Assembly (NCBI GenBank): GCA_012728995.1
Contig: JAAYEB010000083.1
Location: forward strand, 1 to 43,930
DNA: 43,930 nucleotides
Direction of reading: 5' to 3'
DNA from: Fibrobacter sp.
GTDB lineage: Bacteria > Fibrobacterota > Chitinivibrionia > Chitinivibrionales > Chitinispirillaceae
Shown here one piece after another: positions 1 to 43,930 of the stretch. Under the pieces are notes generated by a model. That model saw only the letters and a list, made by a program, of their open reading frames with translations. It searched no databases and was not told where the DNA came from. Made by a program: the position numbers and the translations under genes. Within the stretch, counting starts at the first letter, position 1, and each line of letters opens with the position of its first letter.

Positions 1-1
1 A

Positions 2-1150
2 AAAATATACCATTGTCAAGAATTGGCGCTCGTTTTAAGATATTTATCTTTTAATATTTTAATTGGTTCATTCGGAACTATACAAACAGTACTTTTAACA
101 AAAAGTATAAATTTCAAGCAACAAACTAAGGTTAGCGTTTTAACTACATTAGTTTCTGGTCTTTTTGGAGTAATATTGGCCTACTTAGGGTTTGGAGTTT
201 GGTCACTCGTTGGTCAAGCCTTATTAAGATCCATATCATATACAACATTGATGTGGTTAACTTATGAATGGCGGCCTATTTTAAAATTTAGTATTTCATC
301 TCTGAGTAGTATGTTTAAATTTGGATCAATGATACTCTTAAACTCACTATTTAAACTTATATTCCAAAATATATATACAATATTGATTGGTATCTATTAT
401 TCACCTGCAATGTTGGGTATCTATACACGAGCAAAACAAACTCAGCAATTACCTGTTGATACAATATGGGCGATTCTTGGGCGAGTAATATTTCCTGTTA
501 TTTCAAAAATAAAAAATGATAATGAACGAATCGTTTCTGCTATTAAAGATATATCAAATAATATCGCATTTTTTGTATTCCCTTTTTTAATAATCGGAAT
601 GATGGTTTCAGATGAACTGTTCATTATTGTCTTTGGCAGTGCTTGGAAACCGAGTATTATATACTTTAAGATATTATGCATAGGCAGTATTTTTTATCCA
701 TTAGAGTATCTCAAAAATAATGTTTTAATGGCAAAAGGTAAAACTGATGTTGCCTTCAAGATTAATTTAATTAGAAATATGTTAATATTAATAACCATAC
801 TAATAATAAATAAATATGGTATTAAAATGATGCTTATCTTTAATGCACTAATATCATATTTGTTTTTTATTGTGAGCAGTTTATTTATTAAAAAGTATAT
901 TGGGTATACCTTATACAAGCAAATTAAAGATGTACTACCATTTGTTTTATGCACCCTATTAGCCGCATTAAATATTTTCTTAATACAAAAATTTACTCAA
1001 ATAAATAGCATATTCTTTTTGTTTATAGTTAAATTAGCAATAGGATTAGTATCATATTTAATGGCTTGCTACTTTTTAAAGATAAAAACATTGTTTGATA
1101 ACTTATCATTATTGTTTAATTTGTTCAAACGACAAAGGTTAACTATTTAA
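2..1150 (+). CDS. Polysaccharide flippase, Wzx/TuaB type (5' truncated)
   Basis: This is an integral inner-membrane protein of the MOP flippase superfamily, expected to move lipid-linked oligosaccharide repeat units across the membrane. The frame is open to the window edge, so the N-terminal helices are missing; the first in-window start candidate is a TTG at 23. The visible part has about ten hydrophobic segments separated by short basic loops. The stretch with AMLGIYTRAKQTQQLP followed by FPVISKI is typical of the WzxC/TuaB branch (family knowledge). A glycosyltransferase follows 24 bases downstream in the same direction, which fits an exopolysaccharide operon. Base composition is very AT-rich. 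The substrate cannot be predicted. Family call is firm; the subfamily is less so. Confidence 0.85.
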   Translation, partial: KIYHCQELALVLRYLSFNILIGSFGTIQTVLLTKSINFKQQTKVSVLTTLVSGLFGVILAYLGFGVWSLVGQALLRSISYTTLMWLTYEWRPILKFSISSLSSMFKFGSMILLNSLFKLIFQNIYTILIGIYYSPAMLGIYTRAKQTQQLPVDTIWAILGRVIFPVISKIKNDNERIVSAIKDISNNIAFFVFPFLIIGMMVSDELFIIVFGSAWKPSIIYFKILCIGSIFYPLEYLKNNVLMAKGKTDVAFKINLIRNMLILITILIINKYGIKMMLIFNALISYLFFIVSSLFIKKYIGYTLYKQIKDVLPFVLCTLLAALNIFLIQKFTQINSIFFLFIVKLAIGLVSYLMACYFLKIKTLFDNLSLLFNLFKRQRLTI

Positions 1151-1174
1151 CATAATTAAGTGGGGAATAAATTT

Positions 1175-2023
1175 ATGGAAAATGGGGTAGATATTTTAAT
1201 GATAACCCATAAGAGGCCACAGTACACAAAAATAACATTAGAAAAATTGTTAAATTCTTGTGATGAAAAAAGTAGGGTATGGATATGGCAAAATGGTAAT
1301 TATAAAGAAACGCTAGATGTAGTTGATTCATTCAAAGGACATAAAAATTTCTATAGATTCCATCATAGCTCCAAAAATGAGAAACTTAATACACCAACTA
1401 ACTGGTTGTGGAGTAATGCTAAAGGTGATTTTTTAGGAAAAGTAGATGATGATTGTATAGTTCCGCGGGATTGGATAAAGACCTTGTTGAATGCACACTT
1501 GGATAATCCTTATTTTGGAGTTATTGGATGTTGGCATTTTCTAAAAGAAGATTATAGGGAAGAAATTGCTGCTTGGAAAATAAAACAATTTTCAAATGGC
1601 CATAGATTAATGGTTAATTGTTGGTTAGGGGGAAGTGGATATATAATGAAAAAAAAATGCATCGATTTATTAGGACCAATAAAAAAAAATAAATCATTTA
1701 CAAGTTATTGTATAGATATAAGTTTGAAAGGATTTATAAATGGATGGTATTATCCTTTTATATATCAGAAACATTTAGATGACCCTAGAGTAGAAGAATC
1801 TTTATTAAAAACAGATGAAGATATTAGGAAATGGGCTCCATTATCAGTAATAAATAATGGAGTTACGACTTTACAAGATTGGAAAAACCATCTAATTTAC
1901 CGTGCACATAAATTACAGGAGGAGCCAATTGATCCAATCAGGTACTTAAAATTTAGTAAATATTTATCAATGATATATAGAATTTATTATTATAAAAAAT
2001 TAAGAATATGGAATAATTTATAG
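1175..2023 (+). CDS. Glycosyltransferase, GT-A fold (family 2-like)
   Basis: This is a predicted cytoplasmic sugar transferase that uses a nucleotide sugar. The N-terminus has a beta strand followed by ITHKRPQYTKITLEKLL, as in GT-A enzymes, and KVDDDCIVP carries the metal/nucleotide-binding acidic triplet at residues 91-93. A later WLGGSGYIM segment resembles the acceptor-side glycine-rich loop of family 2 enzymes. I chose the ATG at 1175 because a GGGGAA ribosome-binding site lies about seven bases upstream; an in-frame GTG at 1160 would sit in front of it. The C-terminal third is basic and aromatic with no clear membrane helix. It follows the flippase closely, so co-transcription is likely. 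Donor and acceptor are unknown. Confidence 0.8.
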   Translation: MENGVDILMITHKRPQYTKITLEKLLNSCDEKSRVWIWQNGNYKETLDVVDSFKGHKNFYRFHHSSKNEKLNTPTNWLWSNAKGDFLGKVDDDCIVPRDWIKTLLNAHLDNPYFGVIGCWHFLKEDYREEIAAWKIKQFSNGHRLMVNCWLGGSGYIMKKKCIDLLGPIKKNKSFTSYCIDISLKGFINGWYYPFIYQKHLDDPRVEESLLKTDEDIRKWAPLSVINNGVTTLQDWKNHLIYRAHKLQEEPIDPIRYLKFSKYLSMIYRIYYYKKLRIWNNL

Positions 2024-2206
2024 AAAGATTACGAAATAACTAATTAATTGTTCGAAAAAATAATGAAAGAATTCTACTGTGTTAGACTAAAAAGCATAAA
2101 ACTAATTTACCATATGCGAAAGAAAATGTAGTATAAAAGAACCTTTGATGTCACGCAATTGCTTTGTAAACAAATGATCAACTTCGTTGACCGTTAATAG
2201 TTATTT

Positions 2207-3045
2207 GTGAAAGACTTTTCAGATCTTTATTATGTGTATCGCAAAGACCGACAAGGTATTGCAACAGCATTATATATCGAGTTAATGCAGAAACCTGAAC
2301 GCAAGAATATAGAACAAATGTCAAAATCTGTTCCAGATAGCGACCACCAAACACTACAACAATTCATAACCTATTCTACTTGGGATGCACAAGCTGTAAT
2401 GGATCGTGTTGCAGAGAATGTTAATGAGCTATTGGGAGATAGTGAACATACCAGTTTGATCATTGATGAAAGTGAGTTTTGAAAAATGTAAAAAGTCTGC
2501 TGGAGCAGCTCGGTAATGGAACTGCAATAGAGAGAAAGTTGATAACTGCCAAAAAGGTGTTTTCGCAGCTTTGTGTAACGGTAACAAAGCTGCTTAAATA
2601 CACTTAAGGCTGTGCTTGACCGAAAAAATGGCAACCGATAAACCTCGTTGCGAGGAAGCAAAGATTCCCCATGAAGAACGTCAGTTAAGGATTAAAGATG
2701 CCATAGCATTATAATTTTTAGATTGCGCAGATGCACAGGGAATAAAATATGCTTTTGTTTGTGTGGATGCCGGATATGGAAAAGGCTTTCTTTTTTGCGA
2801 AGAACTCAATAATAGTGGGAAGAATTCATGGCTGATAAACAAATCGATTTGATTATTAATATTAATAAGCCTAAATTGTATGTACAGAAAAAATATTCTG
2901 GACGTGGTAGAAAACATTCACGATTAGTAACAGATCAAAATGCAATAAGAGTAGATGGGCTAATAGCAAAAGCTAAAGATGCTGACTAGACCTTACAAAC
3001 TGTAAGAAAAGGAACTAAAAGGGCTATTGATTATAGATTATTATA
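2207..3045 (+). pseudogene. IS701-family transposase remnant
   Basis: This is a decayed DDE-type transposase. The first 91 codons (GTG at 2207, stop at 2482) read like the N-terminus of IS701 transposases: RKNIEQMSKSVPDSDHQTLQ, then a TWD-like helix and LIIDESEF, the first catalytic-Asp region. After that the reading frame breaks several times. In another frame one reads KKSAGAAR, a stop, then KVDNCQKGVFAALCNGNK. Further on come DKPRCEEAKIPHEERQL and later SGRGRKHSRLVTDQNAIRVDG, all in the IS701 order. The C-terminal part is missing and the nitroreductase gene starts 55 bases later. Several frameshifts and stops make it inactive. I did not find terminal inverted repeats by eye. Confidence 0.85.
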
Positions 3046-3100
3046 AATCTAAAAGGTAATAAAATTACTACAGAAATAAAGACATCTATTAGGAGGTATT

Positions 3101-4000
3101 ATGAAAAAAATGTTTAAAAACTTGATATTTTTTATACAATTAAAGATTGTTAAAATATTTCTGGAGCCAACCTATTACAATGAAATTATCTTTTTCCAAA
3201 ATATAAGGAAAAAGAAATACGATGACAAAAAATTCAAAGAATCAATGCTCAGGTCTATTTTTCATCAATTTGATAAAAAACTCTTAGATTCAAAAATCGC
3301 ACCTGAATTAATTAATATTTACGAGAAAAAGTTAATTACGTATCTTAGTGATAAAGATATTGATACAGTTTTCTTGAATTGGGCAAAAGATTTAGTTACC
3401 TATGCTCAGTCAGAGCATGTAAATAATAAACTAGATGTACGAATTAAAAAAGATTCACTATCACCAGAAGCATTGTATGAATTAATCAGAGATAGACGTT
3501 CTATTAGATCGTTTAATGAAAAAAAGATATCATTTACTTTGATAAAAAAAATACTTGAATCAGGATTGATGGCGCCAACTGGTTGCAATAGGCAAAATAT
3601 AAACTACTTACTATTGAATAATTTTGAAGATAAAAAATATTGCCAAAAATTGGCTGGAGAGCCGGGTAAATTCGTCACTCAAGCTCCGATTGCTGTAGTG
3701 ATTCTTGTTGATTGCAGAACATACACATGTTTAGGACATAGACACCAAGCATATCTCGAAACTGGTGCTGCTGTTCAAAATATGCTTCTTTTTGCTTCAA
3801 GCTACAATATTGGATCTATTTGGCTGAATTGGGCAACAACTAAACATGAAAAACTGCAATCATTCTATTCGCGATTTAAAATAAAAGAGTATAACTTGCC
3901 AACTGCTATGATTGTATTTGGTTACATTAAAGAGTTTCCGCCAATTATTCCTGTACGGAAAAATATTGAGACTTGTCTCTACAGAGGGCAACCAGAATAA
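3101..4000 (+). CDS. Nitroreductase-family protein with N-terminal extension
   Basis: The C-terminal ~175 residues form a flavin (FMN) nitroreductase-fold domain. RDRRSIRSF (about residues 130-138) is the family's N-terminal FMN-phosphate-binding segment, followed by ILESGLMAPTGCNRQ and, later, YLETGAAVQNMLLFAS. The first ~120 residues are a basic, helical extension that classic nitroreductases of about 200 residues lack; I do not recognise it. A strong AGGAGGT site four bases before the ATG fixes the start. Related proteins occur in exopolysaccharide gene clusters (family knowledge), where the substrate is usually unknown. It lies directly behind the IS701 remnant and is followed by a 265-base gap. 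The redox domain is secure; the biological role is not. Confidence 0.8.
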   Translation: MKKMFKNLIFFIQLKIVKIFLEPTYYNEIIFFQNIRKKKYDDKKFKESMLRSIFHQFDKKLLDSKIAPELINIYEKKLITYLSDKDIDTVFLNWAKDLVTYAQSEHVNNKLDVRIKKDSLSPEALYELIRDRRSIRSFNEKKISFTLIKKILESGLMAPTGCNRQNINYLLLNNFEDKKYCQKLAGEPGKFVTQAPIAVVILVDCRTYTCLGHRHQAYLETGAAVQNMLLFASSYNIGSIWLNWATTKHEKLQSFYSRFKIKEYNLPTAMIVFGYIKEFPPIIPVRKNIETCLYRGQPE

Positions 4001-4074
4001 CTAAAAAATCAATAAGTAAAATGATACATAATCAAAAATAACGAATTGGTTTTTTGTACAAGGTTCTATTTTCT

Positions 4075-4104
4075 GGTATTGTTATGGCTCTAAATAACAA
4101 TGCC
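4075..4104 (+). terminator. Hairpin behind the nitroreductase gene
   Basis: A 10-base-pair stem (GGTATTGTTA with TAACAATGCC, one G-U pair) closes a 10-base loop 75 bases after the stop codon. No T-run follows, so it may be a weak terminator or an mRNA-stabilising hairpin. Confidence 0.35.
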
Positions 4105-4265
4105 AAAGTCATTACGAGAAAATGGTATAAATATCGTTAATGTGAAACATTGAAATAACCCTATATTATAACTTGAGAACTTCCCTAACCGGAATTTTTT
4201 TGCTGAATTAACTAACGAGGCTAAATAATTAAATTGAGAAAACATGAAAAAGAAAAGAGATTATA

Positions 4266-5357
4266 ATGCGTAAAAGAATCGAGTCGTTAGATTGGTTAAG
4301 AGGGTTAATGGCAATAACAATAATGATCTATCATCTTAAATATTGGCTTGTAAAGCCAATAGGTTCTGAAGGCTTTCTTGGCAAATTAGGAATATATGGC
4401 GTTTCAATATTTTTTGTTTTATCAGGATTAAGTATGGCGATTGTTTATTCTAAATATATAAAGGATCTTAAAAGTTCAATATATTTTATTGTCCGTAGAA
4501 TTTTTAGAATATGGCCATTGTTATGGGTTTGTATAGGGATAGTAGTTCTATTGAATTTTATTAATGGTAATAAGACTTCTGTTTTTGTTGTTCTTGCGAA
4601 TCTTACAACTATATTTGGTTTTATCAGACCTGATGCCTACATTAACACTGGGGCTTGGTCGATTGGTAATGAAATGGTTTTTTATGTCTTAACGCCAATG
4701 ATTATAATGGCTTATGAAAGGAAACATTTCTTAGGAAATATTATTTTGATATTGTCATTTCTAATGTTACTTACATTTAGTTTCTTTATTCTAGATTCTG
4801 AAGTAGCATTGGCAAGGCAATGGTCTATTTATATAAACCCTCTGAACAATCTATTTCTGTACGTAGCCGGTATTTCATTATTCTATAATTTGGAAAAAAT
4901 TAGTATAAAACCGATTATTTCAATAATATTGGCAATCATATCTTTTTTAATATTTACATTTTATCCAATTGCAGGAGATCATATAAACATTGTAACGGGT
5001 TATACTCGTATAGTGCTTGTTTTTACATCAATACTACTTGTATTCTCTTTTTATAAATTTGCATTTGAAGAAAAAATACCAAAAATGATTTCCTTACCGA
5101 TGGAGTATTTCGGAATCGCAACTTATGGCGTTTATCTCCTTCATCCATTAGTTAAAAAATCAATCGAGCAAATTTTGGGGAAATTAGGAGTTAATGACCA
5201 TACGATTCTCCTATTTTTAATGACTGTCATTACAACCATTATGGTTGCGTTGTTAAGCTATAATCTATTTGAGCTTAAAATGATTAGAATTGGAAAGGTA
5301 TTAACAAGTACCAATACAAAAAAGAGTCTTTTGCCATTATTCCAAAGAAACCGCTAA
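4266..5357 (+). CDS. Acyltransferase 3 family membrane protein (OafA-like)
   Basis: This is a multi-pass membrane O-acyltransferase, expected to add acetyl or another acyl group to a sugar at the inner membrane. The N-terminus shows the family signature: RIESLDWLRGLMAITIMIYH, with the Arg of the first helix and the His at residue 23, followed by VSIFFVLSGLSMAIVY. About ten hydrophobic segments follow, and the C-terminal YFGIATYGVYLLHPLV is also family-typical. The length of 363 residues is normal for a stand-alone transmembrane domain without a periplasmic SGNH domain. Together with the upstream flippase and glycosyltransferase it fits decoration of a surface polysaccharide. The start ATG lacks a strong ribosome-binding site. 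The acceptor is unknown. Confidence 0.85.
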   Translation: MRKRIESLDWLRGLMAITIMIYHLKYWLVKPIGSEGFLGKLGIYGVSIFFVLSGLSMAIVYSKYIKDLKSSIYFIVRRIFRIWPLLWVCIGIVVLLNFINGNKTSVFVVLANLTTIFGFIRPDAYINTGAWSIGNEMVFYVLTPMIIMAYERKHFLGNIILILSFLMLLTFSFFILDSEVALARQWSIYINPLNNLFLYVAGISLFYNLEKISIKPIISIILAIISFLIFTFYPIAGDHINIVTGYTRIVLVFTSILLVFSFYKFAFEEKIPKMISLPMEYFGIATYGVYLLHPLVKKSIEQILGKLGVNDHTILLFLMTVITTIMVALLSYNLFELKMIRIGKVLTSTNTKKSLLPLFQRNR

Positions 5358-5387
5358 AACCTGTAATTGCTTAGGATGGAATAAGAG

Positions 5388-5407
5388 AATAATCGTCGGA
5401 GATTATT
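5388..5407 (+). terminator. Short hairpin behind the acyltransferase gene
   Basis: A 7-base-pair perfect stem (AATAATC with GATTATT) with a 6-base loop lies 30 bases after the stop. It has no T-run on the plus strand, so terminator function is doubtful. Confidence 0.25.
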
Positions 5408-5608
5408 AAAAAGATAAGAAATTATAGGTATGAATGACTGTAATGATTAGATTAAATGTTAGAAATTCTTCAAATCTGGGAATGAAGAAAAAAACTAATG
5501 TGAATAGAATGTAATACTGAAAAAGCAGGACCCCTCAAAAAATTGCCCATTCCAAGTAAGTTGGCGATCATAGCAGATAAAATAGCAATACAACCCGAAG
5601 GTGAATAC

Positions 5609-6046
5609 CTAATATAATTTCCAAAATAAATACCATCCCCCATCAGAATTAGATTCAGCTTCAGTAGATTTTGCCAGCTCAGAAGTATCCCCTCCTATTG
5701 CAATATTACGAACAGCAATTTCAAAGAGGTTTTCACTGGCTGGTAGCTGGTCTCTTTTAATTTTAATCATGTTTCCAAATTTAACATCTAACGTGTCTAA
5801 TACTTCCCATGAACTATTCTTATTTATAATCTTGTACGAAACAACATACTTATCAATGTCTGATTCACACTCATCAGGAACATTCCACTGAAACATGATA
5901 GAATCTGATTCAAAAACTCTCATAATCGGTGAATTCTCCGCAAATAAATATGGAGAGCGTGTGGTCTCTGTTTGAGAACATCGAATCAACGATGATAGTA
6001 ATACTGCTGGGATCAGGATCATGAATAACCGGTTATATTGCAGCAT
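5609..6046 (-). CDS. Small exported protein with Fn3-like domain, possible lipoprotein
   Basis: The N-terminus has a hydrophobic export signal (RLFMILIPAVLLSSLIRC). The Cys after LLSSLIR could be a lipobox cysteine, although Arg just before it is unusual. The remaining ~120 residues look like one fibronectin-III-type beta sandwich: IMFQWNVPDE, then DKYVVSYKI, then LFEIAVRNIA followed by GGDTSE. I prefer the ATG at 6046 because GGAG lies six bases upstream; ATGs at 6052 and 6058 are in frame. The gene stands alone and is transcribed opposite to its neighbours. A similar Fn3-like fold appears in the large secreted protein near the window's right end. Export is fairly sure, lipidation uncertain, function unknown. 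Confidence 0.6.
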   Translation of the reverse strand: MLQYNRLFMILIPAVLLSSLIRCSQTETTRSPYLFAENSPIMRVFESDSIMFQWNVPDECESDIDKYVVSYKIINKNSSWEVLDTLDVKFGNMIKIKRDQLPASENLFEIAVRNIAIGGDTSELAKSTEAESNSDGGWYLFWKLY

Positions 6047-6058
6047 CACCATCTCCAT

Positions 6059-6367
6059 AGGTTAAAATCAGAGACTTCATATTTACGAAATGTTTTACAG
6101 CAATTTTTGTGCACCTGAACCTACTATTCGAAAAAAGGTTGTTTTGGGTCAGATCAGAATTTTTTCTGCAATTACTGCAGAAACATTCATAAATAAAAAC
6201 CAATTAGTTAAATAATAGTGTATTGCTGTTCTATAATCAATAAATAATACCAATAAAAGGAAAAATTGAATCAAGATTCAAATTAAATGAATCCTTGTAA
6301 GATGTACCGACTTTGCATATATACCTGATTACCTTTTAAATAACTACACACAAACAGGAGCTATATC
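6059..6367. other. Divergent intergenic region
   Basis: These 309 bases separate two divergently transcribed genes and must hold both promoters. I see no gene, repeat or riboswitch. Two incomplete sigma-54-like elements are present: 6099-6114 on the minus strand (GTGCACAAAAATTGCT, about 40 bases before the small exported gene) and TG-N10-GC at 6303-6316 on the plus strand. Each lacks the full GG, so neither is called. Confidence 0.5.
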
Positions 6368-7453
6368 ATGGCAGAAACTATTGCGATTGAGAAAGAACTT
6401 GATTCAGCATTAAAAATGCCTGAACAGGTAAATGTTAGCATCAATACCCGTCGAAACATCCAATGGAAAATCTTCAATGCAATACGTTACGTTCTTCCGT
6501 ATCCAAGAAAAATCGTTAATTATTTAGGGATAAAAAGCGCACTTCTTGCGCACAATCCAAAACATAAATTCTTCCCGTTTAAACTGGGAGTTGAAGCATC
6601 CAGCCGATGCAATCTAAAATGTCCATTGTGCCCGCGGACGGCAAATACCGCCAGACCAACCGGTGACATGGATTATGAACCGTATACAAAACTTATTGAT
6701 ACTATGGCACCATACCTTTTTCAGGTTCGTTTTCACAATCTTGGAGAACCTACCCTTAATCCTCGTTTACCCGATATGATCACGTATGCACATAGGAAGG
6801 GGATGTATACTAATTTTCATACAAACGGCCATTATCTTACTGAAAAACTGGCAAGCGATTTGATCGATTCGGGTCTTGATGAGGTAAATATAGCACTCGA
6901 TGGATTATCTGAAGATGTGTATAGAAAATATAGAGTTAATGGGTCGGCTGAACGAGTTAAAAAAGGGATATCGGACTTTTGCAGGATTAAAAAAGAAAAA
7001 AAATCCAGATCTCCACGGATAAACATTCAGTTTCTGGTAATGTCTCACAATGAACATGAAATACCTGAACTACATGATTTTGCTGCAGCAGCTGGAGTTG
7101 ATTGGGTTTTTCTCAAACCCGTGAATATTATGATTGGCGTTGATACGGGTAATAAAGAATATCTCCCCTCAAATTCTAAATATTCTCGATATAATACAGA
7201 AAACGAAACTATTGAACTTTCAAAGAAGTACAAATGCACAATAACCTTTTCTGAAGTCATTGTTAACTGGGACGGTTCGATCAGCTTGTGTGCGTGTGAT
7301 GACCCGGAATCCGGAATTATTAAAGGTAATGTATTTAAGGATGGTATTAAAAAGGTCCTCTCTGAAGAAGAGTTTGTTAAAGCTCGGGCAAAAAGTTTAA
7401 AAATGGGGTACGATATGTGCAGATACTGTATCGATGCCAAATGTTCAGTATGA
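6368..7453 (+). CDS. Radical SAM/SPASM domain protein
   Basis: This is a radical S-adenosylmethionine enzyme. SRCNLKCPLCPRT carries the CxxxCxxC motif (Cys81, Cys85, Cys88) for the SAM-binding [4Fe-4S] cluster; HNLGEPTLNPRL is the following GGE-like SAM-contacting segment, and FHTNGHYL and NIALDGL are typical later strands. The C-terminal part has a cysteine group (LCACDD, then MCRYCIDAKC at the very end) that fits a SPASM or SPASM-like auxiliary cluster domain. The ATG is preceded by ACAGGAG seven to eight bases upstream. The secreted protein of unknown function follows 135 bases later. No short precursor-peptide gene is evident next to it, so peptide-maturase activity is only one option; other SPASM proteins act on sugars or enzymes. 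Confidence 0.85.
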   Translation: MAETIAIEKELDSALKMPEQVNVSINTRRNIQWKIFNAIRYVLPYPRKIVNYLGIKSALLAHNPKHKFFPFKLGVEASSRCNLKCPLCPRTANTARPTGDMDYEPYTKLIDTMAPYLFQVRFHNLGEPTLNPRLPDMITYAHRKGMYTNFHTNGHYLTEKLASDLIDSGLDEVNIALDGLSEDVYRKYRVNGSAERVKKGISDFCRIKKEKKSRSPRINIQFLVMSHNEHEIPELHDFAAAAGVDWVFLKPVNIMIGVDTGNKEYLPSNSKYSRYNTENETIELSKKYKCTITFSEVIVNWDGSISLCACDDPESGIIKGNVFKDGIKKVLSEEEFVKARAKSLKMGYDMCRYCIDAKCSV

Positions 7454-7588
7454 AATAGTAATAACGCATATTCATCACAGAATTGTTATGTATGATGAAC
7501 GGAGTAAGTATATAATCTATTTGTTTATATTTTAATATTGGATATGTATGATATAAGAGACATCTATTTAATCTAAAGGAGGTCTCAC

Positions 7589-9187
7589 ATGCGATTAAAT
7601 CTACTAATTATTTTATTTTTCTTTGCAACTGCATATAGTGCAATACCTGACTCAACTGACCTTCCGCTAATTTCTAATATAACCAAAGATGGAATAACAT
7701 GGGAATTTAAACAACCTGTACGGGCAGGCCAATTTGTAAATGGTGATTACTATATTGTGGGTAACGCGACTATAACAAAAATCACACCTGCTCCGGAAAA
7801 TGGTCGTAACGGATCTGTGCTTAATCCTTCACTTGATGCTGGAATCAGTGGTTTTGATGATCGCGTGGAAAGTAACCGGTTCAGGGAAGAGTTACGTGTC
7901 TATCCGCCAATAGACATAAAACCTGGAGATGAATTGATTTCTTCAATAAGTATCGATTCTATTGGAAGTATTACATGCTGGTTGCGCAGCTCAGATATCC
8001 CTCCAAGTCCAGTGAAAAGTGTTTCAATTCTGACTTGTTTAAAAAATACTGTTGCAGAGGATGCATTCAGGCCTTCTTATGGTGATACTACCCGAAAGAT
8101 CTATTACGCCAGCAATCTCCGTAGAAACCTGCTTCCGCGACTAAACAAAGTGGGTGCAGAGCCGGATATTGCAGATTATGCGGAACATTTTCGTCGCCCC
8201 TGGCTAGACGTATGCTACTTTTTCTTTGATGCTGCAGTGGAATATCAGCCCGCTTATGGGCGAGAACTTGGGCGAGCAATTGGTATGGCAGCATTGCTTC
8301 TATCACTCGATTATTCACCAGAGGAGAAAGAACCATTACTGATCGGGTTTGTTCAATATGGGATAGATCTCTGGGGAATGGCTCGTAACGGCTACAGAGG
8401 CTGGCCTGCAATTGGAGGGTATGGCCAGGGAAGAAAACTGCCGATAATTATAGCAGGCCTATTACTCGGTGACAATGAAATGGTTTCCCCGACAAAAACC
8501 TATCCTGATCTGCAGTTTGGAGAAGATATGCAAACCATATATGGTACTTCATGGACTGGTGCAAATGTGGTCTATGCAGGACATCAGGGTGTATTTAAGG
8601 GGCAGGTAGTTAGTACGAAAGAGGGGTGGGGCCCCTATGAACAACTTCCCCCTTCCGAATGGGTTAATAATACGGGAGAATCATACAGACGCTGCTGTAC
8701 CAGTATTTCATGGATTGGTGAGGCACTTGCGGCACGTATTTTTGGTGTAATGGATGATTGGGATCACCCTGCATTTTTTGACTATTGTGATAGATGGATG
8801 ACTGAAAATGATTCTGCTTTTGTAAGGATAATCTACGAAACGAAGGGGTGGGATTACAATAAAGACTGGGCTCGTCAGGGGCAATGCTGGGATAAATTTG
8901 TAGAGGATATGTGGGTTACATACAGAAATAATGCAGTGCCAGTGCAAAATCTGATAAAAAAATCTGATATTGATCGGAAAAAACCAGGGATAAAAAGAAT
9001 TTTTACTGGATTAGGAAGTGAGACGGTATCGTTGCCTGCAAAATATATGAATAAAGATAATTCAGGAATGGTACGCATATATAATGTAGCTGGAAAAAAT
9101 ATAACTACAGTTCCGGTAGCTAAGTTTCAGAAAATTCTGTCAGGCAAATCGCTTCCAGCTGGATTACTGTTTCTCGATTACAGGTGA
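7589..9187 (+). CDS. Secreted protein of unknown function with Por-like C-terminus
   Basis: The N-terminus is a clear signal peptide (LNLLIILFFFATAYS, cleavage near residue 18). I do not recognise the main body. Residues ~30-150 look beta-rich. Residues ~190-430 are helical and rich in Trp, Tyr and Gly (RPWLDVCYFFFDAAVEYQ, then YRGWPAIGGYGQGRKLP, later YRRCCTSISWIGEALAA), reminiscent of alpha/alpha-toroid carbohydrate-active enzymes, but no catalytic motif is certain. The last ~45 residues (VRIYNVAGKNI, then LPAGLLFLDYR) resemble a short type IX secretion/FlgD-like C-terminal domain. A strong AAAGGAGGT site precedes the ATG. Its position between a radical SAM gene and a FemAB-like gene may mean a role in envelope or polysaccharide processing; that is inference. 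Confidence 0.6.
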   Translation: MRLNLLIILFFFATAYSAIPDSTDLPLISNITKDGITWEFKQPVRAGQFVNGDYYIVGNATITKITPAPENGRNGSVLNPSLDAGISGFDDRVESNRFREELRVYPPIDIKPGDELISSISIDSIGSITCWLRSSDIPPSPVKSVSILTCLKNTVAEDAFRPSYGDTTRKIYYASNLRRNLLPRLNKVGAEPDIADYAEHFRRPWLDVCYFFFDAAVEYQPAYGRELGRAIGMAALLLSLDYSPEEKEPLLIGFVQYGIDLWGMARNGYRGWPAIGGYGQGRKLPIIIAGLLLGDNEMVSPTKTYPDLQFGEDMQTIYGTSWTGANVVYAGHQGVFKGQVVSTKEGWGPYEQLPPSEWVNNTGESYRRCCTSISWIGEALAARIFGVMDDWDHPAFFDYCDRWMTENDSAFVRIIYETKGWDYNKDWARQGQCWDKFVEDMWVTYRNNAVPVQNLIKKSDIDRKKPGIKRIFTGLGSETVSLPAKYMNKDNSGMVRIYNVAGKNITTVPVAKFQKILSGKSLPAGLLFLDYR

Positions 9188-9471
9188 TCCAGAAAATGAT
9201 AATTTTAGTACATTTGGTTGTGTAATCAAATGAAATATTTATCTGAAAAATAAACATATTAAAAACTATATTACTGCCCAATTAAATAGCATCTCTTTTG
9301 ATGTGCTGTTTTATCAGTTACAATCGATTTTCCCAACATAACATTTTCGTGAAACCATATTTTTATGATAATATGGTTTTTAATCCTGGACAGTTATTGT
9401 CCAAGGGGAACAGAAACTTTAACAGTACATTTTCATTGAAAAAATTGGAGGTGTATTTTTCAAGGATACCT

Positions 9472-10506
9472 GTGAAATCAAATAATCTTATTCAGGTTAA
9501 CCCGTTGATTTATTCGCAATGGGATCAAGCTGTTTTGAACGGGCCAAACAACCAATTTTTTCACCTATCCTGCTGGATGAAAACATTAATAGATACATAT
9601 AATTTTAAACCGCTCTATTTCATGGTACAATCGGATCATGCGTGTACGATCCCTATACTGGTTGTTAAAACACTCTTAGGAAAGAAAAAAGCAGTTGCGC
9701 TTCCCTTCTCAGATGAGTGCGATATCTATTGCACGAGCATGAGTCATGATGAACTGGTGTCAAAACTTCTTTCTGTGGCTCGCAATGAGAAACAGGATAG
9801 ACTTGAATTCAGAGGAACAACCGAGTTTCAACCATCAGGTGAACCATCACATACGTATTGGGGACACCGTCTGGTTTTAACAAAAGAAGAAATTCTCTGG
9901 AAAAATCTGTCCTCCTCTAAAAGGCGCAATATCCGGAAAGCACAGCGTGAGAATATGATCATTGCTTTCCATAATGAACAGAACACAATTCGGGAATTTT
10001 ACCAACTGCATTGCCTTACCAGAAAGCGCCATGGACTTCCGCCGCAGCCAGTTTCGTTTTTTAACGCGATATACAAAAATATTATTTCGAAAAAATTTGG
10101 CGAAGTTGCTCTTGCGTATTCTGGAAAAACACCAGTTGCCGGCGCCGTTTTTTTTATCTCTGGATCAGACGTTATTTTCAAATTCGGCGCTTCAGATAAA
10201 AGTTTCCAGAATATGAGAGCCAATGATCTGCTTATGTGGGAAGCTATCAGAAGGTATGCAGGAAAAGGATTATCTTCGTTTTCTTTTGGTAAAACTGAAA
10301 AGTCCAATGAGGGGCTGTGCCATTATAAGGATGGTTTTGGGATTGAAAGAGTACAATTGTATGATCATTGTTATAACGTCAAAACTGGTAAAAAGGAAAA
10401 GAAATCGTCGTATGATAATTATCTCATTTTAAATATGATTCTAAAGAAAATGCCAATTCAGCTATTGAGAATTTGTGGTGAACTAATATATCGATACTTT
10501 GCATAA
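9472..10506 (+). CDS. FemAB-like acyltransferase (GNAT superfamily)
   Basis: This belongs to the FemAB/Acetyltransf_6 group, cytoplasmic enzymes that transfer an acyl or aminoacyl group; one branch is associated with PEP-CTERM/exosortase polysaccharide loci (family knowledge). Visible features are NQFFHLSCWMKTLIDTY near the start, LSSSKRRNIRKAQRENM in the middle and FKFGASDKSFQNMRANDLLM followed by FSFGKTEKSNEGLCHYKDGFG, the usual acetyl-CoA-binding half. I chose the GTG at 9472, with AAGGA five bases upstream, because the family homology begins right there and gives ~344 residues. The frame is open back to an ATG at 9301, which has no ribosome-binding site and would add 57 unmatched residues. 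It is followed closely by the DUF218 gene. Confidence 0.72.
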   Translation: MKSNNLIQVNPLIYSQWDQAVLNGPNNQFFHLSCWMKTLIDTYNFKPLYFMVQSDHACTIPILVVKTLLGKKKAVALPFSDECDIYCTSMSHDELVSKLLSVARNEKQDRLEFRGTTEFQPSGEPSHTYWGHRLVLTKEEILWKNLSSSKRRNIRKAQRENMIIAFHNEQNTIREFYQLHCLTRKRHGLPPQPVSFFNAIYKNIISKKFGEVALAYSGKTPVAGAVFFISGSDVIFKFGASDKSFQNMRANDLLMWEAIRRYAGKGLSSFSFGKTEKSNEGLCHYKDGFGIERVQLYDHCYNVKTGKKEKKSSYDNYLILNMILKKMPIQLLRICGELIYRYFA

Positions 10507-10560
10507 ACCTTTTACAAGTGATTCATAAAGCGTAGAAACTGAATAAGGAGTGTCCGGCGT

Positions 10561-11181
10561 ATGAGAATCGTCTTCAGTAAAAAAAACATACTAATAGGCG
10601 GTCTGTGTATTGTTGCCAGTGGTATAATGATTGACCTTATTGTTTTTCCCTTGATATTTCGATTTTTAAGATCAGTTCCTAAAATCGAGCATGCAGAGAT
10701 TCTTGTGGTGCAAGGCTGGGTTTTTGATACCATGGTGGACCAGACGGTGGCGGAAATAAACAGAGGTAATTACCGGGCGATCGTAGTTTCAGGAAATGGT
10801 TCTATGACAGAAAGAACTAAAAAGAGACTGCTTGCCAGAGGCGTGGATTCTTCGATGGTTTTTACTGCTCCGTACAGTAAAAAAACGAAAAGGGACCACA
10901 CATTCAATGAAGCTTTATATGTAAAAAAGCTGCTTGAAACTCAATTTCCTGACCTGTTCTCAATAAATATTGCAACAGGATATCCCCACAGCAAAAAGTC
11001 AGTAACCATATTCAGAAGAGTACTGGGGAAAAAGTACACGGTCGGAATTGTTGCCTGCAAGCCAAATCATTACGATTCTGACCATATATGGAAATCCCCC
11101 CATGGAATGTATAATACCTTCAGATTTTTTATTGGATATCTCTATGCCCTGGTTTGGCCGCTCGAGTGGATAAAGGGGTAA
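10561..11181 (+). CDS. DUF218 (YdcF/ElyC/SanA-like) membrane-anchored protein
   Basis: The protein has one N-terminal membrane helix (ILIGGLCIVASGIMIDLIVF) and a DUF218 domain. The family hallmarks are AEILVVQGWVFD (first strand), AIVVSGNG, a charged helix with HTFNEALYV, and INIATGYPHSKKSVTIFRRV. Characterised relatives (ElyC, SanA) affect cell-envelope integrity and polysaccharide carrier metabolism, but no reaction is established. AAGGAG ten bases upstream supports the ATG. It follows the FemAB-like gene by 54 bases, and similar proteins often lie near exosortase genes. A broken paralogue in opposite orientation lies at 27525-28150, on the other side of the synthetase genes. Domain call secure; function unknown. 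Confidence 0.8.
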   Translation: MRIVFSKKNILIGGLCIVASGIMIDLIVFPLIFRFLRSVPKIEHAEILVVQGWVFDTMVDQTVAEINRGNYRAIVVSGNGSMTERTKKRLLARGVDSSMVFTAPYSKKTKRDHTFNEALYVKKLLETQFPDLFSINIATGYPHSKKSVTIFRRVLGKKYTVGIVACKPNHYDSDHIWKSPHGMYNTFRFFIGYLYALVWPLEWIKG

Positions 11182-11187
11182 CCTTTT

Positions 11188-11273
11188 GCTACGGCAAGTC
11201 CGGGTACAAGTTTGTTCCGTAGCCTGAAGGGCTTCCGTTAAAATCCTGAGCACGTGGGTTTCCTACCCCGTGC
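11188..11273. other. Hairpin-rich spacer between convergent genes
   Basis: Three hairpins lie within 86 bases: GCTACGG (11188-11194) pairs with CCGTAGC (11217-11223); GAAG-GG-CTTC lies around 11226-11235; and GCACG(T)GGGT pairs with ACCCCGTGC (11250-11273, one bulge). There is no T-run on either strand. It may be a bidirectional terminator for the DUF218 and flavin-reductase genes, or a small palindromic element. Confidence 0.4.
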
Positions 11274-11283
11274 GGTAAGGGAA

Positions 11284-11338
11284 AATCGAAGAAATAAGAT
11301 AATATCGAATTTCGAATAACGAATCTTCAATATCGAAG
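11284..11338. repeat. Low-complexity CGAA/TCGAAT tandem-like tract
   Basis: The tract repeats variants of ATCGAAT, TTCGAATAACGAATC and ATATCGAAG. It resembles the junk-like short-word tract at 38092-38162 and lies directly after the stop of the minus-strand flavin-reductase gene. Confidence 0.5.
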
Positions 11339-12073
11339 TTAGTGTGAAACCGTACCCTCTGTTGTCTGGCCAGGTTTCTGGCCGCGTTCTGAATACTCTT
11401 TAAAAATCCGAAACGCCTTACCAACTGGTTCACTCGGAACTCGGTAATAACCGTCTGCAGTAAAAAGCAGCGGCTCAATACGTTCGATATCGATGCCCTT
11501 TTCAGTCAGGAACTCGGAAGAAACAAATGATTCAACGACCTCTCCGATAAACAGGTCTTTGTCCTTTACTTCAATATGGTGAATAACTTTGCAGACATAG
11601 TTGAGGGGGCACTCTTTCAGGCAGGGCGCACTTTTCTCACGACCAAAAAAGACAGTCATTACTTTCGATTTATCGGTAGTATGTCCGGATACGACTCCAA
11701 GATAATCTGTTCTTGCCATAATATTCCGTGAAGGGATATTGACGCTAAAATAACTGTTCCTGCGGATACCGATATTGGTATAATGCTTTTTGAACGAAGA
11801 CACGTAGATGACCGGATTGGGGCGAGTTGGGTCTATAAGACCAAAATTTCCCAGCGTGTTGAAATTGGGGCGATCATCAACTAGTGCACCGCAGATTACA
11901 ACAGGAAGTGGAAATACTTGTGACTTAACCGTAAGAGGTATTGCGGTTTTCCCTGAAGGAAGATTTGGTTTCGCTGACAGGTTCGAAGCAACCTCCTTGC
12001 AGGCAATTTTTACTGCGGTACGGATCAGGCGTGATTTGTTTGATGAATTGAAAAATTTTTTTAAAAGATTCAA
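11339..12073 (-). CDS. Flavin reductase-like domain protein
   Basis: This is predicted to be an FMN-binding split-barrel protein of the flavin-reductase-like family, which uses NAD(P)H to reduce free or bound flavin or serves as a small oxidoreductase. After a basic, helical N-terminus of about 50 residues come PLPVVICGALVDDRPNFNTL, then PVIYVSSFKKHYTNIGIRRN and YFSVNIPSRNIM, the usual order for flavin contacts. A Cys pair (CLKECPLNYVC) in the middle is typical of one branch of this family. The start is probably TTG at 12073, preceded by GAGGGG seven bases upstream. It is divergent from the synthetase operon (208-base gap), so it could share regulation or supply tailoring, but nothing shows that directly. 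Confidence 0.75.
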   Translation of the reverse strand: MNLLKKFFNSSNKSRLIRTAVKIACKEVASNLSAKPNLPSGKTAIPLTVKSQVFPLPVVICGALVDDRPNFNTLGNFGLIDPTRPNPVIYVSSFKKHYTNIGIRRNSYFSVNIPSRNIMARTDYLGVVSGHTTDKSKVMTVFFGREKSAPCLKECPLNYVCKVIHHIEVKDKDLFIGEVVESFVSSEFLTEKGIDIERIEPLLFTADGYYRVPSEPVGKAFRIFKEYSERGQKPGQTTEGTVSH

Positions 12074-12281
12074 GACTTTCCCCTCATTTTGAAAATACAG
12101 TTTTTAATAGTGTATATCCCCAAAATTTGAAATTATTTGCTATGAATATACTACAAATCAGTATTTTGTTTGAAATAAAATAAGAGTTACATTTGATTCA
12201 ATAAACTTTGAATAAATTTATCCATTATTAAATAATGTAATTAGACTTGGTTCAATTAAACAAAAAGGATGGCAGGACAAT

Positions 12282-15200
12282 ATGAGTATCTGTAAAGCAT
12301 CGCTACAACAGGAACAACACTGGGTCCTTTCGCAGATAAATCCGACCAGTTCTGCAGCTCATCTCTGTACCGTGTTCAGGCTGACAGGGGAATTAAACAT
12401 TAACAATCTGCAGGACTCTATTCTATATCTGATAGATAAGAATGTAATATTGCGCACAGTGTTGCGATCAACAGAGAACGGGCTGGAACAGGTTGCATTG
12501 GAGCAATCAAATCCAGTATTTAAAATGGATGATTTTGTTTGTCGTGCCGCGACTGAGACTCAAGGAGATAATCTGGTACAGCAGATTGTCAGCGAGCCGT
12601 TTGATACTGAAACAGGGCCTCTTTTCAGAGCCCGATTGATATGTCTACAGGAAAACAAATATACACTTGTATTTGTCTGGCACCACAGCATTTGTGATCT
12701 CAAAACAAAAGAGCTTTTTTGCGAAGAACTGGGATATGTATACAATGCAATGATTGATGGTAAACAGATTGATAAGTATGGCCAAACATCAGTGTATGGG
12801 GAATATGCTACCAGTCAGGCTGACTGGATGCTTAGTGAGGATTATTATTCTCATCAGGAATTCTGGAAAAAACATCTGGAAAATTCCACTGAAGCACTGG
12901 ATTTGCCAACTGATTTTCAGGTTCCCGCAAATCGTTCTTTTAAAGGGACAGAATATCCCTTCGGTATTTCATCTGAACTTTGGTCGCTTGTGCAGCAATA
13001 TGCGACAAAAAAGGAGAAAACTGTTTTTCAGGTATTGCTGGGGGTGTATATTTGTCTCCTGCATCGATATTGTCGCCAGAATGATATAGTAGTCGGGGTT
13101 CCCTATACCAACAGAATCCGGAAGGAATGGAAAAGATGCTGGGGTTGTTTTGTTAATGTGCTGCCATTACGGTTTAACTTAGATGAAGAGCAGTCTTTTT
13201 CCACGATTGTAGATCTGATTGCAGAGATAATGAACTCCGTTCGGGAGCATCAGGAAGTACCGTATCTGGACATCGTGAAGAATCTTCAGAAAAATACTTC
13301 ATCATCAGTACCATCTCTTTTTCGTGTAGGGTTTACCTTCGATCGGCCGGTTCAGTTGACCCTGAAAGATGTTGAAGTAACGTTTTTCCAACAACATTTT
13401 GGCGGATCGCAATTGGATCTGATGATGTATTTCAGTGAGATAGCTGGCTCTCTTGTGGGGAGGATCGAATATAACAGTGATCTGTTTGAAGCTGAAACGA
13501 TTCAAAGGATGTCGGAGCATTTTATACAGTTAGTGACAAAAATGGTTACTACACCCGAGGAAAAGATTCGAGATATTTCCTTTCTGACAGAAAAAGAGAT
13601 CAATCTTTTTAATCTGGTGAATAAAACCAAAGTTGAATATCCAGGTAATGTCTGTATACATCAGCTTTTTGAAGCACAGGTTGCAAGACGTCCTGAAAAA
13701 ACGGCTGTCATTTTTAAACAGGGAAAATTGACCTACAAAGAACTGAATGACAGGGCCAACCAGATTGCGGCCAGATTGCTGGAAACAGGAGCAAAAGCAG
13801 ACGACTATATCGGCCTTTTTATCGAACGTACTCCGGAAATGATTATCAGTATATTGGGAATTCTTAAAGCCGGCTGCACGTATGTCCCACTGGAACCAGA
13901 CCATCCAGTCGACAGAATCATTACAATCGCTGAGGACGCTTCAATTTCGATACTGGTAACACATTCGTTGCTAAAAAATAAAATTCCTGAATTGCATATC
14001 CCGGTGCTGTTTGCTGATCAATGTTCTGGAGTTTTTTCATCGAATATAATTGAAAAGCCGAATTCGGACCCGGAGCGCATTATCTATGCAATCTTTACCT
14101 CTGGATCTACAGGAAAACCCAAAGGAGTAACAATCACCCATCAGTCTGTTGTTAATGTACTGACTGCGATGATACAAAAGCAGGAAATCCGGGATTGCGA
14201 TACATTGCTTGCCGTCGTTCCTTTTACATTCGATATGTCGGTTCCCGATCTTTTTTTGCCATTACTCATAGGAGGGGCCACTGTATTTGCTGATAAATCT
14301 GATACTTTGGATGGTGTCAGACTCGCTGAACTGATAAAAGAACACAAGGTTTCAGCAATGGAGGCAACACCGACAACGATGCGGCTGCTTCTGGCTTGCG
14401 GATGGGAAGGGGACCCGTCATTGAAAGTACTGTGTGGCGGGGAGCCGGTAACCCGTGATCTGCTGGATGATTTGGTCACAAAAGTTGGTACTTTCTGGAA
14501 TATGTATGGTCCAACAGAAACAACAATCTATTCATGCTGTCATCGGATTACATCGCCATCGCAGGCAAACAGAATCGGAAAACCAGTCAACAATACCGAT
14601 GTCCGAGTAGTAGATAAGTACATGAATCAGGTTCCGGTTGGAATACCTGGTGAGTTACTGATTGGTGGAGCTGGAGTTTCAAAAGGGTATCTTAAAAGAC
14701 CCGACTTGAATCAGGAACGCTTTTTAGATCTTAATTTTTCAAATTCTGTTGCTTCAATGAAATATTATCGAACCGGTGACATTGTCAGATGGCATTCTGA
14801 TGGGACGCTTGAGTATTTGCACCGTATCGATAATCAGGTTAAGATAAGAGGCTTCAGAATAGAACTTGGTGAGATTGAAAATGTGATCGCATCCTGTTCT
14901 AGTGTTAAACAATGTATTGCTGTAGTGAGAGATGACATAAGTATAGAAAAACATATCGTGGCATACCTAATACTCGATAATGGAATGGGTGAACGAATTA
15001 CAATTGAAACGATTAAAAAACATACGGCTGAACTGCTGCCAGCATATATGCTTCCATCATTTTACGTGGTATGTGAAACGTTTCCGCTGACGGTCAGTGG
15101 TAAAATCGATAAAAATAATCTTCCAAAACCACTTCCTGTTATAGATAACGATGATGAGCAGATACCATTCTGGGAATCTGAAACAGAACAGAGCATTGCT

Positions 15201-18200
15201 GCTATCTGGCAAAATCTTCTAAACTGTAAAAATGTTCTGCCTGATGTCAGGTTCTTCGATGCAGGTGGAACTTCGCTTCTTGCAGCACGACTCGCAATAG
15301 AACTCCAGAACGTTTCGAATCAAAAGGTGCCAGTAGCAAAAATATTCCAGTTTCCGACGATTCGTGAACAGGCTCGACTCCTTTCAGATTCCACCAAACC
15401 AGATATGCATAGCACCAGTAATGGAAGCGACGCTATAAAAAAGGAAGACTTCACAGGAAGATCAGAGGATGTGGCGGTAATTGGTATGTCCTGCCGATTC
15501 CCCGGAGCACGCACAATCGCTGAATTCTGGAATACTCTGGTTGAGGGTAAGGAACAGATCTCCTTTTTTGAACCGGCACAAATTCTACCAGATATCGACC
15601 TGCATGCGAGAAATAAGGAAAACTATGTTTGTGCAAAAGGCATAGTATCCGAATCAGATTATTTTGATAATCACTTTTTTGGCCTTCCTGCTCAAATTGC
15701 TGAGGTGACTGATCCACAATTACGTCTTTTTCTCGAGCAAGCATATAGCGCACTTGAAGATGCTGGTTATCAGTTTGATAATAATGACAAGAGTATTGGC
15801 GTATATGCCGGAGTAGGCAGAAGTCTGTATTTGCGGCATAATTTATTGACAAGGCCTGATGTTTTAGAAAACAGTGGGGAATTGCAGATAGAGTTGGGTA
15901 ATGAGAAAGATTATGTTGCAACTCGCTTCTCACATTTTATGAATTTTAAAGGTCCCAGCTGCTGTGTCAGTACTGCATGTTCAACGTCTCTTGTAGCCAT
16001 CATTATGGCATACCAGGCAATTCTTCGCGGTGATTGTACTATGGCGATCGCCGGTGGCAGTAACATAACGTTTCCGATCCATCGCGGTCATCTTTATCAG
16101 GAAGGGGCGATTTTTTCAAAAGATGGTCACTGCCGACCATTTGATCGCCTCGCAAGCGGGACGACATTCAGTGACGGAGTCGGAATTGTTGTATTGAAGA
16201 AACTTTCAAAAGCAATCGAAGATCGAAATACAATCTATGCTGTACTGAAAGGTGGAGCGATCAATAATGATGGTGCACGTAAAGTCAGCTATTCTGCTCC
16301 GGGTGTAGACGGTCAGGTGGCTGTAATCACCGAAGCAATGAAGTCTGCTGGAGTTACTGCGGACCAAATCAATTACGTTGAAACACACGGAACTGCCACT
16401 CCACTGGGTGATCCAATCGAAATAGATGCTCTTACGCAGGCGTTCCGCCAAACAACGGATAGGAAGCAGTTTTGTGCTATCGGTTCAGTGAAAAGCAACA
16501 TTGGTCATACTGCAATCGCAGCAGGTGTTGCCGGATTTATAAAAACGGTACTCATGCTTTATAATAAAACTATTGTCCCCTCCATCAATTATACAGAACC
16601 TAATCCGGCAATTGATTTTCCTGAGAGTCCTTTTCATGTCGCAACAAAATGCAAGCCATGGCAGTCTGAAAGTACTCTACGGTATGCCGGAGTCAGTTCT
16701 TTTGGTTTTGGTGGCACCAATGCACATGTGATACTATCGGAACCACCAGAAACAGTTGGAAGTGGGCCATCCCGGCGCCAGCAACTGTTGCTCTTATCAG
16801 CAAAAAGCAAGGCTGCAGTATCCAGTATTGCAGAAGAGTACCGGTCATTTTTAACGAGTAATCAGAACATGAATCTTGCAGACTGCGCGTTTACTCTGCA
16901 GAAAGGACGCCAGCGGTTTGAGCATCGGTGGAGCACAACCTGTGCAACCATCGATGAAGCGGTACTTTCACTAAGAGATATTTCTTCATCGGATATCGTT
17001 TCCGGGATTCCGGGCACGAAGCGCACCCTTGTTTTTATGTATCCGGGACAGGGAAATCAGTATGTCAACATGGGCAGGATCCTCTATTCTGAGGAGCGGG
17101 TATACCGGGAGGCATTTGACCACTGTGTCGAGGCTCTCAGGAAAGGGGGAGCTGAAGATATCAGAAAGGCTATTTTTGTCGATGATACCGGTGCAGCGAA
17201 TGAACGGTTAAAAGATACCTTATTGGCTCAACCCGCAATTTTTGCAACGGAATATGCACTGAGTCGCCTCTGGTTAAGCTGGGGAATCACACCTGATCTT
17301 CTTGTTGGACACAGTATTGGAGAATTCTGTGCGGCCTGTATCTCCGGGATTATGTCGCTTGAGGATGCCTCCTTTCTTGTGGCTGTACGGGCAAAACTTA
17401 TGAGATCATGTGAGCCGGGAGCTATGTTATCGGTCCGTCTTTCAGAGGAGGATCTGCAACCAATTTTGAACAAAGATGTAAGTATCGGGGCTGTAAACAG
17501 TCCAAAACTGAGTGTAGTATCAGGTCCCCATGCTGCAATAAAGTTAGTAGAAAAAGAGTGTGAAACCAGGAATATTCCTTGTAGAAGATTACAAACCTCT
17601 CACGCATTTCACTCTTCTATGATAGATCCGGCTGTTGGACAGTTCGATCGCGAAGTAAGAAAAATCAAACTCAATCTCCCCAAAATACCGATTATTTCAA
17701 CCGTGACTGGCAAGTTGCTGACTGATGAACTTGCAACTAATCCAGGTTACTGGTCACATCATATGCGGGTAACTGTCCGATTCTCGGACGCAATTGCTTA
17801 TATTGCTAAAACCAGACCACTTGCTGATTTTCTGGAGGCAGGTCCTCGTGCAACGAGTTGTACACTGGTCAGGCAGCAGTTGTACGATTTCAAAAAATAC
17901 CGGACTATTCCATCAATGGGAGATGGAGCCGATCCCGGTATGGAAGACAGGGAATTACTGACAGCACTTGGAAAATTATGGGAAGGGGGTATTGAACCGG
18001 ATTGGAATGCTTTTTATCAGAATGAGCAGCGAAGATTGATTTCATTACCGACGTATCCATTTGAGCGTAAGAGGCATTGGGTTGAACCAGGAATAATGGT
18101 TCAGCAATCTGCAGGAAATCCAGAGATAAGCAGAATGACAGGTGATTCAGATGCTGAATTTACCGATAGTTCGATCAGTCTTGCCCTGACTGAAGCTGAG

Positions 18201-18440
18201 TCGGTTTTGTCAAAACTACGAAAAATAGTTGCTGAAGCGCTTGGGACCCCTGTTGAGGCCGTAGATGAGGATGCAACATTCCTTCAGCTGGGAATGGATT
18301 CGTTATTTTTAACGCAAATGACACAACGGATCAAATCATTGTTCAATGTAACAGTCTCAATGCGGCAACTCATGCGGCAACATTCAAGTATTTCGAAATT
18401 AAGTGACTTTATAGAGAACAATACACAAAATGCCAGATGA
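12282..18440 (+). CDS. Hybrid NRPS/PKS: C-A-PCP-KS-AT-ACP
   Basis: A 2052-residue multidomain synthetase. Condensation domain (~5-440): HHSICD at 134-139 keeps the catalytic HHxxxD, but the next residue is Leu rather than Gly. Adenylation domain (~460-950): TSGSTGKPKG near 606, RGFRIELGEIE near 857; my hand-read ten-residue code is D-M-P-E-L-G-M-I-Y-K, which I cannot assign. Peptidyl carrier: GGTSL with Ser998. Ketosynthase (~1060-1490): Cys1233 in TACSTSL, His1369 in ETHGTA, His1409 in NIGHTA, all intact. Acyltransferase (~1580-1890): Ser1678 in GHSIGE and a HAFH motif near 1774, typical for malonyl-CoA. Acyl carrier: Ser2007 in GMDSL. There is no KR, DH or ER, so the beta-keto group should remain. 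An N-terminal C domain could accept an acyl starter or an upstream intermediate. AGGA lies four bases before the ATG. Confidence 0.95.
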   Translation: MSICKASLQQEQHWVLSQINPTSSAAHLCTVFRLTGELNINNLQDSILYLIDKNVILRTVLRSTENGLEQVALEQSNPVFKMDDFVCRAATETQGDNLVQQIVSEPFDTETGPLFRARLICLQENKYTLVFVWHHSICDLKTKELFCEELGYVYNAMIDGKQIDKYGQTSVYGEYATSQADWMLSEDYYSHQEFWKKHLENSTEALDLPTDFQVPANRSFKGTEYPFGISSELWSLVQQYATKKEKTVFQVLLGVYICLLHRYCRQNDIVVGVPYTNRIRKEWKRCWGCFVNVLPLRFNLDEEQSFSTIVDLIAEIMNSVREHQEVPYLDIVKNLQKNTSSSVPSLFRVGFTFDRPVQLTLKDVEVTFFQQHFGGSQLDLMMYFSEIAGSLVGRIEYNSDLFEAETIQRMSEHFIQLVTKMVTTPEEKIRDISFLTEKEINLFNLVNKTKVEYPGNVCIHQLFEAQVARRPEKTAVIFKQGKLTYKELNDRANQIAARLLETGAKADDYIGLFIERTPEMIISILGILKAGCTYVPLEPDHPVDRIITIAEDASISILVTHSLLKNKIPELHIPVLFADQCSGVFSSNIIEKPNSDPERIIYAIFTSGSTGKPKGVTITHQSVVNVLTAMIQKQEIRDCDTLLAVVPFTFDMSVPDLFLPLLIGGATVFADKSDTLDGVRLAELIKEHKVSAMEATPTTMRLLLACGWEGDPSLKVLCGGEPVTRDLLDDLVTKVGTFWNMYGPTETTIYSCCHRITSPSQANRIGKPVNNTDVRVVDKYMNQVPVGIPGELLIGGAGVSKGYLKRPDLNQERFLDLNFSNSVASMKYYRTGDIVRWHSDGTLEYLHRIDNQVKIRGFRIELGEIENVIASCSSVKQCIAVVRDDISIEKHIVAYLILDNGMGERITIETIKKHTAELLPAYMLPSFYVVCETFPLTVSGKIDKNNLPKPLPVIDNDDEQIPFWESETEQSIAAIWQNLLNCKNVLPDVRFFDAGGTSLLAARLAIELQNVSNQKVPVAKIFQFPTIREQARLLSDSTKPDMHSTSNGSDAIKKEDFTGRSEDVAVIGMSCRFPGARTIAEFWNTLVEGKEQISFFEPAQILPDIDLHARNKENYVCAKGIVSESDYFDNHFFGLPAQIAEVTDPQLRLFLEQAYSALEDAGYQFDNNDKSIGVYAGVGRSLYLRHNLLTRPDVLENSGELQIELGNEKDYVATRFSHFMNFKGPSCCVSTACSTSLVAIIMAYQAILRGDCTMAIAGGSNITFPIHRGHLYQEGAIFSKDGHCRPFDRLASGTTFSDGVGIVVLKKLSKAIEDRNTIYAVLKGGAINNDGARKVSYSAPGVDGQVAVITEAMKSAGVTADQINYVETHGTATPLGDPIEIDALTQAFRQTTDRKQFCAIGSVKSNIGHTAIAAGVAGFIKTVLMLYNKTIVPSINYTEPNPAIDFPESPFHVATKCKPWQSESTLRYAGVSSFGFGGTNAHVILSEPPETVGSGPSRRQQLLLLSAKSKAAVSSIAEEYRSFLTSNQNMNLADCAFTLQKGRQRFEHRWSTTCATIDEAVLSLRDISSSDIVSGIPGTKRTLVFMYPGQGNQYVNMGRILYSEERVYREAFDHCVEALRKGGAEDIRKAIFVDDTGAANERLKDTLLAQPAIFATEYALSRLWLSWGITPDLLVGHSIGEFCAACISGIMSLEDASFLVAVRAKLMRSCEPGAMLSVRLSEEDLQPILNKDVSIGAVNSPKLSVVSGPHAAIKLVEKECETRNIPCRRLQTSHAFHSSMIDPAVGQFDREVRKIKLNLPKIPIISTVTGKLLTDELATNPGYWSHHMRVTVRFSDAIAYIAKTRPLADFLEAGPRATSCTLVRQQLYDFKKYRTIPSMGDGADPGMEDRELLTALGKLWEGGIEPDWNAFYQNEQRRLISLPTYPFERKRHWVEPGIMVQQSAGNPEISRMTGDSDAEFTDSSISLALTEAESVLSKLRKIVAEALGTPVEAVDEDATFLQLGMDSLFLTQMTQRIKSLFNVTVSMRQLMRQHSSISKLSDFIENNTQNAR

Positions 18441-18486
18441 GAGGTAATGAGATGCAAACCTTCGAGAAAGGATTGAGTGATTATTC

Positions 18487-21400
18487 ATGAGTGCTATGAA
18501 TAGCAGTCGGAAAATGGATGAAAAAAAATTTCCCACTACCGAATCACAGAAAGAGATCTGGATATCAAGCAAGATGGGGCACGAAGCATCGTGTGCATAT
18601 AATGAATCGGTACTGCTTGGTATCTCCGGTGTCAGTGATGTGGACCTTCTGCACAGAGCGATTACAATCGTTGTCGATCGGCATGATGCTCTGAATTCGG
18701 TCTTCTCAAATGATGGCAGATGGATGCTGCTGCGTTCAGGTATGGAGAAAAAAATTGATACTATCAATTTGTCTGCCGCAACTGCCCGGGAGCAGGGTGA
18801 GGCTGTGCTACAGCAATCCAAAGAGGCTGTGGCAGAGGCTTTCGATCTCGAAAATGGACCGCTATGGAATGCAACGGTGCTGATCCTTTCATCACGGGAA
18901 CTTAAACTCTTTTTTACCGCGCATCATATTGTCTGCGACGGATGGTCTTTGAGTGTTCTTGTAGACAAAATACTCTCAACTTATTCAGCGCTTCTGGAAA
19001 ACAAACTTCCCGCTTCGTATGACGATCCATCATTCGGGGAGTATCTTCTTGAGCAACACCAGTTTGCACAAACGGCACAGGCTGCGGAGCACCTGCAGTA
19101 CTGGAAAGAGAAGTTCAGCCATCAGGTACCTGTTCTTCAGTTGCCTACCGATAATCCCCGGCCTGCATTCAGAACCTATAAAGCAGATTGTGTTTCTGCA
19201 GATGTGCCTGCAACGGTATCTGATCAGATAAAGCAGCTGTCGATCTCTCTGCAGTGCAACCCTAACACGATCTTTCTGGGGGTATATGCGGTATTACTTT
19301 ATAAATTGTCGGGCAATCCAGATTCGGTTGTAGGAATGCCCGTATCCGGGCAGAGTTTCTCAGGGAAAAACGATCTGGTCGGGCACTGTATTAATATGCT
19401 CCCAGTTCTCTGCTCCATAAATCCTGAAGAACCATTTTCAGCTTTCATCGATAAATTGCAGGACACGCTGTATGATGATTTCGATCACTATACGGTTACC
19501 TTTGGCGAGCTGGTAAAAGAGCTGCAGATCAGACGGGAACCGGGACGTATACCGCTGATGTCTACAGGTTTGACGTACATGAGAATGAAACCGCCCGATG
19601 AACTGGTATTTCCTGATTTTACGGCTACTTACAAGATAATTGAGCGATCTTTCGAGACGTTTGAAATGCAGGGCGCGGTTGTTGACTACGGTGATAGACG
19701 TACGTTTATGTGGCAATACAATACCAGTCTGTTCAGGCGGGAAACAATTGAGCTGTGGCTTGACGGCTATATGGCAATTCTTGTGAATGCTGTCACTCTT
19801 CCTGACACTCCTGTCAAAGAACTGTCCATGCTCTCTGCGGCGGCCAGGGAGGAGCTGCTTTATAAATGGAATCGTACCGCCAGACCGCTTACTCAGGGCA
19901 AAACGGTTGTTCATGCTATAATGGAGTCTGCAGAGAGGTATCCAGATGCCATTGCCGTTGAGTATGGCGAAACTTCGTGTACCTACCGAATGCTGGATGT
20001 CAGATCATCCCTTCTTGCCGAATTGTTGCGAAAACAGGGTGTTGCTGCGGGAGGGACAGTCGCGGTGTGTATGGATAAAACCACTGACGCCATTATCGCC
20101 ATGCTTGCCATTTTGAAAGTACGGGCAGCATACATTCCGGTCGACAGTATCTTTCCGGACGAGAGAATCTCCTATATCATGAGAGACAGCGGGACCACCG
20201 TATTGATAACACAAAAAGAGTATGCACCCAAATATCGGCAGCTTCAGTGTGAAATGGTTTTTGTTGATGATATTAATGAAAGTAGCGGGGACATTGCTGA
20301 TCTGGAGGGTGGACTGCCGTTGCCAACCGATCCGGCATATATAATTTACACGTCCGGATCGACAGGCAAACCAAAAGGGGTGAAAATCGGTCATGAAGCA
20401 CTCTATAATTTTCTCTGTGCCATGAAAGAGAAACCGGGATTTGGAAGAACCGATTCGGTACTCTCGGTAACAACAATTTCGTTCGATATTGCCGTATTGG
20501 AGATTTTCCTGCCACTGATCGCAGGCGGGAAAGTAATCATTGCTGAAAAAGATACCGTGATGGATGGATCACGTCTGACACAGAAAATTGCAAATTGCCA
20601 TCCTTCTGTCATGCAGGCGACACCATCAACCTGGACACTTTTACTCAACTCCGGTTGGAAGGATGGACAGGGAATGACACTGCTCTGTGGTGGAGAAGTA
20701 TTGACACGGTCTCTTGCCGACAGGCTTCTGGCAACCGGTGCAACCGTATGGAACATGTATGGTCCTACCGAAACAACGGTCTGGTCATCGCTCTGGCGTG
20801 TCGAACATGGCACTCAAACACCGCCGGTCGGGTATCCGATTGCCAATACCCAGCTCTATGTACTTGATAATGCAATGGAGCCGGTTCCGGCAGGTATTTC
20901 CGGGGAACTCTATATCGGTGGCAGGGGACTGGCGTTAGAATACCATAATCGCCCCGATCTGACCAAAGATAAATTCCTGCCGGATCCATTCCTTGAGGCA
21001 AACGATCCGTCCGGGTGTGGAAAACTCTTCAAAACCGGTGATATTGCAAAGCGGCTTGGAGATGGTACCATTGTCGTGATGGGGAGAAGTGATTTTCAGG
21101 TGAAAATACGGGGTTTCAGGGTTGAGTTGGGTGAGATAGAATCTGTTCTCGAGGAGCTTTCTGCTGTTAGCAAAGCAGTGGTACTCGCCACGAAAGATGA
21201 GTCAGGAAATGATCGACTGATTGGCTATATAGAAAGTACTGCGGAGGTGTTTGCCGAAGAGGTACGGGAATATCTTTCCGGAAAACTGCCTCATTACATG
21301 GTTCCGGATCAGCTGGTGCAGGTGGAGTCATTTCCGTTGACTCCAAATAAAAAGATAGACAGGCTGGCGCTTGTGCAACAGCGTCAGGCCGTATCCCTGC

Positions 21401-21741
21401 CGACAAAGGTACAGGCTATACTGCCCGCAAATGAACGGGAGACGAAGCTTCTGGAAATATGGCAGCAGGTGCTGAAATCGACTGCATTCGGAACGAAAGA
21501 CAACTTTTTTGCAATTGGTGGAAATTCGATTTTGATTGCGGAAATACAGATGTTGATTAAAGAAAAACTTGGAATTGATATTCCACTGACATCACTGTTT
21601 CAGTATCCCACCATAGCATCACTTGCAGAAAGCCTGGGAGGAAATGGTGAAAACCGGACTGATGGTGACGCCCGGGAAAGGATGCTTTTAAAGCAGCAGG
21701 CATTGAACCGGCGCCGTAATGCGTTGAGGCGCGGAAGATAA
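18487..21741 (+). CDS. NRPS module: C-A-PCP, predicted Gly
   Basis: A 1084-residue single NRPS module, 46 bases after the first synthetase gene. Condensation domain (~15-445): HHIVCDG at 146-152, fully canonical; its N-terminus (TESQKEIWISSKMG, then EASCAYNES) resembles C domains that follow a PKS module. Adenylation domain (~470-945): TSGSTGKPKG near 622. The hand-read code D-I-L-Q-L-G-M-V-W-K is very close to published glycine codes (DILQLGLIWK type), so Gly is the best guess. Carrier protein: GGNSI with Ser1014. The C-terminus is a basic helix (LLKQQALNRRRNALRRGR) that may act as a docking element towards the next protein. No epimerase, methyltransferase or cyclisation domain is present. 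Confidence 0.94.
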   Translation: MSAMNSSRKMDEKKFPTTESQKEIWISSKMGHEASCAYNESVLLGISGVSDVDLLHRAITIVVDRHDALNSVFSNDGRWMLLRSGMEKKIDTINLSAATAREQGEAVLQQSKEAVAEAFDLENGPLWNATVLILSSRELKLFFTAHHIVCDGWSLSVLVDKILSTYSALLENKLPASYDDPSFGEYLLEQHQFAQTAQAAEHLQYWKEKFSHQVPVLQLPTDNPRPAFRTYKADCVSADVPATVSDQIKQLSISLQCNPNTIFLGVYAVLLYKLSGNPDSVVGMPVSGQSFSGKNDLVGHCINMLPVLCSINPEEPFSAFIDKLQDTLYDDFDHYTVTFGELVKELQIRREPGRIPLMSTGLTYMRMKPPDELVFPDFTATYKIIERSFETFEMQGAVVDYGDRRTFMWQYNTSLFRRETIELWLDGYMAILVNAVTLPDTPVKELSMLSAAAREELLYKWNRTARPLTQGKTVVHAIMESAERYPDAIAVEYGETSCTYRMLDVRSSLLAELLRKQGVAAGGTVAVCMDKTTDAIIAMLAILKVRAAYIPVDSIFPDERISYIMRDSGTTVLITQKEYAPKYRQLQCEMVFVDDINESSGDIADLEGGLPLPTDPAYIIYTSGSTGKPKGVKIGHEALYNFLCAMKEKPGFGRTDSVLSVTTISFDIAVLEIFLPLIAGGKVIIAEKDTVMDGSRLTQKIANCHPSVMQATPSTWTLLLNSGWKDGQGMTLLCGGEVLTRSLADRLLATGATVWNMYGPTETTVWSSLWRVEHGTQTPPVGYPIANTQLYVLDNAMEPVPAGISGELYIGGRGLALEYHNRPDLTKDKFLPDPFLEANDPSGCGKLFKTGDIAKRLGDGTIVVMGRSDFQVKIRGFRVELGEIESVLEELSAVSKAVVLATKDESGNDRLIGYIESTAEVFAEEVREYLSGKLPHYMVPDQLVQVESFPLTPNKKIDRLALVQQRQAVSLPTKVQAILPANERETKLLEIWQQVLKSTAFGTKDNFFAIGGNSILIAEIQMLIKEKLGIDIPLTSLFQYPTIASLAESLGGNGENRTDGDARERMLLKQQALNRRRNALRRGR

Positions 21742-21807
21742 CACAATGCAACATGCATTGGACAATTTACGTAATTTATGATATTTGATATATAGATGAG
21801 GCTTCAT

Positions 21808-24800
21808 ATGGGTAGCAGGAATATTATTGAACAGCTGTCAAAATGGAACGATACCCGCAGGGATTATGCTTCAGATGTCTGTTTACATGCACTCTTTGAA
21901 AAGCAGGCTTCCTTAACACCGGATCTGTGTGCGGTTGTATATGAAGAGCAGTCGCTGACCTACCGGGAACTAGACAAAAGAGCAGATTGTGTTGCAGCGG
22001 AACTGATAGATAAAGGTGTTGTGCCGGACAGTATTGTCGGTATCTGTATCGAACGCTCCATAGAGATGGTAGTCGGGCTACTGGCTATTTTGAAAGCCGG
22101 GGGTGCATATCTGCCGCTCGATCCGGATCTTCCTCAGGAAAGAATCAATTTTTTAATCACCGATGCACAAGTATCGTGTGTTCTTACAAATACTGCCTGC
22201 AGGCAATCGGTTGAATTCTCCTCTGCCCGGGTTATACTTCTTGATAACAATGAACTCTATGCTGCCGGGAATGAATCGGCGGTTCAGGTTGCCGTTACAC
22301 CGCACAATCTGGCATATGTTATCTATACCTCAGGCTCAACAGGAAATCCGAAAGGTGTATGTATCGAACACCGGGCCATTGTTAACAGGATACTCTGGAT
22401 GCAGGATGCGTTTGCTCTGACGCAGGCTGATCGGGTTCTGCAGAAAACGCCCTATTCGTTTGATGTGTCGGTATGGGAGTTTTTCTGGCCGCTGTCTATG
22501 GGGGGGCTGCTGGTAATGGCAAAACCGGGAGGACAGAAGGATACCGAATATCTGCTCGATACCATCTTAAAGTACCAGATCTCGGTTATACACTTTGTCC
22601 CCTCGATGCTGCGTCTCTTTCTGACTGCAGATAGTCTCGATAGAACAAAATCACTGCGATTGGTGGTATGTAGTGGTGAAGCGTTATCTGTTGATCTTGA
22701 GCAGCAGTTTTTCCGGAAAATCGATGCCGCTCTATACAATCTGTACGGTCCAACCGAGGCCGCAGTCGATGTTTCCTGGTGGCAGTGCCGCAAGGATTCA
22801 ATGCTTGCAACCGTACCGATAGGAATGCCGATAGCAAATATACAGCTCTACATTTTAAATGATCAACAGCAACCGGTAGAGATCGGTGAAAAGGGAGAAC
22901 TGTATATTGGCGGGGTTGGTCTCGCACGGGGGTATCTTAATCGACCAGATTTGACAGAAAAAACATTTGTCCATCTATCGACAGGCGACGACAGCGAAAT
23001 ACGGCTCTACAAAACAGGGGATATCTGTCGGTATCTGGAGGATGGTGCTATAGAATACATCGGGCGGGCAGATTTCCAGGTAAAAATACGCGGCTTCAGG
23101 GTAGAGCTCGGAGAGATAGAAAACGCGATCAGGCAGGCTGCTCCTGTGAATGATTGTGTCGTTGTTGCTCGTGAGGACATTCCCGGCGACAAGCGTCTCG
23201 TTGCCTACGTTATTGCAAAAAGCGATATCTTTTCTCAGAATGATCTGCTCGCAGAGCTGCATAAAAAACTGCCGGAGTATATGATCCCCTCGGCAGTTGT
23301 TCAAATGGATTCATTTCCGCTCTTGTCAAACGGGAAGCTGGACAGAGGAGCGCTTCCAAAGCCGGGAAGGAAACGGCCGGAACAAAAGCAGAATTATGTT
23401 GGCGCTGGAAACAGCCTTGAAAAACAGTTCGAGAATGCCTGGTGCAGTGTGCTGGGGTATGATACGGTGGGGATTGATGATAATTTTTTTGACCTCGGCG
23501 GTAATTCGTTTCTGGCAATCCAGGTGCTGCAGTTTCTCAAAGAGGTGCACGGCATTGTACTGCCTGTCATTAAAATGTTCGAACTGCCGACAATTCGCAC
23601 ACTGGCACAGTACTATGGAGAGAAAGACAAGGTTGAATCACATTCTATGGAAACAGTCGCTGTGAAAAACAATTATGATGATGCTGGTGAATTTGAAGAT
23701 GATGCTTTGCAAAATGCTGTCGCTGTAATAGGGATGTCCGGGAGATTCCCCGGTGCATCGGATCTCGATACCTTTTGGAAAAATCTTTGTGACGGTGTTG
23801 AATCGGTTAAACATTTTTCTCGAGAAGAGCTGCTTGAAGCCGGTGTTCCGCAGGAGCTGCTTGATAATCCTCATTATATTAAAAGTGCCCCGTTAATTGA
23901 TGATGTGGAGTGTTTTGATGCCGCTTTTTTCGGATATAATCCTGATGATGCGAGCTCGATGGATCCGCAGCATCGTCTCTTTCTCGAGGCGTGCTGGAGT
24001 GCACTGGAGGATGCCGGATGTAATCCGGAAGAGTATGGTGGGAAAATAGGAGTATTTGCCGGGTGCAGCATGAATTGCTATTTTCTGAAAAACGTACTAC
24101 CTGTCAAAGGGTTGGATCAGCCGCTTGAATCCTTTATGGCAATGATCGGCAATGAGAAAGATTATCTCGCAACGAAAGTGGCCTATTGCCTTAACCTTAC
24201 CGGCCCGGCTATCAATGTGCAGACGGGCTGTTCGACGGCTCTTGTTGGGGCACACCTTGCATGTCAAAGTCTTCTGAATTATGAATGTGATATGGCCCTG
24301 GCCGGGGGCGCAACAGTAAGAACTCCGCAAAAGGAGGGATACCTCTATACGGAAGGTATGATTGCATCAAAAGATGGACATTGCAGAACATTTGATGAGC
24401 ATGCCTCGGGAACCGTGTTTGGCGAGGGGGTAGGGGTTGTTCTGTTGAAGCGTTACTATGATGCGGTAAAAGATCGTGACCCCATAGATGCAGTCATTTT
24501 AGGTACTGCAGTCAATAATGATGGTTCTCTGAAAGTGGGGTATACTGCTCCGAGTGTTAACGGACAACGTGACGTTATTGAATCAGCGCAGGCAATGGCG
24601 AATGTTACACCACAGGATATCTCCTTTATCGAAGCGCATGGAACCGGAACTTTGCTGGGTGATCCTATTGAAGTGAAAGCACTTGCTGAGGTGTTCAGGC
24701 AGGGAACGGAAAAACATTGTGCACTTGGATCACTAAAGCCGAACATCGGTCATCTGGATGCGGCCGCAGGGATTGCCGGATTGATCAAAACGATTCTTGT

Positions 24801-27483
24801 TTTAAAGCATCGAAAAGTGCCACCGGTTATCAATATGACATCAGTAAACCCGAAACTGGAACTTGAAAAGACACCCTTTTTTATCAATACAGAATGTACA
24901 GATTTGCAGCCATCACCGCTGAGTACCGATAAAACCCGGTTACTGGCAGGAGTCAGCTCCTTTGGGGTAGGGGGAACGAATGTACACGCCGTTTTGCAGG
25001 CGGAAAACGGGATTGTATCACCGGTTACAGCTGCGGGTATGCATATCCTGCCCTGTTCAGCCAGAACTCCCGGATCACTACAGGGTAACCTGGAAAAACT
25101 GGGCCGCTACCTTACAAATAATAGTGTTAGTGTTCGGGACATTGCCTGTACCCTGCGAAACGGAAGAAAACAGTTTCCATACAGGGAAGTCGTTGTCGCT
25201 GATTCGGCAAAGAGTGCCGGTGAACAGTTTGAAAAAATCAGCAGGCAGCATAATACCAGAAAGGCACTGTCGCAGCCATCGGTGACCTTCATGTTTACCG
25301 GCCAGGGGTCGCAGTATGTGAATATGGGTAAAAAGCTGTATGACAATGAATCGCTTTTCAGAAAACACGTGGATGAGTGTGCGCGGCTGATCGATCGTGT
25401 TACCGGTACCGATATACTGGCGCAAATGTTTATTGATGGCGATCCTTCAGTTGCGATGAGCGAGCATCTGAAAAGAACCGAGGTGACACAGCCTGCGCTG
25501 TTTGCAATTGAATACTCTCTGGCACAGGTCCTGATTGCCTGGGGAATAAAACCGGATCGTCTGATTGGACACAGTGTCGGTGAGTATGTTGCTGCTACAC
25601 TGGCAGGAGTTTTTACACTTGAACAGGCGACAGAAATTATATGCACGCGTGGACAGTTGATGCAAAGCATGCCGGAAGGATCGATGCTTGCAGTATCACT
25701 GCCTGCAGATGAGGCGGTGGCCTTCTGTAATGATACCATCGCTTTGGCAGTGGTTAATTCTCCGGCGCACAGTGTGCTTGCCGGGCCAACCGATGCAGTA
25801 ACTGCATTGAATGAAGAATTGAAGGCGAGGAAAATTCAGACAACTATCCTGAAAACATCGCATGCATTTCATTCGCCGATGATGGGACCTGCTGCAGAAA
25901 CGTTTGTTGATCGTCTCGGTTCCATGCACTTCAACAAACCATCCCTGCCGATATTGTCAAATGTCACAGGTAACTATATAACGGATGATGATGCGGTGTC
26001 TGCCCAGTACTGGGGCAATCACATTCGAAATACGGTACAGTTCTCTGAAGGTGCCCGAAAAATCCTGCAGAATAAGGAACAGATACTGATTGAAGTCGGT
26101 CCGGGAAACACTCTGTGCTCGCTGGTTAAAATGCAGGATTTTGACACAAACTCCGTAGCTGTCATTCCCGCTCTGCCGGGTATACAACAGGTTGCAACCA
26201 CCTATGAACATTTTCTGCGTGCTGTAGGGCAGGTCTGGATGTCTGGCGGTACGATTGACTGGGATACGATCGCAGATGTCAGCCAGGGGAGAAGAGTTCA
26301 TCTGCCGACGTATTCTTTTGAAAAGGTTCGACACTGGATTGAGCCGGAAAAAAACAATTCTGAACCTGATGTAAAAAAACGCAAAAGAACGAAGAGTAAA
26401 ACGGACGATAACGCGAAAAAAAATGTTCAGGCCATAAAAGAACCTGAAAATGTTACTGTCGCGATTATCCAGATGTGGAAGGATCTTCTGGGTGTGGATA
26501 CTGTTACTGTGGAGAGTAACTATTTCGAGCTTGGTGGAACTTCCCTTCAGGCGCTACGACTGTTCGAACAGGTGGAAAAAAGATTCGGTGTTTACCTACC
26601 GGTTGGTACGCTTATTAATGCGCCGACTGTTGAACAGCTGGTTAAAATTATCGAAAAAAAGGATGATCATGCGAAAAACTGGTCACTGGTTGTGCCGATT
26701 CGTTCAACAGGGCATAAAAAACCGCTTTTTCTGATTCATGGTGGTGCGGGGAATGTCCTTTTATATCGGGAACTAGCAATGTGCCTTCCTGATGACCAGC
26801 CGGTGTATGGTATTCAGGCCCAGGGGCTTAATGGTAAAGATGCCATTCTTACCTCCATAGAAGAGATGGCTGAGAGATATGTAAAAGAGATTCAGCTGGT
26901 TGATCCGGAGGGTCCGTATTATCTTGGAGGGTATTGTCTGGGAGGTACGATAATCTATGAAATGGCACGACATCTGACAACAGCAGGTAAAAGGGTGGGA
27001 TTAGTGGCAATGTTTGATACCTACCGTGAGTGGTTTGAGCTGACACGTGCCGAGCGGTTCAGGTATTTATTTGACAATATAGGATTTCATGTCAAAAATA
27101 TCGCACAGGCTTCACCGAAAGGGAAGGTTGATTTTATTAAGGAACGGGGTTTTGAAGCGGTCAGGCGTGTTAAAAGAAAAATGGCGGTTATGGCAAGTCA
27201 GGCGCTGCATTCCGCGGGGATACGAAAGGAACCGCCACTTATTATCATGGAAACCGTGAATGATGCTGCAGCGATGAACTATGTGGCAAAACCCTACAGT
27301 GGAAAAATTACCGTGTTCAAACCGAAATCGGTTTCCGATATTGTCGATCCCTATCTCGGCTGGAAGTCTGTTGAAACCGGTGGTGTGGATCTGGTGAACC
27401 TGTCAGCATATCGTAACGGAATACTGATCAGTCCATTTGTGAAAGAGATGGCAGAGGAGCTGAAGAAGAGGCTTGAGCAGTGA
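21808..27483 (+). CDS. Hybrid NRPS/PKS: A-PCP-KS-AT-carrier-TE, predicted Ser
   Basis: A terminal synthetase protein. I prefer the ATG at 21808 (GAGG six bases upstream); an in-frame ATG at 21796 adds four residues, and numbering here uses 21796. The N-terminus starts with a C-domain tail and linker (IIEQLSKWNDTRRDYA) and goes straight into the adenylation domain (~25-515), whose hand-read code D-V-W-H-V-S-L-V-D-K is nearly the serine code of EntF. Carrier Ser571 (GGNSF). Ketosynthase (~640-1060): Cys812 in TGCSTAL, His948, His986. Acyltransferase: Ser1260 in GHSVGE, HAFH at 1356, so malonyl-CoA. A Lys-rich linker (~1535-1560) precedes the second carrier, Ser1583 (GGTSL). Thioesterase (~1640-1895): GGYCLGG with Cys1714 instead of Ser, Asp1741 in MFDTY, and no His at the usual C-terminal site. 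No KR, DH or ER. Confidence 0.94.
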   Translation: MGSRNIIEQLSKWNDTRRDYASDVCLHALFEKQASLTPDLCAVVYEEQSLTYRELDKRADCVAAELIDKGVVPDSIVGICIERSIEMVVGLLAILKAGGAYLPLDPDLPQERINFLITDAQVSCVLTNTACRQSVEFSSARVILLDNNELYAAGNESAVQVAVTPHNLAYVIYTSGSTGNPKGVCIEHRAIVNRILWMQDAFALTQADRVLQKTPYSFDVSVWEFFWPLSMGGLLVMAKPGGQKDTEYLLDTILKYQISVIHFVPSMLRLFLTADSLDRTKSLRLVVCSGEALSVDLEQQFFRKIDAALYNLYGPTEAAVDVSWWQCRKDSMLATVPIGMPIANIQLYILNDQQQPVEIGEKGELYIGGVGLARGYLNRPDLTEKTFVHLSTGDDSEIRLYKTGDICRYLEDGAIEYIGRADFQVKIRGFRVELGEIENAIRQAAPVNDCVVVAREDIPGDKRLVAYVIAKSDIFSQNDLLAELHKKLPEYMIPSAVVQMDSFPLLSNGKLDRGALPKPGRKRPEQKQNYVGAGNSLEKQFENAWCSVLGYDTVGIDDNFFDLGGNSFLAIQVLQFLKEVHGIVLPVIKMFELPTIRTLAQYYGEKDKVESHSMETVAVKNNYDDAGEFEDDALQNAVAVIGMSGRFPGASDLDTFWKNLCDGVESVKHFSREELLEAGVPQELLDNPHYIKSAPLIDDVECFDAAFFGYNPDDASSMDPQHRLFLEACWSALEDAGCNPEEYGGKIGVFAGCSMNCYFLKNVLPVKGLDQPLESFMAMIGNEKDYLATKVAYCLNLTGPAINVQTGCSTALVGAHLACQSLLNYECDMALAGGATVRTPQKEGYLYTEGMIASKDGHCRTFDEHASGTVFGEGVGVVLLKRYYDAVKDRDPIDAVILGTAVNNDGSLKVGYTAPSVNGQRDVIESAQAMANVTPQDISFIEAHGTGTLLGDPIEVKALAEVFRQGTEKHCALGSLKPNIGHLDAAAGIAGLIKTILVLKHRKVPPVINMTSVNPKLELEKTPFFINTECTDLQPSPLSTDKTRLLAGVSSFGVGGTNVHAVLQAENGIVSPVTAAGMHILPCSARTPGSLQGNLEKLGRYLTNNSVSVRDIACTLRNGRKQFPYREVVVADSAKSAGEQFEKISRQHNTRKALSQPSVTFMFTGQGSQYVNMGKKLYDNESLFRKHVDECARLIDRVTGTDILAQMFIDGDPSVAMSEHLKRTEVTQPALFAIEYSLAQVLIAWGIKPDRLIGHSVGEYVAATLAGVFTLEQATEIICTRGQLMQSMPEGSMLAVSLPADEAVAFCNDTIALAVVNSPAHSVLAGPTDAVTALNEELKARKIQTTILKTSHAFHSPMMGPAAETFVDRLGSMHFNKPSLPILSNVTGNYITDDDAVSAQYWGNHIRNTVQFSEGARKILQNKEQILIEVGPGNTLCSLVKMQDFDTNSVAVIPALPGIQQVATTYEHFLRAVGQVWMSGGTIDWDTIADVSQGRRVHLPTYSFEKVRHWIEPEKNNSEPDVKKRKRTKSKTDDNAKKNVQAIKEPENVTVAIIQMWKDLLGVDTVTVESNYFELGGTSLQALRLFEQVEKRFGVYLPVGTLINAPTVEQLVKIIEKKDDHAKNWSLVVPIRSTGHKKPLFLIHGGAGNVLLYRELAMCLPDDQPVYGIQAQGLNGKDAILTSIEEMAERYVKEIQLVDPEGPYYLGGYCLGGTIIYEMARHLTTAGKRVGLVAMFDTYREWFELTRAERFRYLFDNIGFHVKNIAQASPKGKVDFIKERGFEAVRRVKRKMAVMASQALHSAGIRKEPPLIIMETVNDAAAMNYVAKPYSGKITVFKPKSVSDIVDPYLGWKSVETGGVDLVNLSAYRNGILISPFVKEMAEELKKRLEQ

Positions 27484-27524
27484 TTCTCATAAATTCCCGA
27501 TTTGCTGCCCTATGCGATTCCGGT

Positions 27525-28150
27525 CTCAACTCTTAAACGGCCACAGTAACCCATAAACATATCCCGCTCTCCATATCGAATCACATTCTTTATTCTTCCA
27601 TTTTTCTCCCATCAACCATTGGGACAAAATACCACGCTTTTGCCGAAATGATTCCTACGAATAGTTTTTCCAAAAACTCTTCTGAATATTGCTCATGATT
27701 TTCTTCCATGCGAACCACCTGTGAACACATTGAAAGATCTTACAGACAGGTCGTTCTCTTCTAAATCATTCCTTTGCGGCCATAGCCATATTTAAGTTTT
27801 ATGTTTACGTTTTTCTACAACTTCGGCAATTTTTACATCCTCCATTCTGAATCCAGCCTTCTTAATGCTTTTCCATATTGAATCAAATGAATCGAGTGTC
27901 CCAGTTATAAGGGAGTACAAATAATCTCCATCATTAAATTCTTCAGCTGCTTCATTAAACATATCTTGCAAAAGCCATCCTTCGATTACAAGCACATCAG
28001 CATCAACAGGATATGTTATGCTCAAAAACCCGTATATCTTATTCAAGGCATTGTCTTATTTGATGTATATTATCGGAATTGTGATTATAATCGCGATAAA
28101 TAAAACTTTTACTTTTTTTGCACTGGCTTTGCATTTTACTCCTTATAACT
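27525..28150 (-). pseudogene. Broken DUF218 (YdcF-like) paralogue
   Basis: Read on the minus strand, pieces of a DUF218 protein appear in order but in different frames. First a membrane helix (VKVLFIAIIITIPIIYI) ending in a stop, then VDADVLVIEGWLLQDMFNEA and YSLITG. Next, beyond a stop near 27792, comes FNVFTGGSHGRKS, a stop, then AIFRRVFGK; finally CDSIWRAGYVYGLLWPF. These match, piece by piece, AEILVVQGWVFD, INIATGYPHSKKSVTIFRRVLGKK and YDSDHIWKS with YLYALVWPL in the intact gene at 10561-11181. The longest open piece (27792-28046) could be mistaken for a small gene. Several stops and frameshifts and lost sequence in the middle make it non-functional. Confidence 0.8.
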
Positions 28151-28455
28151 CGCATGGGAGGTCTATTGAAAATATGAACATAAAAATTAAACGACAAGTA
28201 TAAATTGTTAAGATATGATCAAACCATTATTTTTGAATTTTGAAACCAAAATATTCTTGCAAGACAACCATGAACAAATTACCTACATCGCAAGAACTAA
28301 GGGAATGCCGTTATTGATAACCAAGGCGAGAATTATCCTGAGAAATTTAACGATTTTCTTACGACTATAATTTTGAGGTTTCATTGAAGGAACCAAACTA
28401 ACATAACACTATTGATCTGTACTGTTTTTTTTATAAAGAATTCTGGATTATTCCG
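28151..28455. other. Intergenic region before the second flippase
   Basis: About 300 AT-rich bases. A plus-strand frame over 28230-28370 reads without stops (EQITYIARTKGMPLLITKA) and may be another gene remnant, but I cannot match it to a family. No clear promoter or ribosome-binding site was found before the flippase start. Confidence 0.35.
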
Positions 28456-29979
28456 ATGATAAAAAGAAAAAAGGTTTCATTAAAAGCAAATGCATTCAGT
28501 AACTGGTTTTTGCTGGCAATAAATGTTGGGATTGGGGTTTTCCTGACACCATTTATAATTAACAATCTAGGAAACGGCAGATATGGCATTTGGACTCTTG
28601 TAAACTCAGTAATAGGTTATTATGGAATAATCAATTTAGGAGTAGGATCTGCAGTAACACGCTATATAGCCCTGTATACAGGAAAAAAAGATTCCGGAGC
28701 TATAAATGAAACTGCAAGTACTACATTTGCCATGTTTACTGTAACAGCAGCGATCGTTACTGGTTTCAGTTTAGTATTTGCAGATACTTTTGCAGATTTT
28801 TTTAATGTTGATGAGTCTCAGAAAAATGAATTTGTTAATACGATTATCATCCTTGGTTTGACAACAGGCATAACATTTATCTCAAATGTTTTTACAGCTA
28901 TACTTACATCCCGTGAACACTACATTTCGGTAAATTTTTTTGGTAGTATTTTAACTTTAGTACGAGCAATGTTAATTGTTATTTTTGTTCATAATGGATT
29001 TGGTATTACAGGAGTGGCATTTGCCACATTTGCAGTAAGTGTATTTCAATTAATAATAAAAATAGTACTTTACAATTATTTATCGCCTGATATTAAAATA
29101 AACTTTAAAAGCATCAAACTAAACACCTTAAAAATTCTTGTTTTGTACGGGGGTATAACTACAATAATTCAGATTGCAGATATTTTAAGAATCAATATTG
29201 ACAGTCTGGTCATTGGACGGTTTTTAACATTAGAGGCGGTTGGCATTTATGGAGTTGCAGCACTATTATTAAGATACATGGGAAAAGTAATAATTTCGGG
29301 TGTAAGTGTCTTGAATCCCCGTTTTTCAAATCTGGCAGGAAGTGGAGATTCAAATGAACAGAGAAGATTGCTGTTCAAAGCATTACAACTAGCATCCTTT
29401 ATCTCTTTTGGAATGACTCTGTTTGCTATAGCATTTGGTCCGCGTTTTATAGTTTTCTGGGTTGGTAAAGAATTTGCCGAAGCTTCTTATGTTTTAATTA
29501 TTGTCTCTGCTGCTTATGCATTTGATCTTGCTCAAAGCCCCAGTATCGCACTATTGTACGCGAAAAATAAACACAAATATTACGCATTCTATATAATCCT
29601 GGAAGCTGTTGCAAATCTTCTCATAAGCATAATACTGGTTCATAAATTTGGCATGACAGGAGTTGCAATTGGTACTGCAATTCCCATGATTATTTCAAAA
29701 TGTATTATTATGCCCCTTTATGTTTGCAAAATTTTCAATCTTTCTTTGAAAAATTATCTCAAACCATTCAGTATACCTTTAGCTTTATCGTTAATTGTTT
29801 TAGCAACAATTTACAGCACAGGCCTGTCCAATGTTATCTCAAATAATGATCAATTTTTATTCTGCGTTCTGGCATGTACGGTGGGAGCTGTTTATATGAT
29901 TATTGCCCTGATGTTTATGTATAGAGATTCTTTAAACACACTTTTAAAATCAAATTTTAATCTGTGGACAATCACATAA
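28456..29979 (+). CDS. Polysaccharide flippase (MOP superfamily)
   Basis: A full-length (507 residues) integral membrane flippase with roughly 12-14 hydrophobic segments. The N-terminus (NAFSNWFLLAINVGIGVFLT followed by PFIINNLGNGRYGIWTLV) is the typical first-helix pair of Wzx-like exporters, and FNVDESQKNEF lies in the usual periplasmic loop. It differs in type from the truncated flippase at the window start, so the region has two exporters and perhaps two polysaccharide or glycolipid systems. The gene overlaps the convergent glycosyltransferase by eight bases. No strong ribosome-binding site precedes the ATG. Substrate unknown; export of a product of the neighbouring synthetases is conceivable but unsupported. 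Confidence 0.85.
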   Translation: MIKRKKVSLKANAFSNWFLLAINVGIGVFLTPFIINNLGNGRYGIWTLVNSVIGYYGIINLGVGSAVTRYIALYTGKKDSGAINETASTTFAMFTVTAAIVTGFSLVFADTFADFFNVDESQKNEFVNTIIILGLTTGITFISNVFTAILTSREHYISVNFFGSILTLVRAMLIVIFVHNGFGITGVAFATFAVSVFQLIIKIVLYNYLSPDIKINFKSIKLNTLKILVLYGGITTIIQIADILRINIDSLVIGRFLTLEAVGIYGVAALLLRYMGKVIISGVSVLNPRFSNLAGSGDSNEQRRLLFKALQLASFISFGMTLFAIAFGPRFIVFWVGKEFAEASYVLIIVSAAYAFDLAQSPSIALLYAKNKHKYYAFYIILEAVANLLISIILVHKFGMTGVAIGTAIPMIISKCIIMPLYVCKIFNLSLKNYLKPFSIPLALSLIVLATIYSTGLSNVISNNDQFLFCVLACTVGAVYMIIALMFMYRDSLNTLLKSNFNLWTIT

Positions 29980-30955
29980 AAAGGTATTTACTTCGACCTT
30001 TTCCTGGTTTATAAACACCTGTTTTATAAAGAATTATTTTAATGATAAGGAATAAGAAAGAAGCTGTTGAAGTAACAATCATTGATGGATGTTTTTTAAT
30101 GAGAATAACAGCGTTAGCGAATTGCCCGACTCCAAGTCTTGAATGTGCTGATCTGATTGCATAGTTTGCTATCCAGCACCTTATTTTTCTTCTGTTTTCC
30201 AATCTGGAATTTGCTACAATTTTATCAGGCCATAACAAGAAAGCTTCCAGAGGATTATTATAATAAGAACCTTTTGCAAGGTCAGATGCATTATTATGGT
30301 ACCATGCCAAAGGTGTACAATTTCGGTAAAATGTATGATTAAACGCAAGTTGAAGCCATAAATAGAAATCTTCACCATAGGTGTGTCTTGTTGATCCATA
30401 AAAGCGATAGCCATTCCTGAACACATCTCTTCTTAAAAAAACAGTTGAAGTAAACCAAAGATAAAGGTTTCGTTTTTCACGAATGACGATATCAGGTGTA
30501 ATAATACCAGGATAAAGCTCAATTCCTCTTCGCTTGTATATGTCTATAATACTGTTGCCGTTTTCCGGATTTTCCGAACTGACAAACTCCTGGTACCATG
30601 CAGACACACATATATCACAGATTGTATGTTTTTCTAAAAGGTAGTAAGAATACTCCAAAAAAGTGGGCAACCACTCATCATCTGCATCAAGAAATGCAAT
30701 ATACTTACCCCTGGATTCCTTAACCCCTCTATTTCGTGCAGCTCCTGGACCTTTATTGCTCTGATTATACATACGGACAGGGAGGTTTTTATGGCGTTTA
30801 ACAATTTCGGGCCCGTTATCAGTTGAACCATCATTTATAACAATTACTTCGTAATCCTTAAAAGTTTGATATTCAACAGAATCAAGTGCCCGTTGGACAT
30901 ATGATTCTTTATTGTAAAGCGGTATTATAATGCTGACAGTTGGTTTATTATCCAT
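29972..30955 (-). CDS. Family 2 glycosyltransferase
   Basis: A GT-A, family 2 glycosyltransferase acting in the cytoplasm or on the inner membrane face. The N-terminal half is textbook: TVSIIIPLYNKESYVQRALD, then VINDGSTDNG, then NKGPGAARNRGVKESRG and FLDADDEW, whose Asp residues bind the metal and nucleotide sugar. The C-terminal half is more variable, with one hydrophobic segment near the end (FLFLIIKIILY). The ATG at 30955 is the preferred start; an in-frame TTG at 30973 adds six residues. Its stop overlaps the end of the flippase gene by eight bases in convergent orientation. Sugar and acceptor cannot be predicted. Confidence 0.88.
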   Translation of the reverse strand: MDNKPTVSIIIPLYNKESYVQRALDSVEYQTFKDYEVIVINDGSTDNGPEIVKRHKNLPVRMYNQSNKGPGAARNRGVKESRGKYIAFLDADDEWLPTFLEYSYYLLEKHTICDICVSAWYQEFVSSENPENGNSIIDIYKRRGIELYPGIITPDIVIREKRNLYLWFTSTVFLRRDVFRNGYRFYGSTRHTYGEDFYLWLQLAFNHTFYRNCTPLAWYHNNASDLAKGSYYNNPLEAFLLWPDKIVANSRLENRRKIRCWIANYAIRSAHSRLGVGQFANAVILIKKHPSMIVTSTASFLFLIIKIILYKTGVYKPGKGRSKYLFM

Positions 30956-31127
30956 AAAAAGTATATTCTTCAAAGCTTTTCTACCTAAAACAACTCTTTC
31001 AGAACAAAAAATAACTATTCAGTTAATTAATTGCATTGATTATTTTCATTAATCATTCAAATCTAATGGAAATAACTTATAGTAGTTGAATAATAATCGG
31101 GAAATACGGAAATTATAAAGGTTTCTT

Positions 31128-32090
31128 TTGAAAAACTGCAATTGTAACCCTGAAGTAAGTGTAATAATTCCTACCTACAATCGGTCCGAAAAAATTACAG
31201 AAGCCATAGAAAGCGTTTTATCGCAGAGTTTTAAAGATTTTGAAATCATAGTTATTGATGATGGTTCGGAGGATTGCACCCAAAAAGTACTTGAAAAATA
31301 TAAAGAACAGATAATAATATGCACAAAATCTAATTCAGGGGTAAGTGCTGCCAGAAATTGTGGACTAATAGAGGCAAAAGGAAATTGGGTAGCTTTTTTA
31401 GATTCCGATGATAAATGGTTTAATAACAAACTTGAAAAGCAAATAGAATTTAACAAAGCAAACGGAATAGATGTGTCTTTCTGTAATTATGCTCTTAATT
31501 CTTCTGCTAATGAAATACTTGAAAACAGGATCACAAATTCATTCGAACTTTTTCTGTTGAGTGAAGAAAAATTACATATCAGTACCTTATTAGTAAAAAG
31601 AAAGCTGCTCAGGTTTTTCGATGAAACATTGTCTGTTTGTGAGGATAATAAATTATACTATGACCTGGCCTCAAAAGTAAAGGCTTGGGGTTATTTAGGG
31701 GAACCATTGGCATCAATTACCCGTGATGTAGCAGCGCACAGTTTGATGAATACAAAAGAACCTGCAAAGATATATAAAATGGCAAGTGATTCGCTTGCTG
31801 TACATTATCAGGCATTGCTGATCAGCAGGAGAGAAAACAGATTAGTCTTGAACAGAATAAAAAAAATCATAAGTAATTACTCTTTTTCTGTAGCTAAAAT
31901 GTCTGTTCTAGTTTATGGTTATACAAAATCACTGGACTTGATATTAAGGTCTATTGGTAATGCCAGAACTTTGAACATATTTATAAAAACAATATTTCTT
32001 TTGATTGTTCCACCCGGAATTCTCAAGAAATTTGTTTGTAAAAATTTGATAACAAATAGGTCTAAAGATATATATATACCTGACTTATGA
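31128..32090 (+). CDS. Family 2 glycosyltransferase with TTG start
   Basis: A second GT-A family 2 enzyme. VSVIIPTYNRSEKITEAIES, VIDDGSEDCTQK, SNSGVSAARNCGL and FLDSDDKW (Asp92, Asp94, Asp95) give the usual donor-site order. The start is almost certainly TTG: AAAGG lies six bases upstream, and no ATG or GTG occurs before the conserved first strand, only nine residues in. The C-terminal part is basic with one hydrophobic stretch (FIKTIFLLIVPPGIL). It is divergent from the preceding glycosyltransferase (about 170 bases between starts), so both promoters lie in that gap. Specificity unknown. Confidence 0.87.
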   Translation: MKNCNCNPEVSVIIPTYNRSEKITEAIESVLSQSFKDFEIIVIDDGSEDCTQKVLEKYKEQIIICTKSNSGVSAARNCGLIEAKGNWVAFLDSDDKWFNNKLEKQIEFNKANGIDVSFCNYALNSSANEILENRITNSFELFLLSEEKLHISTLLVKRKLLRFFDETLSVCEDNKLYYDLASKVKAWGYLGEPLASITRDVAAHSLMNTKEPAKIYKMASDSLAVHYQALLISRRENRLVLNRIKKIISNYSFSVAKMSVLVYGYTKSLDLILRSIGNARTLNIFIKTIFLLIVPPGILKKFVCKNLITNRSKDIYIPDL

Positions 32091-32287
32091 GCTAACATGG
32101 CTGGGAATAAACAGAATAGACAGGATTACGCATAAAAACTTGAGCATTTTTTGAAATGGAAACAAAGTGGTATTTTTGAAAAATGCTGAAACTTTCTGCA
32201 ATTGCTATTCTTCATTTTATTCTCTCTAAAAACCATAAGCAGGATTTTTTCAAGTCTGAAAATTTTAAATTTATCTCATAATCAGCT

Positions 32288-33391
32288 ATGGTTCTTAAAA
32301 CTGTAATTAAAAAACTTCTACCACTTTCTTTGCGGCAAGCCATTAATAAAACTATTATTAACTTGTCTATTAAACATGTAAGTGGAATTCGGTATGTTAA
32401 ACTTAAGAATGAAGAAGCTGCTGTTACCTGTCTTTTAAAAAACGCAGACTCGTTTATAGAACAGTTTATTGACCACTACTTAACTATGGGATTCAAGCAC
32501 ATTTTTATTCTCGATAATAATTCAACCGACAACACAGTCATTAAAGTTCAAAAATATCAAAATGTGAGTATCTATTCAACAAATGCATCTGTAAAAAAAT
32601 ACCAAATCTTTATTAAATCTGTATTTGCAAGAAAGACCACTCATGGAGGCTGGTGTCTTGATGTGGATTGTGATGAGTTTTTCGATTATCCTTATTCAGG
32701 TGTTTTGAAATTAAAACATTTGCTGGAATATTTGAACCATTATAAATATTCTTCTGTTTTAACACATATGCTTGATATGTTTTCGGATGAAAAAATGTCT
32801 TATCAGAAAACAGAATGCCAGGAGAACTTGAAAGAAAAACATCGTTTCTATGAATTGAATAACATAGAAAAAATAAACTATAAGTCATCAGATCTGACAA
32901 AAAAATACGGAATGGGAAACAGGTTACCTGAATCGGTAATAAAAGTCTATTTTGGTGGTATCAGAAAGAAGCTTTATGGCTGTAATTGCATGCTTACGAA
33001 ACACTCGCTTTTTTCACGACAGGAAAAAATTAAATTGTTTCCTCATGTTCACTATGTAGATAATTCCAGAATTGCAGATATAAGTTGTGTATTATTGCAT
33101 TACAAATTTTCAAGTAATGCTTACAGGATTGCTTGTCAGAATATGAAATCATTTGAGCATACGAATGCGTATTCTGGTTTGAAAGAGTTAATAGATTCAA
33201 AACCAGACTTCAAAATCAAACAGGATGATTCATTTTGCTTAATTAATGTTAATGATCTGGTGGATAATGGGTTTTTGACAGTATCGTCTCAATTTCTTGA
33301 ACAAGTACACCGTTCTTACTGTCATCCCAGTGGGTACTGGAGCCCATCTTTTATTCCTTCAAACATCCAAACATCGAACAGCCTTTATTGA
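32288..33391 (+). CDS. Glycosyltransferase, Glyco_tranf_2_4-like
   Basis: This looks like the family-2-related group often labelled Glyco_tranf_2_4. AAVTCLLKNADSFIEQFIDH and FKHIFILDNNSTDNT form the nucleotide-binding part, and GGWCLDVDCDEFF (Asp125, Asp127, Asp129) is the metal-binding acidic motif. A short basic stretch precedes the domain, and about 200 C-terminal residues rich in Tyr, Lys and His follow without a membrane helix. It lies in the same direction as the preceding glycosyltransferase, 197 bases apart; that gap holds an inverted repeat (AGCATTTTT with AAAAATGCT) that might attenuate transcription. No good ribosome-binding site is seen at the ATG. Probable role: polysaccharide assembly. 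Confidence 0.75.
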   Translation: MVLKTVIKKLLPLSLRQAINKTIINLSIKHVSGIRYVKLKNEEAAVTCLLKNADSFIEQFIDHYLTMGFKHIFILDNNSTDNTVIKVQKYQNVSIYSTNASVKKYQIFIKSVFARKTTHGGWCLDVDCDEFFDYPYSGVLKLKHLLEYLNHYKYSSVLTHMLDMFSDEKMSYQKTECQENLKEKHRFYELNNIEKINYKSSDLTKKYGMGNRLPESVIKVYFGGIRKKLYGCNCMLTKHSLFSRQEKIKLFPHVHYVDNSRIADISCVLLHYKFSSNAYRIACQNMKSFEHTNAYSGLKELIDSKPDFKIKQDDSFCLINVNDLVDNGFLTVSSQFLEQVHRSYCHPSGYWSPSFIPSNIQTSNSLY

Positions 33392-33560
33392 AAGAGATTC
33401 TGAAACTGTAGGATATCACTGTCATGAAGGCAAATCTATACACAAAAATAAACCCTGGTTATGTGAAATCTTTTTCAACATGTGTCGAATTTATTAACAG
33501 TCTTAAATCATCGTCTCTAAAAGAGAATGGTATTTATAGCATTAAACCCCATATGCTTTT

Positions 33561-33576
33561 TGGTACTGAAATTGCT
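33561..33576 (+). promoter_or_regulatory. Sigma-54-type -24/-12 promoter
   Basis: TGGTACTGAAATTGCT has GG-N10-GC spacing and fits TGGCAC-N5-TTGCW at nearly all key positions. The -12 GC lies about 50 bases before the start of the choice-of-anchor protein. PEP-CTERM genes are known to be controlled by sigma-54 with the PrsK/PrsR pair in some bacteria. Confidence 0.7.
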
Positions 33577-33625
33577 TGTATTATAGATCTTTTTAGTTAA
33601 GTATTCTTACATTTGGAAGGTTTGT

Positions 33626-34663
33626 ATGAACAAAAAAAGTTTTTTATATGTTATGTCCATCTTTTTTATTTTTCTCTCACAAGTTAGTGCGGGGTTTGTT
33701 GATATTACCCAAGGCTTTAATGTCATGACATTTGGTGATTTTTATGATCACAATGACCAGATTCATGGTAAGGTCGCTACCGGTGGAAATGCTACTATTG
33801 TAGAAAGTTTTGGTGTTAATATTGATGCAGATATAGATGATCCTGGAACCGCCTCGCTAAAGGCGATTGTGTCCGGTAAGAATGTTACTGTGTCTGGAAA
33901 CGGGCAAGTACATGGATCGATTTATGCACAAGGTGATGTTAATGTAGATAAGGCAACAGTAAATGGTGATGTCTATGGGAAAAATGTTACCATGGTTGGT
34001 TATGATGTTAGGGGTACTATGTATCACACTGAGAGTGTTAGCACTCCTTACGGGAGCACAGAAAAAATCGATGTACTTCCCGTTCCTGTCGATTTTGCCG
34101 CTACACAGGCTGAAACACAGGCGTTTTCTACACAGCTTGCAGGATTTGGATCAAATGATTTTTCAATTTCATCAGGCGTTCTGAGTCTTAACGATGTTTC
34201 AGCCTCCGGTGATTTGAATTTTTTCACTATTGATGCATCTGATTTCAGTCAGGTTACTGATCTTCATTTTGAAAATCTTGATGAACAGTATGTCATCAAT
34301 ATTGATGGTAATGGTGGTGATATTGTTTTGAACGAAATTAATCAAAAAAATTATGGAACCAGCGATGATTTCAATTTCTCAAACGTGCTCTTTAATTTTG
34401 TGAATACATCAACTTTGAAAATTGGAAGTTTTTACGGAAATCTTCTTGCTGCAGGAACTAATGTTACCGCAGATGATGGTATGATGAAAGGATGTTTTGT
34501 AGCAAATTCCTTTAGTGGAAAATATGAATTTCATGAAATTACACCGGGAAATTTCAATCCACCGCAAAACGTTCCAGAGAGTTCTACTGTTTCGATGATT
34601 GTTATCGGCGCTCTTGTCCTTTTATACTCATCAAGGAAAAAAATAGCTTTATTAAAGAAATAA
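33626..34663 (+). CDS. Choice-of-anchor A protein with PEP-CTERM-like tail
   Basis: A secreted surface protein. It has a signal peptide (FLYVMSIFFIFLSQVSAG) and a choice-of-anchor A type domain: FNVMTFGDFYDHNDQIHGKV, then repeated beta-helix-like turns (VTVSGNGQVHGSIYAQGDV, then VNGDVYGKNVTMVG). The domain ends near GSFYGNLLAAGTNVTADDG. The C-terminus (VPESSTVSMIVIGALVLLYS followed by RKK) is a PEP-CTERM-like sorting tail, with PES in place of PEP, one hydrophobic helix and a basic end; exosortase would cleave it. Proteins with this domain are known to use different anchors (PEP-CTERM, LPXTG and others). GGAAGG five bases upstream supports the ATG; a sigma-54-like promoter and a terminator bracket the gene, so it is probably monocistronic. 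Confidence 0.85.
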   Translation: MNKKSFLYVMSIFFIFLSQVSAGFVDITQGFNVMTFGDFYDHNDQIHGKVATGGNATIVESFGVNIDADIDDPGTASLKAIVSGKNVTVSGNGQVHGSIYAQGDVNVDKATVNGDVYGKNVTMVGYDVRGTMYHTESVSTPYGSTEKIDVLPVPVDFAATQAETQAFSTQLAGFGSNDFSISSGVLSLNDVSASGDLNFFTIDASDFSQVTDLHFENLDEQYVINIDGNGGDIVLNEINQKNYGTSDDFNFSNVLFNFVNTSTLKIGSFYGNLLAAGTNVTADDGMMKGCFVANSFSGKYEFHEITPGNFNPPQNVPESSTVSMIVIGALVLLYSSRKKIALLKK

Positions 34664-34685
34664 GACAATTCAGTATTTAATATAC

Positions 34686-34726
34686 AAATCCTCTTACAGA
34701 TCTTTTCTTTAGGAGGATTTTTTTAT
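34686..34726 (+). terminator. Rho-independent terminator
   Basis: A perfect 8-base-pair stem, AAATCCTC with GAGGATTT, encloses a 19-base loop and runs into a T-tract, 23 bases after the choice-of-anchor gene. Confidence 0.75.
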
Positions 34727-35796
34727 TGCCCTAAGCCTGTAAATACCAAAAGATCGGAAACCTGGAGCACATATTTTTGTCGGCTAAGAAATAAAATTTG
34801 ACAGCCTGGCTGTTATAGGGGGACATATAGTGTGCTGGAGTAGAAAAGGCTTGAAAAAGAAGTTTTACAGTCGCTCTTTGTCTCTTCTTGTTTTTGGCAT
34901 TCACGCGGTAATTACCTGCGTTCTAAATAAATCTATCCGGATATTTTTAAAGCCATGCAGGATTCAATTGGAGTTAAAAAGGAATAAATAGTTAACTTTT
35001 GACTTAAGCATGTTTTTGTACATTGAGTACATATGCCTCTACATTTTATAAAGACAATAATTATCATGTACGCCGAGCGCACACGACCTCCGCGATAATT
35101 CATTGCAGCTCTTAAACTCCTGTTTGGGGGCGTGTGGAAACCTGTGAATAACTCCGGTTTACAGAAAAGTCAGAATAGATCTGTCCACAGTCCGGATTAC
35201 CTTTGAATAATCATGGTTTTAATCATCTTCACCAAGTAAAATCAGCGGTTCAGACACTTTCTTATTGATTGACCTCTTCCCCCAGTCCCATTTCTTGCAT
35301 AACAACTAATCCACTGTCCACTGCACACTTTTCACAGATCTCCTAATCCACTAAGACCCGTATTGCCGGTTAACCAAGATTTTAATGCTCGGCTGCGCCG
35401 ACGCTCTTTATTACCATTGCTGCTGCTGTTGGTACAATGATGGCTATAATATTCAAATCCCGACCTGTCTTATGCGCTCGGCAACCTTTAAACTAAAATT
35501 TATTCTGGCAATAGTTTCCACGTCATTAATGCATCAGTTGACAGTAATTTTAAACCATTCTTCATTATATTGCTTCATGGAAGTATACCGTTGACAAACT
35601 CAATATGCTTGATCCTTTTCGTTATTGTCTGAAGCTAATTTCATTTTATCACTACTTTCCATTTTGATATATTAATTACTTATAACACACAATAGACCGT
35701 TTTGTAAATTCTTTCGACATCATTCAGATTCTTTTACATGTTTTCCATTTCGGAGTAATTTGTTATCCATTTTGTTAACATTTCATCGATTATTTA
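34727..35796. other. Long intergenic region
   Basis: More than 1 kb without a convincing gene. The first 600 bases show nothing I recognise. An inverted copy of the dispersed repeat lies at 35350-35470. The only ORF of note (35385-35594) runs through that repeat and has Cys-rich, protein-unlike composition. The right end leads into the sigma-54-like promoter of the next gene. Confidence 0.6.
35350..35470 (-). repeat. Inverted copy of dispersed intergenic repeat
   Basis: The reverse complement reads GTCGGGATTTGAATATTATAG, ATTGTACC, CAACAGCAGCAGCAATG, GCGCAGCCGAGCAT, then GTTAACCGGCAATACGG. The same words in the same order occur at 39412-39540, about 4 kb away in the opposite orientation. Confidence 0.7.
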
Positions 35797-35812
35797 TGGC
35801 ATACAAATTGAT
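35797..35812 (+). promoter_or_regulatory. Sigma-54-like -24/-12 element
   Basis: TGGCATACAAATTGAT keeps TGGCA and TTG in exact GG-N10 spacing, with GA instead of GC at -12. It lies 55 bases before the PEP-CTERM gene at 35867, at the same place as in the other two PEP-CTERM genes. Confidence 0.55.
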
Positions 35813-35866
35813 CGAGAGTTACTTCATTACAAAATTCCCCTTAATCACTTTTAAAGGAGTAGTCAC

Positions 35867-36868
35867 ATGCTAAAACGTGCTCTCATTGTTTGCCTTTTGT
35901 CTAGTGCTGTTTTTGTTGATGCCAGCCTTATTGAAAGTTATCAGTTTGTTGGAAATGGTAACTGGAGTCTTGATGCCGTTGGAAGTAATAATCAGCCTGT
36001 AGGCATTGTGCAAGCATATGTTCCTGAAGGATCTACTGTTGAGAAAGCCTTTCTTTATTCAAGCAAAGTATATGGTAGCACTGATGCACCATCAGTCTCA
36101 TTTGACGGAATTGTTTATGATGCCACTAATTTTACAGCATTGGGTCTGACCAATAACCTTCAGGCCTTCAGGCTTGATGTCACAGATCAAGTCAAGAACA
36201 AGGTTGGTAACGGATCTTCTGATCGATATGACTTTTCTATTGATTATGAAATACCGAACTCTGAAACTGATGGTGAAATTCTTGCTATTGTATATAGTAA
36301 TCCTTCCGAAATGGAACGTACAATAGCTTTTCTGGATGGATTTTCTGACCAGGATGCAGACGTTGTTACTTTTACATTTGATGACCCAATGCCAGATCCT
36401 TCGAGCCCTGGTTTTGAAGCGCTTCTGTCCCTGGGTATCGGGTACGGATATCAACCAAGCGGTCAGTACTCGCAGGTTGATATTAACGGACGCAGGTTAA
36501 CTACTTCTGCAGGTGGTCAGGATGACGGGGTTGGGGCAAATGGTGGATTGATTACTGTTGGTGGGCTTGATGATGACCCGTCAAATCCATCTGATCCTTA
36601 CCAGACTGATATTGATGGATATCGTTACGATGATGAGTTGTATGATTTAACCCAGGGAAATATGATAGATAATACACCATTTATTTCAGAAGGTATTACT
36701 TCTTTTACCATGAGGACATCTAACCCCAGTTTTGATGATAACATATTTTTTATGGGAGTAAATGTTACTGCAGTCGGAGATGTTAACTCTGTGCCAGAAC
36801 CCTGTTCTGCTGCTTTTTTCGTTATCGGACTTACTTTTATTTCCCTTTTCAGAAGAAAACGAAAATAA
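35867..36868 (+). CDS. PEP-CTERM surface protein, DUF3344-like beta-rich body
   Basis: A secreted protein with a signal peptide (ALIVCLLSSAVFVDA) and a classic PEP-CTERM tail: VPEPCSAAFFVIGLTFISLF followed by RRKRK. Exosortase would cut near PEP and move the protein towards the surface or polysaccharide matrix. The body (~20-305) is acidic and beta-rich, with VEKAFLYSSKVYGSTDAP, LDVTDQVKNKV, EILAIVYSNP and a late FMGVNVTAVGDV, similar to exported proteins that bear a DUF3344-type domain; this likeness is by eye only. There are only two Cys, both outside the mature body. AAAGGAG seven bases upstream sets the start. A sigma-54-like element precedes it and a strong hairpin follows. Function beyond surface display is unknown. 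Confidence 0.82.
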   Translation: MLKRALIVCLLSSAVFVDASLIESYQFVGNGNWSLDAVGSNNQPVGIVQAYVPEGSTVEKAFLYSSKVYGSTDAPSVSFDGIVYDATNFTALGLTNNLQAFRLDVTDQVKNKVGNGSSDRYDFSIDYEIPNSETDGEILAIVYSNPSEMERTIAFLDGFSDQDADVVTFTFDDPMPDPSSPGFEALLSLGIGYGYQPSGQYSQVDINGRRLTTSAGGQDDGVGANGGLITVGGLDDDPSNPSDPYQTDIDGYRYDDELYDLTQGNMIDNTPFISEGITSFTMRTSNPSFDDNIFFMGVNVTAVGDVNSVPEPCSAAFFVIGLTFISLFRRKRK

Positions 36869-36882
36869 ACCATGTTTTAATA

Positions 36883-36911
36883 AACGGGAGACGATTCAAC
36901 TGTCTCCCGTT
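36883..36911 (+). terminator. Strong hairpin behind the PEP-CTERM gene
   Basis: AACGGGAGAC pairs perfectly with GTCTCCCGTT over 10 base pairs around a 9-base loop, 15 bases after the stop. There is no long T-run, but position and stability fit a terminator. Confidence 0.6.
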
Positions 36912-37106
36912 ATCCACAATAAACCTTCTGAATCATAACTGCCCTTTGTAAATTCATTTATTACAATTGTGAGTTTTATAAAAGCCCGACAGTTTCTTAT
37001 TAATTATTTGCCAGGTCATTTAACCTGTTTTTTAATTTTTCTTCAGGTACACTTCTTGCTCTAAAGTTATACCCATCTTTTTATTCAATAATCAAAGTAA
37101 AAATCT

Positions 37107-38090
37107 ATGGGAATTTTTGATCTGGTTGGTCCCAATAAAGCTCTGTCTGTATTCGGAATAAAACTGGTCGGGTTTACAGCAGAAAATGCCGGAAAAGCAT
37201 TTCTTACTCTTTCCTTGCTGGTTTTTTTCTTGCTTTTGAGCTTTCTTTTGCGTCGGTTTGCCCGGTTGTTTATCAAAGGAAGAAAAGACGCCAGAACTTT
37301 GTTCTGGTCAAATCAGGCAATAAATATTACTATTACCTTTCTATTTTTGATTGGATTTCTTTCAGTCTGGTTTGATGATCCTGTGCGGCTTGCAACAGCG
37401 TTCGGGCTTATTTCAGCCGGACTTGCTTTCGCTCTTCAAAAAGTCGTTACAGCAATCGCAGGATACTTTATAATTCTCAGGGGAAGACTTTTTAATGTAG
37501 GCGACCGGATATCAATGGGGAATGTCCGGGGTGACGTGATAAGTTTATCATTTACTACTACATCGGTTATGGAAATGGGGCAGCCTCCGGCTGTTCAACA
37601 GGCAGACCCTGCAATGTGGGTCGAGGCTCGTCAGTATACAGGAAGAATCGTGACAATAACAAACGATAAAATATTTGATAATCCGATTTACAATTACACC
37701 CGCAGTTTCCCCTACCTGTGGGAAGAGATGCATTTTATGATAAAATACGGATCTGATAGAAAACTGGCTGAAGAGATCATACTGACTTCGGCTTATCAAC
37801 ATACAATACCAATAAGTAAAATAAGTAAACCGGATCTTCTTGAGCTTGAGCGCCGTTATCTTGTAAAACCATCACAGCTTGAACCTCGTGTCTATTACCG
37901 AATAACCGATAACTGGCTTGAACTTACACTCCGTTTTATAGCTTTGGACCATGAAATACGTGATCTTAAAGACCGGTTGAGCAGGGAAATTCTTGCCTCT
38001 TTTGAAAGCAATGGAATCTCAATCGCTTCCGCGACAATTGGTATTACAGGATTACCGGCAAAACCAGTTTGTGTTAAATTAAAAAAGTAA
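37107..38090 (+). CDS. MscS-family mechanosensitive channel
   Basis: An inner-membrane small-conductance mechanosensitive channel that would release solutes on osmotic downshock. Three hydrophobic segments are visible: LTLSLLVFFLLLSFLL, INITITFLFLIGFLSV and the pore-lining helix with ATAFGLISAGLAFALQKVVT followed by AIAGYFIIL. The beta domain begins with LFNVGDRISMGNVRGDVISL, the family's standard GDRI signature, and includes VTITNDKIFDNPIYNYTR. A mixed alpha/beta C-terminal domain follows. The 327-residue length is normal for a simple MscS. It has no ribosome-binding site of note and sits alone between two PEP-CTERM genes, so the link to them is probably positional only. Confidence 0.88.
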   Translation: MGIFDLVGPNKALSVFGIKLVGFTAENAGKAFLTLSLLVFFLLLSFLLRRFARLFIKGRKDARTLFWSNQAINITITFLFLIGFLSVWFDDPVRLATAFGLISAGLAFALQKVVTAIAGYFIILRGRLFNVGDRISMGNVRGDVISLSFTTTSVMEMGQPPAVQQADPAMWVEARQYTGRIVTITNDKIFDNPIYNYTRSFPYLWEEMHFMIKYGSDRKLAEEIILTSAYQHTIPISKISKPDLLELERRYLVKPSQLEPRVYYRITDNWLELTLRFIALDHEIRDLKDRLSREILASFESNGISIASATIGITGLPAKPVCVKLKK

Positions 38091-38091
38091 A

Positions 38092-38162
38092 ATACGAAGC
38101 ACGAAATACGAAACATGAAAATTCACCATTCATAATTCACCATTCATAATTCATAATTCGCA
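38092..38162. repeat. Short-word tandem tract
   Basis: Imperfect tandem words ACGAAATACGAAACATGAAA run into ATTCACCATTCATAATTC, repeated two to three times. The tract begins right at the stop of the channel gene and resembles the tract at 11284-11338, also directly behind a gene. Confidence 0.65.
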
Positions 38163-38263
38163 CCCTTTTCCAAACTACTGTAAACTTCTCCGACACCTTT
38201 ATGATATTCTTTATAACATCTGCATCCGGACCCTTCAATTTAGCTTTTTTTTGCAACTTTTTG

Positions 38264-38279
38264 TGGCATGTATTTTGCC
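38264..38279 (+). promoter_or_regulatory. Sigma-54-type -24/-12 promoter
   Basis: TGGCATGTATTTTGCC matches the consensus TGGCACG-N4-TTGC with exact GG-N10-GC spacing. It lies 42 bases before the ATG at 38321 and supports that start over the in-frame upstream ATG at 38201. Confidence 0.75.
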
Positions 38280-38320
38280 TAATCTACAACTCCAAAATTA
38301 AAATTAAAAAAGGAGTTTTA

Positions 38321-38944
38321 ATGAAACGTCTAATTTCCTCAGTGTTGGCTGTATTAGGGATAGTAGTTTATGCAGCAGCAGCACCCGTGTATTTTTCAGA
38401 TGATTCTTTTAGTGATATGCATGGTGAGAGTTCTTTTTATGATGAAACATCAGGTATTACTTTAAGTGCTGCACCATCATGCGCAACGCTTACGTGGAAT
38501 GATGAAGCTGGTGTTGGTATAAAATACGGAATCATTGATGAATCTGATGAAATTGATTATCCTGAAGTACTGACAATCTCATTCGATGACGAAGTGAATC
38601 TTGAGTCTATTTATATTAGTAAGCTTTTTCATGATGAATTTATTTTGGATTTGGGGTTCTTCAAACTTAAATTAGCCGAATGGGATGAAGAAGGTACATA
38701 CGAGCTTAACACTGGTGAAACAGTTGATTTCATTACTGCAAATGAAAATGGTGAGCTGGTTTTGGATATCAACAAAACAGCTAAAAGTATTAGTCTTTAT
38801 GCAAAAGATGAATGTATGTCTTTTATAACTAATGACTTCTCGGTCAAAGGCGTAAGTTACACATCAGTTCCAGAACCTGCTGTACTTTCCCTACTTGGAA
38901 TCAGTCTTCTTGGTCTGGGTTTCTTTCGTTCAAGAAAAAAATAA
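38321..38944 (+). CDS. Small PEP-CTERM surface protein
   Basis: A 207-residue secreted protein with a signal peptide (LISSVLAVLGIVVYAAAA) and a clean PEP-CTERM tail (VPEPAVLSLLGISLLGLGFF followed by RSRKK). The mature part is acidic and beta-rich (YPEVLTISFDDEVNLESIYI, then ELVLDINKTAKSISLYA), resembling single-domain surface-displayed beta sandwiches; I cannot name a domain. The ATG at 38321 is chosen because AGGAG lies five bases upstream, a signal peptide follows at once and the sigma-54-like promoter sits in between; the frame is open back to an ATG at 38201, which lies upstream of that promoter. A terminator follows, so the gene is probably transcribed alone. The ligand or partner is unknown. 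Confidence 0.83.
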   Translation: MKRLISSVLAVLGIVVYAAAAPVYFSDDSFSDMHGESSFYDETSGITLSAAPSCATLTWNDEAGVGIKYGIIDESDEIDYPEVLTISFDDEVNLESIYISKLFHDEFILDLGFFKLKLAEWDEEGTYELNTGETVDFITANENGELVLDINKTAKSISLYAKDECMSFITNDFSVKGVSYTSVPEPAVLSLLGISLLGLGFFRSRKK

Positions 38945-38969
38945 ACTCGAATTTTTTAGTTAATTTTTC

Positions 38970-39004
38970 AGGATATCAGTTTTTTAAATTGATATCCTTT
39001 TTTA
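38970..39004 (+). terminator. Rho-independent terminator
   Basis: AGGATATCA pairs with TGATATCCT (9 base pairs, 11-base loop) and runs directly into a T-tract, 26 bases after the small PEP-CTERM gene. Confidence 0.8.
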
Positions 39005-39063
39005 TTTGTATATTTCTATAAAATCAAATTGAATGCTACCAAAATTTATTTGAAGGCAACCCT

Positions 39064-39165
39064 AACTGCAACCAGTTCTCGTGCTTACCCGATATAAATC
39101 GGAATTTGATCATTATATTTTTATTATACCAATTACTTCTGGTTAACCCGCAACCCGAATCCTTG
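39064..39165 (+). repeat. Dispersed repeat, copy A (internally deleted)
   Basis: It reads AACTGCAACCAGTTCTCGTGC, CCCGATATAAATCGGAATTTG, ATTATACC, then GGTTAACCCGCAACCCGAATCC. It carries both ends of the repeat but lacks the GCAGCAGCA and CCGAGCA middle part. Confidence 0.6.
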
Positions 39166-39341
39166 GTGAATTGAGGTGATCAGCGTTCAGTAATCAAATA
39201 AACAATGGAATTAATGCAAAAGGAGACTTGGGGGAAAGTCAATGAAAATCACAATTCCCAATAGAAAATTTTCTGTGCCGTTGATTATACCTGATTGGAA
39301 TAAATAAACCATGATGGATATTTATTAGGGCGGGAATCTTA

Positions 39342-39540
39342 TACTGCAACCAAACTTCGTGCGTGACCCGATGTAAAATCGGGATTTGACCATTATAGTC
39401 ATTAGCTGTACCCCGGACGTGTTAGTCGGGACTTGATTATTGTAGTCTTAATTGTACCAGCAACAGCAGCAGCAACGACTACAAGAAGCGAAGGCACAAC
39501 CGAGCATGTAAATTCTCGTTAATCCGCAATCCGTATCTTT
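39342..39540 (+). repeat. Dispersed repeat, copies B1 and B2 in tandem
   Basis: B1 (39342-39411) has ACTGCAACCAAACTTCGTGC, CCCGATGTAAAATCGGGATT and CTGTACC. B2 (39412-39540) has GTCGGGACTTGATTATTGTA, ATTGTACC, GCAACAGCAGCAGCAACG, CACAACCGAGCATGTAAA and GTTAATCCGCAATCCG. B2 matches the inverted copy at 35350-35470. Confidence 0.7.
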
Positions 39541-39614
39541 TTCTAATTGATTATAAAAACTTTAAACAGCAATGAGCTTTTTGCATTTACGGTAAAGGTT
39601 ATTGTAAGGTAATC

Positions 39615-39690
39615 CTTACTGCAACCAGACTTGTGCGTGACCCCAAACGGATGTCAGGAACTGCAATAAGGGTGCCCGGGGTGCACGCAA
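39615..39690 (+). repeat. Dispersed repeat, partial copy C
   Basis: It shares the left end, TTACTGCAACCAGACTTGTG followed by CGTGACCC, with copies A and B1 and then diverges. Confidence 0.5.
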
Positions 39691-39913
39691 ACAGAAACCT
39701 TCAGCCCCATATTATCTATCCTTTTTATATTTTTAAAATTATTACTATCGCAGGTTATTATTGTTTTTATCCGTCCATCTATTATAGAATTTTATCATAC
39801 AACAAATATTAAAGTATATTAAATTTTGTATATATTACTCTTTTTAATTTCAATCTTTTTGAATAGATTATTCGCATTGCACAATTTTCAGGCTTAACGT
39901 TTTTTCAGTGAAT

Positions 39914-42900
39914 ATGAAAACTTTTTGTTTAATACGCCTTTACTTTTCAGGGATAATTATTTCTGTTATCCTGACCGCAAACGCTTATCCCTTTTCAGGA
40001 CTGTCCAAAGGTGATTCTTTCAGCCTGTTCTCATGGACCAGAAAAAAATCTGATGAGTTCAATTACGGGTACAACATATCCTCCAAAATTGATACTGTTT
40101 TCAATAATAGTGATTTAACAGAAATCAAAGCCAGTATTTTTGTAGAAAATCTTCCCAAATGGACAGAACTCTTCCCAAACTCTAAAAAGAACTTCAACAT
40201 TACCATTTCTAATTCGATTCCACAGAATATCATAAGGTGCTCTCCAAATTATGAAAACTGTCCATGGCTTAAAACTCTGGAATTTATTACGAATAATAAA
40301 ACCCACAATATTCAGTTCTTGTTCCCACTCCCTGAAACAGAAAACACATACAAACAATATGACTATTTTACTGTAGAGGTTAATGATTCCATTCACCTGC
40401 AGTTTCAGGGTGTTAATGACTCAATCTTTATGGGAAGTCTGTTGAACAACGAAAGACGAAACGAACCGGACAAGTGGCTTATAGCCAAAGGCGCAATAAT
40501 GGTTCTCGTGTCCGATAATTCCCCCCTGAAAATCAAAAATATCGAATTGTTCGATTCTCTAAACCTGGTCAGCGAATATCTCGGATACAACCTCTCGGAA
40601 CTAAACTCCACCTGTGATTACTACGGACTGGATTTTCTGGAATCATCCGAATCTTATTTTATCAATGTTTCGAATATCAGAATTCCTGATGAAACTGTGT
40701 TACAGGCAGAATCTCTATATACAATCAGCTGGGAACTTGAAAATGTAGAAAGTGTAGAGTCCTGTTCCCTTTTTGTCCGATCAGATAACAATACCAACTG
40801 GACCTTTATTACCAAAACTATCGGTAATATTTCACAATACAGCTGGCTTGTTCCCAATTCAATAAATGATTCATGTAAATTTCTTGTACGCGCAGTCGGA
40901 AAAAACGGACAACTCGCCCAGGATTCTTCAAGAACCTGTCCAGTTACAAATATCTCTGACTTCAAGCTTGTTGCCAGTAGCATTGATAACTCTTCAGCCC
41001 TGATCCGGTGGTATCCACAATTTCTGGATACATCTGATGCAGTCTCTCTTGTTATCGCATACAGCTCCCAAAACCGTTTTTCTTCATATCCTGCATCAAA
41101 TACCGATACTAACCACTATGATTTTACAACCAGTTCCGATACAATCAAAAACCTCGAAACCGAAACTTTTTACTATTTTGGTGCATTTCTTTCACTAAAA
41201 AACGGCGATTATACCCCTTGCGGGCCCCTTGGATTCGACTCAATTTCAACAATCGATACAATACCCCCTGTAAACACATTCAAATTAAATTCATCAACAG
41301 AACCCCAGAATATCACCCTGAATTGGGAAAGCATTCATCCTGTTCCCGAAGATGTCTACAAAATTGGCATTTTCATGTGTGATTTTCGATATCCGATAGA
41401 TTATAACGACAATTCAGATACACTCCTTGGAACTTTTTCACCTGCAGATTCTTCTCTGACATTAAATAAATTGGCTACTGGTAAAGAATACTTTTTTGCA
41501 TTAATGGTTTCGGATTCATCAGGTAACTGGTCAAAACCGGACAGCCTGTCCAGGACAAAAGCACGCTTTACCGGTTTAAGCCTGGCCGAATTACAAGTAG
41601 CAGAAATCACCCCTGAAAACACGCAGTCTCTTTTCAGTGATTCTTTACGTATATGGACAACTTCACAGTTCTCATTTACCGACACAATTGATTACTGGAA
41701 TGGACCCCAAAAAGGTTTTATAAGCATAAGCCCAGGTTTTTTGTTTCGAAACGGGAATCAAATCGACAATCCATTGTGGGTTCAGACACCCTTTCCACAA
41801 AAACTTGAATCTGATCTGGTATCACACATACGCCTTTTCCGGTATGATATTTATGAAGACGGGTGGTTGGCTGTTTATGATTCCATAAAAATTGACACGG
41901 AAAACAACCTTGTTTCTGCCAGAAACACCTCTTTTGACTGTCCTTTTGTTTTCATGATCGATACTTCAGCCCCTCAAATCAGTCTGCTGTCCGGAAGGCA
42001 ACAGGCAGTTTCAAGCAATCAGAGAGTTATTGATACAATAGAAATCACCGATAATATTAAGAACTTTAACTTGAAATTTACTGCAAGCCCTGGCAGTGAA
42101 TCACCCTGGGAGATGCCTCTCAATATTTCAATAATCGAAAACAACGGAAACAAGCAAAAAGTACGGCTGTTATTACCTCCGGGTGTTGCCGATGAATGCA
42201 GCGGATTAAGATCTTATTTCCAGGTAACTGATAACACAAACGAATCTGTTCTGAATTTAAGCCTGCCTGTCAAAAGAGAAAAGTTGAATTGCGATAATGT
42301 TTTTACCGAAACACAAAAATGGACTCCCCTTGTTATTAGTGCTACACCAGATAATCCAGAAATTGAATCTATAATGAACCTTTCCTTTGGAATCAAGAAC
42401 TGGTCATACGATAAAAATGAAATGCGAATTATCAAATGGATACCTGGACATTCCAAAGCCTTTGATGGCGGTTGGGTTGAGTATGACTCAAGACTTGATT
42501 CTCTTTTCAGGTTTACACCCGGATCTTTTTTCTGGATAAAAACGGATCGCCGGTTCAGTATAGATTATGGCTCTGCGCAGGTGGCTCAATTAGTCGATAC
42601 CACTGTCATAAATCTGAAAGCAAATGAATGGACCGATTTTTCCAGTCCTTTTCCATTCGATATAAATATTGATAATATTATTCAAACAAGTAATACCAAA
42701 AACTCTTCAAATTCAGCAGATTTAATCGAAATCTATTCTTGGGAAAATTCGAAAAACAGTTATCAGACTAACCCGGTATATCTTGAAGCCATGCCGGGGC
42801 TTGATGAAAAAAATGAACCTATAGAAGGATTTAAACCTTATACTATCTATAATCCTTCAAAAAAAGCTGTTTCGATTTATATTCCACCAGTATCTGCATC

Positions 42901-43687
42901 AATTTCTTCCGCTGAAAATGAAAAAACTGCTCTTTCCAAAAAAAAGTCGCCCATATCAAAACGATGGAGCTTTCGGATTAATTCATGGGTAAACGACAAT
43001 ACAGCTCTTCCACCTGTATACTGCGGACACAATGGTCTTTTGTCAAAAGACATCCGTTATAGTCTTTCACCTGCTTTTTCAAAACAACGGGTATCTGTTT
43101 ATGATAACTCGAAAAACGATAAATGGGGCAGCATTGTATCATCACAGGACTCAGTTGATGGAAACTTTTATGAACTGCTTTTTGAAAACCGGTCTTCTTC
43201 ACCTGTTACAATCAAAGCAGCTGTTGGCAAGACTTTCGGAATTGAACAGTCCCAAAAATTGCAATGGTTTGACATGGACAATAACAGGTGGGTTGATTCG
43301 AAAGACACTATTGGGATTACATTAAAACCCAATCAAAATCAGGTACAGATTATTGCGATTGGAGATGAGCAGTTTTTCAGGGATCTTGGTTTAAGGATAC
43401 AAAAGAGCATTCTTTCGCTGAAATCTGTTTACCCAAATCCTTTTGGACGAATTTTTACAGTTCAGTTTTCATTACCTTACCAGACTCGAAAACTTTCTTT
43501 TATATTGTTTAATATTCGGGGTCAGGTTATCTGGAAAAAGGAGCTGCACAATTTTCGTCCCGGAGTCTCGCATCTTAAAATTGATGAAAAAGTGTCGGCA
43601 GGCGCTTATGTTTTGCAAATGAAAGCGCTGGTTGAAGGTGCATCATCACCAAAGGTTTTTAACAGGGTGGTCATGTGTACAAAATAG
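39914..43687 (+). CDS. Large secreted multi-domain protein with Fn3-like repeats and Por-like C-terminus
   Basis: A ~1257-residue exported protein. A signal peptide (LIRLYFSGIIISVILTANA) opens it. Residues ~250-550 hold about three fibronectin-III/Ig-like sandwiches, e.g. YTISWELENVESVESCSLFV, SSALIRWYPQF and ITLNWESIHPVPEDVYKIGI. The middle (~550-1150) is Ser/Asn-rich and beta-rich, with YYQV-type strands but no domain I can name; Trp-rich pieces such as WSYDKNEMRIIKWIPGH occur. The last ~95 residues (SVYPNPFGRIFTVQFSLPYQ, then LFNIRGQVIW and AGAYVLQM) are a FlgD-Ig/type IX-secretion-like C-terminal domain. An ATG at 39914 is preferred over a GTG six bases before it; neither has a good ribosome-binding site. 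The next gene overlaps its stop. The substrate or partner is unknown. Confidence 0.8.
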   Translation: MKTFCLIRLYFSGIIISVILTANAYPFSGLSKGDSFSLFSWTRKKSDEFNYGYNISSKIDTVFNNSDLTEIKASIFVENLPKWTELFPNSKKNFNITISNSIPQNIIRCSPNYENCPWLKTLEFITNNKTHNIQFLFPLPETENTYKQYDYFTVEVNDSIHLQFQGVNDSIFMGSLLNNERRNEPDKWLIAKGAIMVLVSDNSPLKIKNIELFDSLNLVSEYLGYNLSELNSTCDYYGLDFLESSESYFINVSNIRIPDETVLQAESLYTISWELENVESVESCSLFVRSDNNTNWTFITKTIGNISQYSWLVPNSINDSCKFLVRAVGKNGQLAQDSSRTCPVTNISDFKLVASSIDNSSALIRWYPQFLDTSDAVSLVIAYSSQNRFSSYPASNTDTNHYDFTTSSDTIKNLETETFYYFGAFLSLKNGDYTPCGPLGFDSISTIDTIPPVNTFKLNSSTEPQNITLNWESIHPVPEDVYKIGIFMCDFRYPIDYNDNSDTLLGTFSPADSSLTLNKLATGKEYFFALMVSDSSGNWSKPDSLSRTKARFTGLSLAELQVAEITPENTQSLFSDSLRIWTTSQFSFTDTIDYWNGPQKGFISISPGFLFRNGNQIDNPLWVQTPFPQKLESDLVSHIRLFRYDIYEDGWLAVYDSIKIDTENNLVSARNTSFDCPFVFMIDTSAPQISLLSGRQQAVSSNQRVIDTIEITDNIKNFNLKFTASPGSESPWEMPLNISIIENNGNKQKVRLLLPPGVADECSGLRSYFQVTDNTNESVLNLSLPVKREKLNCDNVFTETQKWTPLVISATPDNPEIESIMNLSFGIKNWSYDKNEMRIIKWIPGHSKAFDGGWVEYDSRLDSLFRFTPGSFFWIKTDRRFSIDYGSAQVAQLVDTTVINLKANEWTDFSSPFPFDINIDNIIQTSNTKNSSNSADLIEIYSWENSKNSYQTNPVYLEAMPGLDEKNEPIEGFKPYTIYNPSKKAVSIYIPPVSASISSAENEKTALSKKKSPISKRWSFRINSWVNDNTALPPVYCGHNGLLSKDIRYSLSPAFSKQRVSVYDNSKNDKWGSIVSSQDSVDGNFYELLFENRSSSPVTIKAAVGKTFGIEQSQKLQWFDMDNNRWVDSKDTIGITLKPNQNQVQIIAIGDEQFFRDLGLRIQKSILSLKSVYPNPFGRIFTVQFSLPYQTRKLSFILFNIRGQVIWKKELHNFRPGVSHLKIDEKVSAGAYVLQMKALVEGASSPKVFNRVVMCTK

Positions 43688-43930
43688 ATTCATGTTTTAA
43701 AAACCTTTTCTGTTCAAGATATGGAAAGTTTGCCGGTTTTGCTTCAGTATTAATAAAAGCATTGACTTTTAGCTTTATATGCTGTTTTTCTGAAATCCTG
43801 TCTCAGGATACAAAACCGGTAATTGGAGTTCTTGGTCTTGACAACAGCAGTGGCGGCATAAGTGACAATATGACAAGTGCTATATGTGATTCGATATCTT
43901 CATTAATTGAACAGTCTGATAACTATCTGG
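43675..43930 (+). CDS. Start of an exported protein (3' truncated), CsgG/TolB-like N-terminus
   Basis: The frame opens with GTG at 43675, overlapping the stop of the previous gene by 13 bases, and runs off the window end, so the two genes are probably translationally coupled. AGGGTGG lies about four bases before the GTG. About 40 residues in there is a hydrophobic export segment (FASVLIKALTFSFICCFS), then PVIGVLGLDNSSGGISDNMT followed by SAICDSISSLI. A strand of the form IGVLGLDN followed by a helix is seen in CsgG-, FlgO- and TolB-N-like periplasmic proteins, but only 85 residues are visible, so this is a suggestion. Confidence 0.6.
   Translation, partial: MYKIDSCFKNLFCSRYGKFAGFASVLIKALTFSFICCFSEILSQDTKPVIGVLGLDNSSGGISDNMTSAICDSISSLIEQSDNYL

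Follow-up and report, generated by a model that had tools for sequence, protein, structure and literature searches.

A three-gene hybrid NRPS-PKS line inside an exopolysaccharide locus of a Fibrobacterota genome and the possible use of its product in the cell envelope

Does an assembly line of nonribosomal peptide synthetase (NRPS) and polyketide synthase (PKS) modules that lies among polysaccharide genes make a free metabolite, or does its product modify a component of the cell envelope? The question is raised by a stretch of 43,930 nucleotides (contig JAAYEB010000083.1, C483 in our numbering; hereafter the window) of a Fibrobacter sp. genome of the family Chitinispirillaceae, the assembly of which has 4.97 Mb in 486 contigs and is 97.65% complete with 3.26% contamination. 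A lichenase sequence of Fibrobacter succinogenes is matched at 100% identity in another genome of this phylum, which places the phylum as Fibrobacterota; the order and family of the window differ from those of Fibrobacter, with Chitinispirillia or Chitinivibrionia as the probable placement. The window contains three co-directional ORFs of 2052, 1084 and 1895 amino acids (aa) without internal stops, separated by 46 bases (genes 1 and 2) and 54 bases (genes 2 and 3). Pfam searches (E-values 1e-24 to 1e-91 for the C, A, KS, AT and TE domains) recovered the domain order given in the preliminary description (Table 1), and the active-site motifs are intact in all domains except the TE, namely, HHSICD and HHIVCDG in the C domains, TACST/TGCST in the KS domains, GHSIGE/GHSVGE and HAFHS in both AT domains, and the serine in all five carrier domains. 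We take HAFHS to be the malonyl signature, so that AT1 and AT3 are both of the malonyl type as had been proposed, and the absence of reductive domains was likewise upheld, no KR, DH, ER or MT domain being found in the three genes by Pfam. The phosphopantetheinyl transferase (PPTase) sought elsewhere in the genome is encoded on another contig (G000:C107:6263-6571); it is an Sfp-like protein in a 235-aa frame with the W..KE motif (WVLKES). The combination of C, A, carrier, KS and AT domains with intact motifs in shared proteins, together with this PPTase, confirms that an intact three-gene hybrid NRPS-PKS line is present. A frameshifted or decayed cluster is ruled out, since all frames are open. 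Promoter and terminator scans gave signals at or below the shuffle level.

Table 1. Positions of the assembly-line genes, their domains and the neighbouring genes in the window
Feature	Position	Strand	Basis
Wzx-type flippase (5' end cut by window) and GT2 glycosyltransferase	2..2023	+	
OafA-type O-acyltransferase	4266..5357	+	
Radical SAM/SPASM protein; homolog within G008 NRPS operon (26% identity, 3e-24)	6368..7453	+	
Secreted 532-aa protein, family not recognised; homologs in EPS-type loci of the order	7589..9187	+	
FemAB/GNAT aminoacyltransferase-like protein, TIGR03019 below cut-off	9298..10506	+	
DUF218/YdcF-like protein; homolog beside G008 line (28% identity, 2e-22)	10561..11181	+	
Gene 1, hybrid NRPS-PKS, C-A-PCP-KS-AT-ACP, 2052 aa	12282..18440	+	Pfam, motifs, aligned code
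C1	12300-13598	+	Pfam
A1 (code DMPELGMIYK)	13668-15104	+	Pfam
PCP (gene 1)	15177-15389	+	Pfam
KS1	15465-16739	+	Pfam
AT1, malonyl type	17031-17933	+	Pfam
ACP (gene 1)	18213-18413	+	Pfam
Gene 2, NRPS, C-A-PCP, 1084 aa, basic C-terminal tail	18487..21741	+	Pfam, code, C-domain tree
C2	18520-19860	+	Pfam
A2, Gly (code DILQLGMVWK)	19924-21354	+	Pfam
PCP (gene 2)	21445-21630	+	Pfam
Gene 3, hybrid, A-PCP-KS-AT-ACP-TE, C-less, 1895 aa	21796..27483	+	Pfam, code, motifs
A3, Ser (code DVWHVSLVDK)	21895-23337	+	Pfam
PCP (gene 3)	23416-23631	+	Pfam
KS3	23713-24975	+	Pfam
AT3, malonyl type	25285-26190	+	Pfam
ACP (gene 3)	26461-26649	+	Pfam
Non-canonical TE	26722..27480	+	Pfam, alignment, motifs, AlphaFold, Foldseek
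TE Cys nucleophile (Cys1714), GYCLGG	26929-26946	+	alignment
TE lid His, FHVKN	27085-27099	+	alignment
TE usual His replaced after last strand, AYRNGIL	27406-27426	+	alignment
Truncated DUF218 remnant, downstream, antisense	27792..28046	-	
Wzx/MATE-type flippase	28456..29979	+	
GT2-type glycosyltransferase	29972-30973	-	
GT2-type glycosyltransferase	31128-32090	+	
GT2-type glycosyltransferase	32288-33391	+	
Choice-of-anchor A / PEP-CTERM-like surface protein	33626-34663	+	
Choice-of-anchor A / PEP-CTERM-like surface protein	35867-36868	+	
Choice-of-anchor A / PEP-CTERM-like surface protein	38201-38944	+	

We read the A-domain codes by alignment with 15 A domains of the order. Those of A2 and A3 fit the established codes for Gly and Ser, respectively, in agreement with the earlier hand reading, and A1 is still without a substrate assignment: it is closest overall to Gly-type A domains (40-43% identity), but its code differs from theirs. 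The same Gly and Ser codes occur in most lines of the order, the former in C-A-PCP units and the latter in C-less A-PCP units. As predicted from its domains and codes, the line can load Ser, Gly, one further amino acid and two malonyl units, with no reduction. An A domain with another unassigned code, DMYQIGGVFK, was seen within a KS-AT-P-C-A-P-TE protein of G004:C279 (L040).

Exopolysaccharide (EPS)-type genes had been described on both sides of the line, and this is borne out, the flanks holding two Wzx-type flippases, four GT2-type transferases, an O-acyltransferase and a FemAB protein, with a nitroreductase-like protein also encoded upstream. The FemAB protein scores 99.6 bits against a TIGR03019 cut-off of 260.35 and is 37% identical to the FemAB protein of an NRPS-free EPS locus (G027:C4), and the homolog of the 532-aa secreted protein is present as a single copy in G008, where it lies inside the NRPS locus. 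The Pfam cut-off for PEP-CTERM is passed by the candidate at 38201-38944 alone (22.4 vs 20.7 bits), the other two being weak. The window contains no exosortase; the single exosortase of the genome is encoded on contig C119, and the absence carries less weight because the window is bounded and the assembly fragmented. The window has no exporter, regulator or resistance gene dedicated to a metabolite cluster, and no Hexapep-PCP fusion. We know of no NRPS-PKS genes that form part of the described XrtA/PEP-CTERM system. The window shares a FemAB-like protein, flippases, GT2s and PEP-CTERM-like proteins with the XrtA/PEP-CTERM EPS locus (Haft et al. 2006, PMC1569441), but differs from it in that it has no exosortase and its FemAB protein falls below the TIGR03019 cut-off; related loci of the order carry an exosortase, an XrtA-type tyrosine kinase, or hydrolase 1/2-like genes. 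A trace of mobile DNA, a DDE_5 transposase fragment (2207-2482, Pfam 7e-14), is present towards the left end of the EPS region, and a flavin reductase-like protein (11339-12073, minus strand), divergent from gene 1, has no homolog among the NRPS loci compared.

Seven other hybrid lines of the same order (G000:C476, G002:C199, G004:C279, G007:C162, G008:C10, G014:C209 and G025:C34) share with the window the Gly and/or Ser codes, the grouping of KS and C domains, and frequent EPS neighbours, but their module orders differ, and the His-less Cys TE described below is found in G008 and G014 only. The C476 line (L036, L055) is a second, truncated hybrid line in the same genome as the window, consisting of C-A(Gly)-P-KS-AT-P, C-P and KS-AT-P-C-A(Gly)-P, and is flanked by a DUF218 protein without detectable pairwise similarity to that of the window, a DegT-type sugar aminotransferase, an XrtA FemAB protein over the cut-off (293.5 bits) and a Wzc-like kinase. 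The G008:C10 line, which has in common with the window the TE type and homologs of the DUF218, radical SAM, secreted and GT2 proteins, is located about 5 kb from an exosortase and near Wzc, with RmlC/RmlD beside its C-A(Gly)-P gene. Next after the line comes a gene resembling hydrolase 2 of the exosortase A system in G025 and one resembling hydrolase 1 in G007, both below cut-off, and several XrtA-type matches likewise fall below their family cut-offs. Between the NRPS genes of G008:C10, a 335-aa protein (L041:10469-11473) fuses a hexapeptide-repeat acyltransferase region to a PP-binding domain, and is a candidate for moving a carrier-bound acyl group to a sugar. When the NRPS loci of the order were compared with the positions of exosortases or strong XrtA FemAB proteins, 3 of the 24 loci lay within 10 kb of such a marker versus 0.24 expected (P=0.0016), 2 within 5 kb (P=0.01) and 3 within 25 kb (P=0.012), P values that are indicative only, since the choice of markers followed a first look at some of the loci. 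NRPS-PKS lines thus occur repeatedly beside exosortase/EPS genes in several genera of the order. On the other hand, many of the order's NRPS loci lack an EPS marker, and since EPS genes also occur without NRPS genes, as in G027:C4, where relatives of both the FemAB and the secreted protein of the window are encoded, neighbourhood alone is no proof of joint function.

Outside the order, a scan of the genome contig collection returned only distant matches (Thalassospira, Pseudomonas and MAGs; best segments 32-47% identity), and the order A-PCP-KS-AT-ACP-TE was not found among them. In the literature searched, which includes few subscription papers, we found no paper joining exosortase, nonribosomal peptide, polyketide synthase and exopolysaccharide, and nothing relevant on NRPS/PKS in capsule, EPS or O-antigen contexts. 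A survey of Shark Bay reports NRPS/PKS in Fibrobacteres MAGs and compares their KS domains to PUFA synthases, and its passages on this describe no NRPS-EPS link (PMC7472256).

The three genes have a G+C content of 45.7%, compared to 34.4% and 35.7% in the flanks, and this excess of about 10 points suggests horizontal transfer; their GC3 is also higher than that of the paralogous cluster C476. In addition, the DUF218 remnant is nearer to the DUF218 protein of G008 (37%) than to the window's own copy, and its relative position and orientation are as in G008. The G+C contrast and the remnant fit a putative arrival of the line as a cassette from a locus resembling that of G008. A search for repeats at the cassette borders found none. 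A MAG chimera as the sole cause was rejected, as TE, DUF218, radical SAM and GT2 homologs are common to G008; contamination is still conceivable.

Returning to the fate of the product, we tentatively favour the reading that a mobile hybrid line was acquired as a cassette in an EPS locus and that its product serves as an acyl decoration of the exopolysaccharide, although we would put this at slightly under an even chance. Under this reading, gene 3 would begin its own chain with Ser followed by malonyl, and genes 1 and 2 would extend with the A1 residue, malonyl and Gly, the carriers being armed by the separately encoded Sfp-like PPTase; the TE and/or the acyltransferases of the locus (FemAB and O-acyltransferase) would then transfer the short beta-keto-aminoacyl product onto an EPS sugar, with no free acid formed. 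Of these steps, we infer the start on gene 3, the attachment of the product to a polysaccharide sugar and the arrival of the cassette. The intact domains together with the PPTase, the EPS neighbours of C476 and G008:C10, the proximity test and a TE state conserved in two genera speak for decoration, whereas the want of a Hexapep-PCP fusion in the window, the post hoc choice of markers, the many NRPS loci without an EPS marker, the XrtA-type matches below cut-off, the EPS genes that occur without NRPS genes and a TE that may be inactive speak against it. Alternatively, the line might make an ordinary free small metabolite, such as a tetramic acid or a beta-keto-amide dipeptide, the transferred cluster having landed by chance in an EPS region; we consider this somewhat less probable, though it is the main rival. 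EPS loci are recombination hot spots, the three genes form a compact unit with a distinct base composition, several NRPS loci of the order are without EPS neighbours just as EPS-type loci exist without NRPS genes, and by general chemistry a tetramic acid could form from a Ser-malonyl thioester by cyclisation, with no further enzymes. However, EPS/exosortase neighbours recur in several genera and at the paralogous cluster of the same genome, and the window is without the exporter, regulator or resistance gene of a dedicated metabolite cluster. The choice between free metabolite and envelope component, posed as a question in the preliminary description, now leans towards the envelope, though either may hold. 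The activity of the TE and the order of the chain are questions separate from that of product fate, and our confidences in them are not additive.

A terminal TE had been assigned to gene 3; it is indeed present, but it departs from the usual triad, having a Cys nucleophile and no catalytic His. The Cys lies in a GxCxG motif, the Cys form of GxSxG, and the acid Asp is kept in MFDTYR at the usual position after beta6, whereas the His after the last strand is absent. The TEs of G008:C10 and G014:C209 (another genus) are 37-38% identical to that of the window; they carry GYCLGG, have Glu in place of the acid Asp and read NPRGML/SPRGML where the His would stand, and a lid His is common to all three (FHVKN / YHLEN); as a guess, this lid His could stand in for the missing catalytic one. 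All 12 other aligned TEs, five of the order and seven from plasmids, keep the His, including the Aquisphaera TE, which has Cys together with His. Among 168 genomes of the phylum, close relatives of the TE occur only in G008 and G014 besides the window, and a tblastn search of plasmids returned only His-bearing TEs of about 30% identity. The AlphaFold model of the TE (pLDDT 77.7, with a weak lid) has NRPS/PKS TEs as its best Foldseek matches. TE nucleophiles are Ser or, less commonly, Cys, activated by Asp and His (PMC11298585). The Cys TEs of ObiF1 and SulM (PMC11298585) share with the window TE the substitution of Cys for Ser and a small predicted product, but retain the triad His and have the Asp moved to the loop after beta7, while the window TE has no His and its Asp appears to follow beta6 (Glu in G008/G014). 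Given the absent His, the TE might be degenerate and inactive, with the chains leaving by spontaneous cyclisation or through an external hydrolase, which would be compatible with either product fate. We regard this as unlikely, since the same His-less Cys state and the common lid His are kept at 37-38% identity in another genus and the predicted fold is intact, so that conservation and fold argue against simple decay. Conserved in two genera, such a Cys TE without His departs from the triad rule of release domains, and this departure is directly testable.

As for the order of the chain, the linear form of the previously predicted backbone X-malonyl-Gly-(Ser-malonyl) does not follow, because there is no condensation domain between the Gly and Ser modules, while its gene 1 to gene 2 part finds support. 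Gene 3 opens with a C-A linker and then the A domain, and Pfam found no C domain between PCP2 and A3 in the window; hence a C or KS domain joining successive modules is missing at the gene 2/gene 3 step, where stand-alone or out-of-order use would be possible. A separate A(Ser)-PCP protein (DVWHISLVDK) directly precedes a KS-AT-PCP protein in both G002:C199 and G004:C279, and an A(Ser)-PCP with the same code opens an A-P-C-A-P protein in G025:C34; A(Ser)-P, KS-AT-P-TE and C-A(Gly)-P are also close together in G002:C199. Since the Ser A-PCP unit is a C-less start module in three related genera and gene 3 has no C domain, A3 is most simply read as a start module, with Ser and then malonyl placed on gene 3 itself. 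By comparison of bit scores alone, not by a labelled tree, C1 is not nearest to lipopeptide-type starter C domains: it scores 135-157 against elongation-type domains (TycC-, Txo- and similar; about 140 for LCL-type chains) versus 54 and 45 against the RzmA and CDA starters, and C2 likewise scores far higher against elongation-type than starter domains. C1 and C2 thus look like elongation types, and genes 1 and 2 would therefore need an upstream donor. In the trees, C1 pairs with the C domain encoded in G002:C199 (support 0.995), C2 belongs to a clade made up of C domains that come after KS-AT modules, one of them from C476 (support 1.0), and KS1 groups with the first KS of the paralogous three-protein cluster C476 (support 0.996). 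The last two groupings support a transfer from gene 1 to gene 2, and gene 3 could be first, last or separate. A single colinear line from gene 1 through gene 3, yielding X-malonyl-Gly-Ser-malonyl with release by the TE and compatible with either product fate, would agree with the gene order, the TE at the end, the C2 clade and the grouping of KS1 with the opening protein of C476, a cluster of similar order, but it is improbable, as no C domain lies between PCP2 and A3, Ser A-PCP units start chains in the relatives, an elongation-type C1 leaves gene 1 without a donor, and the TE is non-canonical. The line as a whole shares its domain set, order and motifs with modular, malonyl-extending hybrid type I NRPS-PKS lines, but differs from them in having the putative Ser start module and the TE on one protein, and two C-led proteins without an obvious starter.

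Extended to the order, decoration of the exopolysaccharide would mean that, in one Fibrobacterota order, NRPS-PKS cassettes move between exosortase/EPS loci and make Ser/Gly/malonyl acyl groups, which a His-less Cys TE puts on a polysaccharide sugar without hydrolysis or cyclisation; in this general form the idea is speculative, and we hold it to be doubtful. Assembly lines are usually taken as makers of free metabolites. If these lines are part of EPS loci, one class of clusters mined from the genomes of uncultured bacteria would be misread, and NRPS-PKS chemistry would be a route to unusual substituents of surface polysaccharides; if the transfer to a glycan is true, a thioesterase-type domain would act as a glycan acyltransferase. 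Two further observations concern large proteins. The right end of the window (39908-43687) encodes a secreted protein of 1259 aa whose C-terminal domain appears to be T9SS-like; its homologs are encoded close to NRPS lines of G002:C134, G004:C310 and G008:C10 (27%, down to 1e-98). In the same family, G002:C182 contains an 8715-aa NRPS frame with at least eight C domains, adjoining a KS-AT gene.
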